Shown piece by piece: positions 1 to 64,000 of a stretch of 64,000 bases of DNA (positions within the stretch are counted from its first letter, which is position 1; every line of letters starts with the position of its first letter). Source of the DNA: Kiritimatiellia bacterium (GTDB lineage: Bacteria; Verrucomicrobiota; Kiritimatiellia; CAIQIC01; Lenti-01). The DNA lies in assembly GCA_017527155.1 (NCBI GenBank), contig JAFXQI010000060.1, forward strand, positions 1 through 64,000, given 5' to 3'. A program made the position numbers and the translations under genes. The notes under the pieces are model-generated. The model had not been told where the DNA came from. It made no database searches and saw only the letters and a list, made by a program, of their open reading frames with translations.

Positions 1-111
1 CAGCAGGCGGCGGTCCTCCAAACCACCGCCACGCTCCAGCGCCACCGCGATGACCGCGAATCGGTCCGCCGTCTCTTCAAGAACGAAAAGGTCCGGTATG
101 CGGCCGAATAA
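1..111 (+). CDS. C-terminal end of an unidentified protein (partial)
   Basis: An open frame runs from the window edge to a TAA stop at 109-111. The 36 visible residues are hydrophilic and rich in Gln, Arg and Asp and end in VRYAAE. Too little remains to assign a family; the composition suits the helical tail of a cytoplasmic protein. The gene belongs to the host chromosome left of the prophage. Confidence 0.55.
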   Translation, partial: QQAAVLQTTATLQRHRDDRESVRRLFKNEKVRYAAE

Positions 112-380
112 ACATCCGATTATCTATGGCCAGCACAATAAGGGGACAGACCCCTTAAAAGAATCTTCGTTCCCGTAAAAAACTTTCCCAATCGCTGGAA
201 AACGCGCGAAAGATTTTTCCAATCATTGGAAAAACCGGCCAAAATTTTCCAACAATCAGCATTCGGGTCTGGCCCCTTTTCTGCGAGATTGCAGGAAACA
301 TTGGCGATTTCTCTTGTTTCCCGCTTTTCTGCCGCTTGGATTTGACTTCCCGCCCGGCTCCTGCCAGACTTGCGCTCGCC
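112..380. other. Intergenic region with dispersed host repeats
   Basis: No supported gene lies here. The stretch holds two GGGGTCTGGCCCC-type palindromes (142-154 in the variant GGGGACAGACCCC, and 265-276) and a cluster of TTTTCCAATCATTGGAAAA-type palindromes (184-254). Both types recur in other spacers of this window outside the prophage, so they are chromosomal repeats and not phage DNA. Confidence 0.7.
184..254. repeat. Palindrome cluster, TTTTCCAATCATTGGAAAA family (left copy)
   Basis: Three successive units are seen. A degenerate one lies at 184-202, a perfect 19-bp palindrome at 215-233, and a half unit at about 245-254. The spacer words (CGCGCGAAA between units 1 and 2, CCGGCC between 2 and 3) are the same as in the four-unit array at 52581-52682. 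The whole roughly 75-bp array is therefore a repeated module. Confidence 0.8.
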
Positions 381-2000
381 ATGTTGCCCTCCCCGTACCA
401 GCTGCCCGTCCGCCGCGACGGCATCCGCCCCGGCGCCCTCGTCTCGGGCATCGTTGGCCTGGCCGCCGTCAACATCTTCTTCGTCCTGTTCTTGTTCAGC
501 CTCTTCGCCTCGGCCTCCTCCTCCGCCCCCTCCACCCGCGGCTGGGCCGAAGTTCCCTGCCGCATCGAATCCTCCTCCGTCGAGCGCCGCCGGGTGGATG
601 ACTTCGCCTTCACCGCCGAATACTCCTACTACTGGAACGGCCTCATGCACCGCGCCGCCGCCCTGGACCGCCCCGGCGGCACCCACCACACCTTCCAGCG
701 CCTCGAAACCCGCATCCCCCTCCTCGAAAAATACGCCCGCGGCACCGACCACGTCTGCCTTGTCGATCCCGAGAACGACGACAACGCCGTCCTCCCCGTC
801 GGGGATCCCTTCGGCGGCCGCGCCAATAGGTCCTGGGGCCTCGGGTTGCTGCTTCCGGCCTTCTTCCTGATTGCGGAGCTGATGGGCGCCCTGGGACTCG
901 TCGAGGCCTTTCCGAAAACCCGCCGTCTCTGGGGCGGCCGCCTCAGAAGGGGCATCTTGCCCCTGTGCATGACGCTATTCGGCTCGCTGTTCGCGATGGA
1001 GGGAGCCGGAATGCTCTCCGATGCCCTGTCCGCGGACCATCCCTCCGGCAGGGACTTGGTCCCGGTCACCGGGAAAGTCCTGTATACCGGCGTCGCGAGC
1101 CACCCGGGCGGCGGCGGGAGCGGGCATTCCAGGACCCTTTACTCCGCCCGCATCGGCTACGAATACGATTACCGGGGCAAAACCTACGAAAGCGACCGCG
1201 TGGACGGCCTCGCGGGCGAGTACGCGAGCTCCGGCAGCGCCCGCGCCCGCCGGCTGGCCCACTCCGTCCGGCCCGGCAGCACCGTCAAAGTCTGGGTCCT
1301 CCCCTCCAATCCGCGGCGCAGCACCCTGCACCGCTCCGGCGGACCGGACCTCGACCTGCTCGGTTTCCCCCTCTTCCTGTCCATCGGCCTTGTCATCGCC
1401 GGAGCCGGCATCTTCCTGCTGGTCCGGGCGTTGCGGCCGGGCCAGGGCACCGAAACGGGACGCTGGCCCCTCCGACGCTCGCGCGGGAACACCCTTTCGT
1501 TCGGCGCCTTCGCCCTCTTCTGGAACCTCCTCGCGTGGCCGACCGCCATCGTGTTCATGTCCGCGCCCGGCCCGCACGACCCCATGATGCGGCTCGTGTG
1601 GGCATTCCCCCTCATCGGCGCAGCCGTGGCCGCCGCGTTCGCCGTCGCCCTGCGGCGCGACCTCCACGCCCCCAAGCTCGCCATGACCCTTTCCCGCTCC
1701 GGCGGCACCACCCCGACCCTCGACTGGAGCCTCGACGCCCCGTCCGCCTTCCATTCCCTATCCATCCAGCTCGAAGGCCTCGCCCCCGCCGGCAGGAAAC
1801 AATGCCTCGTCGTCTCCATACCCGTCTGCAAACACGCCGCCCCCGTCCCCGGCACCCGGCGCGAAACCGTCCACATCCCGCCCCCGTTCGGCGAGGACGA
1901 ACGATGGCGCCTCGCCGCCACCCTCGAACCCGCCTCCTCCCCCGGCCGCCCCATCCGCCTCGAATACCCTATCCCCGACGAAGCCCTCCCCCTCCTTTGA
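381..2000 (+). CDS. DUF3592-type membrane protein
   Basis: Multi-pass membrane protein of 539 residues whose role is unknown. ATG 381 is preferred over an upstream TTG at 336 because the first hydrophobic segment then starts about 18 residues in. Hydrophobic stretches lie near residues 20-45, 155-180 and 195-215, with two more in the second half. Two soluble segments resemble DUF3592: each has a YxYxYxGKxYESDR-like strand followed by a 'G..VKVWVLPSNPRRSTL' closing motif, seen best near residues 255-320. DUF3592 proteins are widespread in Verrucomicrobia and have no settled function. The gene stands alone between repeat-rich spacers. Confidence 0.75.
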   Translation: MLPSPYQLPVRRDGIRPGALVSGIVGLAAVNIFFVLFLFSLFASASSSAPSTRGWAEVPCRIESSSVERRRVDDFAFTAEYSYYWNGLMHRAAALDRPGGTHHTFQRLETRIPLLEKYARGTDHVCLVDPENDDNAVLPVGDPFGGRANRSWGLGLLLPAFFLIAELMGALGLVEAFPKTRRLWGGRLRRGILPLCMTLFGSLFAMEGAGMLSDALSADHPSGRDLVPVTGKVLYTGVASHPGGGGSGHSRTLYSARIGYEYDYRGKTYESDRVDGLAGEYASSGSARARRLAHSVRPGSTVKVWVLPSNPRRSTLHRSGGPDLDLLGFPLFLSIGLVIAGAGIFLLVRALRPGQGTETGRWPLRRSRGNTLSFGAFALFWNLLAWPTAIVFMSAPGPHDPMMRLVWAFPLIGAAVAAAFAVALRRDLHAPKLAMTLSRSGGTTPTLDWSLDAPSAFHSLSIQLEGLAPAGRKQCLVVSIPVCKHAAPVPGTRRETVHIPPPFGEDERWRLAATLEPASSPGRPIRLEYPIPDEALPLL

Positions 2001-2739
2001 ACCCGCCGCCCACTCTAAAGAGGGCGCAATGCCTGCGCGAGATTATGGAAAATGTTGGCTTTTTCGCTGGTTGTCTGCTTTCCTGCCCCCCCCCCCGGGC
2101 GGGACGCCCGCGCCCCCAACGTGCCACCCGCTTTCCCCTGTCCGCAAAGCGGTTTTCATGGTTTTCAATGTTGGAAATGATCCCGCCCTCCATCCGCCGG
2201 GACGACGATGGGGGATGCGGCTTCCAGGCGCGTTGCGGCTTCAGGCTTCGTGCACGCGCTTGCCGGTGACGTGTTCGGGGACGAGGGCTCTGGCGGGGTC
2301 TGGCCCCTTTTCTGCATTCACTCCCCGCCCGCAGACCGCCCCGGCGACCGCAGTGGATGCCTCGCCTTCCTGCACGGCGGCGCGTTGGGCCGTCCACCCT
2401 TCCTCCTGACGCAGGCCAACCGCCTCCCCCCGCGGTGCAACCGCCGCCCGGAGGGCCGCCTCGACCACTGCCGCGGGCTGGACCTGATGCCTCTCTGGGG
2501 TGCCCGCGAAGCCTCCTGACCCCCTCCGCCATGCCGCTCCGAAAACTGTGTCCTTCCCCCCATCCGATTCATTTCCAGCTCCCAAAAGAGTTGACGCAAC
2601 TTCCCGCCTCCTGTAACTTCACCCCTTGAGATGAACAACCCATTCCAACCCCGAAATGCTCATTCTTCTTCCCACCAAGGGGTCTGGCCCCGAGTTTCCA
2701 CGCCTTGCCCCTGCCTGGCAAGAGGGGTATGATGCCGCC
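2001..2739. other. Long intergenic spacer with composite repeats
   Basis: About 740 bp with no open frame showing protein-like composition. From 2041 to 2172 it carries a composite repeat: a GATTATGGAAAA start, a GGGCGGGACGCCCG hairpin word, and a 40-bp tail around CCGCAAAGCGGTTTTCATGG. A fuller second copy lies at 52289-52475. GGGGTCTGGCCCC palindromes lie at 2295-2307 and 2679-2691. The remainder (2320-2640) shows nothing recognisable. Confidence 0.65.
2041..2172 (+). repeat. Composite intergenic repeat, copy 1
   Basis: The order of blocks is GAT-T-TGGAAAA, a pyrimidine-rich stretch, the GGGCGGGACGCCCGC hairpin, CCACCCG-TTTCCC, then TGTCCGCAAAGCGGTTTTC and TTTTCAATGT. The same blocks in the same order are found at 52289-52475. 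Only the tail block is seen at 4109-4148. All three lie in host DNA flanking the prophage. Confidence 0.65.
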
Positions 2740-3903
2740 ATGAAGACCGAAAATGCATCATCGGTCCCCCTCTCTCCCGACGAAAGGAGCTTGGCCCGCG
2801 CGGCGGCGTGGATGGGGTGGGGGACGCTGGCGTGGTACGCGGGGACGCTCTTGGGGTCATGGGTGCTACCGTGGTCGTGGAGGTGCGCGCTGGGCGATGC
2901 GGGGGACTCGGCCGTCGGGCGGTGGTTGCTGCTGCTCGTCCAGATGGGGGTCGTTTTCGCCGGGCCTTGCCTGGTGGGGTACGCCGCGAGGCGGTGGCGG
3001 CGCGAGGGCGGCGGCCCGTTCCGCGGGCGGGGACGTCTGGCCTTGGTGTCGCTGGCGATTGGCGCGGCCGCCATTGTGCTGGGGCACTGGTCGGGATGGG
3101 TAGGGGATTGGTGCTTCTGGTTGGGCGCGGTCCTTGCCTGGATGGACTTCGGTGGGGCGGTCCGCAAGGCCCATCCCCGCGCGGTGGCCCGGTGCGTGGC
3201 GGGCGGCATCCTCCTGATGCTGGCCGCCATCCCGGACATCATCCGCCACCGCCGGGCGATGGGGTGTATGGACGGCGCCGTGTTGCTGCTGTCGGCTGCC
3301 GGAACATGGGTGGCCCTCTCGGGGTTCGCGTGGATTCCGGGACCGGGGCGGCGGCGCTGGGCGTCTTGGGCGGCCGCCGTGCTGGTGTTGGCCGTGGTGG
3401 TGGAAGCGGTGGCGGAGTGGGGGCCGACGGCCCTCCTGCGTCGGATCAACGACGGGTTGCGCGACCGCCTGCTGGCCCGCTGCGAGTCGGCACCCGAAGG
3501 GGAGGCGCCCGCCGCCTGGTGCGTGCTGGCGGCCGGGGAAATCCGCCAGGAACGGAGGGTTTGGCACACGGAAGGGCCGTCCGGCCTCCTGGCGGCGTTT
3601 GCCGGCGACATGCTGTGCCTTTGGCCGTCTGCGGACGCCGCGACGCCTCCCGCGCGCTATTGGTACCAGTACGACCGTATGGCGCATCTGCTCCGGTGGA
3701 AGCATGACCTCCGCGTCCTGCACGACCTGTCGGCGATGCCGCCCGGACCCGACCGCGATGCGGCCTGGGCCGCCGGCATGGATGCGGCCAACCGGCATTT
3801 CCCTTTGGCATCCGGGTTCTTCCAACCCCCAGGCGCCACCCGCGAAGTCTGGATCCTCTGGAAAGAGGAAGCCGACGCCGCGGCCGCAGCGTCCGGGACG
3901 TGA
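2740..3903 (+). CDS. Polytopic membrane protein of unknown function
   Basis: A 387-residue protein not assigned to a family. ATG 2740 is chosen because the frame upstream of it reads through a GGGGTCTGGCCCC repeat and is unlikely to be coding. The N-terminal about 220 residues hold roughly six or seven hydrophobic segments, beginning after a short charged lead (MKTENASS). The C-terminal about 160 residues are soluble and Ala/Trp/Arg-rich, with no catalytic motif that I recognise. A sensor or transporter-like membrane domain with a cytoplasmic tail is possible but unproven. Confidence 0.6.
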   Translation: MKTENASSVPLSPDERSLARAAAWMGWGTLAWYAGTLLGSWVLPWSWRCALGDAGDSAVGRWLLLLVQMGVVFAGPCLVGYAARRWRREGGGPFRGRGRLALVSLAIGAAAIVLGHWSGWVGDWCFWLGAVLAWMDFGGAVRKAHPRAVARCVAGGILLMLAAIPDIIRHRRAMGCMDGAVLLLSAAGTWVALSGFAWIPGPGRRRWASWAAAVLVLAVVVEAVAEWGPTALLRRINDGLRDRLLARCESAPEGEAPAAWCVLAAGEIRQERRVWHTEGPSGLLAAFAGDMLCLWPSADAATPPARYWYQYDRMAHLLRWKHDLRVLHDLSAMPPGPDRDAAWAAGMDAANRHFPLASGFFQPPGATREVWILWKEEADAAAAASGT

Positions 3904-4108
3904 GTCCCAGCGGCGTCAGTTTTTCCAACCATTGGAGTTGTCAGGCGAAGGGAAAAAAGGAAAAAAGGGGCAGACCCCAAATTACGAAGAGGCTCATCGT
4001 GTTCACCTCTAATTTTTGGACATGCCCTGCAAGGCAAATGGATGGATTTGCTGGATTCCGCTGGAATGATATGCGCGCTGTTTGTGGATGGATTTGTCAC
4101 AAATGAGC

Positions 4109-4148
4109 GTTCCTGTCCGCGAAGCGGTTTTCTTGGTTTTCAATGTAG
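4109..4148 (+). repeat. Composite repeat, tail block only
   Basis: GCGTTCCTGTCCGCGAAGCG followed by a GGTTTTC and TTTTCAATGT tail matches the block at 52434-52475 with few differences, and the one at 2133-2172. It is the nearest host repeat to the left prophage boundary and is in the same orientation as the nearest right-hand copy. Confidence 0.7.
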
Positions 4149-4301
4149 ACATCCCTCCCGGCTCCCAGCCATCCGAGCCCGCGCGGCGACATTCGAGACA
4201 TGCTTGTAGTTTTTCTTCTCCCGTTTCCTCCCGCTCTCCATCCGCTTGGGCGCAGCAGGATGCCGTGGCGCCCTTCGGGCGCAGTAACAAGTGAAAAGCG
4301 A

Positions 4302-4325
4302 AAAGTGACAAGATGCGGTGCGGCC
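4302..4325 (+). repeat. GATGCGGTGCGGCC element (single arm)
   Basis: AAAGTGACAA followed by GATGCGGTGCGGCC is the same word that forms both arms of the inverted-repeat element at 52763-52879. Here only one clear arm is visible; a partly complementary GATGCCGCATCG occurs about 45 bp downstream. Confidence 0.6.
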
Positions 4326-4567
4326 TTTCGGCCGCGCATTCTCCCCTTGGTTGGGCGCGGCAAGATGCCGCATCGCAATGCTACCTCATTATGGGTTTGC
4401 CTGATCTGCGATAAATACGCCGATTGTGCGCAATGATGCCGCAGGCGCGAATGCTGGTTGTCTTTTGTTCTATTTCAATTTGAGTTGAAATGCCAAACAT
4501 TTGACAATGCCATGGGTGGTGGGTAAGGGGGAGGCATGACACAGCCGGTCATCGAGGACCGAGGACG

Positions 4568-5017
4568 ATGACGACATTCTATCGAGCAGACCACGGACAG
4601 GGCGAGGACCTCATTTCGCACGGAAGTGTGATTTACCGGGATGGCAAGTCATACATGGACATGTCGTCGCAGGAGCTGCAGTCGCTCTACAATCGCTTGT
4701 CCGGGGGATGGGGGCAAGTGCCGGGAAGCAAGGGGGATGTCGCACGGGCCTTCATGGAGCAGATCAAGACCCGAAAAGGCGAGGTCGACGCCCTCGACCA
4801 GCAGGCCTTGTTCCAGCGGCAGATGGCGGAGTACATGGCGGCGATGTCGGAGGCGATGAACCGGGAGGAGCCGGCGGCGGAGCCGCTGAAGGCGGCGGCG
4901 GAGGTGCAGTCGGCGGCAAGGGCGGACACGAGCCGGAAGCAGCTGCTGCGGCGTGGGCTGATGTCCACCATGACGCGCTACGGGGGAAACGGTCAGCAGC
5001 AGAAGCTGGGGGCGTAA
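4568..5017 (+). CDS. Small phage protein upstream of the portal
   Basis: A 149-residue hydrophilic protein. The middle is a long Glu/Ala/Met-rich helical stretch (about 75-115). The C-terminus RKQLLRRGLMSTMTRYGG..KLG resembles the 'RRG.AST...LG' tail of small proteins commonly encoded beside the portal in podovirus-like phages. It ends 3 bp before the portal start and is probably cotranscribed with it. Virion assembly is likely; a precise role cannot be given. Confidence 0.7.
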   Translation: MTTFYRADHGQGEDLISHGSVIYRDGKSYMDMSSQELQSLYNRLSGGWGQVPGSKGDVARAFMEQIKTRKGEVDALDQQALFQRQMAEYMAAMSEAMNREEPAAEPLKAAAEVQSAARADTSRKQLLRRGLMSTMTRYGGNGQQQKLGA

Positions 5018-5020
5018 GGG

Positions 5021-6850
5021 ATGCGTGACCCGGCGACAAGCGCGGCGCTGCTGACGTGGGCGCGGACGGTCAAGGGGAGCCTGGAACGGGCGCGCCTGCC
5101 GTTCGAGGGGCTGTGGCGGGACGTCCGCAAGAACTTCGAGCCGACGCTGGGCAAGGCGCTCGAGGACGGCCGGGACAACAACGAAGAGGCCGCGAAACGC
5201 GACGACGAGAAGATCATCAACAGCAAGCCGCGCGATGTCGTGGGGCGGCTGGCGAGCGGCCTGCAATCGGGGATCACGAACCAGGCGCGTCAATGGTTCC
5301 GGCTGGTCGAGAAGGGGGCGTCGGAGGAGCGGAAGATGCCGGCGGCCGTCCGGCGGACCATCGACGACGCGACGGAGGTGCTGCAGACGACCATCGCCGG
5401 GAGCAACATCTACACGTCGCTCATTTCGATGTACATGCGGCTGGGGCAGTTCGGGACGGCCTGCGCGCTGCTGCTCCCGGACGAGGACACGGTGGTGCGG
5501 CTGGACGTCCTCGACGAGGGCGCCTACTGGATCGGCCAGGACCGGCGCGGCCGGGTCTGCACGCTGTTGCGGCGGGCGGAGTACACGGTGCGGCAGCTGG
5601 CGGACGAGTTCGGGGTGGACGCGCTGCCGGACGCGGTGCGCAAGGATTTCGAGGAGGGGCGGACGGAGGAGTTCCGGCGGGTCTGGAATCTCGTCGTGCC
5701 GATGGGGGAGGTGCCGCGGGAGCGCCGCCGGCGGTTCGGCCAGCACTACTTCGCGTCGATGTACTGGCTGGACGGGGAAGCGGAAGCGGATGCGCTGCTG
5801 GCGACGCGCGGCTTTGATTACAATCCAATCATCGCGCCGCGGTGGAGCCAGCCGACGGCCAGCGCCTACGGTCTGGGACTGGGGCAGATCGCGCTGCCGG
5901 ACGCCAAGGAGCTGCAATCGCTGGAGCAGGCAAAGATGTGCCTGGTGGCGAACGAGGTCGACCCGCCGATGGCGGTACCAGAATCGATGCGGGGGACCGG
6001 GGTCAACATGAATCCTGGGGCGGTAAACTACTTTGCGGCCGGAATTGGCGGGACGAGCGCGGGGCACATCCCGATCCAGCCCATCGACCAGCGGCCGAAG
6101 CGGCTTGATTATGTCAACGCGACCATCGCGGAGCAGGAACAGCGGATGGGGCGCCTCTTCTACGAGGACCTTTTCGCAATGCTCCTCCAAATCCAGATGG
6201 GCGAGGGCAAGCGCCAGATGACGGCGACGGAGGTGGCGGAGCTGGCGAGCGAGAAAATCGCGCTGCTCGGGCCGATCCTCACGCGGCTGAACCACGACCT
6301 GCTCGACCCGCTGGTCGGCGGTGTGTACCAGATCTGCTTCATGCACGCGGTCGAGCAGCTCGACCAGCTGTACGGCGACGAGCTGCTGGGGTGGGAATGG
6401 AACGGCGAGGCGCGGGCAGCCGCGGCGGAGCGCTACCGGACGCTGCTGGAGATCGACGAGATGGACATCACGGTCGAGTACCAGTCCACCCTCCACGCGG
6501 AGCAGCAGAGCAGCACGCGGATGACGGGCATCCTGCACACGCTCGAGTTCTGCGGCCTCGTCTCCAACTACGACCCGCAGGCGCTCGACAACATCGACCT
6601 CGACCGGGCGGTCCAGCTGGCGGCCCGCAGCTACATGGAGTTCGGCATCATCCGGGACACGAAGGACGTGGAGACCATGCGCGAGGGCCGCGCGCGGGTG
6701 CAGGAGCAGCAGATGCAGCTCCAGCAACGGCAGGTTGACGCCAACGTGCAGGCGCAGCAGGCGAAGATGCTCAAGGACATCTCCGAGGCCCAGGCGGCGG
6801 CCGGCGGGGACGCCTTCCAGCCGCCGCAGGCAGGAGGCATGGTGGCATGA
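5021..6850 (+). CDS. Portal protein (head-tail connector)
   Basis: The portal forms the dodecameric ring at the capsid vertex, through which DNA is packaged and ejected. At 609 residues it matches the 'bacteriophage head-to-tail connecting protein' family of T7- and BPP-1-type portals in length and layout. The N-terminal region has the WRDVRKNFEPTLG and RLASGLQSGITNQARQWFRL signatures, near residues 30-95. The C-terminal 60 residues are Gln-rich and helical (EQQMQLQQRQVDANVQAQQ), typical of the portal barrel. The stop overlaps the start of the next gene (ATGA). Confidence 0.9.
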   Translation: MRDPATSAALLTWARTVKGSLERARLPFEGLWRDVRKNFEPTLGKALEDGRDNNEEAAKRDDEKIINSKPRDVVGRLASGLQSGITNQARQWFRLVEKGASEERKMPAAVRRTIDDATEVLQTTIAGSNIYTSLISMYMRLGQFGTACALLLPDEDTVVRLDVLDEGAYWIGQDRRGRVCTLLRRAEYTVRQLADEFGVDALPDAVRKDFEEGRTEEFRRVWNLVVPMGEVPRERRRRFGQHYFASMYWLDGEAEADALLATRGFDYNPIIAPRWSQPTASAYGLGLGQIALPDAKELQSLEQAKMCLVANEVDPPMAVPESMRGTGVNMNPGAVNYFAAGIGGTSAGHIPIQPIDQRPKRLDYVNATIAEQEQRMGRLFYEDLFAMLLQIQMGEGKRQMTATEVAELASEKIALLGPILTRLNHDLLDPLVGGVYQICFMHAVEQLDQLYGDELLGWEWNGEARAAAAERYRTLLEIDEMDITVEYQSTLHAEQQSSTRMTGILHTLEFCGLVSNYDPQALDNIDLDRAVQLAARSYMEFGIIRDTKDVETMREGRARVQEQQMQLQQRQVDANVQAQQAKMLKDISEAQAAAGGDAFQPPQAGGMVA

Positions 6851-7230
6851 CGCACTACCGGGAAGCCAGGGAACGAATCCAGCGCGAGGACCGCGAACAG
6901 CTCCGCACCGACCTGGGCGCGCTCATGCTGACGCCGCAGGGGCGGCGGGTGTTCAGCTGGCTCAAGGCCATCAGTGGCGTCTTCATCGAGGCGCCTGCGG
7001 AGGAGCCGGGACGCACGGCGTGGATTGGCCACCGGGCGCTCGGGCTGGCCATCCTCAAGGCATTCCAGGACGCGGCGCCGAACCAGTGCCACGTCGCCGA
7101 CCAGGAGCTGTCCTCCAAACAGGCGCTCGACCAGGCCATCCTCGATGAAGCCGCGCGGCTCGACGAGGAAGAGGCCGCCAAGGCATCCATCTTTGAACAA
7201 ATCAACCCACAACCAAAGGACACACCATGA
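6847..7230 (+). CDS. Bbp19-like phage protein
   Basis: A 127-residue protein between portal and capsid genes. The core LMLTPQGRRVFSWLKAISGVF followed by a GHRALGLAIL segment matches the pattern of the Bbp19-like phage family ('T..GR..L..LL...G.F ... G.R..GL.L'). In BPP-1 the namesake lies in the same operon position. It is likely involved in head assembly or completion. Starts and stops overlap both neighbours by 4 bp, so translation is probably coupled. Confidence 0.75.
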   Translation: MTHYREARERIQREDREQLRTDLGALMLTPQGRRVFSWLKAISGVFIEAPAEEPGRTAWIGHRALGLAILKAFQDAAPNQCHVADQELSSKQALDQAILDEAARLDEEEAAKASIFEQINPQPKDTP

Positions 7231-7658
7231 AATACATCAGAACCCACATCGTAGAAGCCGAACTCATGACGCGCGGCCAGTATCACAACGGCCCTGATAT
7301 GCTTTCGGTGGAGGCGGCGGCCGAAGAGGGTTATTTCATCCAGTACCCCGACGGATACAAGTCGTGGTGCCCCAAGGCCAGCTTCGAAGCATCCGGGCGC
7401 CCCATCGACGGCATGACGTTCGGGCAGGCCATCGAGGCGCTGAAGCAGGACAAAAAGGTAGCCCGCAAGGGCTGGAACGGAAAGGGAATGTATCTCTTCC
7501 TCGCCGATGCCGTCAGGTTGCAGACCAATGCGGTGGAGGAGAAGGAGCATGAAGTCATGCCCTGCATCGTCATGAAGACGGCGCAGGACAACCTCCAGCC
7601 CGGCTGGCTCGCCAGCCAGAACGACATGCTGTCCGACGACTGGACGCTGGTTGACTGA
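7227..7658 (+). CDS. tad2: Tad2-like anti-Thoeris protein (DUF2829) with extra N-terminal domain
   Basis: The C-terminal half (about residues 66-143) carries the DUF2829 signature: GMTFGQAIEALKQDKKVARK, WNGKGMYLFL, then PGWLASQNDMLSDDWTLVD. Characterised members (Tad2) bind and sequester cyclic-ADP-ribose-type signals of Thoeris defence. The N-terminal 65 residues form a separate module with a GYFIQYPDGYKSWCP segment that is common in small phage proteins and has no known function. The gene overlaps its upstream neighbour by 4 bp inside the head operon. Family membership is clear from sequence; anti-defence activity is inferred. Confidence 0.88.
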   Translation: MKYIRTHIVEAELMTRGQYHNGPDMLSVEAAAEEGYFIQYPDGYKSWCPKASFEASGRPIDGMTFGQAIEALKQDKKVARKGWNGKGMYLFLADAVRLQTNAVEEKEHEVMPCIVMKTAQDNLQPGWLASQNDMLSDDWTLVD

Positions 7659-7672
7659 GAGAGGAGCACGAC

Positions 7673-8482
7673 ATGAGCGGCGAAACCCCCAACCCGACCC
7701 CTCCCGCGAACACGCCTGCGGCCACTCCGCCCCCGGCGAACAATCCACCCGCGCCCCCGGCCAACCCGGCGCCCGCGAACCCGCCCGCGGAATCCACTCC
7801 TCCGGCGCCGGCGACGCCACCGGCCGCCCCCGGCACTCCGCCCGCGAACCCGCCGGCGGAGACGCCGCCCGCGCAGCCGGATCAGCCGAAACCGGACCTT
7901 CCCGACATCCTCGACCTCGCCAAGACCGACGAGGAGCAGGAACAAGCCGCCGCCGAGGCGGACAAGGCCGCCGCGCAAGCGTGGCTCAAGGAAGCCGGCA
8001 TCGACGACAGCAAGGACTTCGAGTTCAAGGCGCCGGACGGCTCCGACGTGTCGTTCGCGGCCAAGGATGCGGCGGCGATGCTGGCGGCGATGCGCCACAG
8101 CGGCATCCCGGCCGACAAGGCCAAGGACATGCTGATCGCCACGGCGGCCCTCGAGAAGGTCCGCGAGCAGCACCAGGAAGCCGAGGAGCGGAAGATCCTG
8201 CAGCAGCTCCGCGAGGAGGCCGTGCAGGAGTTCGGAAGCGGCATCCGGGCGGCCGCGCGCGACATGCAGGCTGGCGGCCTGCAGCTGTTCGGCAAGGAGC
8301 TGTGGGAGGACATCTGCACGATTCAGGCCCTGGTCAACGACCGGCGGTTCATCCGGGCGATGGCGGGGCTGGGTCGCGTCCAGCGCAACGACACCGGCGG
8401 CCCTGCCCCGGCCCCGGCGACGGGCGCGGCGGGCGGGGAGCTGCAATTCGACCTGGCGACTTTCTCGAAGGGGATGAAGTAG
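7673..8482 (+). CDS. Scaffolding protein
   Basis: A 269-residue protein just upstream of the major capsid gene, the usual scaffold position. Residues 1-80 are almost purely Pro/Ala/Asn, a disordered arm. Residues 95-235 are charged and helical, with an EKVREQHQEAEERKILQQL coiled-coil-like stretch. The C-terminus returns to Pro/Ala linkers and ends LATFSKGMK. Scaffold proteins guide procapsid assembly and are then lost or cleaved. There is little sequence conservation in this class, so the call rests on position and composition. Confidence 0.75.
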   Translation: MSGETPNPTPPANTPAATPPPANNPPAPPANPAPANPPAESTPPAPATPPAAPGTPPANPPAETPPAQPDQPKPDLPDILDLAKTDEEQEQAAAEADKAAAQAWLKEAGIDDSKDFEFKAPDGSDVSFAAKDAAAMLAAMRHSGIPADKAKDMLIATAALEKVREQHQEAEERKILQQLREEAVQEFGSGIRAAARDMQAGGLQLFGKELWEDICTIQALVNDRRFIRAMAGLGRVQRNDTGGPAPAPATGAAGGELQFDLATFSKGMK

Positions 8483-8548
8483 ACGATGTGCCGATGCTCC
8501 CGGCGGGTGCCGGGCGGTCGGCGGTGAAACAAACAGAAAGGAAAAAAC

Positions 8549-9628
8549 ATGGCAACCTTGGGTTCCCAAGCACTGACGCTCCGCGACACCGCCGAGGCCG
8601 CCCGCAATAAAGACGGCAGCCTCAAGGCGAACATCCTCGATCTCGTGTCCGAGGACAACGGAGTCCTCGACGACACGACGTTCATGCGGGCCGACGACGG
8701 CGACAAGCTGTCGACCGACTTCCGCAACCTCAATCCCCACGGCACGTGGGTGGCGCTCAACGAAGGCGTCCCCGCATCCAAGACCGGCTTCTCGACCGCA
8801 TGGGACACCTGCGGGCGCATCAAGGCGCGCATCGAGATTCCGATGGACACGTGGAACAAGACCAAGGACAAGGAAGCGCTCTGGCAGATGCACGTCAGGG
8901 CCCACCGCGAAGGGCTGCGAGAGGACGTTGCGACGGCCCTCTTCTACGCCAACATCGCCAACGAGCCGCGGAAGTTCAACGGCCTCTGCGACTTCTACGA
9001 CAAGTACGGCTATGCCGGCGCTACCCGCAAGCAGTTCTTCTACAACGTCATCAACGGCGGCGAGAGCGACGTCGGGACCGCCGGCGGCACCGCGGGCACC
9101 CTGCTCAACTATGTCAACGCCTCGAAGCCTCTCCGCTCCATCTGGCTTGTCGGCTGGGGCGAATTGGCCACGACGTGCTTCTACCCCGAGGTCAGCAAGT
9201 ATGCCGGCCTGACGTTGGAGCCGATGAAGGAAATGCAGCTCCAGGACGCCAACGGGAATCCCATCTGGGCTCAGACGCAGGAAATCATCTGGGAGGTGGG
9301 ACTTGCCGTCCGCAACTTCCAGAAGACCGGGCGCATCTGCAACGTCCAGCTCGAGACCGCGCAGTCCACGGCGGACTACGCGAAGAGCCTGATCAAGCAC
9401 ATGCGCCATCTCCGCGGCCGCGTGAAGGACGGCGGCGTGCGCAAGGCCTGGTACATGACGCAGGACCTCTGGGAGACCGTCGAAGATGCGCTCTTCGCGA
9501 TGACCCAGGGGAACGCCATCAAGTACGGCGACCTGCAGCAGTCCAAGCCGGACGCGCTGTGGGGCATCCCCATCCACATCTGCGACTGCCTCGACACCGA
9601 CGAACCCCTCGTCACCAAGGCCGCCTGA
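8549..9628 (+). CDS. Major capsid protein (GP7/Bbp17-like)
   Basis: A 359-residue capsid subunit. The N-terminal segment ATLGSQALTLRDTAEAARNK followed by ILDLVSEDN, and the central FNGLCDFYDKYG and NASKPLRSIWLVGWG segments, fit the GP7-type major capsid family of BPP-1-like podoviruses, which has the HK97 fold. It lies between scaffold and cement genes with a strong AGAAAGGAA ribosome site before ATG 8549. It should be the most abundant virion protein. Confidence 0.88.
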   Translation: MATLGSQALTLRDTAEAARNKDGSLKANILDLVSEDNGVLDDTTFMRADDGDKLSTDFRNLNPHGTWVALNEGVPASKTGFSTAWDTCGRIKARIEIPMDTWNKTKDKEALWQMHVRAHREGLREDVATALFYANIANEPRKFNGLCDFYDKYGYAGATRKQFFYNVINGGESDVGTAGGTAGTLLNYVNASKPLRSIWLVGWGELATTCFYPEVSKYAGLTLEPMKEMQLQDANGNPIWAQTQEIIWEVGLAVRNFQKTGRICNVQLETAQSTADYAKSLIKHMRHLRGRVKDGGVRKAWYMTQDLWETVEDALFAMTQGNAIKYGDLQQSKPDALWGIPIHICDCLDTDEPLVTKAA

Positions 9629-9651
9629 GCCAGGAAAGGAGCAAACACACC

Positions 9652-10119
9652 ATGATCACCGAAACCAACCGCCTCTGCAGCGACAAGCAGTCCCTGGGCA
9701 CCACCGCCGGGACCACCGCCTCGACGAACGTCCTGGACAACGGGACGAACACCCGCGTCTACGACGGCAACCTCCACTTCGTCGTGAAGCTGGACAACGC
9801 CGCCTCCATCGCGGGCGGGGACTCCATCCGCGTCAAGGTCCAGACGTGCGCCGCCGAGGGCTTCTCGTCCGGCGTGGTCGACCTCGTGGACACCGGCGTG
9901 GTCGCCATCGCGACCGCGAAGGCCAAGCCCTACGGGGTCCTCGTGGACGTCACTCTCAACGACATGCCGGGCATCCTGCGCTACGTGCGCGTCCAGTACA
10001 TCACCGCCGGCTCCACGGCCGCCTACACGGTCGGCCCCGTGGTGACCGCGGGCGAGTTCACCGAGTCCGCCCCGACGCACCTGAAGGACTTCAGCTCCGC
10101 GCCGCCGGCGAACGTTTGA
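9652..10119 (+). CDS. Capsid cement/decoration protein (Bbp16-like)
   Basis: A 155-residue, Thr/Val/Asp-rich, beta-type protein immediately downstream of the capsid gene with an AGGAAAGGAG site. The pattern of a short N-terminal arm, then VYDGNLHFVVKLDNAASIAG and YVRVQYITAGS strands, matches Bbp16-type cement proteins, which form jelly-roll trimers on the capsid surface. Gene order (scaffold, capsid, cement) supports the call. Confidence 0.75.
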   Translation: MITETNRLCSDKQSLGTTAGTTASTNVLDNGTNTRVYDGNLHFVVKLDNAASIAGGDSIRVKVQTCAAEGFSSGVVDLVDTGVVAIATAKAKPYGVLVDVTLNDMPGILRYVRVQYITAGSTAAYTVGPVVTAGEFTESAPTHLKDFSSAPPANV

Positions 10120-10214
10120 CCGACGGGCCGGCCCTCGCCGGGGAACTGGTTGTGTCAACGCGATCGGTTGTGTCGGACCCGGCGGGGGCGGCCCCTTTCC
10201 CAGAGGAGACAACG

Positions 10215-10520
10215 ATGAAATACATCTGCAAGCACGCCTGCATCTACAAGGGCGTCCACACCCTCCCGGACACCGTGATCGACGTGGACGAGGAGACGGC
10301 CCGGAAGAACCCGATCATCGGGTGTTCCTTCGTGCCGCTCGAACCCGCCGCCGCCGCGCCCGCGGAGGACAAGCCGGACGAGCTGGGCTTCACGATGGCG
10401 CAGTACCGCGAGAAGCTGGCCGCCTACGGCGTACAGGCCAGCCCGACGGCAACCCACGACGAACTGCGCAAGCTGCTCAACCAGCACCTCTCGACCAAGA
10501 GTCGCAAGAGCGTCAAGTAG
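10215..10520 (+). CDS. Small phage protein with SAP/HeH-like C-terminal helix pair
   Basis: A 101-residue protein starting after an AGAGGAGAC ribosome site. The N-terminal part (MKYICKHACIYKGVHTLPDT) looks like a small beta strand domain. After an Ala/Pro linker, residues 60-95 (FTMAQYREKLAAYGVQASPT...ELRKLLNQHL) read like a SAP/HeH helix-extension-helix. Such small proteins occur in head-tail regions of podovirus-like prophages. Its role is unknown. Confidence 0.65.
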   Translation: MKYICKHACIYKGVHTLPDTVIDVDEETARKNPIIGCSFVPLEPAAAAPAEDKPDELGFTMAQYREKLAAYGVQASPTATHDELRKLLNQHLSTKSRKSVK

Positions 10521-10552
10521 CCGTACCCCCCCACCCCGCGCGAGGAACCGCC

Positions 10553-13375
10553 ATGAACCTGCCCATCACCGTGACCGTGGACGTCGCGAAGGCGACGGCC
10601 AAGCTGAGCGGCCCGCTCGTCCTCGGGAACACCTACCAGGTGACCTTCCAGGGGCTGACGGAGGCGCAGGCGGCGCGGCACCCCACGCTGGTGATCCTGG
10701 GGCGGCCCCAGCTGACCAACCAGCTGGACGAGGGCGGGCGCGGCGTGGCGGTGCCGACGGTCGCGGCGATGTCCACGGTGGCCGGCGTCCTGGCGCTCAA
10801 CACTCAGGAGATGGCCGACGTGTTCTCGATGGCGGGCCTCCCGCCCCAGGCGGTGGCGGAGCGGGCGTGCGACGCTCGCAAGCCGCACGCCGTCCTGCCC
10901 GGCGAGGTCCTGCACGGGGCCGTCCGGCCGCACGCGGCGCTTGCGCTGCACTTCTACGTGACGACGCAGGGCGTGGAGGAGGCGGGCGTGGACACGTCGG
11001 CGGAGTCCAACGGCGCGACGCTCGCGCAGGGCGACTGCACGGTCCACTGGGCACCCTTCGAGTTCGACGGCAACGGCAACCCGATGATTCTCCGCGGTCC
11101 GGCGGGGCCGGTCGGTCCGATGGGGCCGGCGGGCATCGTGGCGTGGCCGGGCTGCATCACCTTCCAGCTAGACGCCGACCCTGCGTCCCCGCTCTACGGA
11201 CACCTCGTCGCGTGGGCGGAGAGCCGCTACCAGCTCTACCACGACGGCAACGACGGCCGGGAGGGGCGGCCCCTGGAACCGCACTTCCTCGTCTGCGAAA
11301 CCGAAGACCTGCCGCTCTCCGGGATGCAGCCGGGGCACATCTACCAGATCTACTACCCCGAGGTCCACGACCCGGACCAGGAGGAACACCGGCAGTACCT
11401 CGACCTCGGCGACGTGGGGGCCTCCTCCCTGTTCGCCCAAGCCCTGAAAGGAACCATGGAAGCAAGCCAACACAACAACACCTCCGCCCGGACCCTCAAC
11501 GAGACCAGTGGAAAGACAAACTCCCTGTGGGCGATTCTCAAGAACGTCTGCAACAACATCCTCGGAATCACCACGGCCTTCGCCATCGCCGCCGGAGCCT
11601 GCCTGTTCGCGGGTTCGCCGACTGGCGCGCGTGCGGAGGAAGAGAACGGCATCTGGCGTCCAAAGGGGATGCCGAAATCGGTCACGCCGGACGCCGGATG
11701 GAGCCTCCTGCAGAGCGACAGTCTGGCGGCCGCGTGGACCTTCACGAATGTCGTCGGAAACGCGAGTGCCACGCCAAACAGCGGGAACGACGCGCACGCG
11801 CCGGACGGGCACCTGCAGATAGCCGATGGGGCATTCCTGTCCGAGAACGTGCCGACGTGCAACGGCGGACAGGGTTACAGCCTGTCCTTGGGGACACTTG
11901 GCGGGTCGGCAGCCGGAACGGATGCCGCCGGCAAATCGGCCACGGACTACGATCCGCTGGCCGGTGCGGAAAAGTTCACCGTCTGCGCCTGGGTTTACCG
12001 CGAATGGACCGCGGATGATGTCAACCGGACCCGGACCAACACGGCCGCACGGATTTTCTCCGACATAGACGCTGTTGACGGTACCGGCCACGGGGTGGAT
12101 TTCCGGTTCGGAGGACTCGGCAAGCTGGTGCTCCAGGTGAACTCGGCAACGCCGGCGTATTCCGACACCGAACTCGTGCCGCCCTTCAGCCAGACCTGGA
12201 CACACGTGGCGGTGGCCTACGACAGCACGGCCGACGACGGACGCTACTGGTTCTACGTCAACGGGTATCAGGTCCAGACCGCCCGCAGCATGAAGCAGGG
12301 GGCCGTCCTGGCGAACGAAAACGCCGTCTACATCGGGAACGGCAGCAGCCAGAACACACACCACGACCAGGGGCGGTTCATCGGCGAAATCGACGACGTC
12401 TACGTCTTCAAGGACTGGGTTCCGGACGCTCCGGGGGAAAACAACCTGTCCGCAGAGCTGAAGCGCATCATGGAGACCCACGACGGCAACTTCACGACGG
12501 ACTACCAAGGCATCGGTGCGGAGCCTTTGGGCGACATCGATCCGGACACGCTGATGTACACTGCGGAGCAGGTCGAAAACATGCTTGGCGGAGTCATCCC
12601 GACGAGATGGCTCGATCATGCGACCCTGGAAGGACTGGAGATCACGGGAAGCCTCATCTTGGGCAACGATGGCATATCCTCGTGGTCGGATCTCTCCAAT
12701 CGATTTCTCCCGGCAACGTATGTGCCGAGGAATTTTGATCCACAATTTGACAGACCACGATACGATGTCGGCGGAACGGTCAACTTTACTGGCAAGCTGG
12801 GGGTTGGCGGCACCTACATCAGCAGCTGGGACGACCTCGACTTCCTGCCTGTCTTTTGGAACGACCGTATAGAGGAATACGAGCTCCATGCGAACCTTGG
12901 AGTTGAGGGCCTGAACATCAGTCCTGGCAACTTGAATGCCTATGGCGATGTCGATATCGAGGGAAATCTTTTCGTCGCTCACACTGCGGAGTTCCGCGAA
13001 ATCGCCATTGGAAACCGTTCGTGGAATTCCCTGCCCGACGTGGACGGCAAAATCACCGCCGCCACCAACACCCTCGCCGCCGACATCTCCAACACCTATG
13101 CGACGGTCTCGGCAGTGGCCGCCGTCAGCGGACAGGCCACCACCAACGCGGGCAACATCGCCACCAACTCCAACCGCCTTGACACGATCGAAGCGGACTA
13201 CCTCCAATCCACCGACATCGCTGACCTCGCGACAATCGCCTCCGTCGAGGACGTGGAGGAGCGGGTGTCGGAGCTGGAAACCAGCATCTCATCCTGGACC
13301 ACCGAGACTTGGACCTTCGTACTGGCGGATGGCACTTCCGTGACCCGATCGGTCATCATTGCAGAGGAGGACTGA
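10553..13375 (+). CDS. Large tail-fibre-like protein with collagen-like and LamG domains
   Basis: A 940-residue protein, probably a receptor-binding fibre or spike. In order it has a beta-rich N-terminal domain (1-180), a short collagen-like triplet run (GPAGPVGPMGPAG, about 182-195), a globular part, a hydrophobic stretch at 335-357 (ILGITTAFAIAAGACLFAG), a LamG/concanavalin-like domain (about 460-626), a beta region, and a trimeric coiled coil (about 836-916, ending in EERVSELETSISS). The hydrophobic stretch follows an internal ATG at 11456 preceded by GAAAGGA and reads like a signal peptide, so a shorter second product is possible. Base composition drops toward the 3' end. Confidence 0.75.
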   Translation: MNLPITVTVDVAKATAKLSGPLVLGNTYQVTFQGLTEAQAARHPTLVILGRPQLTNQLDEGGRGVAVPTVAAMSTVAGVLALNTQEMADVFSMAGLPPQAVAERACDARKPHAVLPGEVLHGAVRPHAALALHFYVTTQGVEEAGVDTSAESNGATLAQGDCTVHWAPFEFDGNGNPMILRGPAGPVGPMGPAGIVAWPGCITFQLDADPASPLYGHLVAWAESRYQLYHDGNDGREGRPLEPHFLVCETEDLPLSGMQPGHIYQIYYPEVHDPDQEEHRQYLDLGDVGASSLFAQALKGTMEASQHNNTSARTLNETSGKTNSLWAILKNVCNNILGITTAFAIAAGACLFAGSPTGARAEEENGIWRPKGMPKSVTPDAGWSLLQSDSLAAAWTFTNVVGNASATPNSGNDAHAPDGHLQIADGAFLSENVPTCNGGQGYSLSLGTLGGSAAGTDAAGKSATDYDPLAGAEKFTVCAWVYREWTADDVNRTRTNTAARIFSDIDAVDGTGHGVDFRFGGLGKLVLQVNSATPAYSDTELVPPFSQTWTHVAVAYDSTADDGRYWFYVNGYQVQTARSMKQGAVLANENAVYIGNGSSQNTHHDQGRFIGEIDDVYVFKDWVPDAPGENNLSAELKRIMETHDGNFTTDYQGIGAEPLGDIDPDTLMYTAEQVENMLGGVIPTRWLDHATLEGLEITGSLILGNDGISSWSDLSNRFLPATYVPRNFDPQFDRPRYDVGGTVNFTGKLGVGGTYISSWDDLDFLPVFWNDRIEEYELHANLGVEGLNISPGNLNAYGDVDIEGNLFVAHTAEFREIAIGNRSWNSLPDVDGKITAATNTLAADISNTYATVSAVAAVSGQATTNAGNIATNSNRLDTIEADYLQSTDIADLATIASVEDVEERVSELETSISSWTTETWTFVLADGTSVTRSVIIAEED

Positions 13376-13377
13376 CC

Positions 13378-14325
13378 ATGCGCAAGCTCCTCCCATCCCT
13401 GGTGCCCATCCTTTTCCTGTTGTCTCTCCCGTCCCGTGCCGCCGACCTCGCCGGCTGCCTCGCCTGGGAAATTCCCGAAGGCCCTGTCGCCCGCGTGGAG
13501 GTAGCCGGGGAGACGGTGTGGCCGAGCATCCCGTATGCCACCAACGGGCTTGTCGCATATTGGGATGGCATCTGGAATGCTGGGCTTGGCGTCCATGACT
13601 CCACGACCACGACTTGGGAGGACCTCTCCACCAACCACTTCGACGCCACGCAACGGGTTGCAACCGGTTGGTCATGGGCCAATGATGCCTATGTAGCCGA
13701 GGGCGCCAATTGGCAGGGCTTTCTCGTCCCCAGTGACTTTACCGCTCTGTTCGACGCAGCTCGCGGTGGCCATACGATCGAAATCATCTCGTCCATGAGC
13801 GCCACGCGGCGCATGACCATTTTTGGCGCCTATGCTTATTATTCTGTCAACTTCGAGTATTTCCCCCTAAATGGGCAGACATCATTCCGCTGGTATTACA
13901 ACGGGACACCAAGCCAAACGTTCACCGTCCCGACCAATAGGCAGAGCTTTGCAGTTGTCTCATCTTCTACAGGCACCTACGGATACATGCATGGCGCTCT
14001 CATGGCACGGAATACCACAAATTCGTATGTGTCAACTAATAGGCATACATTCGTCATCGGTGGGGAACTAGCGCGCAACGTCATGAGCATGGCTGGTGAA
14101 ATCTGCGCTATCCGGGTTTACGACCGCCCCCTGTCCTCCGCCGAAATCGCCCACAACGCGGAAATCGACGCGATTCGTTTCGGCATCGTCTCCGAGGCTC
14201 CATCCGCCGAAATGCTGTCCGCCTCCTCGCCTCGCTCCCTCTCAATCTTGCCCCGGCTGGAACAAAGCATCCCTGTCGAAGCAACCATTCTCGTCCCCGT
14301 CCATCCATGTCCAACGCCATATTGA
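13378..14325 (+). CDS. Exported LamG-like protein in the fibre module
   Basis: A 315-residue protein that begins 2 bp after the fibre stop. Residues 1-21 (MRKLLPSLVPILFLLSLPSR) form a clear Sec signal peptide with likely cleavage after SRA. The rest is a LamG-like sandwich, shown by ATNGLVAYWDGIWNAG at the start and AGEICAIRVYDRPLSSAEI near the end, a pattern typical of concanavalin-like domains. A Sec signal on a virion protein would be odd. It may be a surface protein made by the lysogen, or a cargo displayed on the host envelope. GC content is visibly lower than in the head genes. Confidence 0.7.
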   Translation: MRKLLPSLVPILFLLSLPSRAADLAGCLAWEIPEGPVARVEVAGETVWPSIPYATNGLVAYWDGIWNAGLGVHDSTTTTWEDLSTNHFDATQRVATGWSWANDAYVAEGANWQGFLVPSDFTALFDAARGGHTIEIISSMSATRRMTIFGAYAYYSVNFEYFPLNGQTSFRWYYNGTPSQTFTVPTNRQSFAVVSSSTGTYGYMHGALMARNTTNSYVSTNRHTFVIGGELARNVMSMAGEICAIRVYDRPLSSAEIAHNAEIDAIRFGIVSEAPSAEMLSASSPRSLSILPRLEQSIPVEATILVPVHPCPTPY

Positions 14326-14341
14326 CCCCAAGGAACACCTC

Positions 14342-14497
14342 ATGACTTTCCATACGCCATCTTCCGCCTCCTTCTCACACCCTCGTGTCCGTCGCCGCCA
14401 AGCATGGAGTCCGGTACCAACCATCACCATCCCCGCCGACGCCTTGGAGGACCGGGCCTGGAATCCAGACGAGCCTGAAGACAGCTCAGTTACCTAG
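14342..14497 (+). CDS. Small hypothetical protein
   Basis: A 51-residue frame from ATG 14342, with CAAGGAACAC upstream, to TAG. The N-terminus is basic and Ser/Arg-rich and the C-terminus acidic (DALEDRAWNPDEPEDSSVT). It fills the gap between two exported-protein genes. The start signal is acceptable but nothing else supports a function, and it could be non-coding. Confidence 0.4.
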   Translation: MTFHTPSSASFSHPRVRRRQAWSPVPTITIPADALEDRAWNPDEPEDSSVT

Positions 14498-14553
14498 AGT
14501 GACCACGATGCAACGAGTGATGATCTAGAAAACACCAAAGAAGAGGAAAACGA

Positions 14554-15069
14554 ATGAAAACACTTACGATCATCTTGTGCCTCGCCCTCGCACAGTGCGG
14601 GCTATCGCCCGCGTGGGCGCAGACCGTCGAGGTGCCTGAAGTCGCGCCCGCATACGAAGCGGGAGGCCCGGACGCCTCCGACCTCGCCGGGGCCACGGCG
14701 ATTGGCACCGACCTCGCCATGCTCTCCCACGTCCCCACTTCGCCCGCAGACGGGCTGGGGACGGCGACACCTGCCACGCCCTTGCCCTTGACCGTGCAGG
14801 CGGCCAGCGGCGGCGAGACGCGGCTTGGCGTGGACGTGGCTGGCATCAACGAGACGGCCGAACGGGAGGGGTGGCCGACGTGGGCGAAGGTCACATGCAT
14901 CGTCGGCGGGGTTGCGGTCGTGGCGCTGGCGTCGTGGGCGATTGTCGAAGCGACGCAGAGCGGCTCGCACACGTCCGGCGACGACAGCAGCACCCGCTAC
15001 AACATCGGAGTCGGGGGCGAAGGGAACACCGTCACCGTCCGGATCGACTCGCCGAGCCACGCACAATGA
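14554..15069 (+). CDS. Exported protein with signal peptide and one membrane segment
   Basis: A 171-residue protein with a good AAGAGG ribosome site. Residues 1-23 (MKTLTIILCLALAQCGLSPA) are a Sec signal; a cleavage site AWA-Q follows. After an Ala/Pro/Thr-rich stretch there is a membrane segment at about 110-130 (VTCIVGGVAVVALASWAIVEA) and a polar tail. The family is not recognised. It opens a run of six small, mostly membrane-associated genes that may form the lysis cassette. Confidence 0.65.
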   Translation: MKTLTIILCLALAQCGLSPAWAQTVEVPEVAPAYEAGGPDASDLAGATAIGTDLAMLSHVPTSPADGLGTATPATPLPLTVQAASGGETRLGVDVAGINETAEREGWPTWAKVTCIVGGVAVVALASWAIVEATQSGSHTSGDDSSTRYNIGVGGEGNTVTVRIDSPSHAQ

Positions 15070-15494
15070 GGACTATCATGCGCATCATATCGAACATCTG
15101 CCGCGCCGTCGGGGCGATGGCCGACCTGCTGAACTTCAAGTTCAAACGAGACGAGCGCCGCGCGCCGGAAAAGGCGGCTCAATCGATTCGAGAGGCCATC
15201 GCCGCCGGCAACGAGGAAGCCGTCAACACCCAGCTGGAACAGGCCCGCCTGAAGCGCAAGCACGGGAGCGTGCTGTTTTGCGTCCTGGCGGCGCTCTTCC
15301 TCGTTGCAGTCGCAACGCTGCTCGGATGCCAGCGCACCAAGCTCTACGTGGTTCCGGAGTCGCGCCACGCGGACAGGATGGAGGTGGACGGGCAGGCGGG
15401 CTGGTTGGTGCCCGAGGCGATGTTCCTGGACCTCTCCGAGGCATACGTCAGGGAATCACACCGGGCACAAGTGCTGGAAAGCGTGGAGGAGTGA
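15066..15494 (+). CDS. Membrane protein, possible spanin-type lysis component
   Basis: A 142-residue protein (ATG 15066; ATG 15078 is an alternative). The N-terminal 60 residues are charged and helical. A membrane segment spans about 68-87 (GSVLFCVLAALFLVAVATLL) and ends in LLGC, which looks like a lipobox with Cys88. The tail is polar. A lipobox after an internal hydrophobic segment recalls phage outer-membrane spanins, but here it lies too far in for a normal signal peptide. The call is tentative and rests on topology and neighbours. The gene overlaps both neighbours by 4 bp. Confidence 0.55.
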   Translation: MRTIMRIISNICRAVGAMADLLNFKFKRDERRAPEKAAQSIREAIAAGNEEAVNTQLEQARLKRKHGSVLFCVLAALFLVAVATLLGCQRTKLYVVPESRHADRMEVDGQAGWLVPEAMFLDLSEAYVRESHRAQVLESVEE

Positions 15495-15580
15495 TCGATG
15501 GACTGGCATCCTTCCAAACCGGCTTCGTCGGCGTCCTCGCCGGCGTGGCCGTCTTCGCGGTTGGCTTCGCCATCGGCTAG
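15491..15580 (+). CDS. 29-residue membrane peptide
   Basis: GTG at 15491 overlaps the previous stop (GTGA). The peptide is one hydrophobic helix with Gly spacing (FQTGFVGVLAGVAVFAVGFA). The exact start-stop overlap and hydrophobicity make it a plausible small membrane protein of the cassette, for example a pinholin-like peptide. It is too short for homology. Confidence 0.45.
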   Translation: MIDGLASFQTGFVGVLAGVAVFAVGFAIG

Positions 15581-15606
15581 TGCTTCGGGCGTGCGGAGGG
15601 GATGAT

Positions 15607-15792
15607 ATGAGCCGCCCCGTCCACCGTCCGTGCCCATGGCGGCAGCGCCGCAAATTCGGCAACGCCACGCGCGACTACTGCACCGTCAATGCCGGCGACC
15701 ATCCGCCGGACGCCCCATTCTGCGAGTACTGCGCCGACCGGCGGCAGCCCGTGAGAAAGCAAAACAACCCGAACCGAAAGGCCAAACGATGA
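15607..15792 (+). CDS. Small basic Cys-containing protein
   Basis: A 61-residue frame with GGAGGGG before ATG 15607. It is rich in Arg, Lys and Pro and contains a CEYC pair (DAPFCEYCADRRQP), which could be half of a zinc site together with the upstream YCTVNAGDH. The stop overlaps the next start (ATGA), so it sits in a translationally coupled operon. Function unknown. Confidence 0.5.
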   Translation: MSRPVHRPCPWRQRRKFGNATRDYCTVNAGDHPPDAPFCEYCADRRQPVRKQNNPNRKAKR

Positions 15793-16097
15793 AAACGCTC
15801 TGGAACAAACTCATCAACGCGATCCACAAGCTCTTTTCGCCCAAGCAGGTTTTCCTGCTGGTGTGGCCGGGCATGAAGGCGGAGATCGACAAGACGGTCA
15901 ACGACGGGATTCTCCAGGACCTCGCCTTCGATGCCGTCCGGACCGCCGCGGAACTGGGTCTCAAGGGCGACGACGCCTGGAAACACGCCTTCGCCAAGTT
16001 CAGCTCCAGAGTCCTGGAACTCGGCCTCGAGCTGGGGAAGCGTTTCCTGGACACCATCCTCCAGGTGGCCTACCTGCGATTCCGTGGCGAGGATTGA
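15789..16097 (+). CDS. Small helical phage protein
   Basis: A 102-residue protein, mostly amphipathic helices: a basic N-terminal helix (MKTLWNKLINAIHKLF), a hydrophobic VFLLVWPG turn, and a C-terminal helix (ELGLELGKRFLDTILQVAYL). The family is not recognised. Its position in the small-membrane-protein run suggests a peripheral membrane or lysis role, which is inference. Confidence 0.6.
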   Translation: MKTLWNKLINAIHKLFSPKQVFLLVWPGMKAEIDKTVNDGILQDLAFDAVRTAAELGLKGDDAWKHAFAKFSSRVLELGLELGKRFLDTILQVAYLRFRGED

Positions 16098-16100
16098 GCC

Positions 16101-16499
16101 ATGTGTGATGTCGCGCTCATCCAGGAGATCGAGGAGGGCACGGGCGGAGATTCCAAGACCCTCCGCCGGGCCATCGGCCAAATCATGCGGACCGTCAACG
16201 CGATCCGCGACAACATGCAGAAACTGCCGACCGTCGAACAGGTCAACAAAATCGTGGAGACAGGCCTGTCGATCCACATCAAAAGTTGCGACGCGGCCCG
16301 CGACGACAAGCAGGAGAAAACGCAGGAACACAACCGCCTGAAGCTCCTGGGCGGGAAGTTCGGTCTGGAAGCGGAGGGCAAGCCCGGCGTGCTCGTCGGC
16401 CTCTTCGTCGGCCTGGGCGTCGGCGTCGGCGGACTCCTGCTCCTGCTGATGGCCAAGGCCCATGTCTGGGCGTGGATCAAGTCGCTGGTGGCACAGTAA
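16101..16499 (+). CDS. Coiled-coil protein with C-terminal membrane segment; holin candidate
   Basis: A 132-residue protein. The N-terminal 90 residues are helical and charged, containing an EQVNKIVETGLSIHIKSCDA stretch. One Gly/Leu-rich membrane segment lies at about 98-117 (LVGLFVGLGVGVGGLLLLLM), followed by a short basic end. An N-terminal soluble coiled coil plus one C-terminal membrane helix recalls XhlA/class III-type holins, but no signature confirms it. No endolysin gene was recognised next to it. Confidence 0.5.
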   Translation: MCDVALIQEIEEGTGGDSKTLRRAIGQIMRTVNAIRDNMQKLPTVEQVNKIVETGLSIHIKSCDAARDDKQEKTQEHNRLKLLGGKFGLEAEGKPGVLVGLFVGLGVGVGGLLLLLMAKAHVWAWIKSLVAQ

Positions 16500-16514
16500 G
16501 CGGAGGTATGCGGC

Positions 16515-18131
16515 ATGACGACAGCACTGCAGAAGTACGACATCGGGAGGGTGTTCCCGACTCCGGACGCCCTGGTTCTCCTGCTCGGGGATGGATTCGC
16601 TTCGTGGATTGCGCGGCACACGGACGCACGCCCGACAAACGGCAGCACGAACCTTGCGCTGTCCGGCGGCATCCATGACGAAATCCACTCGCTGTCCAAT
16701 TCGCTGAACATTCTGGATCGAAGCATCGCCGACCGCATAGCCGCCGCAATAGGGGCGGAGTTGGCCCCCGGAGGGAGCGTCGCGGGGGCGATCACGAGTG
16801 CCATCCAAACCCTTCTCGATGGACCGCTCGCCACCATCCAGACGACGTTGACAAACCAGGGCGTGGACATCGCCGGTTTTCTGACGGACCTCGCGACAAC
16901 GGTCGATGCCGAGGTGACGGATCGGATGTCGAGGTTCCCCGATCTCGGAATCATGCAGACCACGCTGGAGTCCATCCAGAACCTCGACCTGATCAAGCAC
17001 CTCCTGGCGCACGACGACGACGGAGAAGTCGTCTTGGACAAGATCGTCATTCGGGAGGTCAAGACCAACCCGGACCAGCACCGCGTCCTCAACCTCTGCG
17101 AGGACGGAGCCCTGAACAAGGAATACTACTGCATCACGGGCGACAAAAGCTCCATGACCATCGTCCTGCCCGACTCCGGCCTCACGGCCGACGGACACAA
17201 CAAGGTGAGCGACGGCGACAGCGTCTACATCGAGTACCGCTCGATCGGAAACGAGCCGGCGCCCGTGGCGGCGATCCTGAGCGAGTCGCAGTACAATGCC
17301 GCCGGCGGAGACGCCGCCACAAGCATCCTCTTCGGCGTCCTCACGTCGGACACGGATGGGGATGCCACGGACAACGGGCTGGACATGGGCGCCATGTACA
17401 CGCGCATCCGCGCCACCTACTGCTACGGCAAGTGGATGGCCGAAGTCGTGCAGTTCACGGACGCCGACCAGGAAGAGGCGGCCAAACACACCGTGAGCTA
17501 CAGGTCCGGGTATGCGGGGAGTCCGTTCACCGACTTCGATGTCCAAGATATCCTCGAGGGATCCTACCAACTCGCCGGCGGACAGGCGTCCTATTGCGGG
17601 ATGAGTCACTCGGGTTGGAAGTTCGACCGGAACAGCTCACGGGCGGACTTTGCGCTCGGACAAACCATCGTTCTCGATGCCGACAAGACGTTGTACGCCC
17701 ATTACACGCCGCACACACAAACACTTGTGGTCAGTTCGGCCACCGCAAACGAGCTGCGCCACAGTGCATACCGGGCCGGTGAATCCGGCATCTACGGTCC
17801 CGCGCCGTTTGCGATTTGCAACGAATCGGCATTCCACTCTGCCATTGCCGGATGGAGAGAGAACATCATCCGGCTGCTAATCTCCTTCTGGTGGTACACC
17901 GTTGGAGGCCGCCCTAACGATACGACGGCTTGGGTCTGGGCAAGGATTGGAGAATCCGTACACAGGCTGGACAACCTCGCCGCAAGTTGGCCGATGACCA
18001 ACGAGCCGAACGCTTTCACCGTCACCCTGCAACGCGATGATCCACAGAGCGCGTTCGTGCTGCCGACCGTCACCACGGCGGCCAGCGAGAGGGCCGTCAT
18101 CCCCTACATCAGCGGCATCATCTTCGAATAG
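16515..18131 (+). CDS. Tail-fibre/appendage-like structural protein
   Basis: A 538-residue protein between the small membrane genes and tail tubular protein A. The first about 150 residues are helical with Leu/Ile periodicity. The centre is beta-rich. Residues about 325-400 contain a HTVSYRSG...GWKFDRNS...LDADKTLYAHYTP pattern resembling Listeria-Bacteroides (InlB B-type) repeats, small domains found on surface adhesins. The C-terminal domain is Trp-rich. A host-recognition appendage is likely; no chaperone or depolymerase motif is seen. Confidence 0.6.
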   Translation: MTTALQKYDIGRVFPTPDALVLLLGDGFASWIARHTDARPTNGSTNLALSGGIHDEIHSLSNSLNILDRSIADRIAAAIGAELAPGGSVAGAITSAIQTLLDGPLATIQTTLTNQGVDIAGFLTDLATTVDAEVTDRMSRFPDLGIMQTTLESIQNLDLIKHLLAHDDDGEVVLDKIVIREVKTNPDQHRVLNLCEDGALNKEYYCITGDKSSMTIVLPDSGLTADGHNKVSDGDSVYIEYRSIGNEPAPVAAILSESQYNAAGGDAATSILFGVLTSDTDGDATDNGLDMGAMYTRIRATYCYGKWMAEVVQFTDADQEEAAKHTVSYRSGYAGSPFTDFDVQDILEGSYQLAGGQASYCGMSHSGWKFDRNSSRADFALGQTIVLDADKTLYAHYTPHTQTLVVSSATANELRHSAYRAGESGIYGPAPFAICNESAFHSAIAGWRENIIRLLISFWWYTVGGRPNDTTAWVWARIGESVHRLDNLAASWPMTNEPNAFTVTLQRDDPQSAFVLPTVTTAASERAVIPYISGIIFE

Positions 18132-18143
18132 GGAGCTTCGACC

Positions 18144-18704
18144 ATGACGAAACTGGACATCTGGAACCGGGCACTGGCGATGCTGCCGCACGACATTCCG
18201 GTGGGGACGGAGGAGGAAGATTCGACGGAGGCGCGCCGGTGCCGACAGAACTACGACTCGGCGCGGAAGGCGGTCCTGACGGCGCGGGAGTGGGGCTGGC
18301 TGGCGCGGGAGACGCCGGCGTGCTGCGGGGCGGCGCTCGGCGGCGGCGTATGGCTGCACGAGGCGCCGCCGGACGCGCTGCTGGTGCTGGGGCTGGTGGC
18401 GACCGACGGCCGGCGGATCAAGGCGCAGGCGGTCAACGGCGGGCTCCGCGCGCTGGAACCGTTCGCGGCCTGCCGGTATCTGCCGGACGAGGAGGACCCG
18501 GGTGCATGGCCGTTCGCGGTCCAGGAGGCCGTCGTGGCGGAGCTGGCGGCGCGAATCTGCCCGGTCCTGACGGACAACCCGCAGCGGACGCAGCAGCTCC
18601 GGTTGGACGCGCTGGCGCGCCTGGAGGAGGCCGGACGGCAGGATGCGCAGCGGACGGCCTACGGCGGCGGCGACCCGCTGGTTTTCGCTCACGCGAGGAG
18701 GTAG
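18144..18704 (+). CDS. Tail tubular protein A (T7 gp11-like)
   Basis: A 186-residue protein forming the adaptor ring between portal and nozzle in short-tailed phages. The start MTKLDIWNRALAMLP, the RRCRQNYDSARKAVL motif and the EWGWLARE motif match the gp11-type family pattern ('YD.AR...L....W.FA'). Length is normal for the family. The gene is followed after 3 bp by tail tubular protein B, the conserved pairing. Confidence 0.88.
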   Translation: MTKLDIWNRALAMLPHDIPVGTEEEDSTEARRCRQNYDSARKAVLTAREWGWLARETPACCGAALGGGVWLHEAPPDALLVLGLVATDGRRIKAQAVNGGLRALEPFAACRYLPDEEDPGAWPFAVQEAVVAELAARICPVLTDNPQRTQQLRLDALARLEEAGRQDAQRTAYGGGDPLVFAHARR

Positions 18705-18707
18705 GGA

Positions 18708-21317
18708 ATGGCCCAGCGGATGGTCTACAACGATTTCGTGGCCGGCGAGATCTCGCCGGAGCTTTGGGGTCGGCACGACGTGGACATGTACCACCACGCG
18801 GCGGCGAGGATCGAGAACTTCATCCCGCGCCGGACCAGTGGCCTCCGCAAGCGGGCGGGAACGGAGCTTCTGTGGCATCTGGCGCCGGAGACGGAGGGCG
18901 AGGAGCGGGAGTACCGGGTGGTGCCGTACTTCTACGACAAGGATGCATTCGGGCTGCTGGCGCTCTGGCGTGCAGCGGGCTCGCAAAAGGTCCACGCCGT
19001 GTTCCTGGCACACCGGGCGGACGGGACGAAGGTGGAGATTCCGGCCAACGGGACCGAGAACGGGGCGCAGAAGGAGAAGATCGACGTCTTCGAGATCGGC
19101 GTGGGCGAGCGGCTGGCGGACCTGCACGCCATCCAGATCGGCGACACGCTGTTTTTCACGTTCCACGGGCATTCGGCCTTCAAGTGCGCGGTGACGTTCG
19201 ACCTCCCGGAGCCGGCGGTGGAATGGTCCCAGGTCCAGCCGACGGCGAAGCCGGCCGACGCGCCGGCGCTTTCCGCTTCGGCCCACAACTTCCAGACCGG
19301 CAACGCCTACAAGGCGGGGACGCGCACGTACCGCCTGTGGGGCGTCAAGGACGGGGTGCTGAGCAAGGCCAGCGAGGTGACGGTCGGCATCACGCTGGCG
19401 TGGATTTCCGGGGCGTACATCGACGTCAAGTTCACGCCGGACTGGGGTGCCCACGACTACTACATCCTCGGCAAGCTGCAGGGCGGCCAGTACGGCGAGG
19501 TGACGCGCTACTACCCCGGTCTGGACACGGGCGAGCGCCAGGACACGTCCTGGGCCCTCACGACGCACCAGGAGGAACTGATCGGCGGTACCCTCTACCA
19601 TGCCGCCACCATCAATCCCCAGGCGACCTGGAAGGACCCGAACAGCAGCGAGGACGAGGAAACCGCGGACGGCCTGCACGCCAACGGAACGTTCGCCAGC
19701 CGCCTCGAAGGCACTCATACGCCGGCGGACGCGAAGGTCCTGTCGGTGCTGCTCTGGACGGGGGCGATCATGGCGGCCGGCGCCGCGGACGGGACCCCGA
19801 CGCGGGTGGGGCTGGCGCAGCAGGTGACGGCCAAGCTCTGGGCCGGGGAGGACACGTCTGGAACCCCCGTCGAGACGTGGACGTTCACGCCGCAGTACGG
19901 CGAATCCGCGAGAAAGCTGACGGTCGGGCATCCAGCGGCGGCGACGGGCGGGGTCTACACCCTCACCTTCGAGGACGCCGAAGGGATCGAGGTCTACGTC
20001 CCCCTCCGCGGGTGCATCCTGTGCAGCGACAGCGGGACCCGGACCTTCCACGACGACAACATCCAGCCTGGGACGCTCGCCGGGGAGCAGGACGCGCTCG
20101 ACGTCGGCGATGCGGGAATGGACGTCGACTGCATCGCGACGTGGCAGCAGCGCTTGATCGCGGCGGGGTCCAATAATCTGCCGTTCACGCTTTGGTTTTC
20201 CAGCGTGGGCGACCTCTACAACTTCTACACCTCGCGGCCGCAGAACGCCGACGACGCCTTCGAGGCGACGATGGCGGCGACGCGGGCGATGCGCATCCGG
20301 CACATCGTCGCGGAAAAGTGGCTGCTGGTGTTCACGGACACCGGGGAATACATGGTGGACGCGAACGGCGGCGCGCTGGCGTTCAACACCATCGACATCC
20401 GCAAGATCGCGGGCGTGGGAAGCCATGCCGGAATCCAGCCGGCGGCCACCGAGAGCGAGGTGCTGTTCGTGGCGTCCGACGCCCGGAGCGTCTATAAGAT
20501 GGACTACACGCTCGAACGGGACAGCGTGGTCCCGACAAACCTCTCCGTCCGTGCGGGACATATCGCCGAGGCCAGCGCCATCCGGGCTATCGCCTACCAG
20601 CGGTATCCGGACAGCATCCTGTGGTGCCTGCTGGAGGACGGTACGCTCGCCAGCCTAACGTTTTTCCCCGACGAAAACGTCTGCGCCTGGGCGCGGCACA
20701 CGCTCGCCGGCGGCGACGGGCTCAAGGCGGTGGACATCTTCGCGACGGATTCCATCCGGTCGGACGACGGGACGGCCAGCACCACCGACACCTTCCTCGT
20801 CCTCACCCACCCGGACCATCCGGGCGACGTCTGGGTGGAGCGGATGCGGCCGAACGTGGTGGTGGACAATCCCTCCGCCGCCGCCGCCATGTGTGCCGAC
20901 CACATGGGCTACATCACGGACAACGCGGAGGATGCGCAGGGGCTTGCGGACCCGCAGGCCAACGTCGAAGCCTGCCTGGAAACCCTGCGGATCGAGCCGC
21001 AGCAGGCTGACACCATCGGCACCACCACCGCCCAGTTCGGGGCCATCCTGCGCATCCTGCGGTCCGGGGAGGTGGCGGTCCGCCCCGTCGGCGGTACGGA
21101 GTGGCGCAAGGCTGTCGACAAACCAGTCGAGAGATTTCAACCTGGAAAACCATCAAGACCAGTCGTCAAACTCGTCCGCACCGACGCCCGCATCGCCCCG
21201 CAGGTGGTCTGGAACCGGGAGGGCCGGTTCGAAATCCGGTCCGCCGACGAGTGGCCCTGCGACATCCTCTCGCTGTGCATCCTGGGACAGTTCGGAACCA
21301 TGAGAAACGGAGGCTGA
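18708..21317 (+). CDS. Tail tubular protein B / nozzle (T7 gp12-like)
   Basis: An 869-residue nozzle protein that closes the tail tip. The N-terminus YNDFVAGEISPELWGRHDV, followed by ENFIPRRTSGLRKRAG, is the hallmark of this family ('F.gGElSP.l.gR.D...Y..g...neN..p...G...rR.G'). The remaining beta-propeller-like body includes WQQRLIAAGSNN and SSVGDLYNF segments, which are also typical. It starts 3 bp after protein A. Confidence 0.9.
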   Translation: MAQRMVYNDFVAGEISPELWGRHDVDMYHHAAARIENFIPRRTSGLRKRAGTELLWHLAPETEGEEREYRVVPYFYDKDAFGLLALWRAAGSQKVHAVFLAHRADGTKVEIPANGTENGAQKEKIDVFEIGVGERLADLHAIQIGDTLFFTFHGHSAFKCAVTFDLPEPAVEWSQVQPTAKPADAPALSASAHNFQTGNAYKAGTRTYRLWGVKDGVLSKASEVTVGITLAWISGAYIDVKFTPDWGAHDYYILGKLQGGQYGEVTRYYPGLDTGERQDTSWALTTHQEELIGGTLYHAATINPQATWKDPNSSEDEETADGLHANGTFASRLEGTHTPADAKVLSVLLWTGAIMAAGAADGTPTRVGLAQQVTAKLWAGEDTSGTPVETWTFTPQYGESARKLTVGHPAAATGGVYTLTFEDAEGIEVYVPLRGCILCSDSGTRTFHDDNIQPGTLAGEQDALDVGDAGMDVDCIATWQQRLIAAGSNNLPFTLWFSSVGDLYNFYTSRPQNADDAFEATMAATRAMRIRHIVAEKWLLVFTDTGEYMVDANGGALAFNTIDIRKIAGVGSHAGIQPAATESEVLFVASDARSVYKMDYTLERDSVVPTNLSVRAGHIAEASAIRAIAYQRYPDSILWCLLEDGTLASLTFFPDENVCAWARHTLAGGDGLKAVDIFATDSIRSDDGTASTTDTFLVLTHPDHPGDVWVERMRPNVVVDNPSAAAAMCADHMGYITDNAEDAQGLADPQANVEACLETLRIEPQQADTIGTTTAQFGAILRILRSGEVAVRPVGGTEWRKAVDKPVERFQPGKPSRPVVKLVRTDARIAPQVVWNREGRFEIRSADEWPCDILSLCILGQFGTMRNGG

Positions 21318-21319
21318 CC

Positions 21320-22021
21320 ATGCTTCAAGCCATCGCAGCAGGAATCGGAATCGCGGCCCCCATTGCCCAGGGATTCCTCGCGGACTACGCCCAGAACCGG
21401 GCCAACAAGGCCAGCGCCAGCGCGCTCAAACAACAGGCCGGCATCTACGGGGTCCAGGCCGAAGCCAGCCTCCGCACGGCCGCCATGTACGCCAAGCAGG
21501 CCGGAATGAACGTCGCCCTCGGCAAGGGCAACGCCCGGAACCTGCGGCTCGCGGCCGCCAACCTCGACCCGTACGAGCAGTACGCCATGCGGAACGCACG
21601 CGTGGAGGCACGGCGCCGCGTGGGCGAAGGCCGTACGCAGTTCGCCGCCAACGGGGTCATGGTGGACACCGGAGCCGCCGCCCTCTGGGAGCAGGACGAG
21701 GCCGCCGACGCCGCCCTCGAGCGCCTCGACATCATGCAGCAGTTCGAGGACCAGTCCTGGGAGTACCGCACGCAGGCCAACAAGGCCCTTGCCGAAGGCT
21801 ATGCCGCCGCCGCCGCAAACGCCGGTGCCGCCATGGGGGCCGCCGGTGACGCCTACGCCACCCGCCTGCAGCAGTCCGCCGCCTTGGCCCAGGCGAAGCA
21901 GAAGAAGAAAAAAAGCTGGTACAACACCATCGGCGCCGTTATCGGCACCATCGGAGGGGCGGCATTGGGAATCGCAGGCAGCAAATTCGGGGCCGGAAGC
22001 CAAGCCGGTGCCGTACACTGA
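21320..22021 (+). CDS. Internal virion protein (gp14-like)
   Basis: A 233-residue Ala-rich protein. It has an N-terminal hydrophobic segment (AIAAGIGIAAPIAQGFLADY), a long helical body with DPYEQYAMRNARVEARRRVG and QFAANGVMVDTGAAALWEQD motifs, then a basic stretch (KQKKKKSWYN) and a Gly-rich hydrophobic C-terminus (IGAVIGTIGGAALGIAGSKFG). This organisation and position after the nozzle fit the small internal virion proteins that are ejected and help form the trans-envelope channel. Confidence 0.72.
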   Translation: MLQAIAAGIGIAAPIAQGFLADYAQNRANKASASALKQQAGIYGVQAEASLRTAAMYAKQAGMNVALGKGNARNLRLAAANLDPYEQYAMRNARVEARRRVGEGRTQFAANGVMVDTGAAALWEQDEAADAALERLDIMQQFEDQSWEYRTQANKALAEGYAAAAANAGAAMGAAGDAYATRLQQSAALAQAKQKKKKSWYNTIGAVIGTIGGAALGIAGSKFGAGSQAGAVH

Positions 22022-22032
22022 AAGGAGACGCC

Positions 22033-24201
22033 ATGCCAGCCGTGAACCTCAACCGCATCTACATGCTCCGCGCCCGCGAGCGCCGCCCCATCCTCAACGG
22101 GGTCAACGTCCCCGACGCAGCCGGCGCCTACCAGCGCGCCACCATGCCCGCCATCCGGGCCCGGCTCGCCATCAGCGAGAACGACGCCCGCATCAAGCAG
22201 GACGACATCCACCGCAAGTACCAGGGCATCGCCACCGGCATCCGGGCGTTCGGCAACGCCCTCGACACGACTTCGCGCTACATGGAACAACGGGAACGGG
22301 AAATGGAGCGGGCCCAGGCACGGCAATCGGCATCGACGAGGATGGAGGTCGAAAACCGCTACGGCAGTACATGCTGGACCACGCGCAGGAAATCTACGAA
22401 ACGCCATACGGCCGGGAAACGGACGGGGCCGGCAACCTGAAAATCACGGGGCCGTTTTCCAAGGCCCTCGAGGTCCACAATGGCTTCTGGGACAACGACA
22501 CGAAGGCGGCCGAACTTCGGGAAACGCTCGGCGAGGATGACCGGGCGAGGCTGGAACAGGAGTACACGAACTGGGGATTCGCTCTCCAATCGGACTCCGC
22601 AAAGAAGCAGTCGGAACTCAACCAGCAGTACATGCTGAAAAACTGGAAGGACCGGGGCAACACGCTGAAGGGGGAGATCTCCAACAGTCTCGAACGTGGT
22701 GACGTCGATGCATGGAAGCGCTCGATGATGGAATACGTCGAGTTCGCCGGCGAGGGGGCCAAAATCGAGCTGGGCATCCGTGACCTCGGAGGTGGTCTGA
22801 AACGTCAACCGACGGAGCAAGAGGCCGCCACCATCTCGGACGTGAAACGGGCGACCGCCGAAACGCTCGCCATGGAACGCATCGAGTTCCTCCACCGCGC
22901 CTACATCATGGACGGCGACGCGGACACCCTCGCCGAAATCCAGGCATGGGGCGCCGAACAGGCCCTGTCGGATGCCGGCCGCCTGCACGCGCGGGAGCTG
23001 GCCGCGGACGCGGAGACAAAACGGAAGCAGGTCGTGGCAAACCAGATGGCGGAGGCGGACAATACCGCCTGGAATGCGGCCAACCAGCGGCTCGAGGAAG
23101 TCATGGGGCTTGACAACCCGATGGAACAACGGGAGGCGTTCTGGGAGTTGCGCGAAACCCGATTCCACGACCCGCAGAAGAAACGCGAGCTGAACGAGAA
23201 AATCGACGTGCGGCTGGACGCCGTGAACACCGAGGAGGCGTACGGGGCACTGGCGCTGATTGCCAAGGATGCCGGGAATCCGAACATCATCCACATGGCG
23301 GACAAATGCCGACGAAAGGTAGAGAACATCGCGGATCCAAAGAAGCGCGAGGCGGCGCTGACCCTCCTTGACGGGCTCGTCGGGGATGCGGAATTCGTGT
23401 CGTGGAGGGAGAAGTACGACAAGGCAATCGGCGAGATCGAACAGATGGACTTCGACCCGGAAGCGCTGGACGAAGTCCATGGAAGGGTCCGCCAGCTTAT
23501 CGGAGAAATCGCAGGGTTCAGGAGTGCGCGTGGCAAACAGCTGGCCGCCGAACACACGGTCGCCGTGCGGAACGAAATCCAGGCGCAATACACCCAGAAG
23601 ACGGTGGACGTGTTGAAACACAGGTGGTACCGCGACCCCGCAACGGGGAGGCTCGTCAACCAGGACAAGCTGGATGCGCTCGACACGTTCGACAAATGGA
23701 TCCCGTTCATGGACCGCAAACAGCTGGATGAGGTGGCGGAGGCCTTCTCGAAGATGCCCGTCCCGCTGCAAGAAGAGGACTTCGCCGGACTTGGGGGACT
23801 GGCTTGGCGGCAACGGCGTGGCTGACTTGTTCGACTGGAACAAGATCGACGAAAAAGGGGAAATGGCCCTCGCCAAGAGTTGGGGAGACGCGAGGACACG
23901 CGACATCAAGCGCGGACGGGGGCGCGTCGATGTCGATCGCCGCCTGGCCGGAGAGATTTACAGGGCCGTGGAGAGCTATGTCCGACTCCGGGACATGGAC
24001 ATGCTCCAGAAGGGAAACAAGGCGAACATGTCCATCGCCGAGTTCATGGAGGACTACTACAGGCAACACCCCGACAATCTGGCGGCATACCGATCCGCGA
24101 GCCTTGCCGAAAGGGTCGCGATGACCCAAGTGGCCCTCGAAAACGCGACCGCCGCTTCGGTTTACGGCCCGTTCGCCGATGACGAAGAAGAAGGAGACTG
24201 A
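22033..24201 (+). pseudogene. Internal virion protein (gp15-like), frame interrupted twice
   Basis: The gene would encode about 722 residues, but its frame shifts twice. It starts at ATG 22033 in one frame. Near 22345-22360 coding sense moves to another frame (…MEVENR then RQYMLDHAQEIY…). Near 23790-23805, in a G run, it returns to the first frame (…DWLGGNGVADLFDWNKIDEKG…). The net change is zero, so both ends are in register. The protein is charged, helical and Glu/Lys/Gln-rich, consistent with the mid-sized ejected protein. The cause could be two assembly or base-calling indels, or real decay. No canonical slippery heptamer is seen at either point. Confidence 0.6.
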
Positions 24202-24203
24202 AG

Positions 24204-27200
24204 ATGCCCTATTCCGCAACCTACAGGAGCCAGCTCCGCAGCGACATCACACGCGCACGGCGGCTCGGTCCGGACGCCACCGACAGCGAAGTCGAATGGG
24301 GTCTGGCGACGTTGTACGGCGGGATTTCCGGCCGCGACTTCCGCCTCCCGGAGGACATGCGCGCAGACCCGCGAGGTTCGCTGGCCAAGCTGCAGGAGGT
24401 GTACGACACGGGCTCGTTCGAGGCCATGCAGACGGACTCGCTCAAGCAGGTCAACGAGCTGTTGAAGAACAAGGACTGGCGGGCCCTCGCCGACATGGGA
24501 AAGAAGTCGGACACGATCTTCGACGATGGCTTCGACGCGAACCTGCTGGATGAAAGCGACCGATCCGAATGGCAGCGTCTGAACGACAAGGATGTCAAGT
24601 GGAAGCAGGAACGGGCCAGCGCGGCATACGTCGGGGCGAAGCCCCCGGACGGGCTATCCACGGAAGAGCAGCGCCGCCTTGGCGAACTCGTCGACGAGGC
24701 CAAGACCCGGACCGCCGCCATGCGGCAGGTTGAACGCGTGCGCCGGGAGAATGCGGCGGTCATGCTGCTCTCGATTTCTCCGGAGCTTACCGACCGGAGC
24801 CATGCCATCATCGAACGCGCCATCGCGAACAACTTCAGGATCACGGCCGAGGACCAGGATGCATTCCTGCCGGAGGAGATGGGCGGCCTGGACAGCGGGC
24901 AGAAGGAATTGCTTGCGGCCTACATGAATTACGTCCGGCCGACGGAAGGCAAGGGTGCCTGGGCAAAGTTCACGGGACGGATGCTGGACCAGACAGGGCA
25001 GGTCCTCGGAAGCACGGCGGACGACATCGCGGACCTCTGGAAGTTCGCAACGGATTCGTCGTACCGCAATGGCGGATACGATGCCGAGATTGAACGGCGG
25101 GCGTGGTTGGTGCAGGCAAACGCGAAGAAGTTCGCCGATCTCGGAGTCTGGGGCAACACCTTCGCGGAGGCCGGCGGAGTGATCGGGTACTGGGCCCCCA
25201 TGCTGTTCGAGACGGTGGCAACCGCCGGAATCGGGGACATCGGTGCCGCAGCCGGTGCCGCCAGGTTGGCCGCCAAGGCCGGAGCGGCCGGCCGGTTCGC
25301 TGGACGCCTTGCCACGTTGCCTGTGCGCAAGCTCTCCCATGTCATGTTCATGGCGGATTTCCGACAGCAGTTCCTGCAGCGCATAGCACTCGATGGAGGA
25401 GACCCGGCAAGCGCCGAGTCGCAGATTGCGGCCTCGGTCGGCGCGCTTGCCTCCGATCTCGTGGAACACATCCAATGGGGCAAGGCCTTCGGAAAAACCG
25501 CGATGCCCGAGGTCGTGTCCCAGGCTTACTCCAAGCTGACGCACGGCATCTTCGCAAAACTCGGCATCAAGGTCGGGAAAGAATTCGGCCAGATGACCCT
25601 CGGGAAGGCCGCCGCACAGGTGGTTGGAGAGCGCCTGGTTTCCATACCGACGGAGGCCATCGAGGAAGCGATCCAGCAGGCCATCGAGGAGGTCGTCGTG
25701 GACATTGGCGACGGACGCGGCATCCGCGGCATCCGCCTCGCCAACCTCATGGATCAGAGCGCAGAAGCCTTCGTCAAGACCATCGGCCCCATGGCATGGG
25801 TGTCACTGTCCGGTTTCCCGATGCGGGCGCGGAGCGCCTACACGATGCACAACCTCGACAAGGGAGCCATCGACCGCCTGCTTACGGCCGGGGAACGACT
25901 CAAGCGGGCTGCGGCTACCGGCCAGCTCGAGCTCAAGGGAGAAGACATGGGTGTGCTTGGACGCCTGATGCACATGACGGCACGGGCGGTAACGCCGGCC
26001 GAGGCGTACTGGTCGCTGCGGGAGCGCGGGTTCACGAAGGACCAGGCCGATTCCATGCTGAAGACGTTCGCGGCAATCCGGCGCTCGGCAATCGAACAGG
26101 GGCAGACGGGGGAACTGGGGGCGGCCATCCTGCAAGCGGGCGAGGAACTGGAACAGGGTGGATTCGAGTTGAAGAGGAATGCCGACGGCTCGAGCTCGTG
26201 GACGCGGGTCCAGACAGACGAGAACGGACATAAACGGCGGCAGACGTTGAAAATCGTGTGGGAGCCTTTCCAGGAACTGGACATGGATTCCCCGGCGCAG
26301 GTTGGGTCTGCGCTGGAGTACATTCGAGAGAATGAATCCGAACAAGGCAAGGAGGCATTGAAACTTCTGGGTCTGGACATCGCCCGCCCCAACGCCAAAA
26401 TCATGGCCGACGCGGCCGCGATGAACGCCCTCGGGATGTACGTCGCGGAGAACGAACTGGGCGACGTCGCGAATTCGCTGGCGACCGGGACGACGAAGTC
26501 GAAGGAGGCGGACGGGACGGAAATCGACGAGGACACGTACACGATCACGCTGACCGAGAAGGCGACGCGCGAGAGCATCTGGCACGAGGTCGGGCACGCG
26601 GCGGGATACGCGCTGCGGCGGATGGGGCTGTCGGAGGAGGAGATCGACGCCATCCAGAACTGGCGGAGCGGGGAGGACGGAAAGGCCCCAAGCGAGGCCG
26701 ACATGGCGCTCCCGGAACACGCCGGCGCGGGAGGAACGGAACTCTACGGGGAGGAGCGGGTCAACTACGAGCTCGCCGGCGAAATCGCCCGGAAGAATGA
26801 ACCCAAGAGTGCGTTCGCCAGGGGGCTGGAATACGTGGGCGACCTCGTCCGGAACGTCCTGCGGATCCGGAAGAAGGCGGAGGAGGTCGGCAACGCGGCC
26901 GCCATCATGACGGAACTCATCTGGCACGGGCACCTCGGGAAGCTCGACACCCTGAACGACGCCCAGAAGCGCGTCCTGCTCGAGGCCCGCCGCCGGCGGC
27001 AGGCCGCGGAAACCGGTGGCGAGGCCCCTCCGTCCCCGGAGGGACCAAGCTCTGCCGGAGAGGGACCAAGCTCCGCCGCGGAAGGGACCAAGCCCGCCAC
27101 GTCCGTCAGGCCGCCCGACGAGCGCACCGTCGCCAATTTCTGCTTCGACCGCCCCATCCTCCGCGACGACATGGCCAGGCTCTCCGCCAGCGGGGAACTC

Positions 27201-30200
27201 TCCGAGGACGACATCTTCGAGACCGGCTACCGGTGGAGTCCGTTCCTCCGCGCCTGGGTCGTGCAACCGGAGTTGAAGGGGCAGACGTTCACACCCAACG
27301 GCCGGTACATGGGGCTGGACGGGGAGTGGAAGGGGGAGGACGCGCGGGCGATGGTAGGGACATTTGCGGACGGAACGCATTTTGTCGAAGTCGATGACGT
27401 CCCGGATGAAATCCGAAATGAAACAGACCCAGACAAGCTGCGCACCAGCGTCAGGAATCTGATCCGAGAAAAATGGATGAACCGCATCATCGACCCGAAT
27501 GGGGTGCGCGTGTTTGTCAACGGGGCGACGGCACAAGAATACGTCCAGCCGGCAAAGGAGCTGGATGACAATGCCTTCCGGGCCAAGATGGATGCGGCTG
27601 GAAAACTTGACGAAGTAGTATCAACTTCCACCAATCCACAAAACGCACCAGATGGAAGGGATGGCCATGTCCACAAAAACGTCAAGGAGTGGGAATACCG
27701 GGATGCCATCTTCCACGTCAACGGGCGCTATTACGGAACTCTCGTAAACATTGCCGTCATAGAGACGGTCGGTGGTCGAAAGGGGAATTTCCGGAAGCTC
27801 CATGACATTACCCAAATAAAAGACATCACCGACGAAGTTCGGAATCTCCATGGAGACCCTGTTGGGGAACTCCAATCGTACCCATCTACCGTCGGTGACA
27901 ACGCGAATGAACCTCCAAACGCGCCCGGCGTCAACTCCGAAAATCAGGGGCGGTCGGAAGTCGGCTCCCGCCGCATGTATGCGGCGGCGCAGAACCTCCC
28001 GTCCCCGGAGTTCGCGATGGACGGGACCATCGTGGATGCGCTGCCGGCGCACCTGCGGGAGGACGCGCGCGCCATCGTCGCCGAGCGCGGCGGGACGGCC
28101 GCGTGGATGGTCGAGGCGGACGGGACGCCGACGGAACTCAACGAGAGGGAGTGGCTGCGGAGGGAGGCGGAGAGGCGGCACGTGGCGGGGCGGCGGTTCG
28201 CAATCGGAGGGCTGTACACCGGCAGCGCCGCCGACTACGCCCCGCGCGATGAGAACGGGAACATCGTGAACGGGCCGAGTCTGCTCAAGATTGGGAGCGG
28301 CGAGGGTAGCCAGGTCTATGGATGGGGACTGTACGCCAGCAACATGAGAGGAGTGGCGGAACAATATGCGCAATACGCTTCAGGGAAACACCCGGAAGGA
28401 GAACTCCTGGTTGACGGGAAACCCGTGAGAGGGAAGCTGTCCAAGGTTGTTGACGGGGTGCTGGTTGGGACCGTCAAGGGGGCCATACTGAACGCCGCCT
28501 CCTGGGTCGGGACACGGAACACAGACGGCATCGTGGAGTTTCTTGAAAATATACTTGCCGAATATGAATCCGTCGCCTCGACCGAAGGACGTCCGGAAGA
28601 GCACAGGGCACAAGCTCGGCTGAATGCAAGTTGCTACAGAGAGGCCATTGAACTAGTCAAGAGCGGCCGGGCGGTAGTCGGGGAGAATTGGCGTCCCCAC
28701 GTCTACGAGCAAACCTTCTTCACCGACCGTGCGACGCCGGAAGAGACGGAGCGGCACCTGCTCAAGTGGTACGAGGCGGTGCCAGACGAGCAGAAACAGT
28801 GGATTGCCGGACAACTGGAAAAGGAGAATCCAGGGAACAAGTTCCTTCTGGCGGCCGTGGAAGAGGCAAAGACGGGAGCGGAGCTTTACGAATTGCTTGC
28901 CGAGGAGTTGATTCCCGCCGAGCGATTCGTCCAAGAGAGGACGCAGCATGGGCGCGGAGCAAAATCCGGCGAGCAGGCCGCCAGCGAGTTCCTGGCCCGC
29001 GCGGGAATCGACGGCATCAAGTACCCCGTGAACAGCTACGGCAAGACGGTCAAGGACGGCGACGCCGCCGGCTGGAACTACGTCAGCTTCAGGGACGACA
29101 ACATCAAGGTTGACCACAAATGGGTAGACGGGGAACAGCGCTACCAGATTGCCGGAACGGAGGGGGCGGCGCGCCTCGGCATCCGGGGCCTGGGGGATGC
29201 AGAGGCCATGGAACGAAGCGGGGCCACGCGGGAGGAAATCTGGAGGGAAACAGGCTGGTGGAGGGGGGCGGATGAAAAGTGGCGGATAGACGCCCCGGTC
29301 AAGATGACGCAAGAGGAACGCACTGCAACGCCGCCATGGGAGACGGAGAACGTGGAGGAGGGGCGGCAGATTGTGCGGTTCCAGATCGGCGGGAAGGCAG
29401 AAGACGGAAAAACCACCGCCCAAGGGCCGCTATCGGAATCGGATCAAACTCCGCCGGTGCAGTTTAGCGGTGGTGCAACTTCAATCCCCTTGACACGCGA
29501 AAGTGCCGATCCGGTGATGAAATTCGCGGAAACCATAGTCATGGACGGCGCGAAAAGTCCAGAAGATTTTCTGGTCGGCATCTTCGGTGCGCTCGGTTCG
29601 CAGGAAACCAACCCCAACAAGACGCAATACTTCGACATCACCCAGCCCGACGGCCGGACCTTGTCCCTGCGGACGGCCAACCACCGCGCCACCGCCCACC
29701 AGTACACGGAACACGGCAACACGGCGGACGAAAAGCTGTCCGTCGTCGTGAAGATGAGCGAGAAGCCCTTCAAGAGCGACAAGGACGTGCAACTCACGGA
29801 ATTCGTCTATTTCCCCGACAAGCTGACCGCCGAAACGGAGGCGGGCATTGCAAAGGGACTTGCGGAGTGGATTCGCACCGGCAAGTACACGGGGCCGAAT
29901 GCCGACCAGGTGAATGTTTCCCCCAAACAGCGCGCCGGACAGGCGCGGCAGCAAGTCGGCGGGCGCATCCGGGAATACGACCATGAGCCGGTTTACAGCC
30001 CGCGGGGACAGCTGGCGGCGCTGGCGACGATGTACCTCATCCAGGGGAAGGAGCCGGACCGGGGGAACCTGCAGCAGATCAAGGAGCGGCTCGGGGAGCA
30101 GGGGGACCTGGACGCCATCATCGCGGAGGCGAAGGCGAAGCACGGGAGAATCCTCGAAGACCTGAAGGCGAAGGGCCGGAGGGCGAGCGCTGGCGAAATC

Positions 30201-33200
30201 GCGCGGGAAGCGGCGCGCCGGACGAAGGCGGCGCACCCGGAGGACCTGCTGGAGGAGGCGTACAAGCGCGGCGCGGCGGCCGGTACGTGGGCGCAGGGGG
30301 CACGCGGGGCGGTGCTGTCGACGCTGATCGGGGAGGCGAGGAGCGACAGCTACCACGACTTCGCGCTGGAGATGGGGCTGGACATCGCGGGCATCTACCA
30401 CCGGTTCGCGCTGCAGCAGGCGCGGAAGGAGGAGGCGGCCGGTCACGGGAAGGGCACGGAGTCGGAGGAGGAGGGGGCGGACCAGGCGCTCGAGAACGCG
30501 GTGGGCTTCGCGGAGGGCGCGCAGGGGCCGCTCGACCCGAACAGCGAGGCGGGACGGGCGCTCTCGGAGCTGGAAACGCGCCAGCAGGAGAACATCGAAC
30601 GGGCGCTCCGGGAGGCCGACATGGACTGGGAGGAGCGGAACCGCCTTCGGGAAGAGCGTCGGCAGCGGCGCCTGGAACGGGAGCGGGAGGCGGAAGCGGC
30701 CGGCGAAGGCTCCGGGGAGGGCGAAGGCGGCGGCGGGGAAGCGGTCGAGGACGTCCCGGAGGGGATGGACGAGAACGACCTGGCGGTGGACATCCTGGAG
30801 CGGAACCGGGTGGACATCCGGGATCCGTGGAAGTTCGCGCTCTTCCTGCGCAAGGCGATCCGGAACCGCATCCTGAAGGCGAACGGGCTGCCCGTGGACT
30901 TCGCCACGCTGGACGAGGCGCTGGCGGCCGAGGAACGGCTGTGGCAGAACCCGACGAACGTGGCGCAGTTCGCCAAGTCGATGGCCGCCATCCTCAAGGA
31001 CATGGCGGGCCGCCTGATGGACCACGCGGGGGAGACATACCCGGCGGTGCTGGTGAAGCTGGAACAGCTGGCCCGGATGCAGAACGTTGGGGCCATTGAG
31101 ACACAGGCGGCATTCGAGATCGCGACCATCGCGCGGCGGAGTATCCGGGAAACGAGCGCCAAGATGGTGAACGCCACGATCAAACGGCTGGACAAGAGCT
31201 ACATCGGCAAGCACCGGTTCGGGGAACACGACGAGCTGGAAGAGGACCTCAAGCGGAAGATCACGGGGCATGTCCGGCGGATGGCCATGTGGTGCAACAC
31301 GGTGCTGGGACTGTCGGAGGGGGGTGTCGAGCGGGAACGGGAGAATCTGCTGAATGCACGAAACGAACGAAGCCGGGCACTGAAAGAGGCAGAGGCCAAT
31401 GGCGCAATCGGCACCAAGGCCGAGGATGACGCTGTGTACGCGGAGACGCTCTGGAAGCTCAAGGTGTTGGAAACCTATGGCGGGACGCGCTACCTGCTGC
31501 CGGGGGAGGCCCGGGAGAAGCTGATGGAACTGGAACGCTGGATGGCCACCGAGAGCCTCAAGCAGGCCGCCAAGATCGAAATGACGAGCCGCCAGTACAA
31601 AAAGGACCGGGAAACCATCATCGAAGGATGTGCGGTCATCGATCCGAAGACGGGCCAGAAACGCGTCTGGGGAAAAGACACATGGGCCGACAAGGCTTGG
31701 CGGGCCATGGTCAACACCATCAACCAACGTCTTCGGTATCTGTTTGCCAGGGCAAGCGGAAAGTGGCGGACTTCCACGGACGAGCTCCTTTCGCGCGTCA
31801 GCCTCCTGATTTCGCAAGGGACGACGCAATCCATCATCGAAGAACAGGAATTGCGGCGCGCCCTTGTGTGTACGGTGCGGGAGGTCGTCGGGCCGCGCGG
31901 GGTCCGAAAATGGCTCAAGAGGATGCTCAAGGAAATACCGGAAGAACACTCCGTGGCGATTTCGAAACAGGGCCACCGGGACTTGCGATACGGCCAGGTG
32001 ATGCACCTGTACGGGTACCTGCGGCAGACGGCGACCTACGGGGACAATATCGCGAGGTACGGGCGCGTGGGCCAGCGGCAGTACATCGAAAAAAACATTC
32101 TCGCGGCGGAGGACATCAAAATCCTCAATGGAATGATGCGCATCTACGCGGAACAGCGGCCAAAGATTGACGCGGCAAGCCGGGACATCACGGGGTTCGA
32201 GATGAAGTCGCCGGACCCGTGGTACATGCCGGTCAAGATCAAGACGCCGACGCGGAGCGGGCTGGAGACGGTGGTCTCGACGGTGGAGGCAATGCCGGCC
32301 GTGTTCAGCGAACGCCGAAAGCACCAGATGGACGTGGACGAGACGGCCGACATCATGGAGGTTTACCACGACCGCATGAAGAAGACGGCACAAGTGTTGG
32401 GGCGGGGGCGCACCGGGCTGGACATCATCCACACGTTCGGCAACGCGGCGGTCAAGGATGCCATCACGGAAGCACGGGGTGAGGAGTTCACGAATGCGCT
32501 CATCGCGCACTTCACCGACTGGATGCACGGAGGACGGCCAAGGCTGGTCAATTCTTCGGGGGGAGATGCCGCATTCCTCAACGGGCTACGTACCGCGGCG
32601 GTCTACCAGGCGCTGTGGGGAAACTCCCTTTCGGCGTTCAAACAGACGCTTTCCGCGCCGGTGCTCAAGCTGGCGCGGAAAATCGGGGACCGTGGCATCT
32701 TCCAGGACATCGCGGGGCGATTCACCAAGGGCTGGAAACAGGCAAAGGTGGAGTTGACCCAGAGCGATGCATGGAAGGCGCGCTACGGCGACGTGGGCGT
32801 CATGCAGGAGACGCGCGAGGCCATGCTGGGGGCCGGTGAGGGGAGCATCTGGCAAGCGTTGCTCAGGGCCGGGATGGCACCGCTGCAATGGGGCGACCAA
32901 CGGCCGGCAATCATGTGCCAGGTGACGGAATACATGATCAAGCGCGACGAACTGATCGAGGGCGGCATGGAGCCGGAGGCGGCAAAGCGGCTCGCCGCCG
33001 ACATCGCCATGCAGGATGTCGAATGGACGCAGCAGAGCAGCCGTCCCGAAAACCTCCCCCAATACATGAGACGGGGCGACAGCCTGGTCCGGATGCTGAT
33101 GATGTTCGCCAGTTCCCCCATGCTTCAGGCTGGTTGGGAGATTCAACACTACATCGAGAAGCGCGAGAAACGGGAGGCTTTCGGCGAGAACTCCAAGGAG

Positions 33201-33632
33201 GCACGGGATGCCAACAAGAGCTTCTGGACCGCCATCATGATAAACCACGTCGTCATGCCCCTGGCGTTCCAGGTGGCCGGAATGATCTTCTACGGGGTCC
33301 TGGGCAAACGGGAGCCGGACAAGGACGACCTGAAGGAGTTGTTCTGGTCCATGTTCATCGGCCCGTTCGCGCGGCTGGCGTTCTGGGGAGGGACGCTCAA
33401 GGCCATCTATGACATATACACGGGGCGCGATCCGTTTGGGCGGCGTACAGATGCCGCCCCGTCCATGCTGGTCAACAACTCCCGCAACATCATGGACATC
33501 CTGGGAACCATTCCTTTTGATGCCATGACCGGCGACATGGACAAGGTGCTGGAGGATATCGACCGGTTCATGAAACGCAACGTTGCCCCGTACCGGCACG
33601 TCCGCATGATTCAGGACGCGTGGATGAAGTAA
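24204..33632 (+). CDS. Giant polyvalent ejection protein (3142 residues)
   Basis: Very large protein in the position of the T7 gp16-type internal virion protein. Visible parts: helical N-terminus; Ala/Gly-rich hydrophobic region (about 320-400); HEVGH zinc-metallopeptidase motif (about 794-798, WHEVGHAAGYAL); an LPD3-like segment (about 1123-1190, EYRDAIFHVNGRYYGTLVNI); an ART-like polyvalent domain (about 1336-1660, GSGEGSQVYGWGLYAS near 1370 and GIDGIKYPVNSYGK toward the end); a RelE/barnase-like segment (about 1766-1860, LRTANHRATAHQY); charged coiled coils (about 2130-2220); and a C-terminal LPD38-like region (about 2665-2980, DVEWTQQSSRPENLPQYMR) with membrane segments. Polyvalent proteins are thought to travel into the cell with phage DNA and counter host defences. 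Domain names other than HEVGH are by pattern only. Confidence 0.75.
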   Translation: MPYSATYRSQLRSDITRARRLGPDATDSEVEWGLATLYGGISGRDFRLPEDMRADPRGSLAKLQEVYDTGSFEAMQTDSLKQVNELLKNKDWRALADMGKKSDTIFDDGFDANLLDESDRSEWQRLNDKDVKWKQERASAAYVGAKPPDGLSTEEQRRLGELVDEAKTRTAAMRQVERVRRENAAVMLLSISPELTDRSHAIIERAIANNFRITAEDQDAFLPEEMGGLDSGQKELLAAYMNYVRPTEGKGAWAKFTGRMLDQTGQVLGSTADDIADLWKFATDSSYRNGGYDAEIERRAWLVQANAKKFADLGVWGNTFAEAGGVIGYWAPMLFETVATAGIGDIGAAAGAARLAAKAGAAGRFAGRLATLPVRKLSHVMFMADFRQQFLQRIALDGGDPASAESQIAASVGALASDLVEHIQWGKAFGKTAMPEVVSQAYSKLTHGIFAKLGIKVGKEFGQMTLGKAAAQVVGERLVSIPTEAIEEAIQQAIEEVVVDIGDGRGIRGIRLANLMDQSAEAFVKTIGPMAWVSLSGFPMRARSAYTMHNLDKGAIDRLLTAGERLKRAAATGQLELKGEDMGVLGRLMHMTARAVTPAEAYWSLRERGFTKDQADSMLKTFAAIRRSAIEQGQTGELGAAILQAGEELEQGGFELKRNADGSSSWTRVQTDENGHKRRQTLKIVWEPFQELDMDSPAQVGSALEYIRENESEQGKEALKLLGLDIARPNAKIMADAAAMNALGMYVAENELGDVANSLATGTTKSKEADGTEIDEDTYTITLTEKATRESIWHEVGHAAGYALRRMGLSEEEIDAIQNWRSGEDGKAPSEADMALPEHAGAGGTELYGEERVNYELAGEIARKNEPKSAFARGLEYVGDLVRNVLRIRKKAEEVGNAAAIMTELIWHGHLGKLDTLNDAQKRVLLEARRRRQAAETGGEAPPSPEGPSSAGEGPSSAAEGTKPATSVRPPDERTVANFCFDRPILRDDMARLSASGELSEDDIFETGYRWSPFLRAWVVQPELKGQTFTPNGRYMGLDGEWKGEDARAMVGTFADGTHFVEVDDVPDEIRNETDPDKLRTSVRNLIREKWMNRIIDPNGVRVFVNGATAQEYVQPAKELDDNAFRAKMDAAGKLDEVVSTSTNPQNAPDGRDGHVHKNVKEWEYRDAIFHVNGRYYGTLVNIAVIETVGGRKGNFRKLHDITQIKDITDEVRNLHGDPVGELQSYPSTVGDNANEPPNAPGVNSENQGRSEVGSRRMYAAAQNLPSPEFAMDGTIVDALPAHLREDARAIVAERGGTAAWMVEADGTPTELNEREWLRREAERRHVAGRRFAIGGLYTGSAADYAPRDENGNIVNGPSLLKIGSGEGSQVYGWGLYASNMRGVAEQYAQYASGKHPEGELLVDGKPVRGKLSKVVDGVLVGTVKGAILNAASWVGTRNTDGIVEFLENILAEYESVASTEGRPEEHRAQARLNASCYREAIELVKSGRAVVGENWRPHVYEQTFFTDRATPEETERHLLKWYEAVPDEQKQWIAGQLEKENPGNKFLLAAVEEAKTGAELYELLAEELIPAERFVQERTQHGRGAKSGEQAASEFLARAGIDGIKYPVNSYGKTVKDGDAAGWNYVSFRDDNIKVDHKWVDGEQRYQIAGTEGAARLGIRGLGDAEAMERSGATREEIWRETGWWRGADEKWRIDAPVKMTQEERTATPPWETENVEEGRQIVRFQIGGKAEDGKTTAQGPLSESDQTPPVQFSGGATSIPLTRESADPVMKFAETIVMDGAKSPEDFLVGIFGALGSQETNPNKTQYFDITQPDGRTLSLRTANHRATAHQYTEHGNTADEKLSVVVKMSEKPFKSDKDVQLTEFVYFPDKLTAETEAGIAKGLAEWIRTGKYTGPNADQVNVSPKQRAGQARQQVGGRIREYDHEPVYSPRGQLAALATMYLIQGKEPDRGNLQQIKERLGEQGDLDAIIAEAKAKHGRILEDLKAKGRRASAGEIAREAARRTKAAHPEDLLEEAYKRGAAAGTWAQGARGAVLSTLIGEARSDSYHDFALEMGLDIAGIYHRFALQQARKEEAAGHGKGTESEEEGADQALENAVGFAEGAQGPLDPNSEAGRALSELETRQQENIERALREADMDWEERNRLREERRQRRLEREREAEAAGEGSGEGEGGGGEAVEDVPEGMDENDLAVDILERNRVDIRDPWKFALFLRKAIRNRILKANGLPVDFATLDEALAAEERLWQNPTNVAQFAKSMAAILKDMAGRLMDHAGETYPAVLVKLEQLARMQNVGAIETQAAFEIATIARRSIRETSAKMVNATIKRLDKSYIGKHRFGEHDELEEDLKRKITGHVRRMAMWCNTVLGLSEGGVERERENLLNARNERSRALKEAEANGAIGTKAEDDAVYAETLWKLKVLETYGGTRYLLPGEAREKLMELERWMATESLKQAAKIEMTSRQYKKDRETIIEGCAVIDPKTGQKRVWGKDTWADKAWRAMVNTINQRLRYLFARASGKWRTSTDELLSRVSLLISQGTTQSIIEEQELRRALVCTVREVVGPRGVRKWLKRMLKEIPEEHSVAISKQGHRDLRYGQVMHLYGYLRQTATYGDNIARYGRVGQRQYIEKNILAAEDIKILNGMMRIYAEQRPKIDAASRDITGFEMKSPDPWYMPVKIKTPTRSGLETVVSTVEAMPAVFSERRKHQMDVDETADIMEVYHDRMKKTAQVLGRGRTGLDIIHTFGNAAVKDAITEARGEEFTNALIAHFTDWMHGGRPRLVNSSGGDAAFLNGLRTAAVYQALWGNSLSAFKQTLSAPVLKLARKIGDRGIFQDIAGRFTKGWKQAKVELTQSDAWKARYGDVGVMQETREAMLGAGEGSIWQALLRAGMAPLQWGDQRPAIMCQVTEYMIKRDELIEGGMEPEAAKRLAADIAMQDVEWTQQSSRPENLPQYMRRGDSLVRMLMMFASSPMLQAGWEIQHYIEKREKREAFGENSKEARDANKSFWTAIMINHVVMPLAFQVAGMIFYGVLGKREPDKDDLKELFWSMFIGPFARLAFWGGTLKAIYDIYTGRDPFGRRTDAAPSMLVNNSRNIMDILGTIPFDAMTGDMDKVLEDIDRFMKRNVAPYRHVRMIQDAWMK

Positions 33633-33658
33633 CGCAGGACAACGCAGGAGAAAATGAC

Positions 33659-34036
33659 ATGACGAAGATTTCGGATAAAAGAATCGCCGCGGCGTTGAAG
33701 GAGGCGCAGGGAGTGGTGGCGGATGCGGCCGACAAGCTCGGGGTTCCCCGGCACACCGTGGAAAGGCGCATCAAGGCCGGTGGCATCGTTGGCAGGACCT
33801 TCGACGAGGCCCGGGAAACCATCCTGGACACGGCGGAAGCGGAACTCGGAAAGGCGGTCTCCAAAGGGGAGCCGTGGGCCATCCGGTACTTTCTCGACAA
33901 CCGGGGTGCCGACCGTGGATACGGGAAGCGCGAAACGCTCACGGTCAAGGCGGGCATCGACCTCCATGCCAAGATCGACGAGAGCGTGGGAGAAGAAATC
34001 CTGGAACGCCTGAAGCGCGGGGTGGCAGATGCATAG
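33659..34036 (+). CDS. Small-terminase-like protein (paralogue of the 50208-50615 gene)
   Basis: A 125-residue protein. The N-terminal helix-turn-helix (ADAADKLGVPRHTVERRIKA) is followed by EARETILDTAEAELGKAV, EPWAIRYFLDNRGADRGYG and EEILERLKRG. The same sequence of motifs occurs in the TerS gene beside TerL, so the two are clear paralogues. ATG 33659, after GCAGGAG, is preferred; a GTG at 33620 would overlap the previous gene. Small terminases recognise the packaging site on phage DNA. Whether this copy is a second TerS or a regulator is unknown. Confidence 0.75.
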   Translation: MTKISDKRIAAALKEAQGVVADAADKLGVPRHTVERRIKAGGIVGRTFDEARETILDTAEAELGKAVSKGEPWAIRYFLDNRGADRGYGKRETLTVKAGIDLHAKIDESVGEEILERLKRGVADA

Positions 34037-34175
34037 CCGCCCCCCCCGCATCGCCGAAACATTGAATGCCGTGTGTTGAGACTCCTGACACCGTGTAAAA
34101 CGTTTTGCGGCGGGAGCACGGTTCCCCTTGCCAGCGGTGGCGTGTTTGAGGTAGCGTGCATGTATCAGGCGTGGT

Positions 34176-34556
34176 ATGAGCATACAGGTGGAAAAGATTC
34201 GGGCAGGAGAGCGCAAGTGCATTGCTCGGTGCGACTTGGCCAAACATGGCATCACATGGGGAGTCATTTGTTTTTTGGGATGGCAAGCCATAAAGGTGTT
34301 GCAATTGGCCTTGCAGGCCAAACCGGCAACCTTGAGCGTTTTTGCGCAATGCCTCAAGGCGTGGAACATTCCTGCCTGGCTGATGGCGATTACATCAGGG
34401 ATATGTGCAACCGGATGGCGTATCGAATATCGGCGAAACGTCAGGTTGACCACAACAAATGGAGATTTGCGGCACCAACTCGAAAAGGACGACGCTGTTC
34501 ATACAAGAAGCGGACTTGATGAAACCGGAGCCACACCAAAAGGTGACAAGGAATGA
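34176..34556 (+). CDS. Two-helix membrane protein, moron candidate
   Basis: A 126-residue protein with probable membrane segments at about 25-45 (GITWGVICFLGWQAIKVLQL) and 62-82 (NIPAWLMAITSGICATGW), then a polar, charged tail. Its stop overlaps the start of the next gene (ATGA). The pair has clearly lower GC than the flanking phage genes and lies between the late operon and the lysogeny region, a common place for lysogenic-conversion genes. The family is not recognised. Confidence 0.6.
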   Translation: MSIQVEKIRAGERKCIARCDLAKHGITWGVICFLGWQAIKVLQLALQAKPATLSVFAQCLKAWNIPAWLMAITSGICATGWRIEYRRNVRLTTTNGDLRHQLEKDDAVHTRSGLDETGATPKGDKE

Positions 34557-35080
34557 GTGCGACGATTGGAACATTTTTTGCATTTATCGCCCTTTTGATT
34601 GCGTGGAACCGCTTGAAGAAGGTCGCCAGGGCCGTTGTTCGAGACAAGCTCTTCGCCCTCAGAGACACCTTGCGCCAGCATTACGTGGCGAACGGTCTCG
34701 ACATGACGGATGGGACGTATGGTCAAATTCGTGGATTGCTGAACAATCTGCTCCGCTATACGAAAGACATGCGGATGGTGGGCTATCTCTATTTCGCCGC
34801 TCATGTAGATCAGTCCGATGTAGATGCTGCCGCCACTAAGTTCGACGAATCCCTTCGAAAATGCGATGAGGCGACGGCCAAACTGATAAGAGGAATCCGC
34901 AAGAAGGCTTGTGATATCATCCTCCTGTACATGGCTGCGACATCCCTTAGTTTCATTTCGGCAATGGTGGCAATACTCATATATTTGTTGCCCAAAAAGC
35001 TTCTTGCCAGCATCAAGAGATGCATGAACAATCTCTTCGTGTTCAAACCCTCCACTCTCGTATATGCCGCCACATTGTAG
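34553..35080 (+). CDS. Membrane protein with helical cytoplasmic core, moron candidate
   Basis: A 175-residue protein. An N-terminal membrane helix (ATIGTFFAFIALLIAW) is followed by a charged helical domain of about 90 residues (including DMTDGTYGQIRGLLNNLLRY) and a second membrane stretch (IILLYMAATSLSFISAMVAI, about 121-148). It is coupled to the preceding two-helix gene and shares its low GC content. Superinfection exclusion or another membrane-level defence would fit this architecture, but nothing identifies the function. Confidence 0.6.
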   Translation: MSATIGTFFAFIALLIAWNRLKKVARAVVRDKLFALRDTLRQHYVANGLDMTDGTYGQIRGLLNNLLRYTKDMRMVGYLYFAAHVDQSDVDAAATKFDESLRKCDEATAKLIRGIRKKACDIILLYMAATSLSFISAMVAILIYLLPKKLLASIKRCMNNLFVFKPSTLVYAATL

Positions 35081-35203
35081 TGTGTTGGCAGGAGAGACGG
35101 GGGCTACGGGATGATGGCGAGAACTTCGCCCCATCGCCGGGGGGCGGAGATGCGCTAACTCTTTGCGACAGCGCGGTGTCGCTTGCGGGAGGTGGGGGCG
35201 GGG

Positions 35204-35440
35204 TTACTCGCAGGAAGCGAGAGCGAACCGGCGTTCCTGCATGGTCAGACGGTCGGAACCGCCAAAGCGGCGGGGGTTGCCGCACATCCAGCATGAACAG
35301 GGGACGCGGGTGCGGGCGCGGCGGCCAATGGCTGCGGGGTCTTCGGCGAGGAGGTCGCCGTAGGGGACGGTGCGCAGATAACGGCGGGCCTTGAGCTTTT
35401 CGAGTTCGAGGCGGATGCGTCTGTCGAGGCGGGTTTTCAC
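35204..35440 (-). CDS. Small Cys-rich protein, third gene of the toxin-antitoxin operon
   Basis: A 78-residue protein from a GTG start at 35440 that overlaps the antitoxin stop (GTGA). The C-terminal half has RVPCSCWMCGNPRRFGG followed by LTMQERR. This CSCxMCGNPRR pattern is widespread in short uncharacterised bacterial proteins and suggests a small metal site. The N-terminus is Arg/Leu-rich. Function unknown; coupling to the toxin-antitoxin pair suggests co-expression. Confidence 0.65.
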   Translation of the reverse strand: MKTRLDRRIRLELEKLKARRYLRTVPYGDLLAEDPAAIGRRARTRVPCSCWMCGNPRRFGGSDRLTMQERRFALASCE

Positions 35441-35997
35441 GGGGAGGGAACCAGGGCCGGTTCGGCCGTGGTGGAAGCCGTCTGGAGTTCAGGGGCGGGT
35501 TCGCGAGCGGGAGGGGCGATGGTGATCTGGGGGCGGGTTTCGGCGTAGCGGAGCATGAAGTTGAAAAGGACTTCGCCACGGAAGCGGTTGATGCCATCGA
35601 CCAACGGGCGGTCCTCCGGGTCCTTCTCGGCAAGGTTGGCGAGACTGGCGAGGAGGAAACCGATTTCGATGACCTTCTGCTTGATGCGGTAGGCGGCGGG
35701 CTTGGATTCGTCCTCGAAGGTCATGTGCATGGACATGCCGAGGGCGGCGAGGTACTGGCGGACGTCGCCGAGCTTGAGGTCGTCGTCCTGGCCGGACTCC
35801 ATGCGGGAGGCCTTGGCGGGGCTGAAGCCGGCGGCCTTGGCGAGTTCGCGCTGGGAGTAGCCGGCATCGAGGCGGGCGCGCTGGAGGGCGCGGACAACGG
35901 CGTTGGAGAGGCGGGCGCGCGCGAGGGCGGCCTTGACCTCCCCGGGGTTGTCGGCGAGTTCTTCGAGCATGGCATCGACTTGTTGTTCAAAGTTCAT
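35437..35997 (-). CDS. higA: HigA-like antitoxin, XRE family
   Basis: A 186-residue protein. A helix-turn-helix of the XRE type lies at about residues 30-85 (ALQRARLDAGYSQRELAKAA, then SRMESGQDDDLKLGDVRQYL). The C-terminal half is helical and ends in a Pro/Ala-rich tail, longer than usual for HigA. Such antitoxins neutralise the partner toxin and repress the operon. The gene follows the toxin with a 4-bp overlap, the typical HigBA order. Confidence 0.72.
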   Translation of the reverse strand: MNFEQQVDAMLEELADNPGEVKAALARARLSNAVVRALQRARLDAGYSQRELAKAAGFSPAKASRMESGQDDDLKLGDVRQYLAALGMSMHMTFEDESKPAAYRIKQKVIEIGFLLASLANLAEKDPEDRPLVDGINRFRGEVLFNFMLRYAETRPQITIAPPAREPAPELQTASTTAEPALVPSP

Positions 35998-36359
35998 TGG
36001 CGGTCTCCTTGCAGGGTTGAAACATGTTGGTGGCAGAGGCGGATGTCGGCCTGCTGGGTGCTCTTGTCGCCCAGGCAGAGGACGCGCAGGACCTTGGCCT
36101 GTTCGTCGGGAAAGACGTACAGGCGCAGTTCGTGGGCGCTGCGGACCCTGGTCTGGCCGATGCGGTACACGCCGCGGCCTTCCGGGCGGAAGAAGCCGAA
36201 GTTAAATGACCCCAGCCGCTTCCCGGCTTCCAGATCGGCACGCACCAAATCGAGATTGGCCGCGCACGAGGCCACCTCGTCCGGGTAGTGCTTGAGCAGG
36301 CGCTTGAACTGCGAGCGGTTCAGGATGCCCTGCCAGTCGAGATTCCACGTTCCTTCCAT
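35994..36359 (-). CDS. higB: HigB/RelE-like toxin
   Basis: A 121-residue protein. After an N-terminal helical region with RLLKHYPDEVASC, the core has RVYRIGQTRVRSAHELRLYV and FPDEQAKVLRVLCLGDKSTQ followed by QADI. This is the strand pattern seen in RelE/HigB-superfamily endoribonucleases ('R.Y........vl.lgdK..Q..DI'). It is expected to cleave mRNA when free of antitoxin. A palindrome just upstream is the likely autoregulatory operator. Confidence 0.68.
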   Translation of the reverse strand: MEGTWNLDWQGILNRSQFKRLLKHYPDEVASCAANLDLVRADLEAGKRLGSFNFGFFRPEGRGVYRIGQTRVRSAHELRLYVFPDEQAKVLRVLCLGDKSTQQADIRLCHQHVSTLQGDRQ

Positions 36360-36377
36360 GCCACAATCATTCGTTCC

Positions 36378-36393
36378 GTTTCATTCCTGAAAC
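36378..36393. promoter_or_regulatory. Putative operator of the toxin-antitoxin operon
   Basis: GTTTCATTCCTGAAAC is a perfect 6-bp inverted repeat with a 4-bp spacer, 19 bp upstream of the toxin start. A further GTTTCAG half-site follows at about 36409. Autoregulation by the XRE antitoxin through such palindromes is typical of HigBA; binding here is inferred. Confidence 0.55.
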
Positions 36394-36512
36394 AAAAGCG
36401 GGCTTTCGTTTCAGTTTCGTTGTTTGCGTTCATTCCTACCACGGGACTGGAACTCTTGCAAGAAGATTGCGCCCACAGGGAACGCAACCGGGTGGCGTGG
36501 GGATTCATCCCG

Positions 36513-36545
36513 AAAAAAGCAGGGGCCGCCCTTTCGGACGGCCCC
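36513..36545 (-). terminator. Intrinsic terminator of the repressor operon
   Basis: Read on the minus strand, a GGGGCCG/CGGCCCC stem (7 bp plus two further pairs after a mismatch, loop GAAA) is followed by TGC and six T residues. It lies about 110 bp downstream of the integrase-like small gene and would end transcription started at the repressor promoter. Confidence 0.75.
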
Positions 36546-36652
36546 GCGCCCTTTCGCCGAAGCTACCGGGGTGGTTGACGGTCGAAACCATACCACATCC
36601 GCGAGGGCGTGCAACTCCCAAACCAACAAAACAATATAACATCGTTCCTTGT

Positions 36653-36991
36653 CTACGGGACGGGCGGGGAATGGTCCGGACCGGTGCCAGATGCAACAAA
36701 GGCGCGGGCGACTTCGGTCAGGGTGACGCCGGGAGGGAGAAGGGCAAGGGCCGTCTGGGCGCTGGCATACTGGGCGGCCGTCAGCGGCGGATAGGGGCCA
36801 TCGGCACGGCGATGTTCCAGCCATTCCCGGGCTTCCTGCTCGGTCGGAAAGCAACGGCGTTCGCGTGGCTGGCCTTTCTTGTTCCAGACCGCCATGAAAG
36901 TGCCGAATGGTGTCAGCTGGATGCGCTCGCCTTTGGCGAGGACGGCAATGGCACGGCGGCGGCGCGTCTTTTGAGGGTGTTGTTTTGCCAT
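36653..36991 (-). CDS. Integrase N-terminus-like small protein (no catalytic domain)
   Basis: A 112-residue basic protein. The GTFMAVWNKKGQPRERRCFP strand pair, the TEQEAREWLEHRR helix and the LTAAQYASAQTALALLPPGV then TLTEVARAFV helices resemble the arm-binding and start of the SAM-like N-terminal part of verrucomicrobial tyrosine recombinases. The protein stops before any core-binding or catalytic domain, and no R..HxxR..Y sequence follows. It is either an integrase remnant or a stand-alone DNA-binding protein. ATG 36991 lies 8 bp after the repressor stop; ATG 37021 is an alternative. Confidence 0.55.
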   Translation of the reverse strand: MAKQHPQKTRRRRAIAVLAKGERIQLTPFGTFMAVWNKKGQPRERRCFPTEQEAREWLEHRRADGPYPPLTAAQYASAQTALALLPPGVTLTEVARAFVASGTGPDHSPPVP

Positions 36992-36999
36992 AAGATGAG

Positions 37000-37479
37000 T
37001 TACCAGTTCTGGGGCCGCCATGTGCCCGGCTTCAGTGGCTCATACGGAGGCTGGTCGGCGGGCGGATTCTTGTCGGTGGCGCTTGGCGTGCCGGACGCCG
37101 CCGGAGGAGGCGTTGGGGAGCCTTTCACCGCCTCTTGCAAAGCTTTTGTTCCATCAATTATTTTTCCAAGCGCCTCGTTTACCTTGTCAAGTTTGAGGCG
37201 TGCAACAAGCGCAGTTTGTTTCCAGGTGTCGGAATTGCCGTCTTCTCCATTCGGATTATCGGAAAGACCCAACAGCCAATCTGAACTTACACCGAACTGT
37301 GTTGCAATGGTGTATATGGCCTCGGCATTTGGCGCATGAATTCCCTTTACATATCTGTCAACAGAAGCCTGTTTTAACCCAGCTTTACGCGCAAAAGCGC
37401 TTACAGATTCTTTTCCAATAAGAGTTTTCAAACGAGAAGAGAATACCCTGGAAATATCTTCTCCTTTTCGTGTTGACAT
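37000..37479 (-). CDS. CI-like phage repressor
   Basis: A 159-residue protein. An XRE helix-turn-helix (SVSAFARKAGLKQASVDRYV with NAEAIYTIATQFGVSSDWLL) fills residues 20-80. The C-terminal part is a helical segment then a Pro-rich tail, with no LexA-type Ser/Lys peptidase, so RecA-stimulated self-cleavage is not expected. ATG 37479 is chosen for its AAAGGAG ribosome site; an upstream ATG at 37506 is weaker. It is transcribed divergently from the Cro-like gene and should hold the lysogenic state. Confidence 0.78.
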   Translation of the reverse strand: MSTRKGEDISRVFSSRLKTLIGKESVSAFARKAGLKQASVDRYVKGIHAPNAEAIYTIATQFGVSSDWLLGLSDNPNGEDGNSDTWKQTALVARLKLDKVNEALGKIIDGTKALQEAVKGSPTPPPAASGTPSATDKNPPADQPPYEPLKPGTWRPQNW

Positions 37480-37566
37480 TTCTACTCCTTTTCGTATAGT
37501 CGGCATCGTTGTTAGCCCTAACGGGGCGCATTCATAACAAGAAAACCTAACGGAGGCGAGAATCAA
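37480..37566. promoter_or_regulatory. Lysogeny switch: divergent promoter/operator region
   Basis: The 87-bp spacer between repressor and Cro-like gene holds a perfect inverted repeat GTTAGCCCTAAC at 37511-37522. A direct repeat of its right half, CCTAACGG, lies at 37517-37524 and again at 37545-37552. These are the natural candidates for repressor/Cro binding. The second copy overlaps the approach to the Cro-like ribosome site (CGGAGGCG). Binding has not been shown. Confidence 0.6.
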
Positions 37567-37773
37567 ATGGAGACGAAGAAGAAAGCGGCGGCACAGATAC
37601 GGGTGCAGGCATCGATGCGATGCAGCGGGGTGGCGGTGGTGGCGAGGCGGATCGGATGCCACCCGTCGCAACTGAGCTACATCCTGCACGGGAAGCGGAA
37701 GCCGAGCAAAACCATCCGCCGCCGCCTCGAGCGAATGGGGATCACCACCACCATCGACGGGGAGATGTTGTGA
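37567..37773 (+). CDS. Cro-like small DNA-binding protein
   Basis: A 68-residue basic protein. Residues 20-60 form a helix-turn-helix (SGVAVVARRIGCHPSQLSYI, then LHGKRKPSKTIRRRLERMGI). As the first gene opposite the repressor it fits a Cro/CII-type early regulator. A similar small protein is encoded at 42894-43088. The stop overlaps the next start (TGATG). Confidence 0.7.
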   Translation: METKKKAAAQIRVQASMRCSGVAVVARRIGCHPSQLSYILHGKRKPSKTIRRRLERMGITTTIDGEML

Positions 37774-38033
37774 TGGACACCTGCAGCAACGAGCGGGTGC
37801 TCCGCGAGATTTGCGGGCTGCACGAGCGCGCCTGCGGGTTGTTCGACCAGGTCCAAGCAGAAGTCGACGCCATCAAGGGCCTCCAGAAAGAAATCGAGGA
37901 GCGGAAAGCCAGACGCGATTCGTTGTGGGACCAGGCCATCGAGATCACCGGCCGGGCCAACACCGCCACACGGATTTTCCTCGGCAGCATACCGACGGGG
38001 ACGGCGACGCAGGCGGGGGAAAAGGACAAGTAG
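37773..38033 (+). CDS. Small coiled-coil early protein
   Basis: An 86-residue protein. Residues 25-55 (LFDQVQAEVDAIKGLQKEIE) form a likely coiled coil; two Cys lie near the N-terminus. The family is not recognised. Translation is coupled to the Cro-like gene by a one-base stop-start overlap. Confidence 0.6.
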   Translation: MDTCSNERVLREICGLHERACGLFDQVQAEVDAIKGLQKEIEERKARRDSLWDQAIEITGRANTATRIFLGSIPTGTATQAGEKDK

Positions 38034-38058
38034 GCGGAAAGCGCAAGGGAGAAGAGAA

Positions 38059-38469
38059 ATGAAAAACCTCGAAGAAAACGGGCGCGGTGCGGAAACGGAA
38101 CCGAGAGCAAACGAAACAGGGCCATGCGAACGGAAGAAGCGGCTTCCGCCGATGGCCGAGGAGATGGCGGCGCTGGCCGTGGCGAAGTACCTGACGGTGG
38201 CGGAGGCGGGGCGGTACGCGAGGACGAGCGTCTGGAACGTTTACGACTGGATCAAGAAGGGGCTGATCGTGGCCTTTGCCCCGCCCGGCGGACGCCGCCT
38301 GGTGCGGCGCACGGACATCGACGGGATGCTCAAGCAGCACCGCGTGACGGACGACATGCCGTGTGCGCGTGCGAAAGGCCGAGAGGGCGTGCTGCGCTGG
38401 CACGCACAGCGCCGGGCGGAAAAGGCGGCGAAGAAGGCACAGGCGGAAGTGCAGGAGGTGGCGTCATGA
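38059..38469 (+). CDS. Excisionase-like helix-turn-helix protein
   Basis: A 136-residue protein. After a polar lead, residues 43-92 form a MerR/excisionase-type winged helix: KYLTVAEAGRYARTSVWNVY, then IKKGLIVAFAPPGGRRLVRR and a TDIDGML end. The tail is Lys/Ala/Glu-rich. Excisionase-family proteins bend DNA for excision or regulate early genes. With no integrase in the element, a regulatory role is equally likely. The stop overlaps the next start. Confidence 0.65.
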   Translation: MKNLEENGRGAETEPRANETGPCERKKRLPPMAEEMAALAVAKYLTVAEAGRYARTSVWNVYDWIKKGLIVAFAPPGGRRLVRRTDIDGMLKQHRVTDDMPCARAKGREGVLRWHAQRRAEKAAKKAQAEVQEVAS

Positions 38470-38669
38470 TGCGGACGATCGGACAAGCAGAGCTGGCGGG
38501 GATGGACCTGCGGCGGAGGGTGGTGAAGGAGGCGTCGGAGGGGCTGGAGCTGGACTGGCTGGAACGCCATCCGGCGCTTTGCGCGGTGGTGGGGCCGATT
38601 GTTCTTTTCGGAGCGCCGGCGGTGATGATCGCCGTGTTGTACGCGATAGCGAAGGCGCGTGGGATGTGA
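38466..38669 (+). CDS. Small single-pass membrane protein
   Basis: A 67-residue protein. A polar N-terminal 35 residues precede one membrane helix (ALCAVVGPIVLFGAPAVMIA, about 38-62). It is coupled to the previous gene (ATGA). It is not recognised; small early membrane proteins of phages often interfere with host functions, but nothing specific is visible here. Confidence 0.55.
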   Translation: MMRTIGQAELAGMDLRRRVVKEASEGLELDWLERHPALCAVVGPIVLFGAPAVMIAVLYAIAKARGM

Positions 38670-39094
38670 TGGTTTCCCGCCGTCCAGGTCAGGCGACCCT
38701 TCAGCCGGGCAATCCGTGCGCCAGTGGACGGGAACGCACGGGCACGGGCATCGGCGGCCACGTCCTCCGCCGGATGCCCACCTTTTACGATTTCCGGCAA
38801 GGTGCCGGAGACCGCGCCGGGCGGTTCCCGGTTGGGGGATGGCGTGGACACTTCCTTGCTTGCCCTTGGCGTCCGCGTGGTCCCCTGTTTCCCTTTCCGG
38901 CGGGTGCCGGAAGGCCCGTCCTGCGTGTGTTTGGCAATTTCCGTGCGCAGGGCGGGCGAACTTTTTCCGCGGGACGGCGGCGCGCCGGCTCTTCTCCCCG
39001 GCGCAGCCAAGCCCAACCGGCCGCCGTCCCGCCTTATCCCTTTCCCGGCACGGTGCCGGGGAAAACGACACAACCACAACAAGAGGACACAACC
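38670..39094. other. 425-bp leader with three related hairpins
   Basis: A gap in an otherwise tightly packed early operon. Frames crossing it have no protein-like composition. It contains three related inverted repeats: TTTCCGGCAAGGTGCCGGAG (38791-38810), TTTCCGGCGGGTGCCGGAA (38895-38913) and TTTCCCGGCACGGTGCCGGG (39041-39060, followed by GAAAA). The common pattern is TTTCC-GGC, three to four bases including GG, TGCCGG. Possible roles are operators, RNA structures or an origin; none can be chosen from sequence alone. Confidence 0.6.
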
Positions 39095-39421
39095 ATGATG
39101 GAACAAGGATGCCTGCATCTGCCCGGCCGGGCGACGATCAAGGCCACGGAATACCGGGAACTGATCGAGGATCGGCTTTCGGCCCTGAACCTGCTGGCGG
39201 AGAAGAACCGCGAGCTGGAAGAGGCCAAGAACCGGCTGGAGGCCAAGGAGGAGCAGATCGAGATGCTCCAGGAGCGCCTGCAGAAGGCGAGTGGGAAGCT
39301 GGGCGAGTACGAGCGGTTCTTCGCCGGCCCCAACACCGACTCCTGGCGGGATGATTTCGTGAAGTGGCAGAAGGCTCAGGCCGAGAAGAAGGCTCTCCAG
39401 CCGGAAGGGGGTGCCCAGTGA
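39095..39421 (+). CDS. Coiled-coil early phage protein
   Basis: A 108-residue protein. A long heptad region (LAEKNRELEEAKNRLEAKEE followed by QIEMLQERLQKASGKL, about 30-70) makes a strong coiled coil. The C-terminal part is charged. ATG 39095 follows AAGAGGACAC. It opens the recombination block and overlaps the DUF1351 gene (GTGA). The family is not recognised. Confidence 0.65.
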   Translation: MMEQGCLHLPGRATIKATEYRELIEDRLSALNLLAEKNRELEEAKNRLEAKEEQIEMLQERLQKASGKLGEYERFFAGPNTDSWRDDFVKWQKAQAEKKALQPEGGAQ

Positions 39422-40431
39422 CGACGGACGCCATCCAACTGAGGATCACGACGGACATGGGGGCGCTGCCGGCGGCCATCGAGTTCAATTACCAGGAGCT
39501 GAAGGGGGCGCTGGAACAGTACCTGGCGAAGTTCGACGGGCTGATGGTGACGGAGGACGACATCCGCAGCGCGGCGCTGGACCGGGCGGAAATCAACCGG
39601 GTGGCGCGGACCATCGCCAGGGCGAGGATCGACACGAAGAAGCGGTATCTGGAGCCGTTCGAGGTGTTCGAGATGCGGGCAAAGGAGCTGGAGGGGCTGT
39701 GCAAGGCGGCGGAGGGGAAGATCGCCGAGCAGCTGGAAGCCTTCGAGCGCCAGCGGATGGAGCGGAAACTGGCGCGCCTGGAGGAGATGTGGGCGGGGAA
39801 GGTGGCAGCCACCGGCATCGCGAGCCGCCACTGGGACCTCTGGTTCGACGAGCAGGTTTCGACGAAGATCAAGGGGTGCTGGCTGAACAAGGGGGTCAGC
39901 GAGGAGCAGGCGGGCGCGGCGATGGACGCGGAGGTTTCGCGCTGCGTCGAGCTGGTCGGGGCCGTGGAGCAGATGTACGCGGCGGCCGACGACGAGACGC
40001 GCGAGAAGGCGCGCCGGGAAATCGCCGCGACGATGGACCTGCAGGCGACGCTCCGGCAGGTCAAGGCCTTCCAGGCCGAACGGGATGCGCTGGCCAAGGC
40101 CGCCGCCGAGGCCGCCGCCCGCCGGGAGGCCGAAAAGGCCCGCCAGGCCGTCGAGGCGGCCGCCCGCGCCGAAGCCGCGGCCGCGGCCCATGCCGCGCGC
40201 CTGAACGCCCCCGCGGCGCCCGCAGCGCCCGCTCCGCAGCCGGCTGCGTCCCAGCCGACGCCCGAGGAGGCTCCGGAGGATGACGCCGGGGACGTGATGG
40301 TGGCGCCGGTGGCGCCGGCGAAGCCGCCGAAAATCCTCTCGTTCACGGCACGGATCACCGGAACGTCGGAGCAGTTCCAGCAGCTGAGGGAGGCGGCCGA
40401 CCGGATCGGGGTCGCCATCCAACGAATCTGA
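39418..40431 (+). CDS. DUF1351 family phage protein
   Basis: A 337-residue protein from GTG 39418. The N-terminal 200 residues fit DUF1351: FNYQELKGALEQYLAKFDGL, then DRAEINRVARTIARARIDTK, and a helical body. A disordered Ala/Pro/Glu region follows (about 235-300), then a short C-terminal alpha-beta domain (ILSFTARITGTSEQFQQL). DUF1351 genes normally sit with phage single-strand annealing and exonuclease genes, as the following SSB-like and nuclease genes do here. The biochemical role is unknown. Confidence 0.75.
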   Translation: MTTDAIQLRITTDMGALPAAIEFNYQELKGALEQYLAKFDGLMVTEDDIRSAALDRAEINRVARTIARARIDTKKRYLEPFEVFEMRAKELEGLCKAAEGKIAEQLEAFERQRMERKLARLEEMWAGKVAATGIASRHWDLWFDEQVSTKIKGCWLNKGVSEEQAGAAMDAEVSRCVELVGAVEQMYAAADDETREKARREIAATMDLQATLRQVKAFQAERDALAKAAAEAAARREAEKARQAVEAAARAEAAAAAHAARLNAPAAPAAPAPQPAASQPTPEEAPEDDAGDVMVAPVAPAKPPKILSFTARITGTSEQFQQLREAADRIGVAIQRI

Positions 40432-40464
40432 AAAAACAACCAACACAACCGAAAGGACACAACC

Positions 40465-41259
40465 ATGAGCAACCCGAAAGAAGAACTGACGCAGCAGGCC
40501 ATCGAGGATGCTGTTTCGACCGCGAAGGACCAGTCGTGGATCCTCATCGAGAGGATGCTGCGCAAGACCATCACGGAGTGGGACCGGAGCAACAGCGAGA
40601 ACTTCAAGCTGGCGCTCACCATCGAGGGAGAACGCAAGCGCGGGGGCGGGACCTTCACGCTGCAGACGAAGGCGCAGTCGGCGGTGGAGCTGAAGGAGAA
40701 GGACCAGACGGAGGCCCGGATCATCGACTACGGGCCGACGCTCTTCGACCCGCCGGCCGGGGACACCGGCGCGGGCGACGTCGGCAAGGCCGCCGACATG
40801 CCGGGCGACGTCATCGACGCGGAGGAGGTCGGCAAGCCCGTCCGGCTGCTGCCCTCCGGACGCAAGCGCCTGCCTGGTCGCAGGACGGAGGCCATGCCCG
40901 CCGCCAAACAGACGCTCCTGCTTCCGGAACGGACCGGCGGGAACGACGGGAAAGCCGGGGACGCGGCCGAGACGGCCGCGAAGGTCAAGACCATCACCAT
41001 TTCCTCCACGTCCATCTTCAGCTCGAACAGCGATCCGGCACAATGGCCGCGCCTGATCAGCGTGCGGAAGGAGGGCGCCGTCCGCGAGGGAGAGATCGTC
41101 CGCATCTTCATGAAGAACCCCGACGGCGGCCGCAGGTTCGACATGGGACTCTACAAGTGCGTTTCCGCCGGCCCGCGCGACGAGTACGACCGGGGCGCAG
41201 GGCGGAGTGAATACGTGTTCGAAACGCTCGCAAACGTCGACAAACAACCCAACGAGTAA
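40465..41259 (+). CDS. Phage early protein of unknown function
   Basis: A 264-residue protein with GAAAGGACACAACC before ATG. An N-terminal domain of about 95 residues (SWILIERMLRKTITEWDR, TFTLQTKAQSAVELKEKDQT) is followed by a disordered linker and a C-terminal beta-rich part ending in YKCVSAGPRDEYD. It occupies the place where an annealase (RecT/Erf) would be expected between DUF1351 and SSB, but no annealase motif is seen. Confidence 0.55.
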   Translation: MSNPKEELTQQAIEDAVSTAKDQSWILIERMLRKTITEWDRSNSENFKLALTIEGERKRGGGTFTLQTKAQSAVELKEKDQTEARIIDYGPTLFDPPAGDTGAGDVGKAADMPGDVIDAEEVGKPVRLLPSGRKRLPGRRTEAMPAAKQTLLLPERTGGNDGKAGDAAETAAKVKTITISSTSIFSSNSDPAQWPRLISVRKEGAVREGEIVRIFMKNPDGGRRFDMGLYKCVSAGPRDEYDRGAGRSEYVFETLANVDKQPNE

Positions 41260-41290
41260 GCAACCCACCAACCAGGAAAGGAGATTCACC

Positions 41291-41821
41291 ATGGCCATTT
41301 TGCAGAAACCGAAAGAGGACGAATTCGGATTCTTTGAAATCAACGACTACGAGAAGCTACCGGAACAATACCGAGCCGACGGCGCGAGGTATCCGGCCAA
41401 AATTCTCGATATCGTGGACAAGCACAACGTCAAGCGGGCGAAATACATGAAGCCCAACGAAACGGAGGTGGTCAGCCTGACGGCGTTCCTGTTCGCCGTC
41501 AAGACGCCGGACGGGAAGACGTGGAAATTTGCCACCCTGCCCATGCGCATCTCCGGGCATCCACGGGCAACCTTGTTCAAGCTGCTTGCCGGCATCTTGG
41601 GCAAGCGGCCGGAATACGGCTGGGATTACGTCGCGCTCAAGGGAACCAAGTGCGACATCGGCTGGGAAAAGGACTTCAACGAGAATACCGGGGAGGAGTT
41701 TCTGAAGCTGAAATGCTGGCCGAGGTCGCCGATGCCCGCCGCCGCCCCGCAACCGGCCCGTCCGCCGGAGATTCCCATCGCCGACGACGAGAACGACCCG
41801 AACGAGGACATCCCGTTTTGA
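41291..41821 (+). CDS. Single-stranded DNA-binding-like protein
   Basis: A 176-residue protein. The body reads as a beta-barrel (YPAKILDIVDKH, TEVVSLTAFLFAVKTPDGKT, WDYVALKGTKCDIGW). The C-terminus DDENDPNEDIPF has the acidic tail plus DIPF of SSB proteins, which recruits host replication and repair enzymes. The tail is strong evidence; the OB fold is inferred. It would coat and protect phage ssDNA during replication or recombination with the nuclease two genes on. Confidence 0.75.
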   Translation: MAILQKPKEDEFGFFEINDYEKLPEQYRADGARYPAKILDIVDKHNVKRAKYMKPNETEVVSLTAFLFAVKTPDGKTWKFATLPMRISGHPRATLFKLLAGILGKRPEYGWDYVALKGTKCDIGWEKDFNENTGEEFLKLKCWPRSPMPAAAPQPARPPEIPIADDENDPNEDIPF

Positions 41822-41832
41822 GGAGGCGAGCG

Positions 41833-42045
41833 ATGACGACTGTTGAACGCCAAGTCCGCGAGAAGATCCGCGAGGAATCCAGCCTGCCCCCGAGAGACAG
41901 GACACAGCCCGTCCCGTGCGCATTCTGCGCGCGGGGCGGAAACGGGGACCGTACCTGTTCCGGCGGATGGGAGGAGCGGAAGTACTCGAAGTACAAGGGG
42001 TGCTTCGCCGGGACGCTGATTGAGGAGGAGACCGCCCATGGCTGA
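41833..42045 (+). CDS. Small Cys-containing protein
   Basis: A 70-residue protein. After a charged N-terminal helix it has CAFCARGGNGDRTCSGGW and a further Cys in YKGCF, so four Cys could bind zinc. The end overlaps the exonuclease start by 8 bp. The family is not recognised. Confidence 0.6.
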   Translation: MTTVERQVREKIREESSLPPRDRTQPVPCAFCARGGNGDRTCSGGWEERKYSKYKGCFAGTLIEEETAHG

Positions 42046-42877
42046 ACTGAGCGCACCGAAGGTCCGCGAGGGGACCGCCGGCCACTGGTACACCATCGAC
42101 GGGGCGCCCGCCTACGAGGTGTGCAAGAAGGACGGGACGGGCAAACGCCCGACGACGCTGCGGGACGCAAGGGCGCTGGGGTTGCTCCCCAGCGTCACCG
42201 GCGTCCTCGGCATCCTGGACAAGCCGCAGTTGGTGATGTGGAAGCAGAAGCAGGCGATCCTGGCCGCCCGCGAGGTGGCGATGGCCGAGGGGGAGGACCT
42301 GGACTCCTGGACGGACCGGGTCCTCGCCAAGGCCGCGGAGCCGGTCGCCGAAGCCGCCGACCTCGGCAGCCGCATCCACGGCGCCATCGAGACGGCCTGC
42401 GCCGGTGGGCGGTGGGACCAGAAGGCACTCGGGCCGTACGTGCAGCCCATCCTCAACTGGATTCTCGGCAAGCTGGCGGCAGGCGGGAAGATCGTCGCCC
42501 AGGAGGACATCGTGGTCAACCGGACGGACGGCTATGCCGGACGCCTGGACATCGCCATCAAGACGTCAGACCGCCTGGTCTGGTTCATCGACTGGAAGAG
42601 CCGGAAGACCCGCCCGAGCGCCAGCGACCGGGAGGCCTTCGCCCCGTACCCCACCCAGCGGCTCCAGCTGGCGGCCTACGCCGCCATCTGGGCAAACGAG
42701 ATGGGCCTGGGCTGGCAAGCCGTCCGCTGCGCCAACGTCATGACCTCCAGCACCGAGCCGGGCCGCTGGTGCGTGGCCGAACACAAAGACCCGGAGGGCG
42801 CCTACGGGGCCTTCCGGGCCGTCCTCGACATCTGGCGCTGGAACAAGGCCTACGACCCCCGCGGCCGCACCCACTGA
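42038..42877 (+). CDS. PD-(D/E)XK exonuclease (RecB/Cas4-like)
   Basis: A 279-residue nuclease. The motifs follow the expected order: SVTGVLGILDKP at the N-terminus, DLGSRIHGAIETAC (motif I region), GRLDIAIK with Asp171, WFIDWKSRK with Asp185 and Lys187 (the D-xK catalytic pair), and QLAAYA from Gln210 (motif III). Such nucleases generate single-stranded ends for phage recombination and appear beside SSB and DUF1351 genes, as here. Confidence 0.78.
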   Translation: MAELSAPKVREGTAGHWYTIDGAPAYEVCKKDGTGKRPTTLRDARALGLLPSVTGVLGILDKPQLVMWKQKQAILAAREVAMAEGEDLDSWTDRVLAKAAEPVAEAADLGSRIHGAIETACAGGRWDQKALGPYVQPILNWILGKLAAGGKIVAQEDIVVNRTDGYAGRLDIAIKTSDRLVWFIDWKSRKTRPSASDREAFAPYPTQRLQLAAYAAIWANEMGLGWQAVRCANVMTSSTEPGRWCVAEHKDPEGAYGAFRAVLDIWRWNKAYDPRGRTH

Positions 42878-42893
42878 CACGAAAGGAGACACC

Positions 42894-43088
42894 ATGCGAC
42901 TGAAGACCAAAACCACCTACCGCATCGAGGAAATCGACGCACTGGCCAAGAAAGTCAACCGCAGCCCCTACCACATCCGGGCCGTCCTCAACGGGCGACG
43001 CGCCCCCGGACCGGAGCTGGCCGCCGAACTCAAACGGCTGGGCATCAAAACCCGTAGGCTCCGCCCGGCTCGCGAAAGGTGGGTGTGA
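42894..43088 (+). CDS. Small helix-turn-helix protein
   Basis: A 64-residue basic protein. KTTYRIEEIDALAKKVNRSP, then IRAVLNGRRAPGPELAAEL and LGIKTRR, match the layout of the Cro-like protein at 37567, with a helix-turn-helix and a short C-terminal strand. It starts after GAAAGGAGAC and lies 1 bp before the replication-organiser gene. It may regulate that gene. Confidence 0.6.
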   Translation: MRLKTKTTYRIEEIDALAKKVNRSPYHIRAVLNGRRAPGPELAAELKRLGIKTRRLRPARERWV

Positions 43089-43089
43089 G

Positions 43090-43920
43090 ATGGGCGTGCT
43101 GCTGACGCCGGAACGGGTTCTGGCCGAAATCGGCGAGGATGAGGAGAACGGGGCGGACGCCGAGACGATCCTCAAGCGGATCAAGCGTGTGTGCCGGTCG
43201 GTCCTCCGCAAGCGGATGGGGGAGGACGAATGGGCGGACGAGATGCTCGCGGAGTCCGAAGACTACAAGCGGGTGGCCGCCGGGAGGAAGGCCGCAAACG
43301 CCCGCTGGAAGAAGAACGAATGCGATTCGCAATCGCATGATGCGCCCGCACAATCGCATGATGCGATTCCACAATCGCATGATGCGACGCGCAAATCGCA
43401 TGATGCGCCGCATGATGCGCCCGCACAATCGCATGATGCGACCGCCATGCCTCGCGCGCGCGCGCGCCGACCTACCGACCTACCGACCTACAGACCTATA
43501 TCACCGACCGACCCGATCGCGCGCGGGCGCGCGCGAGAGGACGGTCCGTCGGGGTCGGTGGTCGGTGATGTTCCATCCGAGGTCGGAGTCGGGTCGGAGT
43601 CGGACGGAGCCGCGGGGGCCCCGGCGCCGACCGACGACGCCTACTCCGAAATCGGGGGCACGCCGGACGAGCGGCTGCCGGACCTGGCCGTGGTGTTCTG
43701 CCGGGAATCCGATCCGACGAGGGCGCTGAACGAGTACCGCAAGGCCATGAAGGAGATGGAGCCGTGGCGCTTCCGGATTATCCTGGACAAGTTCGTTGGG
43801 GACTGCAAGGAGGACGAGCCGAGGAGCCGGGGGAAGGTCTTCATGAGCCGGATCATGGAAACCCTCAAGGAGCTGAGGGACCGGAGGAGGCAGGAGAATG
43901 CCCTGGCCGTTCCCAAGTAG
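43090..43920 (+). CDS. Replication-organiser-like protein with internal iterons
   Basis: A 276-residue protein. The N-terminal 75 residues are helical and charged and end in VAAGRKAANARWKKN, a junction seen in DUF1376/YdaU-type replisome organisers. A low-complexity SHDA(P/T)xQ repeat region follows (about 77-117), encoded by DNA repeats, then an Arg/Pro/Asp-rich linker. A C-terminal helical domain (about 205-276, ALNEYRKAMKEMEPWRFRII) completes it. The layout resembles lambda O-type initiators, which carry the origin inside their own gene. The family assignment is tentative. Confidence 0.55.
   Translation: MGVLLTPERVLAEIGEDEENGADAETILKRIKRVCRSVLRKRMGEDEWADEMLAESEDYKRVAAGRKAANARWKKNECDSQSHDAPAQSHDAIPQSHDATRKSHDAPHDAPAQSHDATAMPRARARRPTDLPTYRPISPTDPIARGRAREDGPSGSVVGDVPSEVGVGSESDGAAGAPAPTDDAYSEIGGTPDERLPDLAVVFCRESDPTRALNEYRKAMKEMEPWRFRIILDKFVGDCKEDEPRSRGKVFMSRIMETLKELRDRRRQENALAVPK
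43332..43440 (+). other. Iteron array, candidate phage replication origin
   Basis: ATCGCATGATGCG occurs at 43332, 43353, 43374, 43395 and 43428, with a shorter copy CGCATGATGCG at 43409. The first four are exactly 21 bp apart (two helical turns) and the last is in phase with the shortened copy. Each unit is an interrupted palindrome (ATCGCAT-G-ATGCG). The array lies within the replication-organiser-like gene. Downstream lie (CG)n tracts and four tandem 8-bp CCGACCTA repeats (43467-43498). Confidence 0.65.
43467..43498 (+). repeat. Tandem 8-bp repeat CCGACCTA
   Basis: Three exact and one imperfect copy (CAGACCTA) stand in tandem, framed by alternating CG tracts (43452-43466 and 43515-43536). 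The 8-bp unit does not keep the reading frame, so its conservation would be for DNA and not for protein. Confidence 0.75.
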
Positions 43921-43938
43921 CCGCACGGGAGCCGCCCG

Positions 43939-44175
43939 ATGACCACGCCATGGCACGACACGAGCGCATGCCGCCTCTGCGGCCGCCCCATCGGGTGGGT
44001 CCGGAAGCTGGACGGGCGGCGCAAGCCCTTCGACCTCGAGCCGGACGGGAGCCTCTCGAATACCAGCCACTTCCTCACCTGCACGGTCTACCGCCAGCGC
44101 TGCGCCGACCGCGACGCCGCCGCCAGGCGCAAGCGCGAGGCCGAGGAAGAGCGCCGCCAGGGGAGGCTGTTCTGA
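43939..44175 (+). CDS. Small zinc-ribbon-like protein
   Basis: A 78-residue protein. CRLCGRPIGWVRKLDGRRKP then FDLEPDGS and HFLTC supply a C-x2-C plus His/Cys set that is common in small phage and bacterial zinc proteins. The tail is Arg/Glu-rich and helical. Its stop overlaps the RusA start. Confidence 0.65.
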   Translation: MTTPWHDTSACRLCGRPIGWVRKLDGRRKPFDLEPDGSLSNTSHFLTCTVYRQRCADRDAAARRKREAEEERRQGRLF

Positions 44176-44684
44176 TGGCCACAACCGAACGCCAGCCGGA
44201 CCTGACCTTCCGCATCCGCGGGATCCCGCCGCGCAGGACGGCGCAGCAGAAGGGGTACGTCCGCGACCCGAGCGCTCCCGGCGGGGTGCGGGTCTTCACC
44301 CGCGCCGCCAACCGCCGGGAGGCCGCCGAGATGCTCCTCGAGTTCCGCCGGCAGCTCCCCGAGGGGTGGAAGCCCCGCGGCGGCGCCGCACGGGTGCGCG
44401 TGGATTTGTCCTACCCGGCCCGCAAGACCGACCGCCTCTCCCCCGAGGACTACCTCCCCCACACCGAGCGCCCCGACGCCGACAACCTCGTCAAACCGAT
44501 CCTCGACGCCATGACCCGCGCCGGCGTCTGGCAGGACGACGCCCAGGTCTGGGTCGTCACCGTCTCCAAGGTCCGCAGGCTCGTCCCCAGGTGGACCGTC
44601 CGCGTCTGGTTCGACGGCAGGCCAGAGGCCCGCAACCCGGAGGTGCGGCAGGGGACGCTCGCGCTCGGAGGGGAGGGAACGTGA
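44175..44684 (+). CDS. rusA: RusA-family Holliday junction resolvase
   Basis: A 169-residue protein. The conserved core RPDADNLVKPILDAMTRAGV, followed by WQDDAQV, carries the Asp residues of the RusA active site near residues 100-120. N- and C-terminal beta strands surround it. RusA-type enzymes resolve four-way junctions formed during phage replication and packaging. The gene overlaps the next by 4 bp (GTGA). The family is clear. Confidence 0.88.
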   Translation: MATTERQPDLTFRIRGIPPRRTAQQKGYVRDPSAPGGVRVFTRAANRREAAEMLLEFRRQLPEGWKPRGGAARVRVDLSYPARKTDRLSPEDYLPHTERPDADNLVKPILDAMTRAGVWQDDAQVWVVTVSKVRRLVPRWTVRVWFDGRPEARNPEVRQGTLALGGEGT

Positions 44685-46006
44685 AACTGACCTACGCCAG
44701 CGTGTTCGCGGGGATCGAGGCGTTCAGCGTCGCGGCGGGGAGGATTGCGGGGGTGGAATGGGAACCCGTGTTCTTCAGCGAGATCGAGCCGTTTCCGTGC
44801 GCGGTGCTGGCGCAGCGCTACCCGGCCGTCCCCAACCTCGGCGACATCGCCCGAATCCGCGCCAACCCCAAGGAAGGAACCATCACCAATGGAGACACAA
44901 CTATCGCTTTTCCCGCTTGCGGAATCGACATCCTCGCGGGCGGATCGCCCTGCCAGGACGTCTCGGTCGCGGGCCGCCGCGCGGGGATGCGGGCGGACAG
45001 CGGAACCCGGTCCGCCCTCGCCTTCGAGTACGCCCGGCTGGTTGGCGAGATTCGCCCCCGCGTCCTCCTCTGGGAGAACGTTCCGGGGGTGCTTTCGAGC
45101 AATCGAGGACTGGACTTCCGAGCCTTCCTCCGTTCGCTGGTCGAACTCGGGTACGGCCTCGCGTGGCGGGTGCTGGACGCTCAGTACGCGCGAGTGGACG
45201 GCTTTCCGCGCGCCATCCCCCAGCGAAGACGCCGTGTGTGGCTTGTCGGATGTGCTCACGGAGACGAGCGGGCGTCTGCGCAGGTACTTTTTGAGGCCCA
45301 AGGCCTGCTTGGGGATTCTCCGCCGCGCAGAGAGGTGGGGAAAGGATTTGCCGCCGCTCCTGGATTCGGCCCTGCGGGACACGCTGGCGGGGACGCCTAC
45401 GCCTGCGGAAACGGCCAGCTGAACCAGACGGAGCCGGAGACCGTGGCAAAAACGCTGGACACCATGCACGACGCGAAGGCGGTCTGCGTCTCCGGCGACC
45501 ACAAGGCATCCTGCGACGGGGAAAACGTCGGTCTGACGCTGCCAAGCACGTCCGGCGGATTCAAGCCGGGAGCGGTTGCTGTCGCCGACATGACCCACGC
45601 CGACGAGGCCCTGCGTGAGGTCAAGGGCGGCGCCGCCCCGACGTTGCAGCAGCGGATGGGGACGGGGGGAAACCAGGTGCCGGTGGTGTCCATCGGCGTT
45701 TCACTCGACGGGCGACGGGATGCCCCTGTAATCAAAGAAGTTTCGCACACAGAGACAAACGGCACGAATCCCGGATTCAAGATTGGGGTGGCTACCCGCC
45801 ACATCGTGCGCCGCCTCACGCCGACGGAGTGCGAACGGCTGCAAGGCTTCCCGGACGGCTACACGGCCATCCCGTGGAGGGGGAAGCCCGCGGAGGCGTG
45901 CCCGGACAGTCCGCGCTACCGGGCGCTCGGCAACAGCTGGGCCACCAACTGCGCGGAGTGGGTTTTGAGACGCATCATCGCCGCGATGGTGCTGGGTTTG
46001 ACATGA
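44681..46006 (+). CDS. DNA cytosine-5 methyltransferase
   Basis: A 441-residue enzyme from GTG 44681. Motif I is FAGIEAFSVAAG. Motif IV is GGSPCQDVS with catalytic Cys91. Motif VI is WENVPGVLS. Motif VIII is PQRRRRVWLVG. A long variable target-recognition region follows, and motifs IX-X are ERLQGFPDGYT and YRALGNSWA. All catalytic motifs are intact, so it should be active. Solitary phage methyltransferases commonly protect phage DNA from host restriction. No partner restriction enzyme is present. Confidence 0.9.
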   Translation: MKLTYASVFAGIEAFSVAAGRIAGVEWEPVFFSEIEPFPCAVLAQRYPAVPNLGDIARIRANPKEGTITNGDTTIAFPACGIDILAGGSPCQDVSVAGRRAGMRADSGTRSALAFEYARLVGEIRPRVLLWENVPGVLSSNRGLDFRAFLRSLVELGYGLAWRVLDAQYARVDGFPRAIPQRRRRVWLVGCAHGDERASAQVLFEAQGLLGDSPPRREVGKGFAAAPGFGPAGHAGGDAYACGNGQLNQTEPETVAKTLDTMHDAKAVCVSGDHKASCDGENVGLTLPSTSGGFKPGAVAVADMTHADEALREVKGGAAPTLQQRMGTGGNQVPVVSIGVSLDGRRDAPVIKEVSHTETNGTNPGFKIGVATRHIVRRLTPTECERLQGFPDGYTAIPWRGKPAEACPDSPRYRALGNSWATNCAEWVLRRIIAAMVLGLT

Positions 46007-46022
46007 ACGAGAGGAGAAAAAC

Positions 46023-46517
46023 ATGAGAGAGAAAGAACAGGAAAGCAGGGAGGCCGTCCTCGCCGATGTGCGCGCCCACTGCAAACTGCTCAAAGACGCC
46101 GGTTTTGATGGCGCTGCCTACGACATCCGCGTGCTCGTCGAACGCCTCGATGCGGCGTGGAAGCGGGAGCTCGAAAGCGTGACAAAGCGTAACGGGTTGG
46201 GCAACGCCAAGAAGTGGCGGGATGCGCTGGAAGCGTGGGTGGAATACTGGATGTGGGGCGGGTATGACGGACTCCGCGAACATCGCCTCAAGGCGCAAAC
46301 CAAAGCCGCCCTCGCCGCCCCGCCGCGCAACTGCGACAGGTTCGCTACGGCGGAGGAGGCCATTGCGGCGCACAAACAGGCTGAAACGAATTGCCCGCCC
46401 GCAGATTGTCCTGAGTGCCCTTACATACACGGGCGCAAATCTGGCGTTGATTGCCTCACGGCTTGGATTTTTGCGCCCGCTGCGCAGGAAGGGGGAGGCA
46501 CCCATGAAAGCAAGTAG
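46023..46517 (+). CDS. Phage protein of unknown function, Cys-rich C-terminus
   Basis: A 164-residue protein. The N-terminal half is helical (VLVERLDAAWKRELESVTKR). The C-terminal half has the NCDRFATAEEAIAAHKQAE segment followed by CPPADCPECP and a DCLTAWIFA end, a layout I associate with short proteins in gut phages. Four Cys may bind metal. Its end overlaps the next gene by 14 bp. Confidence 0.6.
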   Translation: MREKEQESREAVLADVRAHCKLLKDAGFDGAAYDIRVLVERLDAAWKRELESVTKRNGLGNAKKWRDALEAWVEYWMWGGYDGLREHRLKAQTKAALAAPPRNCDRFATAEEAIAAHKQAETNCPPADCPECPYIHGRKSGVDCLTAWIFAPAAQEGGGTHESK

Positions 46518-46833
46518 CATCAAAGCGGTATGGGCCGCGATTGGATGCGGGAGCCCGGAGCCGGAACCGTGCCCGACGTGCTATCTCCGTCCAATAGTCA
46601 CAATAATCTGCGACGAAGACGGCTACGTCGGACACATCGAATGCTCGCCGGATTCGCGGAAGATTCGCGGACTGCTCGACCCCGGCACGCACAAGCATTT
46701 CGACTTCTCGGCGGCGTGCAAGACGCCAGAGGAAGCGTATGACGCGGCTGTCGAGACATGGAACGCGCATCTTTCCGCCCTTCTTCCTCGCGGTGAGAGG
46801 TTCCCGGCGGCGCAGGAAGGAGGCCGGCCGTGA
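46504..46833 (+). CDS. Lar-like restriction-alleviation protein
   Basis: A 109-residue protein. CPTC near the start, an IICDEDGYVGHIEC strand pair and a closing TPEEAYDAAVETWN match the Lar family layout (two Cys pairs, then 'T.eEA...W N'). Lar of Rac prophage modulates type I restriction. Family assignment is moderate because the first Cys pair lacks the usual Phe-Cys-Gly spacing. Confidence 0.6.
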   Translation: MKASSIKAVWAAIGCGSPEPEPCPTCYLRPIVTIICDEDGYVGHIECSPDSRKIRGLLDPGTHKHFDFSAACKTPEEAYDAAVETWNAHLSALLPRGERFPAAQEGGRP

Positions 46834-46991
46834 CCAAGAAGAAGACCAGACACCGCCCCGGCAAGGCCGCCAAGGCATGGTTCGCCAAGTGCAACTCCTA
46901 CACCGACCGCAGTGCCGAATGGGCCTACATGGATCGAGTGTCGCGCATTGCCAGGTGGGTTATCGGCGGGTTCGGGAGGAGGATGCCGTGA
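46830..46991 (+). CDS. Small basic protein
   Basis: A 53-residue protein from a GTG start overlapping the previous stop (GTGA). It is Lys/Arg-rich at the N-terminus, with a WFAKCNSYTDRSAEW segment and an Arg/Ile C-terminal helix. It is not recognised. The exact overlaps at both ends support its being translated. Confidence 0.5.
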   Translation: MTKKKTRHRPGKAAKAWFAKCNSYTDRSAEWAYMDRVSRIARWVIGGFGRRMP

Positions 46992-47194
46992 CCGCGCCCG
47001 CCCCATCAATGCCGCCCCCATCCGCCCTTCGGGAGTGGGCGTCGCGGCTGCGCGCGTGGAATGCCTGGCGCCGCGGGACCGGCGGCGCCAGGCCCGAGAG
47101 CCAGAGGGAGTACGGGGCGCTGCTGGACGTCGTCGCCGACGCGCTGATCGCCATCGCGGACGCGCTCAAGGCGATGGAGAGGGGGAAGCGATGA
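46988..47194 (+). CDS. Small helical phage protein
   Basis: A 68-residue protein from GTG 46988 in a GTGA overlap. LREWASRLRAWNAWRRGTGG followed by a hydrophobic helix (LLDVVADALIAIADALKAME) is a pattern seen in short phage proteins near methyltransferase genes. Function unknown. Confidence 0.55.
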   Translation: MTAPAPSMPPPSALREWASRLRAWNAWRRGTGGARPESQREYGALLDVVADALIAIADALKAMERGKR

Positions 47195-47697
47195 GCTTTC
47201 CACCCATCCTCGACGCAACGTGTGGATCCCGCATGATCCACTTCGACAAGGACTGTCCGGACGTGCTGTTCATGGACAACCGCAGGGTGGATGGAGATGC
47301 CATCTGGAAGAGTTCGAGCAAAGACGGGACAAGCGTCAGGCGGCTCAACATCCGCCCGGATGTGGTCGCGGACTTCACGGCGATGCCGTTCCCGGACGAG
47401 ACGTTCTGGCTGGTCGTCTTCGACCCTCCGCATCTGAACCACGGTGGCGACAACGCCTGGATGATCCGCAAGTACGGGAGGCTCGACAAGGGCTGGCCGA
47501 CCATGCTCCGGGACGGGTTCCGCGAGTGCATGAGGGTACTCAAGCCGGGCGGAACGCTGATCTTCAAGTGGAGCGAAGTGCAAATACAGGTCGGCGAGGT
47601 CTGGAAGGCAATCGGAGCAAGGCCCATCTTCGGTACACGCTGCGGAAAGCGCGCGGGAACCATCTGGGCGACGTTTTGGAAGGGGGCGGCGCGATGA
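47191..47697 (+). CDS. Class I SAM-dependent methyltransferase, phage type
   Basis: A 168-residue enzyme. It opens with ILDATCGSRMIHFDKDCPDV (SAM-binding loop variant). It then has RPDVVADFTAMPFPDETF, the VVFDPPHL motif (a DPPY relative) and RVLKPGGTLIFKWSE. The FKWSE and TLRFGTRCGK-like ending fits a small conserved phage methyltransferase family whose substrate is unknown. Overlaps on both sides place it in the same operon as the other two methyltransferases. Confidence 0.75.
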   Translation: MSFPPILDATCGSRMIHFDKDCPDVLFMDNRRVDGDAIWKSSSKDGTSVRRLNIRPDVVADFTAMPFPDETFWLVVFDPPHLNHGGDNAWMIRKYGRLDKGWPTMLRDGFRECMRVLKPGGTLIFKWSEVQIQVGEVWKAIGARPIFGTRCGKRAGTIWATFWKGAAR

Positions 47698-47870
47698 GAT
47701 GGAGACTGCGGTTGCTGCTCGCCTGGGCCTTCTGGTCGCTGTGGATTGTGGAAGAAAACCGCCTTGCCGCCGCCGAGCGGCGTGCGAAGGACGCGGAAGA
47801 GTTGGCCGTCGCCGTCGCGGCCGAAGCCGAAGAGTGGATGGAAAGGAGCTGTCATGAGCGAACGAACTGA
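47694..47870 (+). CDS. Small membrane-anchored helical protein
   Basis: A 58-residue protein. An N-terminal hydrophobic helix (LRLLLAWAFWSLWIV) is followed by an Ala/Glu-rich amphipathic helix (NRLAAAERRAKDAEELAVAV). It overlaps the preceding methyltransferase by 4 bp and the following one by 17 bp. It is not recognised. Confidence 0.5.
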   Translation: MRWRLRLLLAWAFWSLWIVEENRLAAAERRAKDAEELAVAVAAEAEEWMERSCHERTN

Positions 47871-49296
47871 CAAAACTGACACGATGGCCGTGCGCGGAGG
47901 CGCCGGCAAGGTACGAGAATTCACGGTGGAGTGGTGGCCGGTCGGCAAGCCCAAGCCCTACTACCGCAACCCCAGGAACAACGACGAAGCGGTGCCCGTC
48001 GTCGCGGAGAGCATCCGTCGCCACGGCTGGCAGGCGCCCATCGTGGTGGACGAGGATGGCGTGATCATCGCGGGGCACACGCGGCTCAAGGCGGCCATCG
48101 CGCTTGGCGAGGCCGAGGTGCCGGTCAAGGTGGCCCGCGGCCTCACCCCGGCGCAGGTCAAGTCGCTGCGCCTGGTGGACAACCGCAGCAGCGAGATCGC
48201 CACCTGGGACGAGGAGGCCCTCCGCCTCGAGATCGAGGAAATCTACCGCCTCGGCGACGACCTCGACGGCCTGCGCCTCGGCGAGGACGACCTCCTCGAG
48301 ATGCTCGGCGCCTCCGAGACCCCCGAAAAGGCCGCCGCCAAGACCGACGCCGAACTCGAGGAGGTGCCCGACGTCCCCGGCAAGCCCGCCAGCCGTCCGG
48401 GCGCCATCTACCTCCTCGGCCGCCACCGGCTCCTCTGCGGCGACGCCACCGCCCCCGACGCGATGGCCCGCCTCATGGCCGGCAAGCCCGCCGACCTGCT
48501 CCTCACCGATCCGCCGTACAACGTCGACTACGGCGACCGCAACCAGGCGCTCAACGCCAACGACAAGGGCAACCGCGTCGACCGCAAAATCCTCAACGAC
48601 AACATGGCCTCCGCCGAGTTCCGGCACTTCCTCGACAGGGCCTTCCGCGCGGCGGCCGGCGTCCTCAAGCCCGGCGGCGCGTTCTACGTCTTCTACGCCA
48701 GCAAGGAGGTCGTGAACTTCACCGAGGCCGCCAACGCCGCCGGCCTCGCCGTCAAGCAGCAGCTCTGCTGGCGCAAGAACTGCGCAACCCTGGGGCGCCA
48801 GGATTACCAGTGGGAGCACGAGCCGTTCCTCTACGGCTGGAAGGACGGCGCCGCCCACGCCTTCCACGCCGACCGCAAGCAGACGACCGTCCTCGACGTC
48901 TTCGGCGACCACATCGTCATGGACGGCAAGCGCGCCATCGTCACACTCGGCGGCGTCACCTACTCCCTCGACCCCAAGGCCGTCCTGGTCCGCGAGCCCA
49001 CCGACATGGTCTTCTGCCCCAAGCCCCAGCGCTCCGAGCTCCACCCCACCATGAAGCCTCCCGCCCTCTGGCGCTACCTCCTCGAGAACAGCTCCGACTT
49101 CGGCGACGTCGTCCTCGACCCCTTCGGCGGCTCCGGAACCACCATCGTCATGGCCGAGGCCACCGGACGCGCCGCCCGATCCGCCGAACTCGACCCCCAC
49201 TACTGCGACGTCATCCGCAAGCTCTGGGCCGACTTCGCCGTCGGCAAGGACGCCGACTGGCAGGCCGCCACGCCGGAGGAGGGAGGAGAGGGATGA
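47854..49296 (+). CDS. ParB-domain/DNA methyltransferase fusion
   Basis: A 480-residue protein. Residues 20-130 form a ParB/Srx-type domain (NPRNNDEAVPVVAESIRRHG, then DGVIIAGHTRLKAAIALGE). The methyltransferase domain has motif IV DPPYNVDYGDR at Asp220 and motif I DPFGGSGTTIVMAE at Asp422, the order of beta-class N6-adenine/N4-cytosine enzymes. It also has HPTMKPPALW. Such fusions are common in phages and probably modify phage DNA at specific sites. ATG 47854 is used; ATG 47884 is possible. Confidence 0.85.
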   Translation: MSERTDKTDTMAVRGGAGKVREFTVEWWPVGKPKPYYRNPRNNDEAVPVVAESIRRHGWQAPIVVDEDGVIIAGHTRLKAAIALGEAEVPVKVARGLTPAQVKSLRLVDNRSSEIATWDEEALRLEIEEIYRLGDDLDGLRLGEDDLLEMLGASETPEKAAAKTDAELEEVPDVPGKPASRPGAIYLLGRHRLLCGDATAPDAMARLMAGKPADLLLTDPPYNVDYGDRNQALNANDKGNRVDRKILNDNMASAEFRHFLDRAFRAAAGVLKPGGAFYVFYASKEVVNFTEAANAAGLAVKQQLCWRKNCATLGRQDYQWEHEPFLYGWKDGAAHAFHADRKQTTVLDVFGDHIVMDGKRAIVTLGGVTYSLDPKAVLVREPTDMVFCPKPQRSELHPTMKPPALWRYLLENSSDFGDVVLDPFGGSGTTIVMAEATGRAARSAELDPHYCDVIRKLWADFAVGKDADWQAATPEEGGEG

Positions 49297-49529
49297 GAAA
49301 GCCGGAGAAGAGAATGGGAACACCGACTGAGAAACACACGCTGCATGACTGCTGGAAGTGCGGCGCCCAGATGGAGAACACCGTGCATTTCCGGGAGTGC
49401 CGCCCATTCGAAACCAACAGCCCTTGCTGGATGTGGTGGATTGAGTGCCCAAAGTGCGGCTACCGGAGAGCGGACATGACACATCCAGGGTATGCAATCC
49501 TGGACTGGAACGAACCATACGATGTCTGA
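49293..49529 (+). CDS. Lar-like zinc-ribbon protein
   Basis: A 78-residue protein. DCWKCGAQ and WWIECPKCGYRR give two C-x2-C pairs, and the end is AILDWNEPYDV. The pattern 'CP.CG ... W..W.eC..CG ... A...WN' is that of Lar/restriction-alleviation-type small proteins. It follows the ParB-methyltransferase directly and overlaps the next gene by 8 bp. Confidence 0.6.
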   Translation: MRKPEKRMGTPTEKHTLHDCWKCGAQMENTVHFRECRPFETNSPCWMWWIECPKCGYRRADMTHPGYAILDWNEPYDV

Positions 49530-50205
49530 CGTCCCCGACACCCTCGACCCCTTCGAGGAAATCGACCCCTGGGCGGACGACGACGATACCGACCGCCGGG
49601 ACGCCGCCGGCAAGGCCGATGCCGCCGACAACGCCGACGAGGAAGAGGCCACAGCCCAGCCCGTGGTGCTGGCCACGGCGAACCGGCACGTGGTGCGCCG
49701 CGTCATGGGCGAGCGGCTGCTCGAGGACGCCATGCCGGCCGACACCCCGGCAGACGGCGAGAGCTGGCACATCCTGACCTTCGGCGGCATCGCCAGCACC
49801 TCCCTGCTGATCTGGCTGGCGCACCGCCAGCGGCTCCGGAGGCTCGCCCTCGCCACCTGGAGCGTCAACGGGACCGACGTGGCCGAACTCCGGCGCCTCG
49901 TCCGCCTCTGCCGCGTCGAACGCCTCGACGTCTTCTGCGGATCCCTCGCCGAACGCCGCACCCCGCAGGCCTGGCTCGCACTCAAGGAAACCTGCCGCGC
50001 CACCGGCGGACGCGCCGTCCTGATGCGCAACCACGCCAAGGTCGTCGCCTTCCGGGGAGAAGCCTGGGACGGCGCCATCGAGGGCAGCGCCAACCTCGCC
50101 AACAACTCCGGATGCGAACAGATCGTCTTGACGCGGGACGCCCGGCTTGCACAATTCTACCTCGACACATTCGACCGCATCAGGAGCATGGGCAGCGAGG
50201 TCTAG
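49522..50205 (+). CDS. PLD-like phosphodiesterase-fold protein beside the terminase
   Basis: A 227-residue protein (ATG 49522). A disordered acidic lead of about 50 residues precedes an alpha-beta domain (WHILTFGGIASTSLLIWLAH, then LALATWSVN). Near residue 171 it has NHAKVVAF followed by GAIEGSANLANNSGCEQIVL. The H-x-K plus GSxN pair is the hallmark of the phospholipase D/nuclease superfamily, here as one half-site per chain. It lies 2 bp before TerS. A role in genome maturation is possible but inferred. Confidence 0.68.
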   Translation: MSDVPDTLDPFEEIDPWADDDDTDRRDAAGKADAADNADEEEATAQPVVLATANRHVVRRVMGERLLEDAMPADTPADGESWHILTFGGIASTSLLIWLAHRQRLRRLALATWSVNGTDVAELRRLVRLCRVERLDVFCGSLAERRTPQAWLALKETCRATGGRAVLMRNHAKVVAFRGEAWDGAIEGSANLANNSGCEQIVLTRDARLAQFYLDTFDRIRSMGSEV

Positions 50206-50207
50206 GC

Positions 50208-50615
50208 ATGGGACGGCAAGGAAAAATCAACAAATCCACCGAAGAACTCGCCGAACTCCTCAAGAAGGCGTTCGGCAACGTCAGCGCCGTCGCCCGCGAA
50301 CTCCACGTCACCCGACAGAGCCTCTGGGCGCGCATCAACAAAAGCAAATCCCTCCAGGACGCCATCGAAGAAGCCCGCGAGACCATCGTCGACATCGCCG
50401 AAAGCAAACTCTTCAAGGCCGTCGGCGCCGGCATGGAGTGGGCCGTCAAGCGCGTCCTCGACAGCAAGCGCGGCCAGGACCGCGGCTGGCGCCCGCCCAT
50501 GCAAATCCAGGTCGACGGCCGCCACGAGGTCAAGGTCGCCCGCCTCGATGAAGCCGTCGGCGCCGAAATCCTCGCACGCCTCAAACCCCGTGACGCCGAC
50601 ACGCCGGCGCCGTAG
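50208..50615 (+). CDS. terS: Terminase small subunit
   Basis: A 135-residue protein. A helix-turn-helix (AFGNVSAVARELHVTRQSLW) lies near residues 22-45, followed by EARETIVDIAESKLFKAV and EWAVKRVLDSKRGQDRGW. It sits directly upstream of TerL with a one-base overlap, the standard pairing. It recognises the packaging site and regulates the motor. It is a paralogue of the protein at 33659-34036. Confidence 0.8.
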   Translation: MGRQGKINKSTEELAELLKKAFGNVSAVARELHVTRQSLWARINKSKSLQDAIEEARETIVDIAESKLFKAVGAGMEWAVKRVLDSKRGQDRGWRPPMQIQVDGRHEVKVARLDEAVGAEILARLKPRDADTPAP

Positions 50616-52123
50616 TGGACGTGACCTATGCCGAAGCCAGGGCCTACCACCGCCGCGTGATCGCCAACGGCGACCTCGCCGCCATCCGCGTCCTCTGCAA
50701 GACCGACCGCTACTTCCTGCTCACCGCCGTCCTGGGCGTCACCGTCGCCCTGCATCCGTGGGTCTACGAGCGGTGCCGCGAGGTCGAGGCCGAACCCGAC
50801 GAGCGTCTCGACCTCTGGAGCCGCGGTCACTTCAAGTCCACCATCATCACCTACGCCGGCATCATCCAGGAAATCCTCCGCAACCCCGAAATCACCGTCT
50901 GCATCATGAGCTACAAGGCCGCCGCCGCCCAGGCCTTCCTCTCGCAAATCAAGCGCGCCTTCGAGTCCAACCCCGTCCTGCTCGCCGCCTTCCCAGACAT
51001 CCTCTTCCCCGAGCGCGCCGACCACACCGGCGACCAGTGGTCCGTCAAGGGTGGCATTACCGTCAAGCGCAAGTCCACCCGCAAGGAACCCACCATCGCC
51101 GCCTCCGGCCTCGTCGAAGGCCAGCTCATCGGCGGACACTACGACCTCCTCGTCTACGACGATGCCGTCGTCCCCGAATCCGTTTCCACCCCCGACCAGG
51201 CCCAGAAGACCACCAACGCCTGGTCCATGTCCCTCAACCTCGGCACCGAGCAGTCCCGCCACTGGTACATCGGCACCCGATACGCCCTCTTCGACACCTA
51301 CGACTACATGATCAAGCACGGCATCCGCGAGCGCCGCCACCTCGCCATCGACGGCGACGGCAACCCCGTCTACTGGCCCAAGGCCGAACTCGAAGAACGG
51401 AGAAAAATCATGACCACCAAAGACTGGGCCTCCCAAATCCTCCAGCAACCCACCGGCGAAGGCGAACTCGTCTTCCGCCCCGAGTGGATGCAGCGCTACC
51501 GCACCATGCCCGACCGCTCGTCCATGAACGTCGCTATCCTCATCGACAGCGCCAACGCCAAGCGCACCGCCAAGGGCGGCAGCGACTACACCGTCGAGCT
51601 CGTCGTGGGATGGTGCCGGGACCGCAACTACTACCTCCTCGACGCCGTCCGTGACCGCATGAGCCTGGCCGAGCGCACCGCGTGCCTCTTCGAGCTGGTC
51701 GAGAGGTGGCAGCCGAACGGGGTATTCTGGGAGCAGGTCGGCGCCATGAGCGACGTCGCCCACGTCCGCGAGCGCCAGGACCAGACCGGCTGGCACTTCG
51801 GCATCACCGAACTCCACCAGACCGTCCCGAAAGACGATCGAATCCACTGGCTCGAACCGACCTTCCGCAACAGCCGCATCTGGACCCCGCAGCACCTCTG
51901 GCGCCGGAGCGTGACGGGCGAAGCCTACGACTTCATGGAAGTCTTCGAGCGCGAAGAATACCTCTCCTACCCATCCGTCAACCACGACGACATGCTCGAC
52001 GACCTCGCCAACATCCACCATCCCACCGTCACCGCCACCATGACCTTCCCCATCGCCCCCCAACCTCCGCTCCCCTCCACACCCGCCACAACCCCCACCG
52101 AATGGCGCCCCGCCAACTGGTAA
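50615..52123 (+). CDS. terL: Terminase large subunit
   Basis: A 502-residue packaging motor and nuclease from GTG 50615. Walker A is SRGHFKST at residues 69-76. Walker B is LLVYDDAV near 180. The coupling region is CIMSYKA. The C-terminal RNase H-like nuclease has VAILIDSANAK (first Asp), FWEQVG and NHDDMLDDLA (last acidic pair). All motifs are intact. It is the last phage gene; in the circular phage map it would be followed by the portal block at 4568. Confidence 0.9.
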   Translation: MDVTYAEARAYHRRVIANGDLAAIRVLCKTDRYFLLTAVLGVTVALHPWVYERCREVEAEPDERLDLWSRGHFKSTIITYAGIIQEILRNPEITVCIMSYKAAAAQAFLSQIKRAFESNPVLLAAFPDILFPERADHTGDQWSVKGGITVKRKSTRKEPTIAASGLVEGQLIGGHYDLLVYDDAVVPESVSTPDQAQKTTNAWSMSLNLGTEQSRHWYIGTRYALFDTYDYMIKHGIRERRHLAIDGDGNPVYWPKAELEERRKIMTTKDWASQILQQPTGEGELVFRPEWMQRYRTMPDRSSMNVAILIDSANAKRTAKGGSDYTVELVVGWCRDRNYYLLDAVRDRMSLAERTACLFELVERWQPNGVFWEQVGAMSDVAHVRERQDQTGWHFGITELHQTVPKDDRIHWLEPTFRNSRIWTPQHLWRRSVTGEAYDFMEVFEREEYLSYPSVNHDDMLDDLANIHHPTVTATMTFPIAPQPPLPSTPATTPTEWRPANW

Positions 52124-52199
52124 CCCACCCTTGCCAAGATTTCTGACAAGCACTGTAAAACTCAATAGAATCACAAGCAAATTCGCAAATCTGAGAGAT

Positions 52200-52264
52200 G
52201 CCGCACCCCCGGAAGTGGCGCAGGACCTTCTGGACAAGCATCGCGTGACTTCCGGAGGTGCGGC
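52200..52264. repeat. 17-bp inverted repeat, possible hairpin
   Basis: GCCGCACCCCCGGAAGT (52200-52216) and ACTTCCGGAGGTGCGGC (52248-52264) are complementary at 16 of 17 positions, with a 31-bp spacer. It lies 76 bp after the TerL stop and could be a transcription terminator stem, a host mobile repeat or part of the junction. There is no T run after it. Confidence 0.65.
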
Positions 52265-52288
52265 TTCCAACCGCGCCGCTGGATGGGA

Positions 52289-52475
52289 GATTGTGGAAAA
52301 CAGGTGGTTTTTCGGCCGGTTTTCGCTTGCCGGAATCGTTGCGGGCGGGACGCCCGCTCCCCCAGCCTCCACCCGATTTCCCATCCGTTTTCCGCCCGAG
52401 TTGTCCATGTTGTCTCAAGAAGTCCACTCTCCAAGCGTTCCTTGTCCGCGAAGCGGTTTTCATGCTTTTCAATGT
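52289..52475 (+). repeat. Composite intergenic repeat, copy 2
   Basis: GATTGTGGAAAA, GGTTTTTCG, the GCGGGCGGGACGCCCGC hairpin, CCACCCGATTTCCC and the TGTCCGCGAAGCGGTTTTC tail occur in the same order as at 2041-2172. It is longer than copy 1 because about 50 bp lie between the hairpin block and the tail. Confidence 0.65.
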
Positions 52476-52580
52476 CGAAAACAATTGTCGGAAATTGCCG
52501 TAATGGTCTGGCAATCCTTCTTCTCGCTTGAGTCGTTGTCCCCTTTGTCCCTTTTGTTGCCCGAAAACGGACCGAAAATT

Positions 52581-52682
52581 TTTTCCAATCATTGGAAAAC
52601 GCGCGAAAAATTTTTCCAATCATTGGAAAAATCCGGCCATTTTTTCCAACCATTGGAAAAATATTTTCCAATCATTGGAAAA
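52581..52682. repeat. Four-unit palindrome array, TTTTCCAATCATTGGAAAA family
   Basis: Perfect or near-perfect 19-bp palindromes lie at 52581-52599, 52612-52630, 52642-52660 (one changed base pair, CCAACCATTGG) and 52664-52682. The first three with their spacers match the array at 184-254. Any transcript would form consecutive hairpins. Confidence 0.85.
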
Positions 52683-52762
52683 CGGCCGTTTCCCCGGTGA
52701 GCTACCAGATTGGCCAAAACCCGGAGGCTTGAAGCGGGGTGGGGGAGGGGCGGAGAGAGCGA

Positions 52763-52879
52763 CAAGTGACGAGATGCGGTGCGGCCTCCGGCGCGGCGGG
52801 ATGTGAATCGGCAAGCGGGCGGGCCGCCCGCGCTCCGGCAGATGGGCGGGCCGAGGGCCGCACCGCATCATGTCACTTG
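52763..52879. repeat. 117-bp element with 24-bp terminal inverted repeats
   Basis: CAAGTGAC..GATGCGGTGCGGCC at 52763-52786 is inverted at 52856-52879, with 22 of 24 positions matching. The interior is GC-rich with a GGGCGGGCCGCCCGC hairpin and no coding potential. The structure is that of a small non-autonomous mobile element. A single arm is found at 4302-4325, on the other side of the prophage. Confidence 0.7.
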
Positions 52880-53011
52880 CCCTTGCGAAGGTGGTGCCGT
52901 TGTCGATTGTGCGTTCCGCGCAGGCATACACCTCCGGGCATAGGGAGTTCCACGGCCGTGAGGTCGCGCGGAAGCGCGACCCTCCCGGTGCACCAAGCAG
53001 TGGAAAGGGGG

Positions 53012-56000
53012 TCAGTCGGAGGAGGGGGCGGGGGAGACGCGGAGGGTGCCGAACCAGGTGGCGTCGAGGTTCGTGCGGAGGGTGATGTCGGCGCCGGTGC
53101 CGGGGCCGAGGTCGTTCGTGAGCGGGGCGGAGAGGAGGTTCGTGCGGTACAGGAGCCGGTACCAGCGGCCCGTGCGGGAGGCGAAGCGGAAGACGGCCTG
53201 TGTCGCCGTGGTCAGGTCCTGCCGGAGTTCGAGCTTGAGGACGCTCGCGGCATCGGTGGGGCAGGTGTCGGCGAGGTATTCGTCCCAGGTGGTCATGCCG
53301 TCGGAGTCGGCGTCGGCGGCGGGGGCGAAGGCGGGGGCGTTGGAGGTGGCGCCGAAGCGGTCGGCGAGCCACTGGGCGAAGGCGTCTTCGGCGGTCGCGA
53401 TGCGCAGGGGGATGACCGCGGTGGCGGTGCCGTGGCGGTTGGTGGCGGTGACGGTGAAGGTCTGGGTGCCGTAGATGCGGTCGGCGGCGGCGGGAAGGTA
53501 GGCGAGGGTGCAGGTTCCGGCATGGGCGGCGGCGTCCCAGGCGTTGGTCGCGAGCGAGAAGGGGCCGTCGGCGGAGGAGTTCTTGACGGTGACGGCGGGG
53601 CGCGGGTCGCCGGAAATGCCGAAGGTGACGGTGTCCTGGACGCCGACGGTGAAGTCGGGGAGGGTGGCGGGGATGTCGAGGACGGGGATGGCGCCGGTGG
53701 CGGTGGTGGTGAAGTCGAGGACGGGGGATTCTTCGGTTTCCCAGCCGGCGCCCTGCGCGCGGACGGTGGCGTGGTAGGTGGTGGAGGCGGTGAGGTTGGT
53801 CAGGAGGCAGGTGGGGGCGGGGCAGTTGGCGGGCATGCCGTCGAGGAGGGTCTGGGTGCCGCCGGCGAAGGTGAGCAGGATGTCGTGGAGGTAGGTGGTG
53901 CGGTTGGCGGAGAGGTAGAGGCGGTAGACGGTGCCCGCGGGCTGCGCGGCGGCGAAGGCGAGGGTGTTGGATGTGGTGGTGGTGGTGAGGGTGAAGGTCC
54001 TGGCGTCGGTGAAGGTTTGTCCGCCGTCGGTGCTGGCCTGGAGCTTGAGGGTGGCGGTGGAACGGGCGCAGCGGGCGAGGACGGTGATGGCGGTGACGCG
54101 GTCGAGGGGCGGGAAGCGGAGCCAGGCGCCGCGGGTGTCGAGGGCGAGGGTGGAGGCGGAGCCGATGCCGCTGGCGGCGGCGGAAGTGCCGTTGGTGTGG
54201 AGGGTGGCGTCGAGGTAGGCCCAGTCGCCGGAGGCGGTGGTCTGGGTGGTGACGGAGGAGGAGAGGAAGTAGTCCCACCATCCGCCGGAGGAGGAGGGGG
54301 CGTTGGTCCAGTCCTGGAAGTCGATGGCGAGGTCGGTGGTGGCGCCGCCGCCGTCGGAGGTGTAGACGGTGAGGACGTAGTTGGTGGCGCCGTCGATGGG
54401 GGTCCAGTCGAGGCGGGCGGTGGTGGCGGCGACGGCGGACACGGCGTTGGTCGGGCGGTCGAGGGAGGCGGTGGTGAAGTTGCGGGTGGCGCCGACGGCG
54501 TCGCCGACGCGCAGGCGCCAGTAGTAGAGGGTGTCGGGGAGGAGGTTTTCGGCGAGGTAGCCGACGTCGAGCTGGTTGGTGCCGGAGACGGGGCTTTCGT
54601 CGGCGACGTGTTTGTTGCCGAAGGCGGCGGTGGTGCCCCACTCGAAGACGGCGGAGAGGGGATCGTCGGAGTTGGGGGTGACGTAGCCGTAGAGGTAGGC
54701 GCTGACGGCGGTGGGGAGGATTTCTTCGGTGAGGATCTCGGGGTCGCGGTGGGGCTGGGTGATGGCGAGGGAGGCGGGGAATTCGAAGGTGGCGGCGTCC
54801 CAGCCGGGGCCGGATTGGACGGTGACGACGGCGGTGTAGAGGCCGATGTCGGCGGGGGCGTCGGTGTAGGTGGTGCCGCCGTCGGGGGTGTAGGCGACGG
54901 TCCAGGCGGCGGCGGCGGGGGTGACGTAGAAATCGTTGGTGTGGACGGCGCCGTTCCATTCGACGGTGACTTCGGCGGCGAGTTCGCAGGTGGCTTCGGT
55001 GGCGAGGCGGGAGACGAGGAGGATGTTGTCGAGATCGACTTGCTTGGAGGAGGAGCCGCCGTCGGAGCGGAGGCGGAAGTGGGCGCCGGGGGGGATGCCG
55101 AGGCCGACGAGGACGGCGTTGGTGAGGGAGGAGGCGGAGGAAGTGGGGATGGCGCCGTAGGTTTCCCAGGTGGCGCAATCGTTGGTGGAGGCTTCGACGA
55201 GGATGTCGGGGGTGCCGGTGTTGGAGCCGTAGCGGCCGAGGAAGAGGGAGAGGATGTGCAGGCCGTTGGTGAGGGGGCCGGTGAGGGTCAGGGTGGCGTT
55301 GGTGCGGGTGCGCATGGCGCGCTCGCCGATGCGTTTGTCGCCGGCGGCGGAGCCGAGGAGGGTTTCGGGGGAGAGGGTCCAGTCGCGGCCGGAGGCGGTG
55401 AAGGCGACGGTGTCGGCCCAGCGGGTTTTGGTGACGTTTTCGAAGTCGAGGAAGAAGGTTTCGGTGCGGCCTTCCCATTCGGCGGGGTCGAAGTCGGGGT
55501 CGCAGGCGTTGCCGAGGTGGTCGCCGTCGTAGTCTTCCTGGAGGGGGTTGTATTCGGCGGGGCAGTTGTCGATTTCGTTGGGCACGGCGTCGCCGTCCAT
55601 GTCGGGGTCGCAGTCGTCGCCGTAGCCGTCGTCGTCGATGTCGGACTGGATGGTGTTGGCGGTGGACGGGCAGTTGTCTTCGTCGTCGAGCAGGCCGTCG
55701 GCGTCGGTGTCCACGCGGGCGAGGCGGAGGGCGCCGTTGGTCTGGTTCTTGTTGAGGGCGCCGGGGGTGGCGTTGGTGGAGGACCAGGCGGGGAGGGCGT
55801 AGAGGCCGGGGTCGGTGCAGCCGGTGCGGATGTCGTCGGGGCACTGGAGGGAGAAGGCGGCGGCGGCGGGGGCGGCGCCGAGGCAGTGGAGGTAGTTGGC
55901 GGCGCCGCGGGCGACGTCGGTTGAGACGCCGGTGGGGAGCTTCATCTCCACGAAGTCGTTGGTGGAGGCCAGGGCGACGGCGTCCACGACGGCGCCGGCG

Positions 56001-58303
56001 GCGTTCTTGAGGATCAGCATGCGCGGGGCGGTGTCGGAGATGAGGCCGCCGGAGGCGCTCTCGGGGGAGTTGGTGATGGCGAAGTCGCGGTTCTTGGTGG
56101 CGGAGCCGCCCGCGACGAAGAAGCCGACGGGGTTGCCGAACGGGTCGGTGGCGTTGTCGTTGGAGGGGATGGCGCAACCGGCGGGGAAGGTGCAGCGCCA
56201 TACGAGGGAGGCGGATTTGTTGCGCAGCTCGATGGCCCAGCCGGAGAGGTCGAGGCCGGCGGCGCCGACCAGCTCGACGAATTCGTTGGTGGCGCCGGAG
56301 GCCTTGACTTCGTTGATGAGGACGTCGGTGAGGTTGGTCGCGGCGGCGCTGCCCGGGAAGGTGTAGCTGCGGACGGCGGAGGAGAGGGGGCTCCAGCCGC
56401 CGGGGCCGTCGAAGGCGAGCGAGACGTAGTAGTCCATGGAGCTGCCGGCGGACTGGGCGCCGTTGGTCGCGGCGGAGAGCCAGGCGGTGCCGGCGGCGTT
56501 GGTCATCGCGGCGGTGTGCCAGTCGCTGCCGTCCACGCGGAAGTGCGCCGCCATCGAGAGGTTCGAGGCGAGGACGTTGGGGGTGGCCGTGGCGGAGAAG
56601 CGGAAGTCCTCGGAGGCAAGCGGGGCCATGGAGGCGCCTTCGGCGGCGCGGAGGGAGACGTCGGTGATGGCCGCGTTGGCTTCGGCGACGGCGAGGTGGG
56701 AGCCGGGGGTGGCGTCGGCGGCGGGGGCGATGGTCCACTCGGCGGCGTGCCAGGTGGACATCGGCTCGGTGACGCCGGGGATGCGGGAGGCGGCGGAGTC
56801 GGTGTAGTCCCACGCCTTGCCGGTGCCGTCGACGCCGATGGCGCCGTAGATGTCGTGGACGGCGCCGGCGGCGTTGCGCAGGACGATGGCGTCGTTGCCG
56901 TCGGCATAGCCGACGTCCTGCCAGACGGCGTCGGGGGCGCGGCCCCAGGCGCGGCGGGCGGAGGCGGTGTCGCAGGCGAGCCAGCAGGCCGCGCCGGCGG
57001 CGAGGGTGATTCCGTCGAGGGCGCGGGTCGCGGCGGCGACGGAGGAGCCGTCGGGGTAGAGTTCGAGGGCGTAGCCGGAGAGGTCGAGGGGGCCGTTGCC
57101 GGTATTGCAGATTTCGACGTAGTTGGCGGAGGCGTTGGCGGCGTTGTGGACCACTTCGGAGAGGATCGCGACCGGGGTCAGGCCGCCGATCTCGTCGATC
57201 ATGTGGAAGTCGCTGAAGACCATCAGGTGGTCGGAGGCGTTCGTGCTGGAGGCGGGGTCGGGGAGCGGGCCGGGCTTGCGGAGGCCGGGGGAGGCGGCGG
57301 AGTCGTTGGCGGAGTGGTAGACCTCGGCGACGGGCGCGCCGTAGCTGCTGGCCATGATCTCGGGGCTGAAGAGGATGTAGTCGAGGCGGTAGACGCTGCC
57401 CCACTCCGTGACCCAGTTGGAGGAGGTGCCGGTCTGGAAGGCGGCCACGGGGCGGACGTCGCCGTAGCGCTCGGTGGGGTAGGGGCGGTAGTCCATCGTG
57501 ACGGAGGCGCGGGCGTCGTTCGTGACGTACCAGGGGTGGTCGCGGCCGAGGACGAAGTTGGCGCCGGAGCCGAAGGTGCCGTTGGTCTCGTACTTGTGGA
57601 ACTGGGCGTAGGTGAAGGAGGCCGGCTGGAAGGTGGAGGCCTCGGACTGGGCGTCCCAGCGGCCGGGGGCGGAGTCGTTGAAGTCGCCGAGGACCACGTA
57701 CTCCACGTCGTTCTCGTCCGCGCCGAGGATGCGCTCCTCGACGAATTCGCGGACGCGGCGCGCCTCCAGGCCGCGGTGGATGCGCAGCGGGATGCTCACC
57801 GTCGTCGCCGCCGAGTGCAGCGTGACGACGTGCAGGGGGTTCAGGGCGCCGGGGACCTCGATTTTCGCGTGGATGGGCCAGCGCATGAACTCGACGGCGT
57901 CCGGGTCGTGGTAGTTCTCCTTGACGATGTCCGCGGCCGTGATGGGCCAGACGCTGAAGACGGCCACCTTGTCGCCGCTGGCGGTGGTGCGTCCCGTGCC
58001 GGGGTTCTGCATGAAGGCGCGGTACGGCAGCGGCTTGGGCATCGTGGCGAAAAGGGCCGTGAGCACCGCTTCCTGCGAGGAGGAGACCTCCTGGAGCGCC
58101 AGCACGTCCGGCTGCACGCGCTTGACGATGTTCGAGAAGGCCCCGAGCGTCGCGTCGCCCCCCTTCGACAGGTTGCAGAGGTTCATCGTCGCGATGCGCA
58201 CGTCCACGGCGCGCGCCGCGGTGGTCCCGAACAGCAGCAAGGCACACGCCGCCGTTGCCCATGTCCGAACACGATGATGAACACCCTTGGATGGATTCTG
58301 CAT
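53012..58303 (-). CDS. Giant secreted endonuclease/exonuclease/phosphatase-domain protein
   Basis: A 1763-residue exported protein. A signal peptide covers residues 1-32 ([17 protein letters not shown]). The EEP catalytic domain (about 33-360) has [43 protein letters not shown] and [11 protein letters not shown], the usual nuclease signatures. Lamin-tail-like domains follow near 375 ([20 protein letters not shown]) and 655 ([15 protein letters not shown]). Thrombospondin-type-3-like Ca repeats lie at about 860-940 ([13 protein letters not shown]). Fibronectin-III-like modules follow in the 1280-1400 region, and a C-terminal [19 protein letters not shown] Ca-binding stretch. It probably acts extracellularly on DNA or phosphate esters. 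ATG 58303 is chosen for the signal peptide. Confidence 0.85.
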
Positions 58304-58534
58304 TTCCGGCAACCTCGTCCCCGTTTCCTTACTCCCCCACGCACGCACGCGCAAGACAATTCGGACGGGGAGGCATGGTACGGACGCATCTCCGGTTTGT
58401 GCCCGGTCTCCACCGGGAGACCTCGACCCAACCGTCCGTTCGCGGGACGCCGCGTGCGTGTGTTTCCTTGTTGCGTCGGGGGAGAGGGTGTGGTAGGTTG
58501 TCGCGCGTTTTGCAAAAGGAAAAGACAGGAATCC
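58304..58534. promoter_or_regulatory. Divergent promoter region between the giant nuclease and infA
   Basis: A 231-bp divergent spacer that must drive both genes. It includes a GGTCTCC/GGAGACC hairpin near 58410-58430. A possible infA promoter has TTGTTG near 58470 and GGTAGGTT about 17 bp on. Both elements are weak matches to consensus. Confidence 0.35.
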
Positions 58535-58759
58535 ATGGCGAAAGAGAATGATTTGGTAACCGTGTCCGGCGAAGTGATCAAGGTGCTGCCGGCGACCATG
58601 TACCGCGTGCGCCTCGACGGCGGGCATGAAATCCTCGGACACATTTCGGGCAAGATGCGCAAGCATTTCATCAAGATCACGACCGGCGACCGCGTCACCG
58701 TCGAAATCAGCCCCACCGACCTGACCAAGGGGCGCATCACGTTCCGCGAGAAGACCTGA
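58535..58759 (+). CDS. infA: Translation initiation factor IF-1
   Basis: A 74-residue S1/OB-fold protein that binds the A site of the 30S subunit during initiation. [40 protein letters not shown] and [20 protein letters not shown] are near-universal IF-1 segments. The length is normal. It has its own upstream region, with AAAGGAAAAGACAGGA before ATG. Confidence 0.95.
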
Positions 58760-58823
58760 GCCGGTTTTCCCGAATTCCCGTCCCCTCTGGAAAATCGCCG
58801 CCAAGCGGCAAAGGAGCAACAAC

Positions 58824-59201
58824 ATGAGCATAGCAAGCGAATTCCGCGAGTTCGCCGTGAAGGGCAACGTGGTGGACATGGCCGTCGGCATCATCATCGG
58901 CGGCGCGTTCGGCAAGATCGCCAACTCGCTGGTGGCCGACATCATCATGCCGCCGATCGGCGTGCTGCTGGGCAAGGTGAACTTCACCGACCTCAAGTGG
59001 GTCATCCAGCCGGGCGTTCCGGCGGTCGAAGCGTCGGAAGGCGTGGAAGCCGTGGCGGCGGTGCCCGAAGTGGCCATCAACTACGGGACGTTCATCCAGA
59101 CGGCGCTGGATTTCTTCATCGTGGCCGTCGCGGTGTTCCTGCTGGTCAAGGGCATCAACACCCTCCGCCGCAAGAAGGACGCGGCGGACGCCAAGGCCTG
59201 A
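58824..59201 (+). CDS. mscL: Large-conductance mechanosensitive channel
   Basis: A 125-residue inner-membrane channel that opens under membrane tension to release solutes. [20 protein letters not shown] followed by [20 protein letters not shown] is the TM1 signature. TM2 is [16 protein letters not shown], followed by the basic cytoplasmic helix. The periplasmic loop is Val/Ala/Glu-rich. Length and topology are normal. Confidence 0.95.
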
Positions 59202-59208
59202 TTCCGCC

Positions 59209-59685
59209 ATGAGCCGCGCCGTCTATGCCGGCACGTTCGACCCCATCACGCTCGGCCACCTCGACGTGGCGACGCGGGCGGCGAAGCGGTTCGACCACGT
59301 GACGCTGGCGGTATCCGCCGAGTCGCGCAAGAACCTGCTGTTCAGCACCGAGGAGCGCCTGGACCTGGCGCGGCGGAGCCTGGCGCACCTGCCGAACGTG
59401 GACGTGCAGCCCTTCACGGGCTTGCTCGTGGAGTGGGCGCGGGAGCACGGGGAGGGGACGCTGATCCGGGGGTTGCGGGCGTTCAGCGACTTCGAGTACG
59501 AATTCCAGATGGCGCTGACGAACCGCAAGCTGGCGCCGGACGTGGAGACGCTGTTCCTGATGCCCAGCGAGGAATACAGCACGGTCAGCTCGACGCTCGT
59601 GCGGGAAATCGCGTCGCTGCACGGTCCGCTGGAACGGTTCGTGCCGCCGTGCGTCGCGGAAGCACTCCGCGCGAAGCATGCCTGA
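59209..59685 (+). CDS. coaD: Phosphopantetheine adenylyltransferase
   Basis: A 158-residue enzyme catalysing the fourth step of coenzyme A synthesis (4'-phosphopantetheine + ATP to dephospho-CoA). The nucleotidyltransferase motif is GTFDPITLGHLDV with T-x-GH. RGLRAFSDFEYEFQMALTNR and EEYSTVSSTLVREIA are CoaD-specific. The length is typical. It overlaps the downstream DUF523 gene by 8 bp. Confidence 0.95.
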   Translation: MSRAVYAGTFDPITLGHLDVATRAAKRFDHVTLAVSAESRKNLLFSTEERLDLARRSLAHLPNVDVQPFTGLLVEWAREHGEGTLIRGLRAFSDFEYEFQMALTNRKLAPDVETLFLMPSEEYSTVSSTLVREIASLHGPLERFVPPCVAEALRAKHA

Positions 59686-60169
59686 AGCGCCGCTGGCCGT
59701 CGTGAGCGCCTGCCTGCTCGGGCGCGACTGCCGCTACGACGGGCGGAACAAACGGGTTCCGGGCCTGGGGGTGGCGTTGCGGGCCGCCGGCTTCGAGATC
59801 CGGCCCCTTTGCCCGGAGACCGATTCCGGGCTGGGGTGCCCGCGCCCGCCGATGGACCTGCATCCGGTCCCGCCGCCAGACGGTCCCCTGCGCGCGCTGC
59901 GGGCCGACGGTACCGACTGCACGCCCGTCCTGGAGCGCTGGATCGGGGAGACGGTCGCGTCGCTCCGCGTCCGCCCCCCGGCGTTGTGCGTACTCAAGAG
60001 CAAGAGCCCCAGCTGCGGGGTGCGGCCTCCCCGGCCCGGGCTGTTCGCCACCGCGCTGGCCCGGGCGTTCCCGGGGATGCCCATTCTCGATGAAACCGAC
60101 CCGCTGCCCGATCCGGACGCGCGGCAGGACAGGCGAACGGGGTGCAAGACGGCCCCCGCTCACTCGTAG
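59678..60169 (+). CDS. DUF523 family protein
   Basis: A 163-residue protein. SACLLGRDCRYDGRNK at the N-terminus, CPETDSGLGCPRPPMDL and LKSKSPSCG give the family's conserved Cys set. DUF523 is widespread and probably metal or Fe-S binding; its reaction is not established. It is cotranscribed with coaD (8-bp overlap) and converges on the pseudopilin gene, overlapping its end by 10 bp. Confidence 0.85.
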   Translation: MPEAPLAVVSACLLGRDCRYDGRNKRVPGLGVALRAAGFEIRPLCPETDSGLGCPRPPMDLHPVPPPDGPLRALRADGTDCTPVLERWIGETVASLRVRPPALCVLKSKSPSCGVRPPRPGLFATALARAFPGMPILDETDPLPDPDARQDRRTGCKTAPAHS

Positions 60170-60972
60170 GGGTAGGGGAACCACTCGAGGTCGTTGGCGT
60201 CGTCGGGGAAGTCGGAGTGCTGGCGGACCCAGACATCGTCGCGGAAGGCGACGTGGCCGTCGATGAAGAGGAAGTTGGCGCCCTCGCGTCCGTCGCCGCG
60301 GCGGTGGCGCGTGGTGAGGGCGGTGACGTCTTCGCCGGGATAGCGGCCGGCCTTGCGGTTGGCGTACTGGGGATGGAGGCCGTCGGTGGGGTTCGCGGCC
60401 TGGTCGAAGAGGAGAATCGTGCGGGCAGGGGCTTCGCAGCGGAGCGTGTTGAGATAGGATTCGCCGCCGTGGCGGCCGCCGTAGTCGAAGTCGTAGGAGA
60501 GGTAGGAGTTCATGGCGTAGCTGAAGCCGCCTTCCTTCCGGCGGTTGTAGGAGTAGGCGCCGTCCGCCGCCCAGTGCGCGGCGGGGCACTGCCAGGGATT
60601 GCGGGTCGGGCGCTGCCCCTCGGGGTGGTCGCGCCAGGGCTTGAGCCCCATGTAGGGCGGGAGTTCGTCGACCCAGCTGTGGTCGTGCGGGGATTCGGAG
60701 GCGGGGAGGCCGGACTTGTCGCTGCGGGTCCGGTCGTCGGTGTGGGGAAAGCGGCCGCCGTGTTCGGCGGCGTAGAGGTGGAAGGCGCTTCCCCAGAGGC
60801 GCAGGTTTTCGCGGCAGGCGGCCGCCTGGGCGGCGGCGCGGGCGCGGCCGAATCCGCCAAGCGCGACCGCCGCCAGCAGCGCGACCAGCGCCATCACCGC
60901 CAGCAGCTCGACGAGCGTGAAGGCGGAGGCGTGCGCGCGATTGGCGTTGACTTGCGGGGTTGGTTCTGCCAT
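60160..60972 (-). CDS. Type II secretion-like pseudopilin (PVC H-x9-DG type)
   Basis: A 270-residue protein. The N-terminal ASAFTLVELLAVMALVALLA is a prepilin cleavage/methylation signal with its hydrophobic helix; cleavage is expected before Phe. The C-terminal part has NFLFIDGHVAFRDD and a preceding HRRG, the pattern of the pseudopilin-like proteins that are abundant in Planctomycetes, Verrucomicrobia and Lentisphaerae. They are exported and membrane-anchored, with mostly unknown function. ATG 60972 is used. Confidence 0.88.
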   Translation of the reverse strand: MAEPTPQVNANRAHASAFTLVELLAVMALVALLAAVALGGFGRARAAAQAAACRENLRLWGSAFHLYAAEHGGRFPHTDDRTRSDKSGLPASESPHDHSWVDELPPYMGLKPWRDHPEGQRPTRNPWQCPAAHWAADGAYSYNRRKEGGFSYAMNSYLSYDFDYGGRHGGESYLNTLRCEAPARTILLFDQAANPTDGLHPQYANRKAGRYPGEDVTALTTRHRRGDGREGANFLFIDGHVAFRDDVWVRQHSDFPDDANDLEWFPYPYE

Positions 60973-61079
60973 AGGGGAGACCGATGTATCCACTTCGGTA
61001 TATCGGACGCATCCTATCCCGCCGGCGGCCGGTGCGTCAAGTCCCGTGCGCCGGCGTTTCCGGGAAAGGGGACGTGGCG

Positions 61080-62162
61080 ATGCGCCGTCCGTACAGTTGG
61101 CTTGCGATCGGGTTCCTGTTTGCCGCGGGGGCCGTGGCGGCGCCGCGGACGGCGGTCGACGCGAACGGGGATGCCGTGACGCTGGCCGGTCCCCCGGAGC
61201 GGATCGTGGTGGCCGGGAAGGCGGCGCTGATTCCGTCGGACGCGCTGTTCCTGTTCCCGGAGGGCCGGAAGCACCTGCTGCGGCTGGCGCGGGTGGACCA
61301 GGGGATGGGGAATCTCTTCGCGCTGCTGGAGCCGGGGCTGGCGGCGGAGGGCGGGGTGGCCACGATGCAGAACGGCGGCACCGAGGAGCTGGCGGCGCTG
61401 CGTCCGGACCTGGTGATCGCGAAGACGGCCTCCACGGCGACAGTCGTCGGGAAGCTGCGGCCGCTGGGGATTCCGTGTTTCGCGATGTCGCTGGAAACGC
61501 CGGAAGAGTGGCTGCGGGAGCTGCCGGAGCTGGGGCGTCTGCTGGGCGAGGAAGCCCGGGCGGCGGAGGTGTGCGGGATGATCCGGTCCCGCATGGAAGC
61601 GGTGGCGGCGGGCGTGCAGGCGGCGCTCTCGGCGCCGGGGGCGGTACGACCGCGGGTGCTGGTGCTGCAGGCGTCGGCGGCGGATGGCACGATGTCGTTT
61701 TCGGTATCGCCCGATGCGTGGCTCCAGACGTGGATGGTCGAGGCGGCGGGCGGGGATCCGGTCTGGAAGGGGACGGGCCTCACGGCGGACGGCTGGAGCA
61801 AGGTGTCGTTCGAGCAGATCGCGGCGTGGAATCCGGATGCCATCTTCTTCGTCTCCTTCAAGGCGCCCGTCGCGCCGTTGCTGGCGGCGGTGGAATCGGA
61901 CCGCCGCTGGCAGCTCCTCAAGGCGGCGCGGGCGGGGCGGCTCCGCGCGATGCCGGCGGACCTGGTGGCGTACGCGCAGCCGGTGAGCCGTTGGATCCTG
62001 TGCCTGCAATGGCTGGCGGCGGAGCTGTGGCCGGAGGCGTTCCCGGGGTTCGGCATGGAGGCGGAAATCGCGCGGTTCTACCGCGAGTTCTTCGGCGTGG
62101 AAGCGGGGCCCGTGCAGGACGCGCTTCTCCGGGCCTGGCGTGAATCCTGCCCCGGCGGTTGA
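61080..62162 (+). CDS. ABC transporter periplasmic binding protein (Fe/cobalamin type)
   Basis: A 360-residue exported protein. A signal peptide covers residues 1-21 (SWLAIGFLFAAGAVAAPRT). The body follows the class III binding-protein layout: PERIVVAGKAALIPSDALFL, the ELAALRPDLVIAKT hinge start, the linker helix, and VSFEQIAAWNPDAIFFVSF then SDRRWQLLKAARAGRLRAM. These proteins deliver siderophores, haem or cobalamin to a BtuCD/FepDG-type permease. No permease or ATPase is adjacent, so the ligand is unknown. Confidence 0.82.
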   Translation: MRRPYSWLAIGFLFAAGAVAAPRTAVDANGDAVTLAGPPERIVVAGKAALIPSDALFLFPEGRKHLLRLARVDQGMGNLFALLEPGLAAEGGVATMQNGGTEELAALRPDLVIAKTASTATVVGKLRPLGIPCFAMSLETPEEWLRELPELGRLLGEEARAAEVCGMIRSRMEAVAAGVQAALSAPGAVRPRVLVLQASAADGTMSFSVSPDAWLQTWMVEAAGGDPVWKGTGLTADGWSKVSFEQIAAWNPDAIFFVSFKAPVAPLLAAVESDRRWQLLKAARAGRLRAMPADLVAYAQPVSRWILCLQWLAAELWPEAFPGFGMEAEIARFYREFFGVEAGPVQDALLRAWRESCPGG

Positions 62163-62293
62163 CGGGCCCACGCCCGGCTCCCCGAGATTCCGGCCCTCCC
62201 GCCCACCCGCGGCGAACAGCCGGCCTCCCGAACTGCCGAACAACCGGGGGGTCGGGGGGCCGGGAGTTCGGGGGCGGGAGGGGCGGGCGGGCG

Positions 62294-63421
62294 TCACGCA
62301 GGGGGGTGCGGGGCGGTGCGGGCGTGGAAGTGGGGGCTGTCGGAGCGGGTGCCGTAGGAGGGGGATTCGCCGATGGTGGCGAGGCGGGCTTCGAGGCAGC
62401 CGCGGCAGAGGGAGGCGTTTTCGTCCAGGCAGGGTTTGTTCGCGTAGAGCTGGTAGCCGCGGCGGTAGCGGACGTCGGTGATGTTCGGCATCAGGACGTT
62501 GGCGCCCGCCAGGATGCCGCGTTCGCGTCCGTCGGGGGCCAGCGCCTGGAGGGCCGTGGCGGCGGCGATGTTGACGTCGTGGAGGTGGAGGCGGGCGACG
62601 GCGACGAGGTTGAGGCCGAGGGTCAGGGCGGCGGGGGCGGACCATCCGGCGGCGGCGGCTTCGGCGGCGAGCGGGGTGTCGGGGTGGGGGATGTAGGGGC
62701 CCATGCCGAGCATGTCGGCGTCGATGTCGGCGAAGAACCGGATGTCGCGGGCGAGGTCGAGCGGGGTCTGGCCGGGGAGGGCGCACATGACGCCGGTGCC
62801 GACCTGGTAGCCGCAGCGGCGGAGGGCGCGGAGGCATTCGACGCGGCGCTCCCAGGAGTGGGTGGGCGGGTGTAGTTTGGCGTAGAGGGCGGGGGAGGAG
62901 GTCTCGATGCGCAGGAGGTAGCGCGTGGCGCCGGCGGCGCGCCAGCGGCGGTAGGTTTCTTCGGTCTGCTCGCCGAGGGAGAGGGTGACGCCGAGGTCGA
63001 GGGGGGCGATGCGGCGGAGGACGTCTTCGATGAAGGCGGTGTGGGCGGGGGATTCGGTTTCGCCGGACTGGATGACGAGGGAGGCGTAGCCGAGGTCGGC
63101 GGCGACATGGGCGAGGCGGACGATTTCTTCGGCGTCGAGGGCGTAGCGGGCGAGGGCGGCGTTGGAGCGGCGGATGCCGCAGTAGTAGCAGTCCTTGGCG
63201 CAGGCGTTGCCGGCTTCGACGAGTCCTCGCATGGCGATGCCGCGTCCGCAGCAGCGGAGTTTGACGGCGCGGGCGGCGGCGTGGAGGGTGCGCAGGGCCT
63301 CGTCGTCGCCGGCGGGGATGGCGAGGAGGTCGGCAAGGTCGTCGGCCGCGAGGACGCGGGGGGCGGCGGCGGCGCGGTCGAGGAGGGTTTGGAGGTCGCT
63401 TGGGGTCAGGCGTCGGGCCAC
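62294..63421 (-). CDS. hydE: [FeFe]-hydrogenase maturase HydE-like radical SAM enzyme
   Basis: A 375-residue enzyme from GTG 63421, overlapping the upstream stop by 16 bp. CAKDCYYCG at Cys74, Cys78 and Cys81 is the CxxxCxxC radical-SAM cluster motif. VEAGNACAKDCYYCGIRRSN, SLVIQSGETE, TLSLGEQTEETYRRW and GTGVMCALPGQT match HydE/BioB-type maturases. HydE helps assemble the H-cluster of [FeFe]-hydrogenases. The C-terminus retains a Cys-rich end (CLDENASLCRGC). HydF, HydG and the hydrogenase are not in this window. Confidence 0.85.
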   Translation of the reverse strand: MARRLTPSDLQTLLDRAAAAPRVLAADDLADLLAIPAGDDEALRTLHAAARAVKLRCCGRGIAMRGLVEAGNACAKDCYYCGIRRSNAALARYALDAEEIVRLAHVAADLGYASLVIQSGETESPAHTAFIEDVLRRIAPLDLGVTLSLGEQTEETYRRWRAAGATRYLLRIETSSPALYAKLHPPTHSWERRVECLRALRRCGYQVGTGVMCALPGQTPLDLARDIRFFADIDADMLGMGPYIPHPDTPLAAEAAAAGWSAPAALTLGLNLVAVARLHLHDVNIAAATALQALAPDGRERGILAGANVLMPNITDVRYRRGYQLYANKPCLDENASLCRGCLEARLATIGESPSYGTRSDSPHFHARTAPHPPA

Positions 63422-64000
63422 AGTTCGTGGGCGAGTTCGCGGAGCTTGTACTTCTGGATCTTCTGGGAGGCGGTCATGGGGAAGATGTCCATGAAGTGGA
63501 CGTATTTGGGGATCTTGAACCAGGAGATCTTGTTGCGGCAGAAGTCGGCGACGTCCTCTTCCTTGAGGTCGGCGCCGTCGGCCGGGATGATGAAGGCCGC
63601 CGGCTGTTCGCCGTACTTCTTGGAGGGGCAGCCGACGACGGCGACGTCCTTGACGCCCGGCATCGTGCCGAGGAAGTCTTCGACTTCCTTCGGGGAGATG
63701 TTTTCGCCGCCGCGGATGATCAGGTCCTTGAGGCGGCCGGTGATGTAATAATATCCGTCGGCGTCCATGCGGCCGATGTCGCCGGAATGCAGCCAGCCGT
63801 TTTCGTCGATGCACTGCGCGGTCTGCTCGGGCATCTTGTAGTAGCCCTTCATGGTGTTGAAGCCGCGGCAGCAGATTTCGCCGTCGGTGCCCAGCGGCGC
63901 GAGCTGGTGCGTCTCGGGGTCGATGATCGCGACTTCGACGCCCGGCAGCGCCTGTCCGATGGTCTGGCACTTGCGCTCGATGGAGGGCTCGAAGTAGCGG
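63406..64000 (-). CDS. Acyl-CoA synthetase (AMP-dependent), C-terminal part
   Basis: The frame runs off the right window edge, so only the last about 197 residues are visible. GTDGEICCRGFNTMKGYYKM, GWLHSGDIGRMDADGYYYIT, GRLKDLIIRGGENISPKEVE and a C-terminal KISWFKIPKYVHFMDIFPMT are adenylate-forming enzyme motifs, including the hinge (GRLKD) and the A8 loop. It activates a carboxylic acid, probably a medium- or long-chain fatty acid, to its CoA ester. It overlaps hydE by 16 bp. Confidence 0.88.
   Translation of the reverse strand, partial: RYFEPSIERKCQTIGQALPGVEVAIIDPETHQLAPLGTDGEICCRGFNTMKGYYKMPEQTAQCIDENGWLHSGDIGRMDADGYYYITGRLKDLIIRGGENISPKEVEDFLGTMPGVKDVAVVGCPSKKYGEQPAAFIIPADGADLKEEDVADFCRNKISWFKIPKYVHFMDIFPMTASQKIQKYKLRELAHELWPDA

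Follow-up and report, generated by a model that had tools for sequence, protein, structure and literature searches.

A putative giant ejection protein with a non-canonical ART-fold domain in a podovirus-like element from Kiritimatiellia

When a phage infects, its ejected proteins are what the host encounters first, and phages often make use of ADP-ribosylation. ADP-ribosyltransferase (ART) domains of phage polyvalent proteins are described as using a His on strand 1, a Tyr on strand 2 and an Asp on strand 5, and a zincin domain has been proposed to release the cargo of such proteins (both PMC5512222). For H-Y-E enzymes, the His and Tyr are described as stabilising the conformation of bound NAD (PMC10789625). 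In the podovirus ejection core, T7 gp16 is reported to carry a transglycosylase (PMC11440229). Here we analyzed a 64-kb stretch of a Kiritimatiellia contig (JAFXQI010000060.1, hereafter the window) that contains a giant gene. On balance we favour reading its product as the last and largest ejection protein of a podovirus-like element, in which a scaffold-type C-terminus is joined to cargo, a zincin and a non-canonical ART domain ("canonical" being our own label for the His-bearing ART set).

Gene order around the giant gene

The giant gene is one ATG-started frame of 3142 codons without internal stop, as originally predicted, and its G+C contents at codon positions 1, 2 and 3 (65, 45 and 81%) are coding-like. 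Judged from gene content, the element spans about 4.5 to 52.1 kb, of which this 9.4-kb gene would occupy the predicted fifth or so. The giant gene is preceded by TTP-A, TTP-B, phrog_418 and one unnamed gene (Table 1), and its position after other internal virion proteins is that of T7 gp16. To its right lie an exonuclease and DNA methyltransferases, followed at the far right by the small and large terminase subunits. A similar run occurs in the phage record vir555 (phrog_394, phrog_376, one extra gene, phrog_418, a 566-aa gene and a 1974-aa giant with a canonical ART and HEIGH). In L029, the viral contig holding the nearest full-length relative found, the giant comes after a homologue of the phrog_418 protein (69%) and the gene that follows it. 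This gene order favours the giant protein as the final ejection protein of a podovirus-like element.

Table 1. Features of the giant gene and of the element in window coordinates
Feature	Position	Strand	Remark
Portal/adaptor (phrog_332)	5021-6850		PHROGs
Major head protein (phrog_212)	8549-9628		PHROGs
Tail tubular A-like, TTP-A (phrog_394)	18144..18704	+	
Tail tubular B-like, TTP-B (phrog_376)	18708..21317	+	
Internal virion protein (phrog_418)	21320..22021	+	
Gene without named family, in the place of a second internal protein	22033..24201	+	three pieces, two frames
Giant ejection/polyvalent protein gene (putative)	24204..33632	+	3142 aa, 348 kDa
N-terminal ~690 aa, without named domain	24204..26273	+	matches in L029, L017
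Zincin-like metallopeptidase region, aa ~759-905	26478..26918	+	HExxH conserved
HEVGH motif, aa 794-798	26583..26597	+	
Candidate third zinc ligand, Glu851 or Glu856 (ERxNxE)	26754..26771	+	
ART-fold domain, aa 1331-1644	28194..29135	+	VIA-align to 9k3a_B
Thr1339 (codon ACC) where canonical ARTs have the catalytic His	28218..28220	+	
LPD23 domain, aa 1651-1694	29154..29285	+	Pfam PF18838, E 3.6e-10
Module X, without named family, aa 1705-1907	29316..29924	+	
Conserved C-terminal domain, aa 1926-3136	29979..33611	+	matches in nine other loci
Hydrophobic stretch, candidate membrane segment, aa 3010-3034	33231..33305	+	

The gene adjacent upstream is broken into pieces at 22033-22440, 22371-23825 and 23791-24201. 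The first two match one unbroken frame of L029 (3423-5783), and the third has no match. These breaks may reflect decay, assembly error or a programmed shift; with this gene frame-shifted, the window's copy of the element may not make virions. The frame shifts, the LPD23 domain and the His-to-Thr change in the ART domain are all additions to the original prediction.

With the terminase (50208-52123) at the right end and the portal at the left, the map looks as if opened between the two. A 19-bp flanking repeat, TGTCCGCGAAGCGGTTTTC (4114 and 52443), was rejected as an att site: it is a dispersed repeat, because the genome holds 16 copies, 11 of them in one orientation. No integrase was recognised among the 19 proteins scanned with PHROGs, and the 64-kb window contained no tRNA and no Rfam match. 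On the minus strand of the right flank, two long frames overlap, 52620-58262 (1880 aa, no Pfam match) and the better-scoring 53012-58240 (1742 aa).

Modules of the giant protein

Whole-protein scans of viral contigs and genome contigs found no relative; relatives were found by scans with an alignment of the window and L005 ART domains, and then with later alignments. PHROGs and PDB sequence searches named no domain at useful E-values, and PDB searches by sequence profile returned nothing relevant. Phage records gave two weak matches to aa 1-2999, vir555 (24% over 10% of the query) and MW202785 (short, 56%, in the LPD23 region), and none to the C-terminal 1217 aa. Within its own genome, the C-terminal 1210 residues match only themselves. 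Two proteins of a viral structure library matched at E <0.001, one unnamed (3.4e-6) and one annotated as "large polyvalent protein associated domain" (5.1e-4), adding just that this protein type is already known. A match in locus G039 was rejected as a relative, the locus being one for polysaccharide export. The N-terminal ~690 aa match L029 at 26-30% and, weakly, L017 (25%, E 0.004). Over longer stretches, identity to L029 is 26% (aa 183-1056), 51% (aa 1243-1698) and 31% (aa 1926-3136).

The metallopeptidase region carries the intact HEVGH motif of the original prediction, and HExxH is kept in 3/3 aligned proteins, the window's and two relatives (HEVGH, HEHVH, HEHTH); a metallopeptidase scan of viral contigs returned no further relative. 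An ERxNxE motif follows 53-58 residues after HExxH, and its Glu851 and Glu856, invariant in 3/3, are candidate third zinc ligands rather than proof of one. In the AF2 model, the region forms two strands, the HExxH helix and then further helices at a pLDDT of about 40-70, and Glu856 opens a following helix in a stretch with pLDDT near or below 50. A downstream third ligand, raised in the original prediction, has thereby gained two invariant candidates in a low-confidence part of the model.

LPD23 is the sole Pfam match on the whole giant protein at E up to 1 (39.9 bits against a cut-off of 27). Together with the ART fold and the HExxH region, it gives the polypeptide the disparate domains, at least two, by which polyvalent proteins are recognised. 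The other predicted modules were not recovered. A Pfam search of the full-length sequence (E up to 1) gave no match to LPD3 or PBECR (RelE/barnase-like), and neither they nor LPD38 matched at E up to 10 in slices covering most of it; for the proposed LPD38-like C-terminus, 0/10 C-terminal sequences matched Pfam LPD38 at E up to 10. LPD3 is found in the relatives L029 and L044, and PBECR5 in L029 and in the protein of L037. Several effector activities had been foreseen; only the metallopeptidase motif keeps the expected residues, and no nuclease-like segment was found.

Sequence comparison indicates that modules move among the giant proteins of these relatives. A 61% copy of aa 1665-1907 lies upstream of the ART domain in L044. 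In the L037 protein (RGIG3480, JAFSUH010000237.1, goat rumen; 55% identity over giant aa 1181-1698), PBECR5 follows LPD23 in place of module X, and in L029 it follows a 62% copy of the linker aa 1699-1730, ~350 residues after LPD23. The L037 locus looks rearranged, because its giant frame continues into an ExbD match (aa 2791-2910), which suggests a rearranged or truncated prophage beside a host exbD locus. Contig ranges place apparently two giant frames on opposite strands of one viral contig, IMGVR_UViG_2799112320_000004 (L018 and L027), one of 3851 aa with an ejection-core-like C-terminus and one of 3216 aa with a Thr-form ART.

The giant proteins contain repeated copies of a short motif, R[FY][SAQ][IVL], several of which lie next to a joint between modules (74 observed versus 13.2 in shuffles; reversed control, 23 versus 14.6). 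Its R[FY]S[IVL] form has 57 matches in 77 proteins >800 aa, in just 12 context groups; of the 23 other orderings, 22 yield 2-18 matches, and [IVL]R[FY]S, which overlaps the motif, yields 42. The flanks of R[FY]S[IVL] are not clearly linker-like, and homologous copies inflate the counts. Sites lie at aa 1331, 1646 and 1725 of the window's giant protein and at aa 481, 1302, 1485, 1720, 1982, 2184 and 2644 of L044. The window's protein has non-Ser forms only (RFAI, RYQI, RFQI, plus RFAL at aa 2067, off the known joints). A processing site or a recombination seam is possible.

The C-terminal domain recurs, whole or in large part, at the C-terminus of giant frames in the nine other loci (21-32% identity), and the aligned sequences are likewise hydrophobic at the position of the candidate membrane segment. 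A model of aa 2190-3142 is nearly all helical (pLDDT 63). Among 934 aligned chains, it ranked the PhiM1 ejectosome first (8vb2_A, Z 7.8, 281 aligned), the T7 core fourth (9jyy_I, Z 7.0, 254 aligned), the E1004 core 15th (9vvp_L, Z 6.1, 201 aligned) and the core chain 7eyb_I 18th (Z 5.7, 187 aligned), with rmsd values of 5.8-11.8 Å and with Z scores of a size that helical models reach by chance. Ranks 2 and 3, which tie with rank 1, are potassium-channel chains (Z 7.4 and 7.3, just 72-74 aligned). Run by itself, Foldseek returned no PDB entry at E <= 0.001 with either this model or that of aa 691-1702. The phage-core matches coincide with the gene order, and from the two we infer, weakly, that the C-terminus may be podovirus-ejection-core-like. 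No Pfam or PHROG match to a lytic transglycosylase was found in the giant protein.

The ART-fold domain and its Thr-form clade

In the model of aa 691-1702 (overall pLDDT 58), residues 641-954, corresponding to aa 1331-1644, align with 9k3a_B at Z 9.7 over 160 residues (VIA-align; next row, 7.0), and PARP-1 entries score about 5 across that range, as do unrelated rows. The matched chain is A4L_27, a 1717-aa protein of the pre-ejectosome of Anabaena phage A-4L (cyanophage A4) with the motif YHGT; its matched part (1419-1606) begins seven residues upstream of the YHGT His (His1426 by our count). The predicted ART-like domain is thus borne out in its fold and in the motifs GEGSQVYGWGLY (from aa 1366) and GIDGIKY (from aa 1601), with an active site in which the His is a Thr and the Asp, in this copy, an Asn. 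Structure prediction, named originally as a check on both the ART and the peptidase fold, returned the former; for the latter, no zincin match in the PDB was listed for the aa 691-1702 model, in a comparison that barely covered the zincin part.

In the window, the first ART motif reads YTGS. Thr occupies the His position in 18/18 members of a Thr-form clade, the window included, and His occupies it in 84/84 canonical phage ARTs, in a sampling that kept the best 80 of at least 596 confirmed loci. Distant members with a readable motif are split evenly between Thr (3/6) and Ser (3/6): the first three, from the same bacterial class, have Thr twice and Ser once, and L061, L064 and L066 have Thr once and Ser twice. 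A hydroxyl residue is therefore present in 24/24 clade and distant sequences (21 Thr, 3 Ser), and the Thr of the clade is coded by three synonymous codons (ACC, ACG, ACA). The strand-2 Tyr is retained, as Tyr1377 in the window and as Tyr in 105/105 sequences. At the triad Asp, the window reads YPVN (Asn) and canonical sequences, among the matches listed, mostly YLD; the clade has D 13, N 4 and E 1 one column further on, and distant members A in 3/3. The motif order Y[H/T]G[ST]...GxGEGxQxYGWGLY...NYVxF is common to the clade and canonical phage ARTs, and the residues of the glycine-rich and NYVxF motifs rank with the most conserved in the domain.

The scan patterns behind these counts did not include the His/Thr motif. 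The 105 sequences are distinct (107 before two identical ones were merged) and exclude L043 (which shares its length and the start of its sequence with L027), L036 (motif-1 region not recognisable), genome-search copies of named loci and the fragments L056, L060 and L062, which lack motif 1; the distant loci L061, L064 and L066 stand outside the 105, L064 and L066 being near copies. Of seven loci from one of the relative scans, alignments A5 and A9 omit L019 and L021 (duplicates of contigs already included) and L023 (tblastn 27%, no phmmer match). Intermediate forms may be under-sampled, because both sets were drawn with clade-specific alignments and from the best 80 of at least 596 loci. In a midpoint-rooted tree with long branches (53 rows: 32/84 canonical, 18/18 clade, 3/6 distant), a branch supported at 100/99 separates the clade from all other rows, and a single change suffices for the T/H label. 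The ART domain is under purifying selection in close pairs (dN/dS 0.16-0.60 in the 14 closest of 153 clade pairs), with a value of 0.17 for the window and L037, at a dS of 2.07 near saturation.

At E up to 10, PF18760 (ART-PolyVal) matched none of three clade slices (window, L005, L041). It matched 4/4 canonical slices, each at E 0.0012 or better and one of them above the cut-off; the L005 slice had a DUF3990 match below threshold (E 0.029). The lack of a Pfam match does not prove that a site has changed, because A4L_27, with its YHGT, has no Pfam ART match either and was also missed by an ART profile search by sequence. In L038 and L044, and just below the cut-off in L024, an ART-PolyVal match lies elsewhere in the same protein as the Thr-form ART, so that the Thr form is there an addition; the canonical profile found no second ART in the window's genome. 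The clade profile matches 17/345 genomes of the class at E <= 1e-6, that of the window among them, and all nine genome-contig loci of the clade scan are labelled Kiritimatiellae, Verrucomicrobia or Lentisphaerae. We found no description of the Thr-form clade in literature searches or by a text search of PMC9503650, which is a weak absence. As judged from its residues, the Thr-form ART is a conserved non-canonical clade within a known kind of protein. ADP-ribosylation by the window's domain should not be assumed on this evidence, and the clade is a reason for caution in labelling domains of this kind active ADP-ribosyltransferases.

Proposed role and comparison with known systems

The original view of a polyvalent, probably ejected protein agrees with the gene order, the weak podovirus-core match of the C-terminus and the ejectosome match of the ART domain. 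We hypothesize that the C-terminal part would act as a gp16-like helical ejection scaffold that sits over the portal and exits with the DNA, as its position and weak fold similarity suggest, and that the N-terminal and middle parts would be swappable cargo. After ejection, the HEVGH zincin would most likely cut the cargo from this scaffold. A host-directed protease effector, or processing of the protein before or inside the head, is a credible if somewhat less probable role for the HEVGH domain, since all of these are discussed for polyvalent metallopeptidases (PMC5512222). That the element is a decaying prophage and its giant gene a relic appears unlikely: the upstream gene is split where L029 has one open frame and the PHROGs scan recognised no integrase, but the giant frame is open over all its codons, the ART region of the window/L037 pair evolves under constraint even if dS is near saturation, and the upstream frame shifts may be assembly errors.

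The ART module keeps the fold, the Tyr and the glycine-rich motif, and would most likely bind NAD, ADP-ribose or a partner, or carry out an altered chemistry; since it lacks the NAD-stabilising His and is yet under selection, plain ADP-ribosylation is less likely than either. We therefore give low credence to an ordinary active effector in which Thr or another residue replaces His. The retained Tyr and GxGEGxQxYGWGLY motif, the purifying selection and the ART-PolyVal domains of L038 and L044 (L024 near the cut-off), which imply that ART function is useful to these phages, would all fit such an enzyme. Against it stand the His itself, present in every canonical sequence among the matches listed and in 0/24 clade or distant ones, a triad Asp position that, one residue on from its canonical place, holds Asn in the window and varies among Asp, Asn, Glu and Ala in the other clade and distant members, and the NAD-stabilising role described for His and Tyr (PMC10789625). 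An equally improbable account makes the Thr form a dead packing module without ligand, kept for assembly or threading; both triad positions besides the Tyr do differ from the canonical state, but the glycine-rich and NYVxF motifs remain among its most conserved residues, and a hydroxyl residue is kept in every clade and distant sequence read.

Beyond ligand binding or altered chemistry in this one protein, we tentatively propose, as a rather doubtful extension, that phages infecting Kiritimatiellota and related bacteria have a distinct, functional Thr/Ser-Tyr ART clade, delivered by the ejectosome and freed by the zincin, in which ADP-ribose transfer has been replaced, for example by NAD or ADP-ribose sensing or sequestering while the host mounts an NAD-based defence, or by new NAD chemistry. 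An ART fold that is kept while its His has changed, under purifying selection and sometimes beside another ART, suggests a second use at infection, and this idea is directly testable because the solved cyanophage A4 ejectosome provides a template.

Phage polyvalent proteins (Iyer et al. 2017), as described in PMC5512222, resemble the window's protein in being giant and multidomain, encoded beside virion genes and equipped with a zincin motif, an ART fold and LPD domains, and in having modules moved between relatives. The window's protein differs in lacking the H of the H-Y-D site, in a C-terminus that has no LPD38 match and looks podovirus-core-like, and in having no recognised nuclease in this copy. 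Relative to phage ARTs near PF18760, its clade has exchanged His for Thr (Ser in some distant members), and the Asp has drifted. Cyanophage A4 A4L_27 (9k3a chain B) belongs to a solved pre-ejectosome and likewise has an ART-fold domain (the Z 9.7 match), but is shorter, keeps YHGT and has no HExxH. The T7 and PhiM1 ejection core proteins, whose compared chains we took as gp16/TEP from chain length and symmetry, share the position after TTP-A, TTP-B and other internal proteins and may resemble it, weakly and at fold level only, in the helical C-terminus; the window's protein is much longer, carries polyvalent cargo and has no transglycosylase match. The N4 virion RNA polymerase, as described in PMC12633501, is giant and ejected, and it too combines an HExxH domain with a large C-terminal domain made of helices; in the window's protein, where no polymerase was found, an ART domain and LPD23 lie between the HExxH and helical domains.

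Follow-up and report, generated by a model that had tools for sequence, protein, structure and literature searches.

A candidate replication origin of helically phased iterons within a putative initiator gene of a Kiritimatiellia prophage

In phage lambda (gene O, ori-lambda), as in the Stx phages and in gene 18 of P22, inverted-repeat iterons lie in the middle of the initiator gene and are followed by a low-stability tract. The AT-rich region beside the lambda iterons is needed for unwinding (PMC7466680). Gene 38 of the Bacillus phage SPP1 holds oriL, with direct repeats and an AT-rich unwinding element (PMC6316719), and the record of the Rep gene of Lactococcus phage Tuc2009 carries the note 'contains origin of replication'. 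Here we describe a locus of comparable layout. The window, i.e. the whole stretch of 64,000 nucleotides that was analysed, spans positions 1-64000 of contig 35 in an assembly of 3.23 Mb and contains a prophage. The densest repeat cluster within this 64-kb window lies inside the ORF 43090-43920 (plus strand), and it is very probably the replication origin of the prophage, lying within the gene that encodes the prophage's initiator. Two features of the intragenic-origin class, iterons within a coding sequence and an easily melted tract adjoining them, are found here.

The array opens with an inverted half-site pair, ATGCGATT-CGC-AATCGCAT (43320-43338), which places its start one base earlier than the 43321 of the preliminary description. 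Five full iteron units, ATCGCATGATGCG, start at 43332, 43353, 43374, 43395 and 43428, and a shortened copy, CGCATGATGCG, starts at 43409. The spacings are 21, 21, 21, 12 and 21 bp in order, all multiples of three, and the exact 21-bp spacing reported before for the first four units was recovered. The symmetric core is TCGCAT-G-ATGCGA, a dyad with an odd centre. On the plus strand, the cores are at 43333-43345 (iteron 1, TCGCATGATGCGC), 43354-43366 (iteron 2), 43375-43387 (iteron 3), 43396-43408 (iteron 4), 43409-43419 (the shortened iteron 5, 12 bp from iteron 4) and 43429-43441 (iteron 6). This dyad is perfect in three units (43354, 43375 and 43429), while one end base is missing in two (43333 and 43396). 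In the whole 3.23-Mb genome, TCGCATGATGCG occurs in five copies, all within the array. Four 8-bp repeats follow on the plus strand (43467-43498), three CCGACCTA at 43467, 43475 and 43483 and one CAGACCTA at 43491. They fall in frames 2, 1, 0 and 2. Both the CG tracts and the frame-ignoring repeats announced in the preliminary description were found. The 8-bp repeats are enclosed by the CG tracts (43451-43467 on the left, 43521-43537 on the right), the two 17-nt arms of an inverted repeat (94%) between which a stem could form. In single-stranded form, the tract gives a better fold than 200 shuffled versions (z -2.9); this is a property of the sequence and does not show that a cruciform exists in vivo.

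This array is explained by neither chance nor codon bias. With synonymous codons permuted within the gene (1,000 permutations), short-range 9-mer repeats covered 76 bases on average and 136 at most, versus 212 observed. Ten odd dyads were counted versus a null mean of 2.8, and none of the 1,000 permutations had as many; the period-8 tandem run of 17 was likewise equalled in none. More lenient counts, with even CG-tract dyads included, were reached in 0-11 of 5,000 permutations. The same scripts gave the same repeat signature for three positive controls whose records annotate iterons or an origin within the gene, namely lambda O, P22 gene 18 and Tuc2009 Rep.

The gene encodes a protein of 276 aa. 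Its description as initiator-like draws on domain sharing and on the array rather than on a direct family match. The AlphaFold model was built with a nine-row alignment and replaced a poor single-sequence model. It predicts a helical N-terminal domain (aa 7-82), a disordered linker (about 83-181) and a helical C-terminal domain (184-273), with pLDDT values of about 75 and about 40 for the first two and mostly 92-97 for the blocks of the third. The iterons and the short repeats are all encoded in the linker or immediately before it. The window protein has no Pfam match, no PHROG match below 0.1 and, for its model, no significant Foldseek match in PDB or BFVD. Its N-terminal domain matches no recognised DNA-binding fold in Pfam or by Foldseek against PDB and BFVD, and an O-type (HTH_36-like) winged helix was not found there, as Pfam gave no match, PHROG gave none below 0.1 and this part is modelled as helical. 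DUF1376 (PF07120) does not match the window protein, and its paralogue L002 scores 13 bits versus a cut-off of 30.1. By profile comparison, the C-terminal domain matches L019 (search E 2.6e-4; hhalign probability 74%), a protein whose N-terminus is clearly of the O-like initiator type (phrog_1032 E 8e-18, HTH_36). The N-terminal domain is common to the window protein, L005 and L006 (hhalign 94.5%). The window protein is best read as a putative initiator outside the existing family libraries.

Close relatives of the window gene were absent from the phages, viral contigs, plasmids and genome contigs searched. Distant relatives sharing the N- or C-terminal domain were gathered by searching 346 genomes of the same class with profiles, and 13 genes were compared: that of the window, 11 loci from genomes and one from a Flavobacterium phage (L010), the latter a weak tblastn relative (E 3e-3). 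The paralogue L002 (42% identity) is located in the same genome on contig 100 (15892-16689); it lies downstream of an integrase gene and differs in its iterons. This element and the window prophage thus bring two distinct candidate origin sequences into one cell. In all 13 genes, iterons specific to the gene lie between the two terminal domains, in most cases with gene-specific short repeats after them, and no iteron sequence or linker peptide is shared between genes. For instance, the linker of L002 contains six ATGC cores 10-11 bp apart and then CACCGACA repeats, that of the homologue L004 GATACG dyads and then GATAAGAC, that of L005 AAGCA-C-TGCTT and then ATACAGGC, and that of L029 GCAAACG every 11 bp and then ACAAGT/GAGCAA. 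Palindromic iterons are not general, the arrays of several relatives being plain direct repeats, and no clear short tandem repeat was identified in L026 and L027. Among the 12 relatives, 11 have a content in 9-mer repeats that no more than 2 of 1,000 synonymous-codon permutations reached; L006 is the exception. The C-terminal relative L018 has no convincing array, with irregular CACCCGTC copies only, and L024 was set aside because it has no clear full-length gene. On the contig of the L004 homologue, tandem repeats around CGCGTTGCCCCCCACCTG were also seen at 14171-14320 (L009). Taken together, these comparisons suggest inheritance of the layout rather than of the sequence, and this would account for the failure of similarity searches to find such origins.

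Nearest-neighbour profiles and a shuffle position test point to 43469-43508, the least stable 40 bp of the gene, as a candidate unwinding element. With 55% GC versus 66% for the whole gene, this segment is AT-rich in relative terms only. The minimum falls on the 8-bp repeats, 27 nt past the last iteron; in the lambda control it falls 3 nt past the last iteron, on the AT-rich region. The instability of the segment is within the range of the codon-permuted genes, yet a minimum just 3' of the iterons was obtained in only 1 of 500 permutations. Across the 13 genes, the stability minimum is located 0-80 nt 3' of the iterons in nine (about 0.11 expected for each, p about 1e-6) and elsewhere in L002, L010, L027 and L029. 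The most frequent spacing of each gene tends to lie close to an integral number of helical turns (Rayleigh p about 1e-3). Both p-values are limited by the picking of iteron cores and array ends by eye and by the genes not being independent. Of 57 spacings, 31 are not divisible by three. Helical spacing that is so often off the codon frame indicates that the constraint acts on DNA. For the window itself, where every iteron spacing is a multiple of three, the argument from reading frame depends on the 8-bp repeats and the relatives.

This last point bears on whether the SHDAxxQ peptide repeats could be the object of selection, the DNA repeats merely following. The in-frame peptide repeats and the window spacings in multiples of three are what such selection would give. 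However, the codons used throughout are rare ones: the HDA triplets are written CAT GAT GCG in 6 of 6 cases and serine is TCG in all five full units, while in the neighbouring prophage genes GAT represents 15% of the Asp codons and TCG 13% of the Ser codons. Moreover, the 8-bp repeats rotate through the three frames, the relatives have quite different linker peptides and out-of-frame iteron spacings of 10, 11, 20 and 22 bp, and the linker is predicted to be disordered. We regard selection on the peptide as extremely improbable, and the proposal that the peptide is a by-product of DNA constraint is supported by the rare codons, the frame-rotating repeats and the relatives' differing linkers. 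A disordered linker also accepts repeats readily, and the array includes an exact 33-nt duplication (43334-43366 and 43409-43441), as would be expected if the repeats were neutral tandem duplications that the linker tolerates. Against this, none of the 13 core columns varies between the iteron units whereas all eight spacer columns do (p = 5e-6), dyads and helical spacing are unexpected from neutral duplication, and arrays of unrelated sequence occur at the same position of the gene in 12 relatives. Neutral duplication is in our opinion very improbable. The reading of the array as an origin within its gene, put forward in the preliminary description, is supported by the layout of the relatives, by the often off-frame helical spacing and by the signature of the three control phages.

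The surrounding genes are those of a prophage and include one for a head-tail adaptor (at 5021), those for tail proteins (at 18144 and 18708) and one for the large terminase (at 50615). A repressor gene (37003-37689, minus strand) and a Cro-like gene at 37567 are present. A PD-(D/E)XK exonuclease gene (42020-42877, plus strand; PF12705, phrog_298) shows 64% identity to the L004 gene, and the initiator is followed by a RusA resolvase gene (44175-44684, plus strand; PF05866 E 2.6e-16). The order repressor, Cro-like, exonuclease, initiator and RusA is typical of a lambdoid early operon. L004, from a genome of the same family, has the same neighbours, with the exonuclease upstream of the initiator, a similar RusA gene downstream (ORF list) and terminase genes nearby. 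The exonuclease does not predict an array: a synteny search found exonuclease-bearing prophages of other families with no comparable array in the stretches read, and two of these loci, L053 and L059, encode DNA polymerase-like proteins as judged by eye. No helicase, P-like loader or DnaB-type gene was recognised near the initiator, the downstream genes tested being those for RusA, a ParB-like methyltransferase, an endonuclease and terminase. No DnaA box within one mismatch occurs in 42801-44009. The GC-skew plot, proposed earlier as a check, gave no support, as the skew does not change sign at 43.4 kb and is negative only from near 47.5 kb.

Directly upstream of the initiator, a gene for a small HTH protein of 64 aa (42894-43088, plus strand; phrog_3642 E 2e-4), a possible regulator, ends one base ahead of the initiator gene. 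The array could therefore be a regulatory or DNA-partition binding site, for example for this HTH protein, and not an origin; odd-centred dyads are indeed typical operator shapes. However, the array is located within a coding gene, and its iteron is found nowhere else in the genome. The ORF lists for L002 and L004 show no HTH gene beside initiators that nevertheless have repeats, the repeats of many relatives are direct and non-palindromic, and most relatives have a low-stability tract beside their repeats. A regulatory or partition site is thus unlikely, and a replication origin within the initiator gene is the reading that we retain.

Several other observations concern the window. The ORF 47746-49293 encodes a DNA methyltransferase fused to a ParB-like N-terminus, and a single ORF of 3,142 aa occupies 24204-33632 in the late region. 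Two small ORFs, 33620-34036 and 50112-50615, resemble each other on visual inspection; the latter, located ahead of the large terminase gene, would encode the small terminase subunit, and the former may be its paralogue. The genes for the head-tail adaptor and the large terminase, usually neighbours, are found at the left and right ends, respectively, of the element 4568-52123. Clustered palindromes containing TTTCCAATCATTGGAAA are present at 52576-52690 and 216-232 of the window. This motif occurs 227 times in the genome, versus 0 for the reversed control, mostly in small clusters with spacings of e.g. 31, 52 and 83 bp, and it looks like a genome-wide palindromic repeat family.

A plausible sequence of events can be proposed for the origin. 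Several copies of the 43090-43920 protein would bind the odd-centred dyads TCGCAT-G-ATGCGA, which, being two helical turns apart, would load the proteins on one face of the DNA. The resulting complex would strain the adjacent low-stability 8-bp repeat tract (43467-43508) and cause its melting. The C-terminal domain would then recruit the host replicative helicase, either directly or via a host loader, and theta replication would start. Host proteins are proposed here because no phage loader gene was seen. The repeats and their spacing, the conserved layout with sequence turnover, the stability minimum and the domain layout are observations, from which we infer binding, melting, helicase recruitment and origin activity at the array. 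That the DNA constraint sits in the disordered linker would be due to the fact that such a linker tolerates almost any sequence. Tentatively, and with some doubt, the linkers of phage initiators could be seen as a fast-evolving origin cassette between varied N- and C-terminal domains, in which the phasing and the melting tract are kept and the iterons change with each initiator. The window prophage and the contig 100 paralogue would then have mutually distinct origins, and the window initiator would bind via a helical domain absent from solved structures. This work locates a testable candidate origin in a prophage with a putative initiator that matches none of the family libraries. A simple route for finding origins also follows from it: the linkers of candidate initiators can be scanned for repeats with helical spacing that ignore the reading frame and go beyond a synonymous-codon null.

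The parallel with lambda O/ori drawn in the preliminary description is one of function and not of protein family. The lambda iterons are spaced by 20, 24 and 23 bp, near two turns as in the window, and both phages have a repressor/cro-type early operon. Unlike lambda, the window has neither a recognised O-type winged helix nor an adjacent P-like loader or DnaB gene, its iteron sequence is different and its tract has 55% GC. Since searches for a winged-helix N-terminus and for a loader gene among the genes tested gave nothing, we do not assign the protein to the O family. In Tuc2009 Rep, iteron-like CAACCAAATG copies are followed by a frame-ignoring 5-bp tandem repeat in the gene, and recombination and RusA genes are nearby, as in the window; this phage differs by its DnaD-like protein, unrelated repeats and AT-rich genome. 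SPP1 oriL is similar as an origin in an initiator gene, a likeness taken from publication and not from sequence, but SPP1 encodes the loader gp39 and the helicase gp40, and none is recognised at the window. The 'replication protein' of Flavobacterium phage elemo (MT497067, L010), with a C-terminal domain weakly related to that of L005, has TCGCATAGCGATAAAAA iterons 20 bp apart and then 6-bp repeats in its linker, like the window; it differs by a DUF6291 N-terminus, an AT-rich genome and an adjoining primase/helicase gene. Intragenic iteron origins are already known; the window case is best read as one more of these, with a putative initiator that belongs to no recognised family and with relatives that show a wider turnover of sequence.
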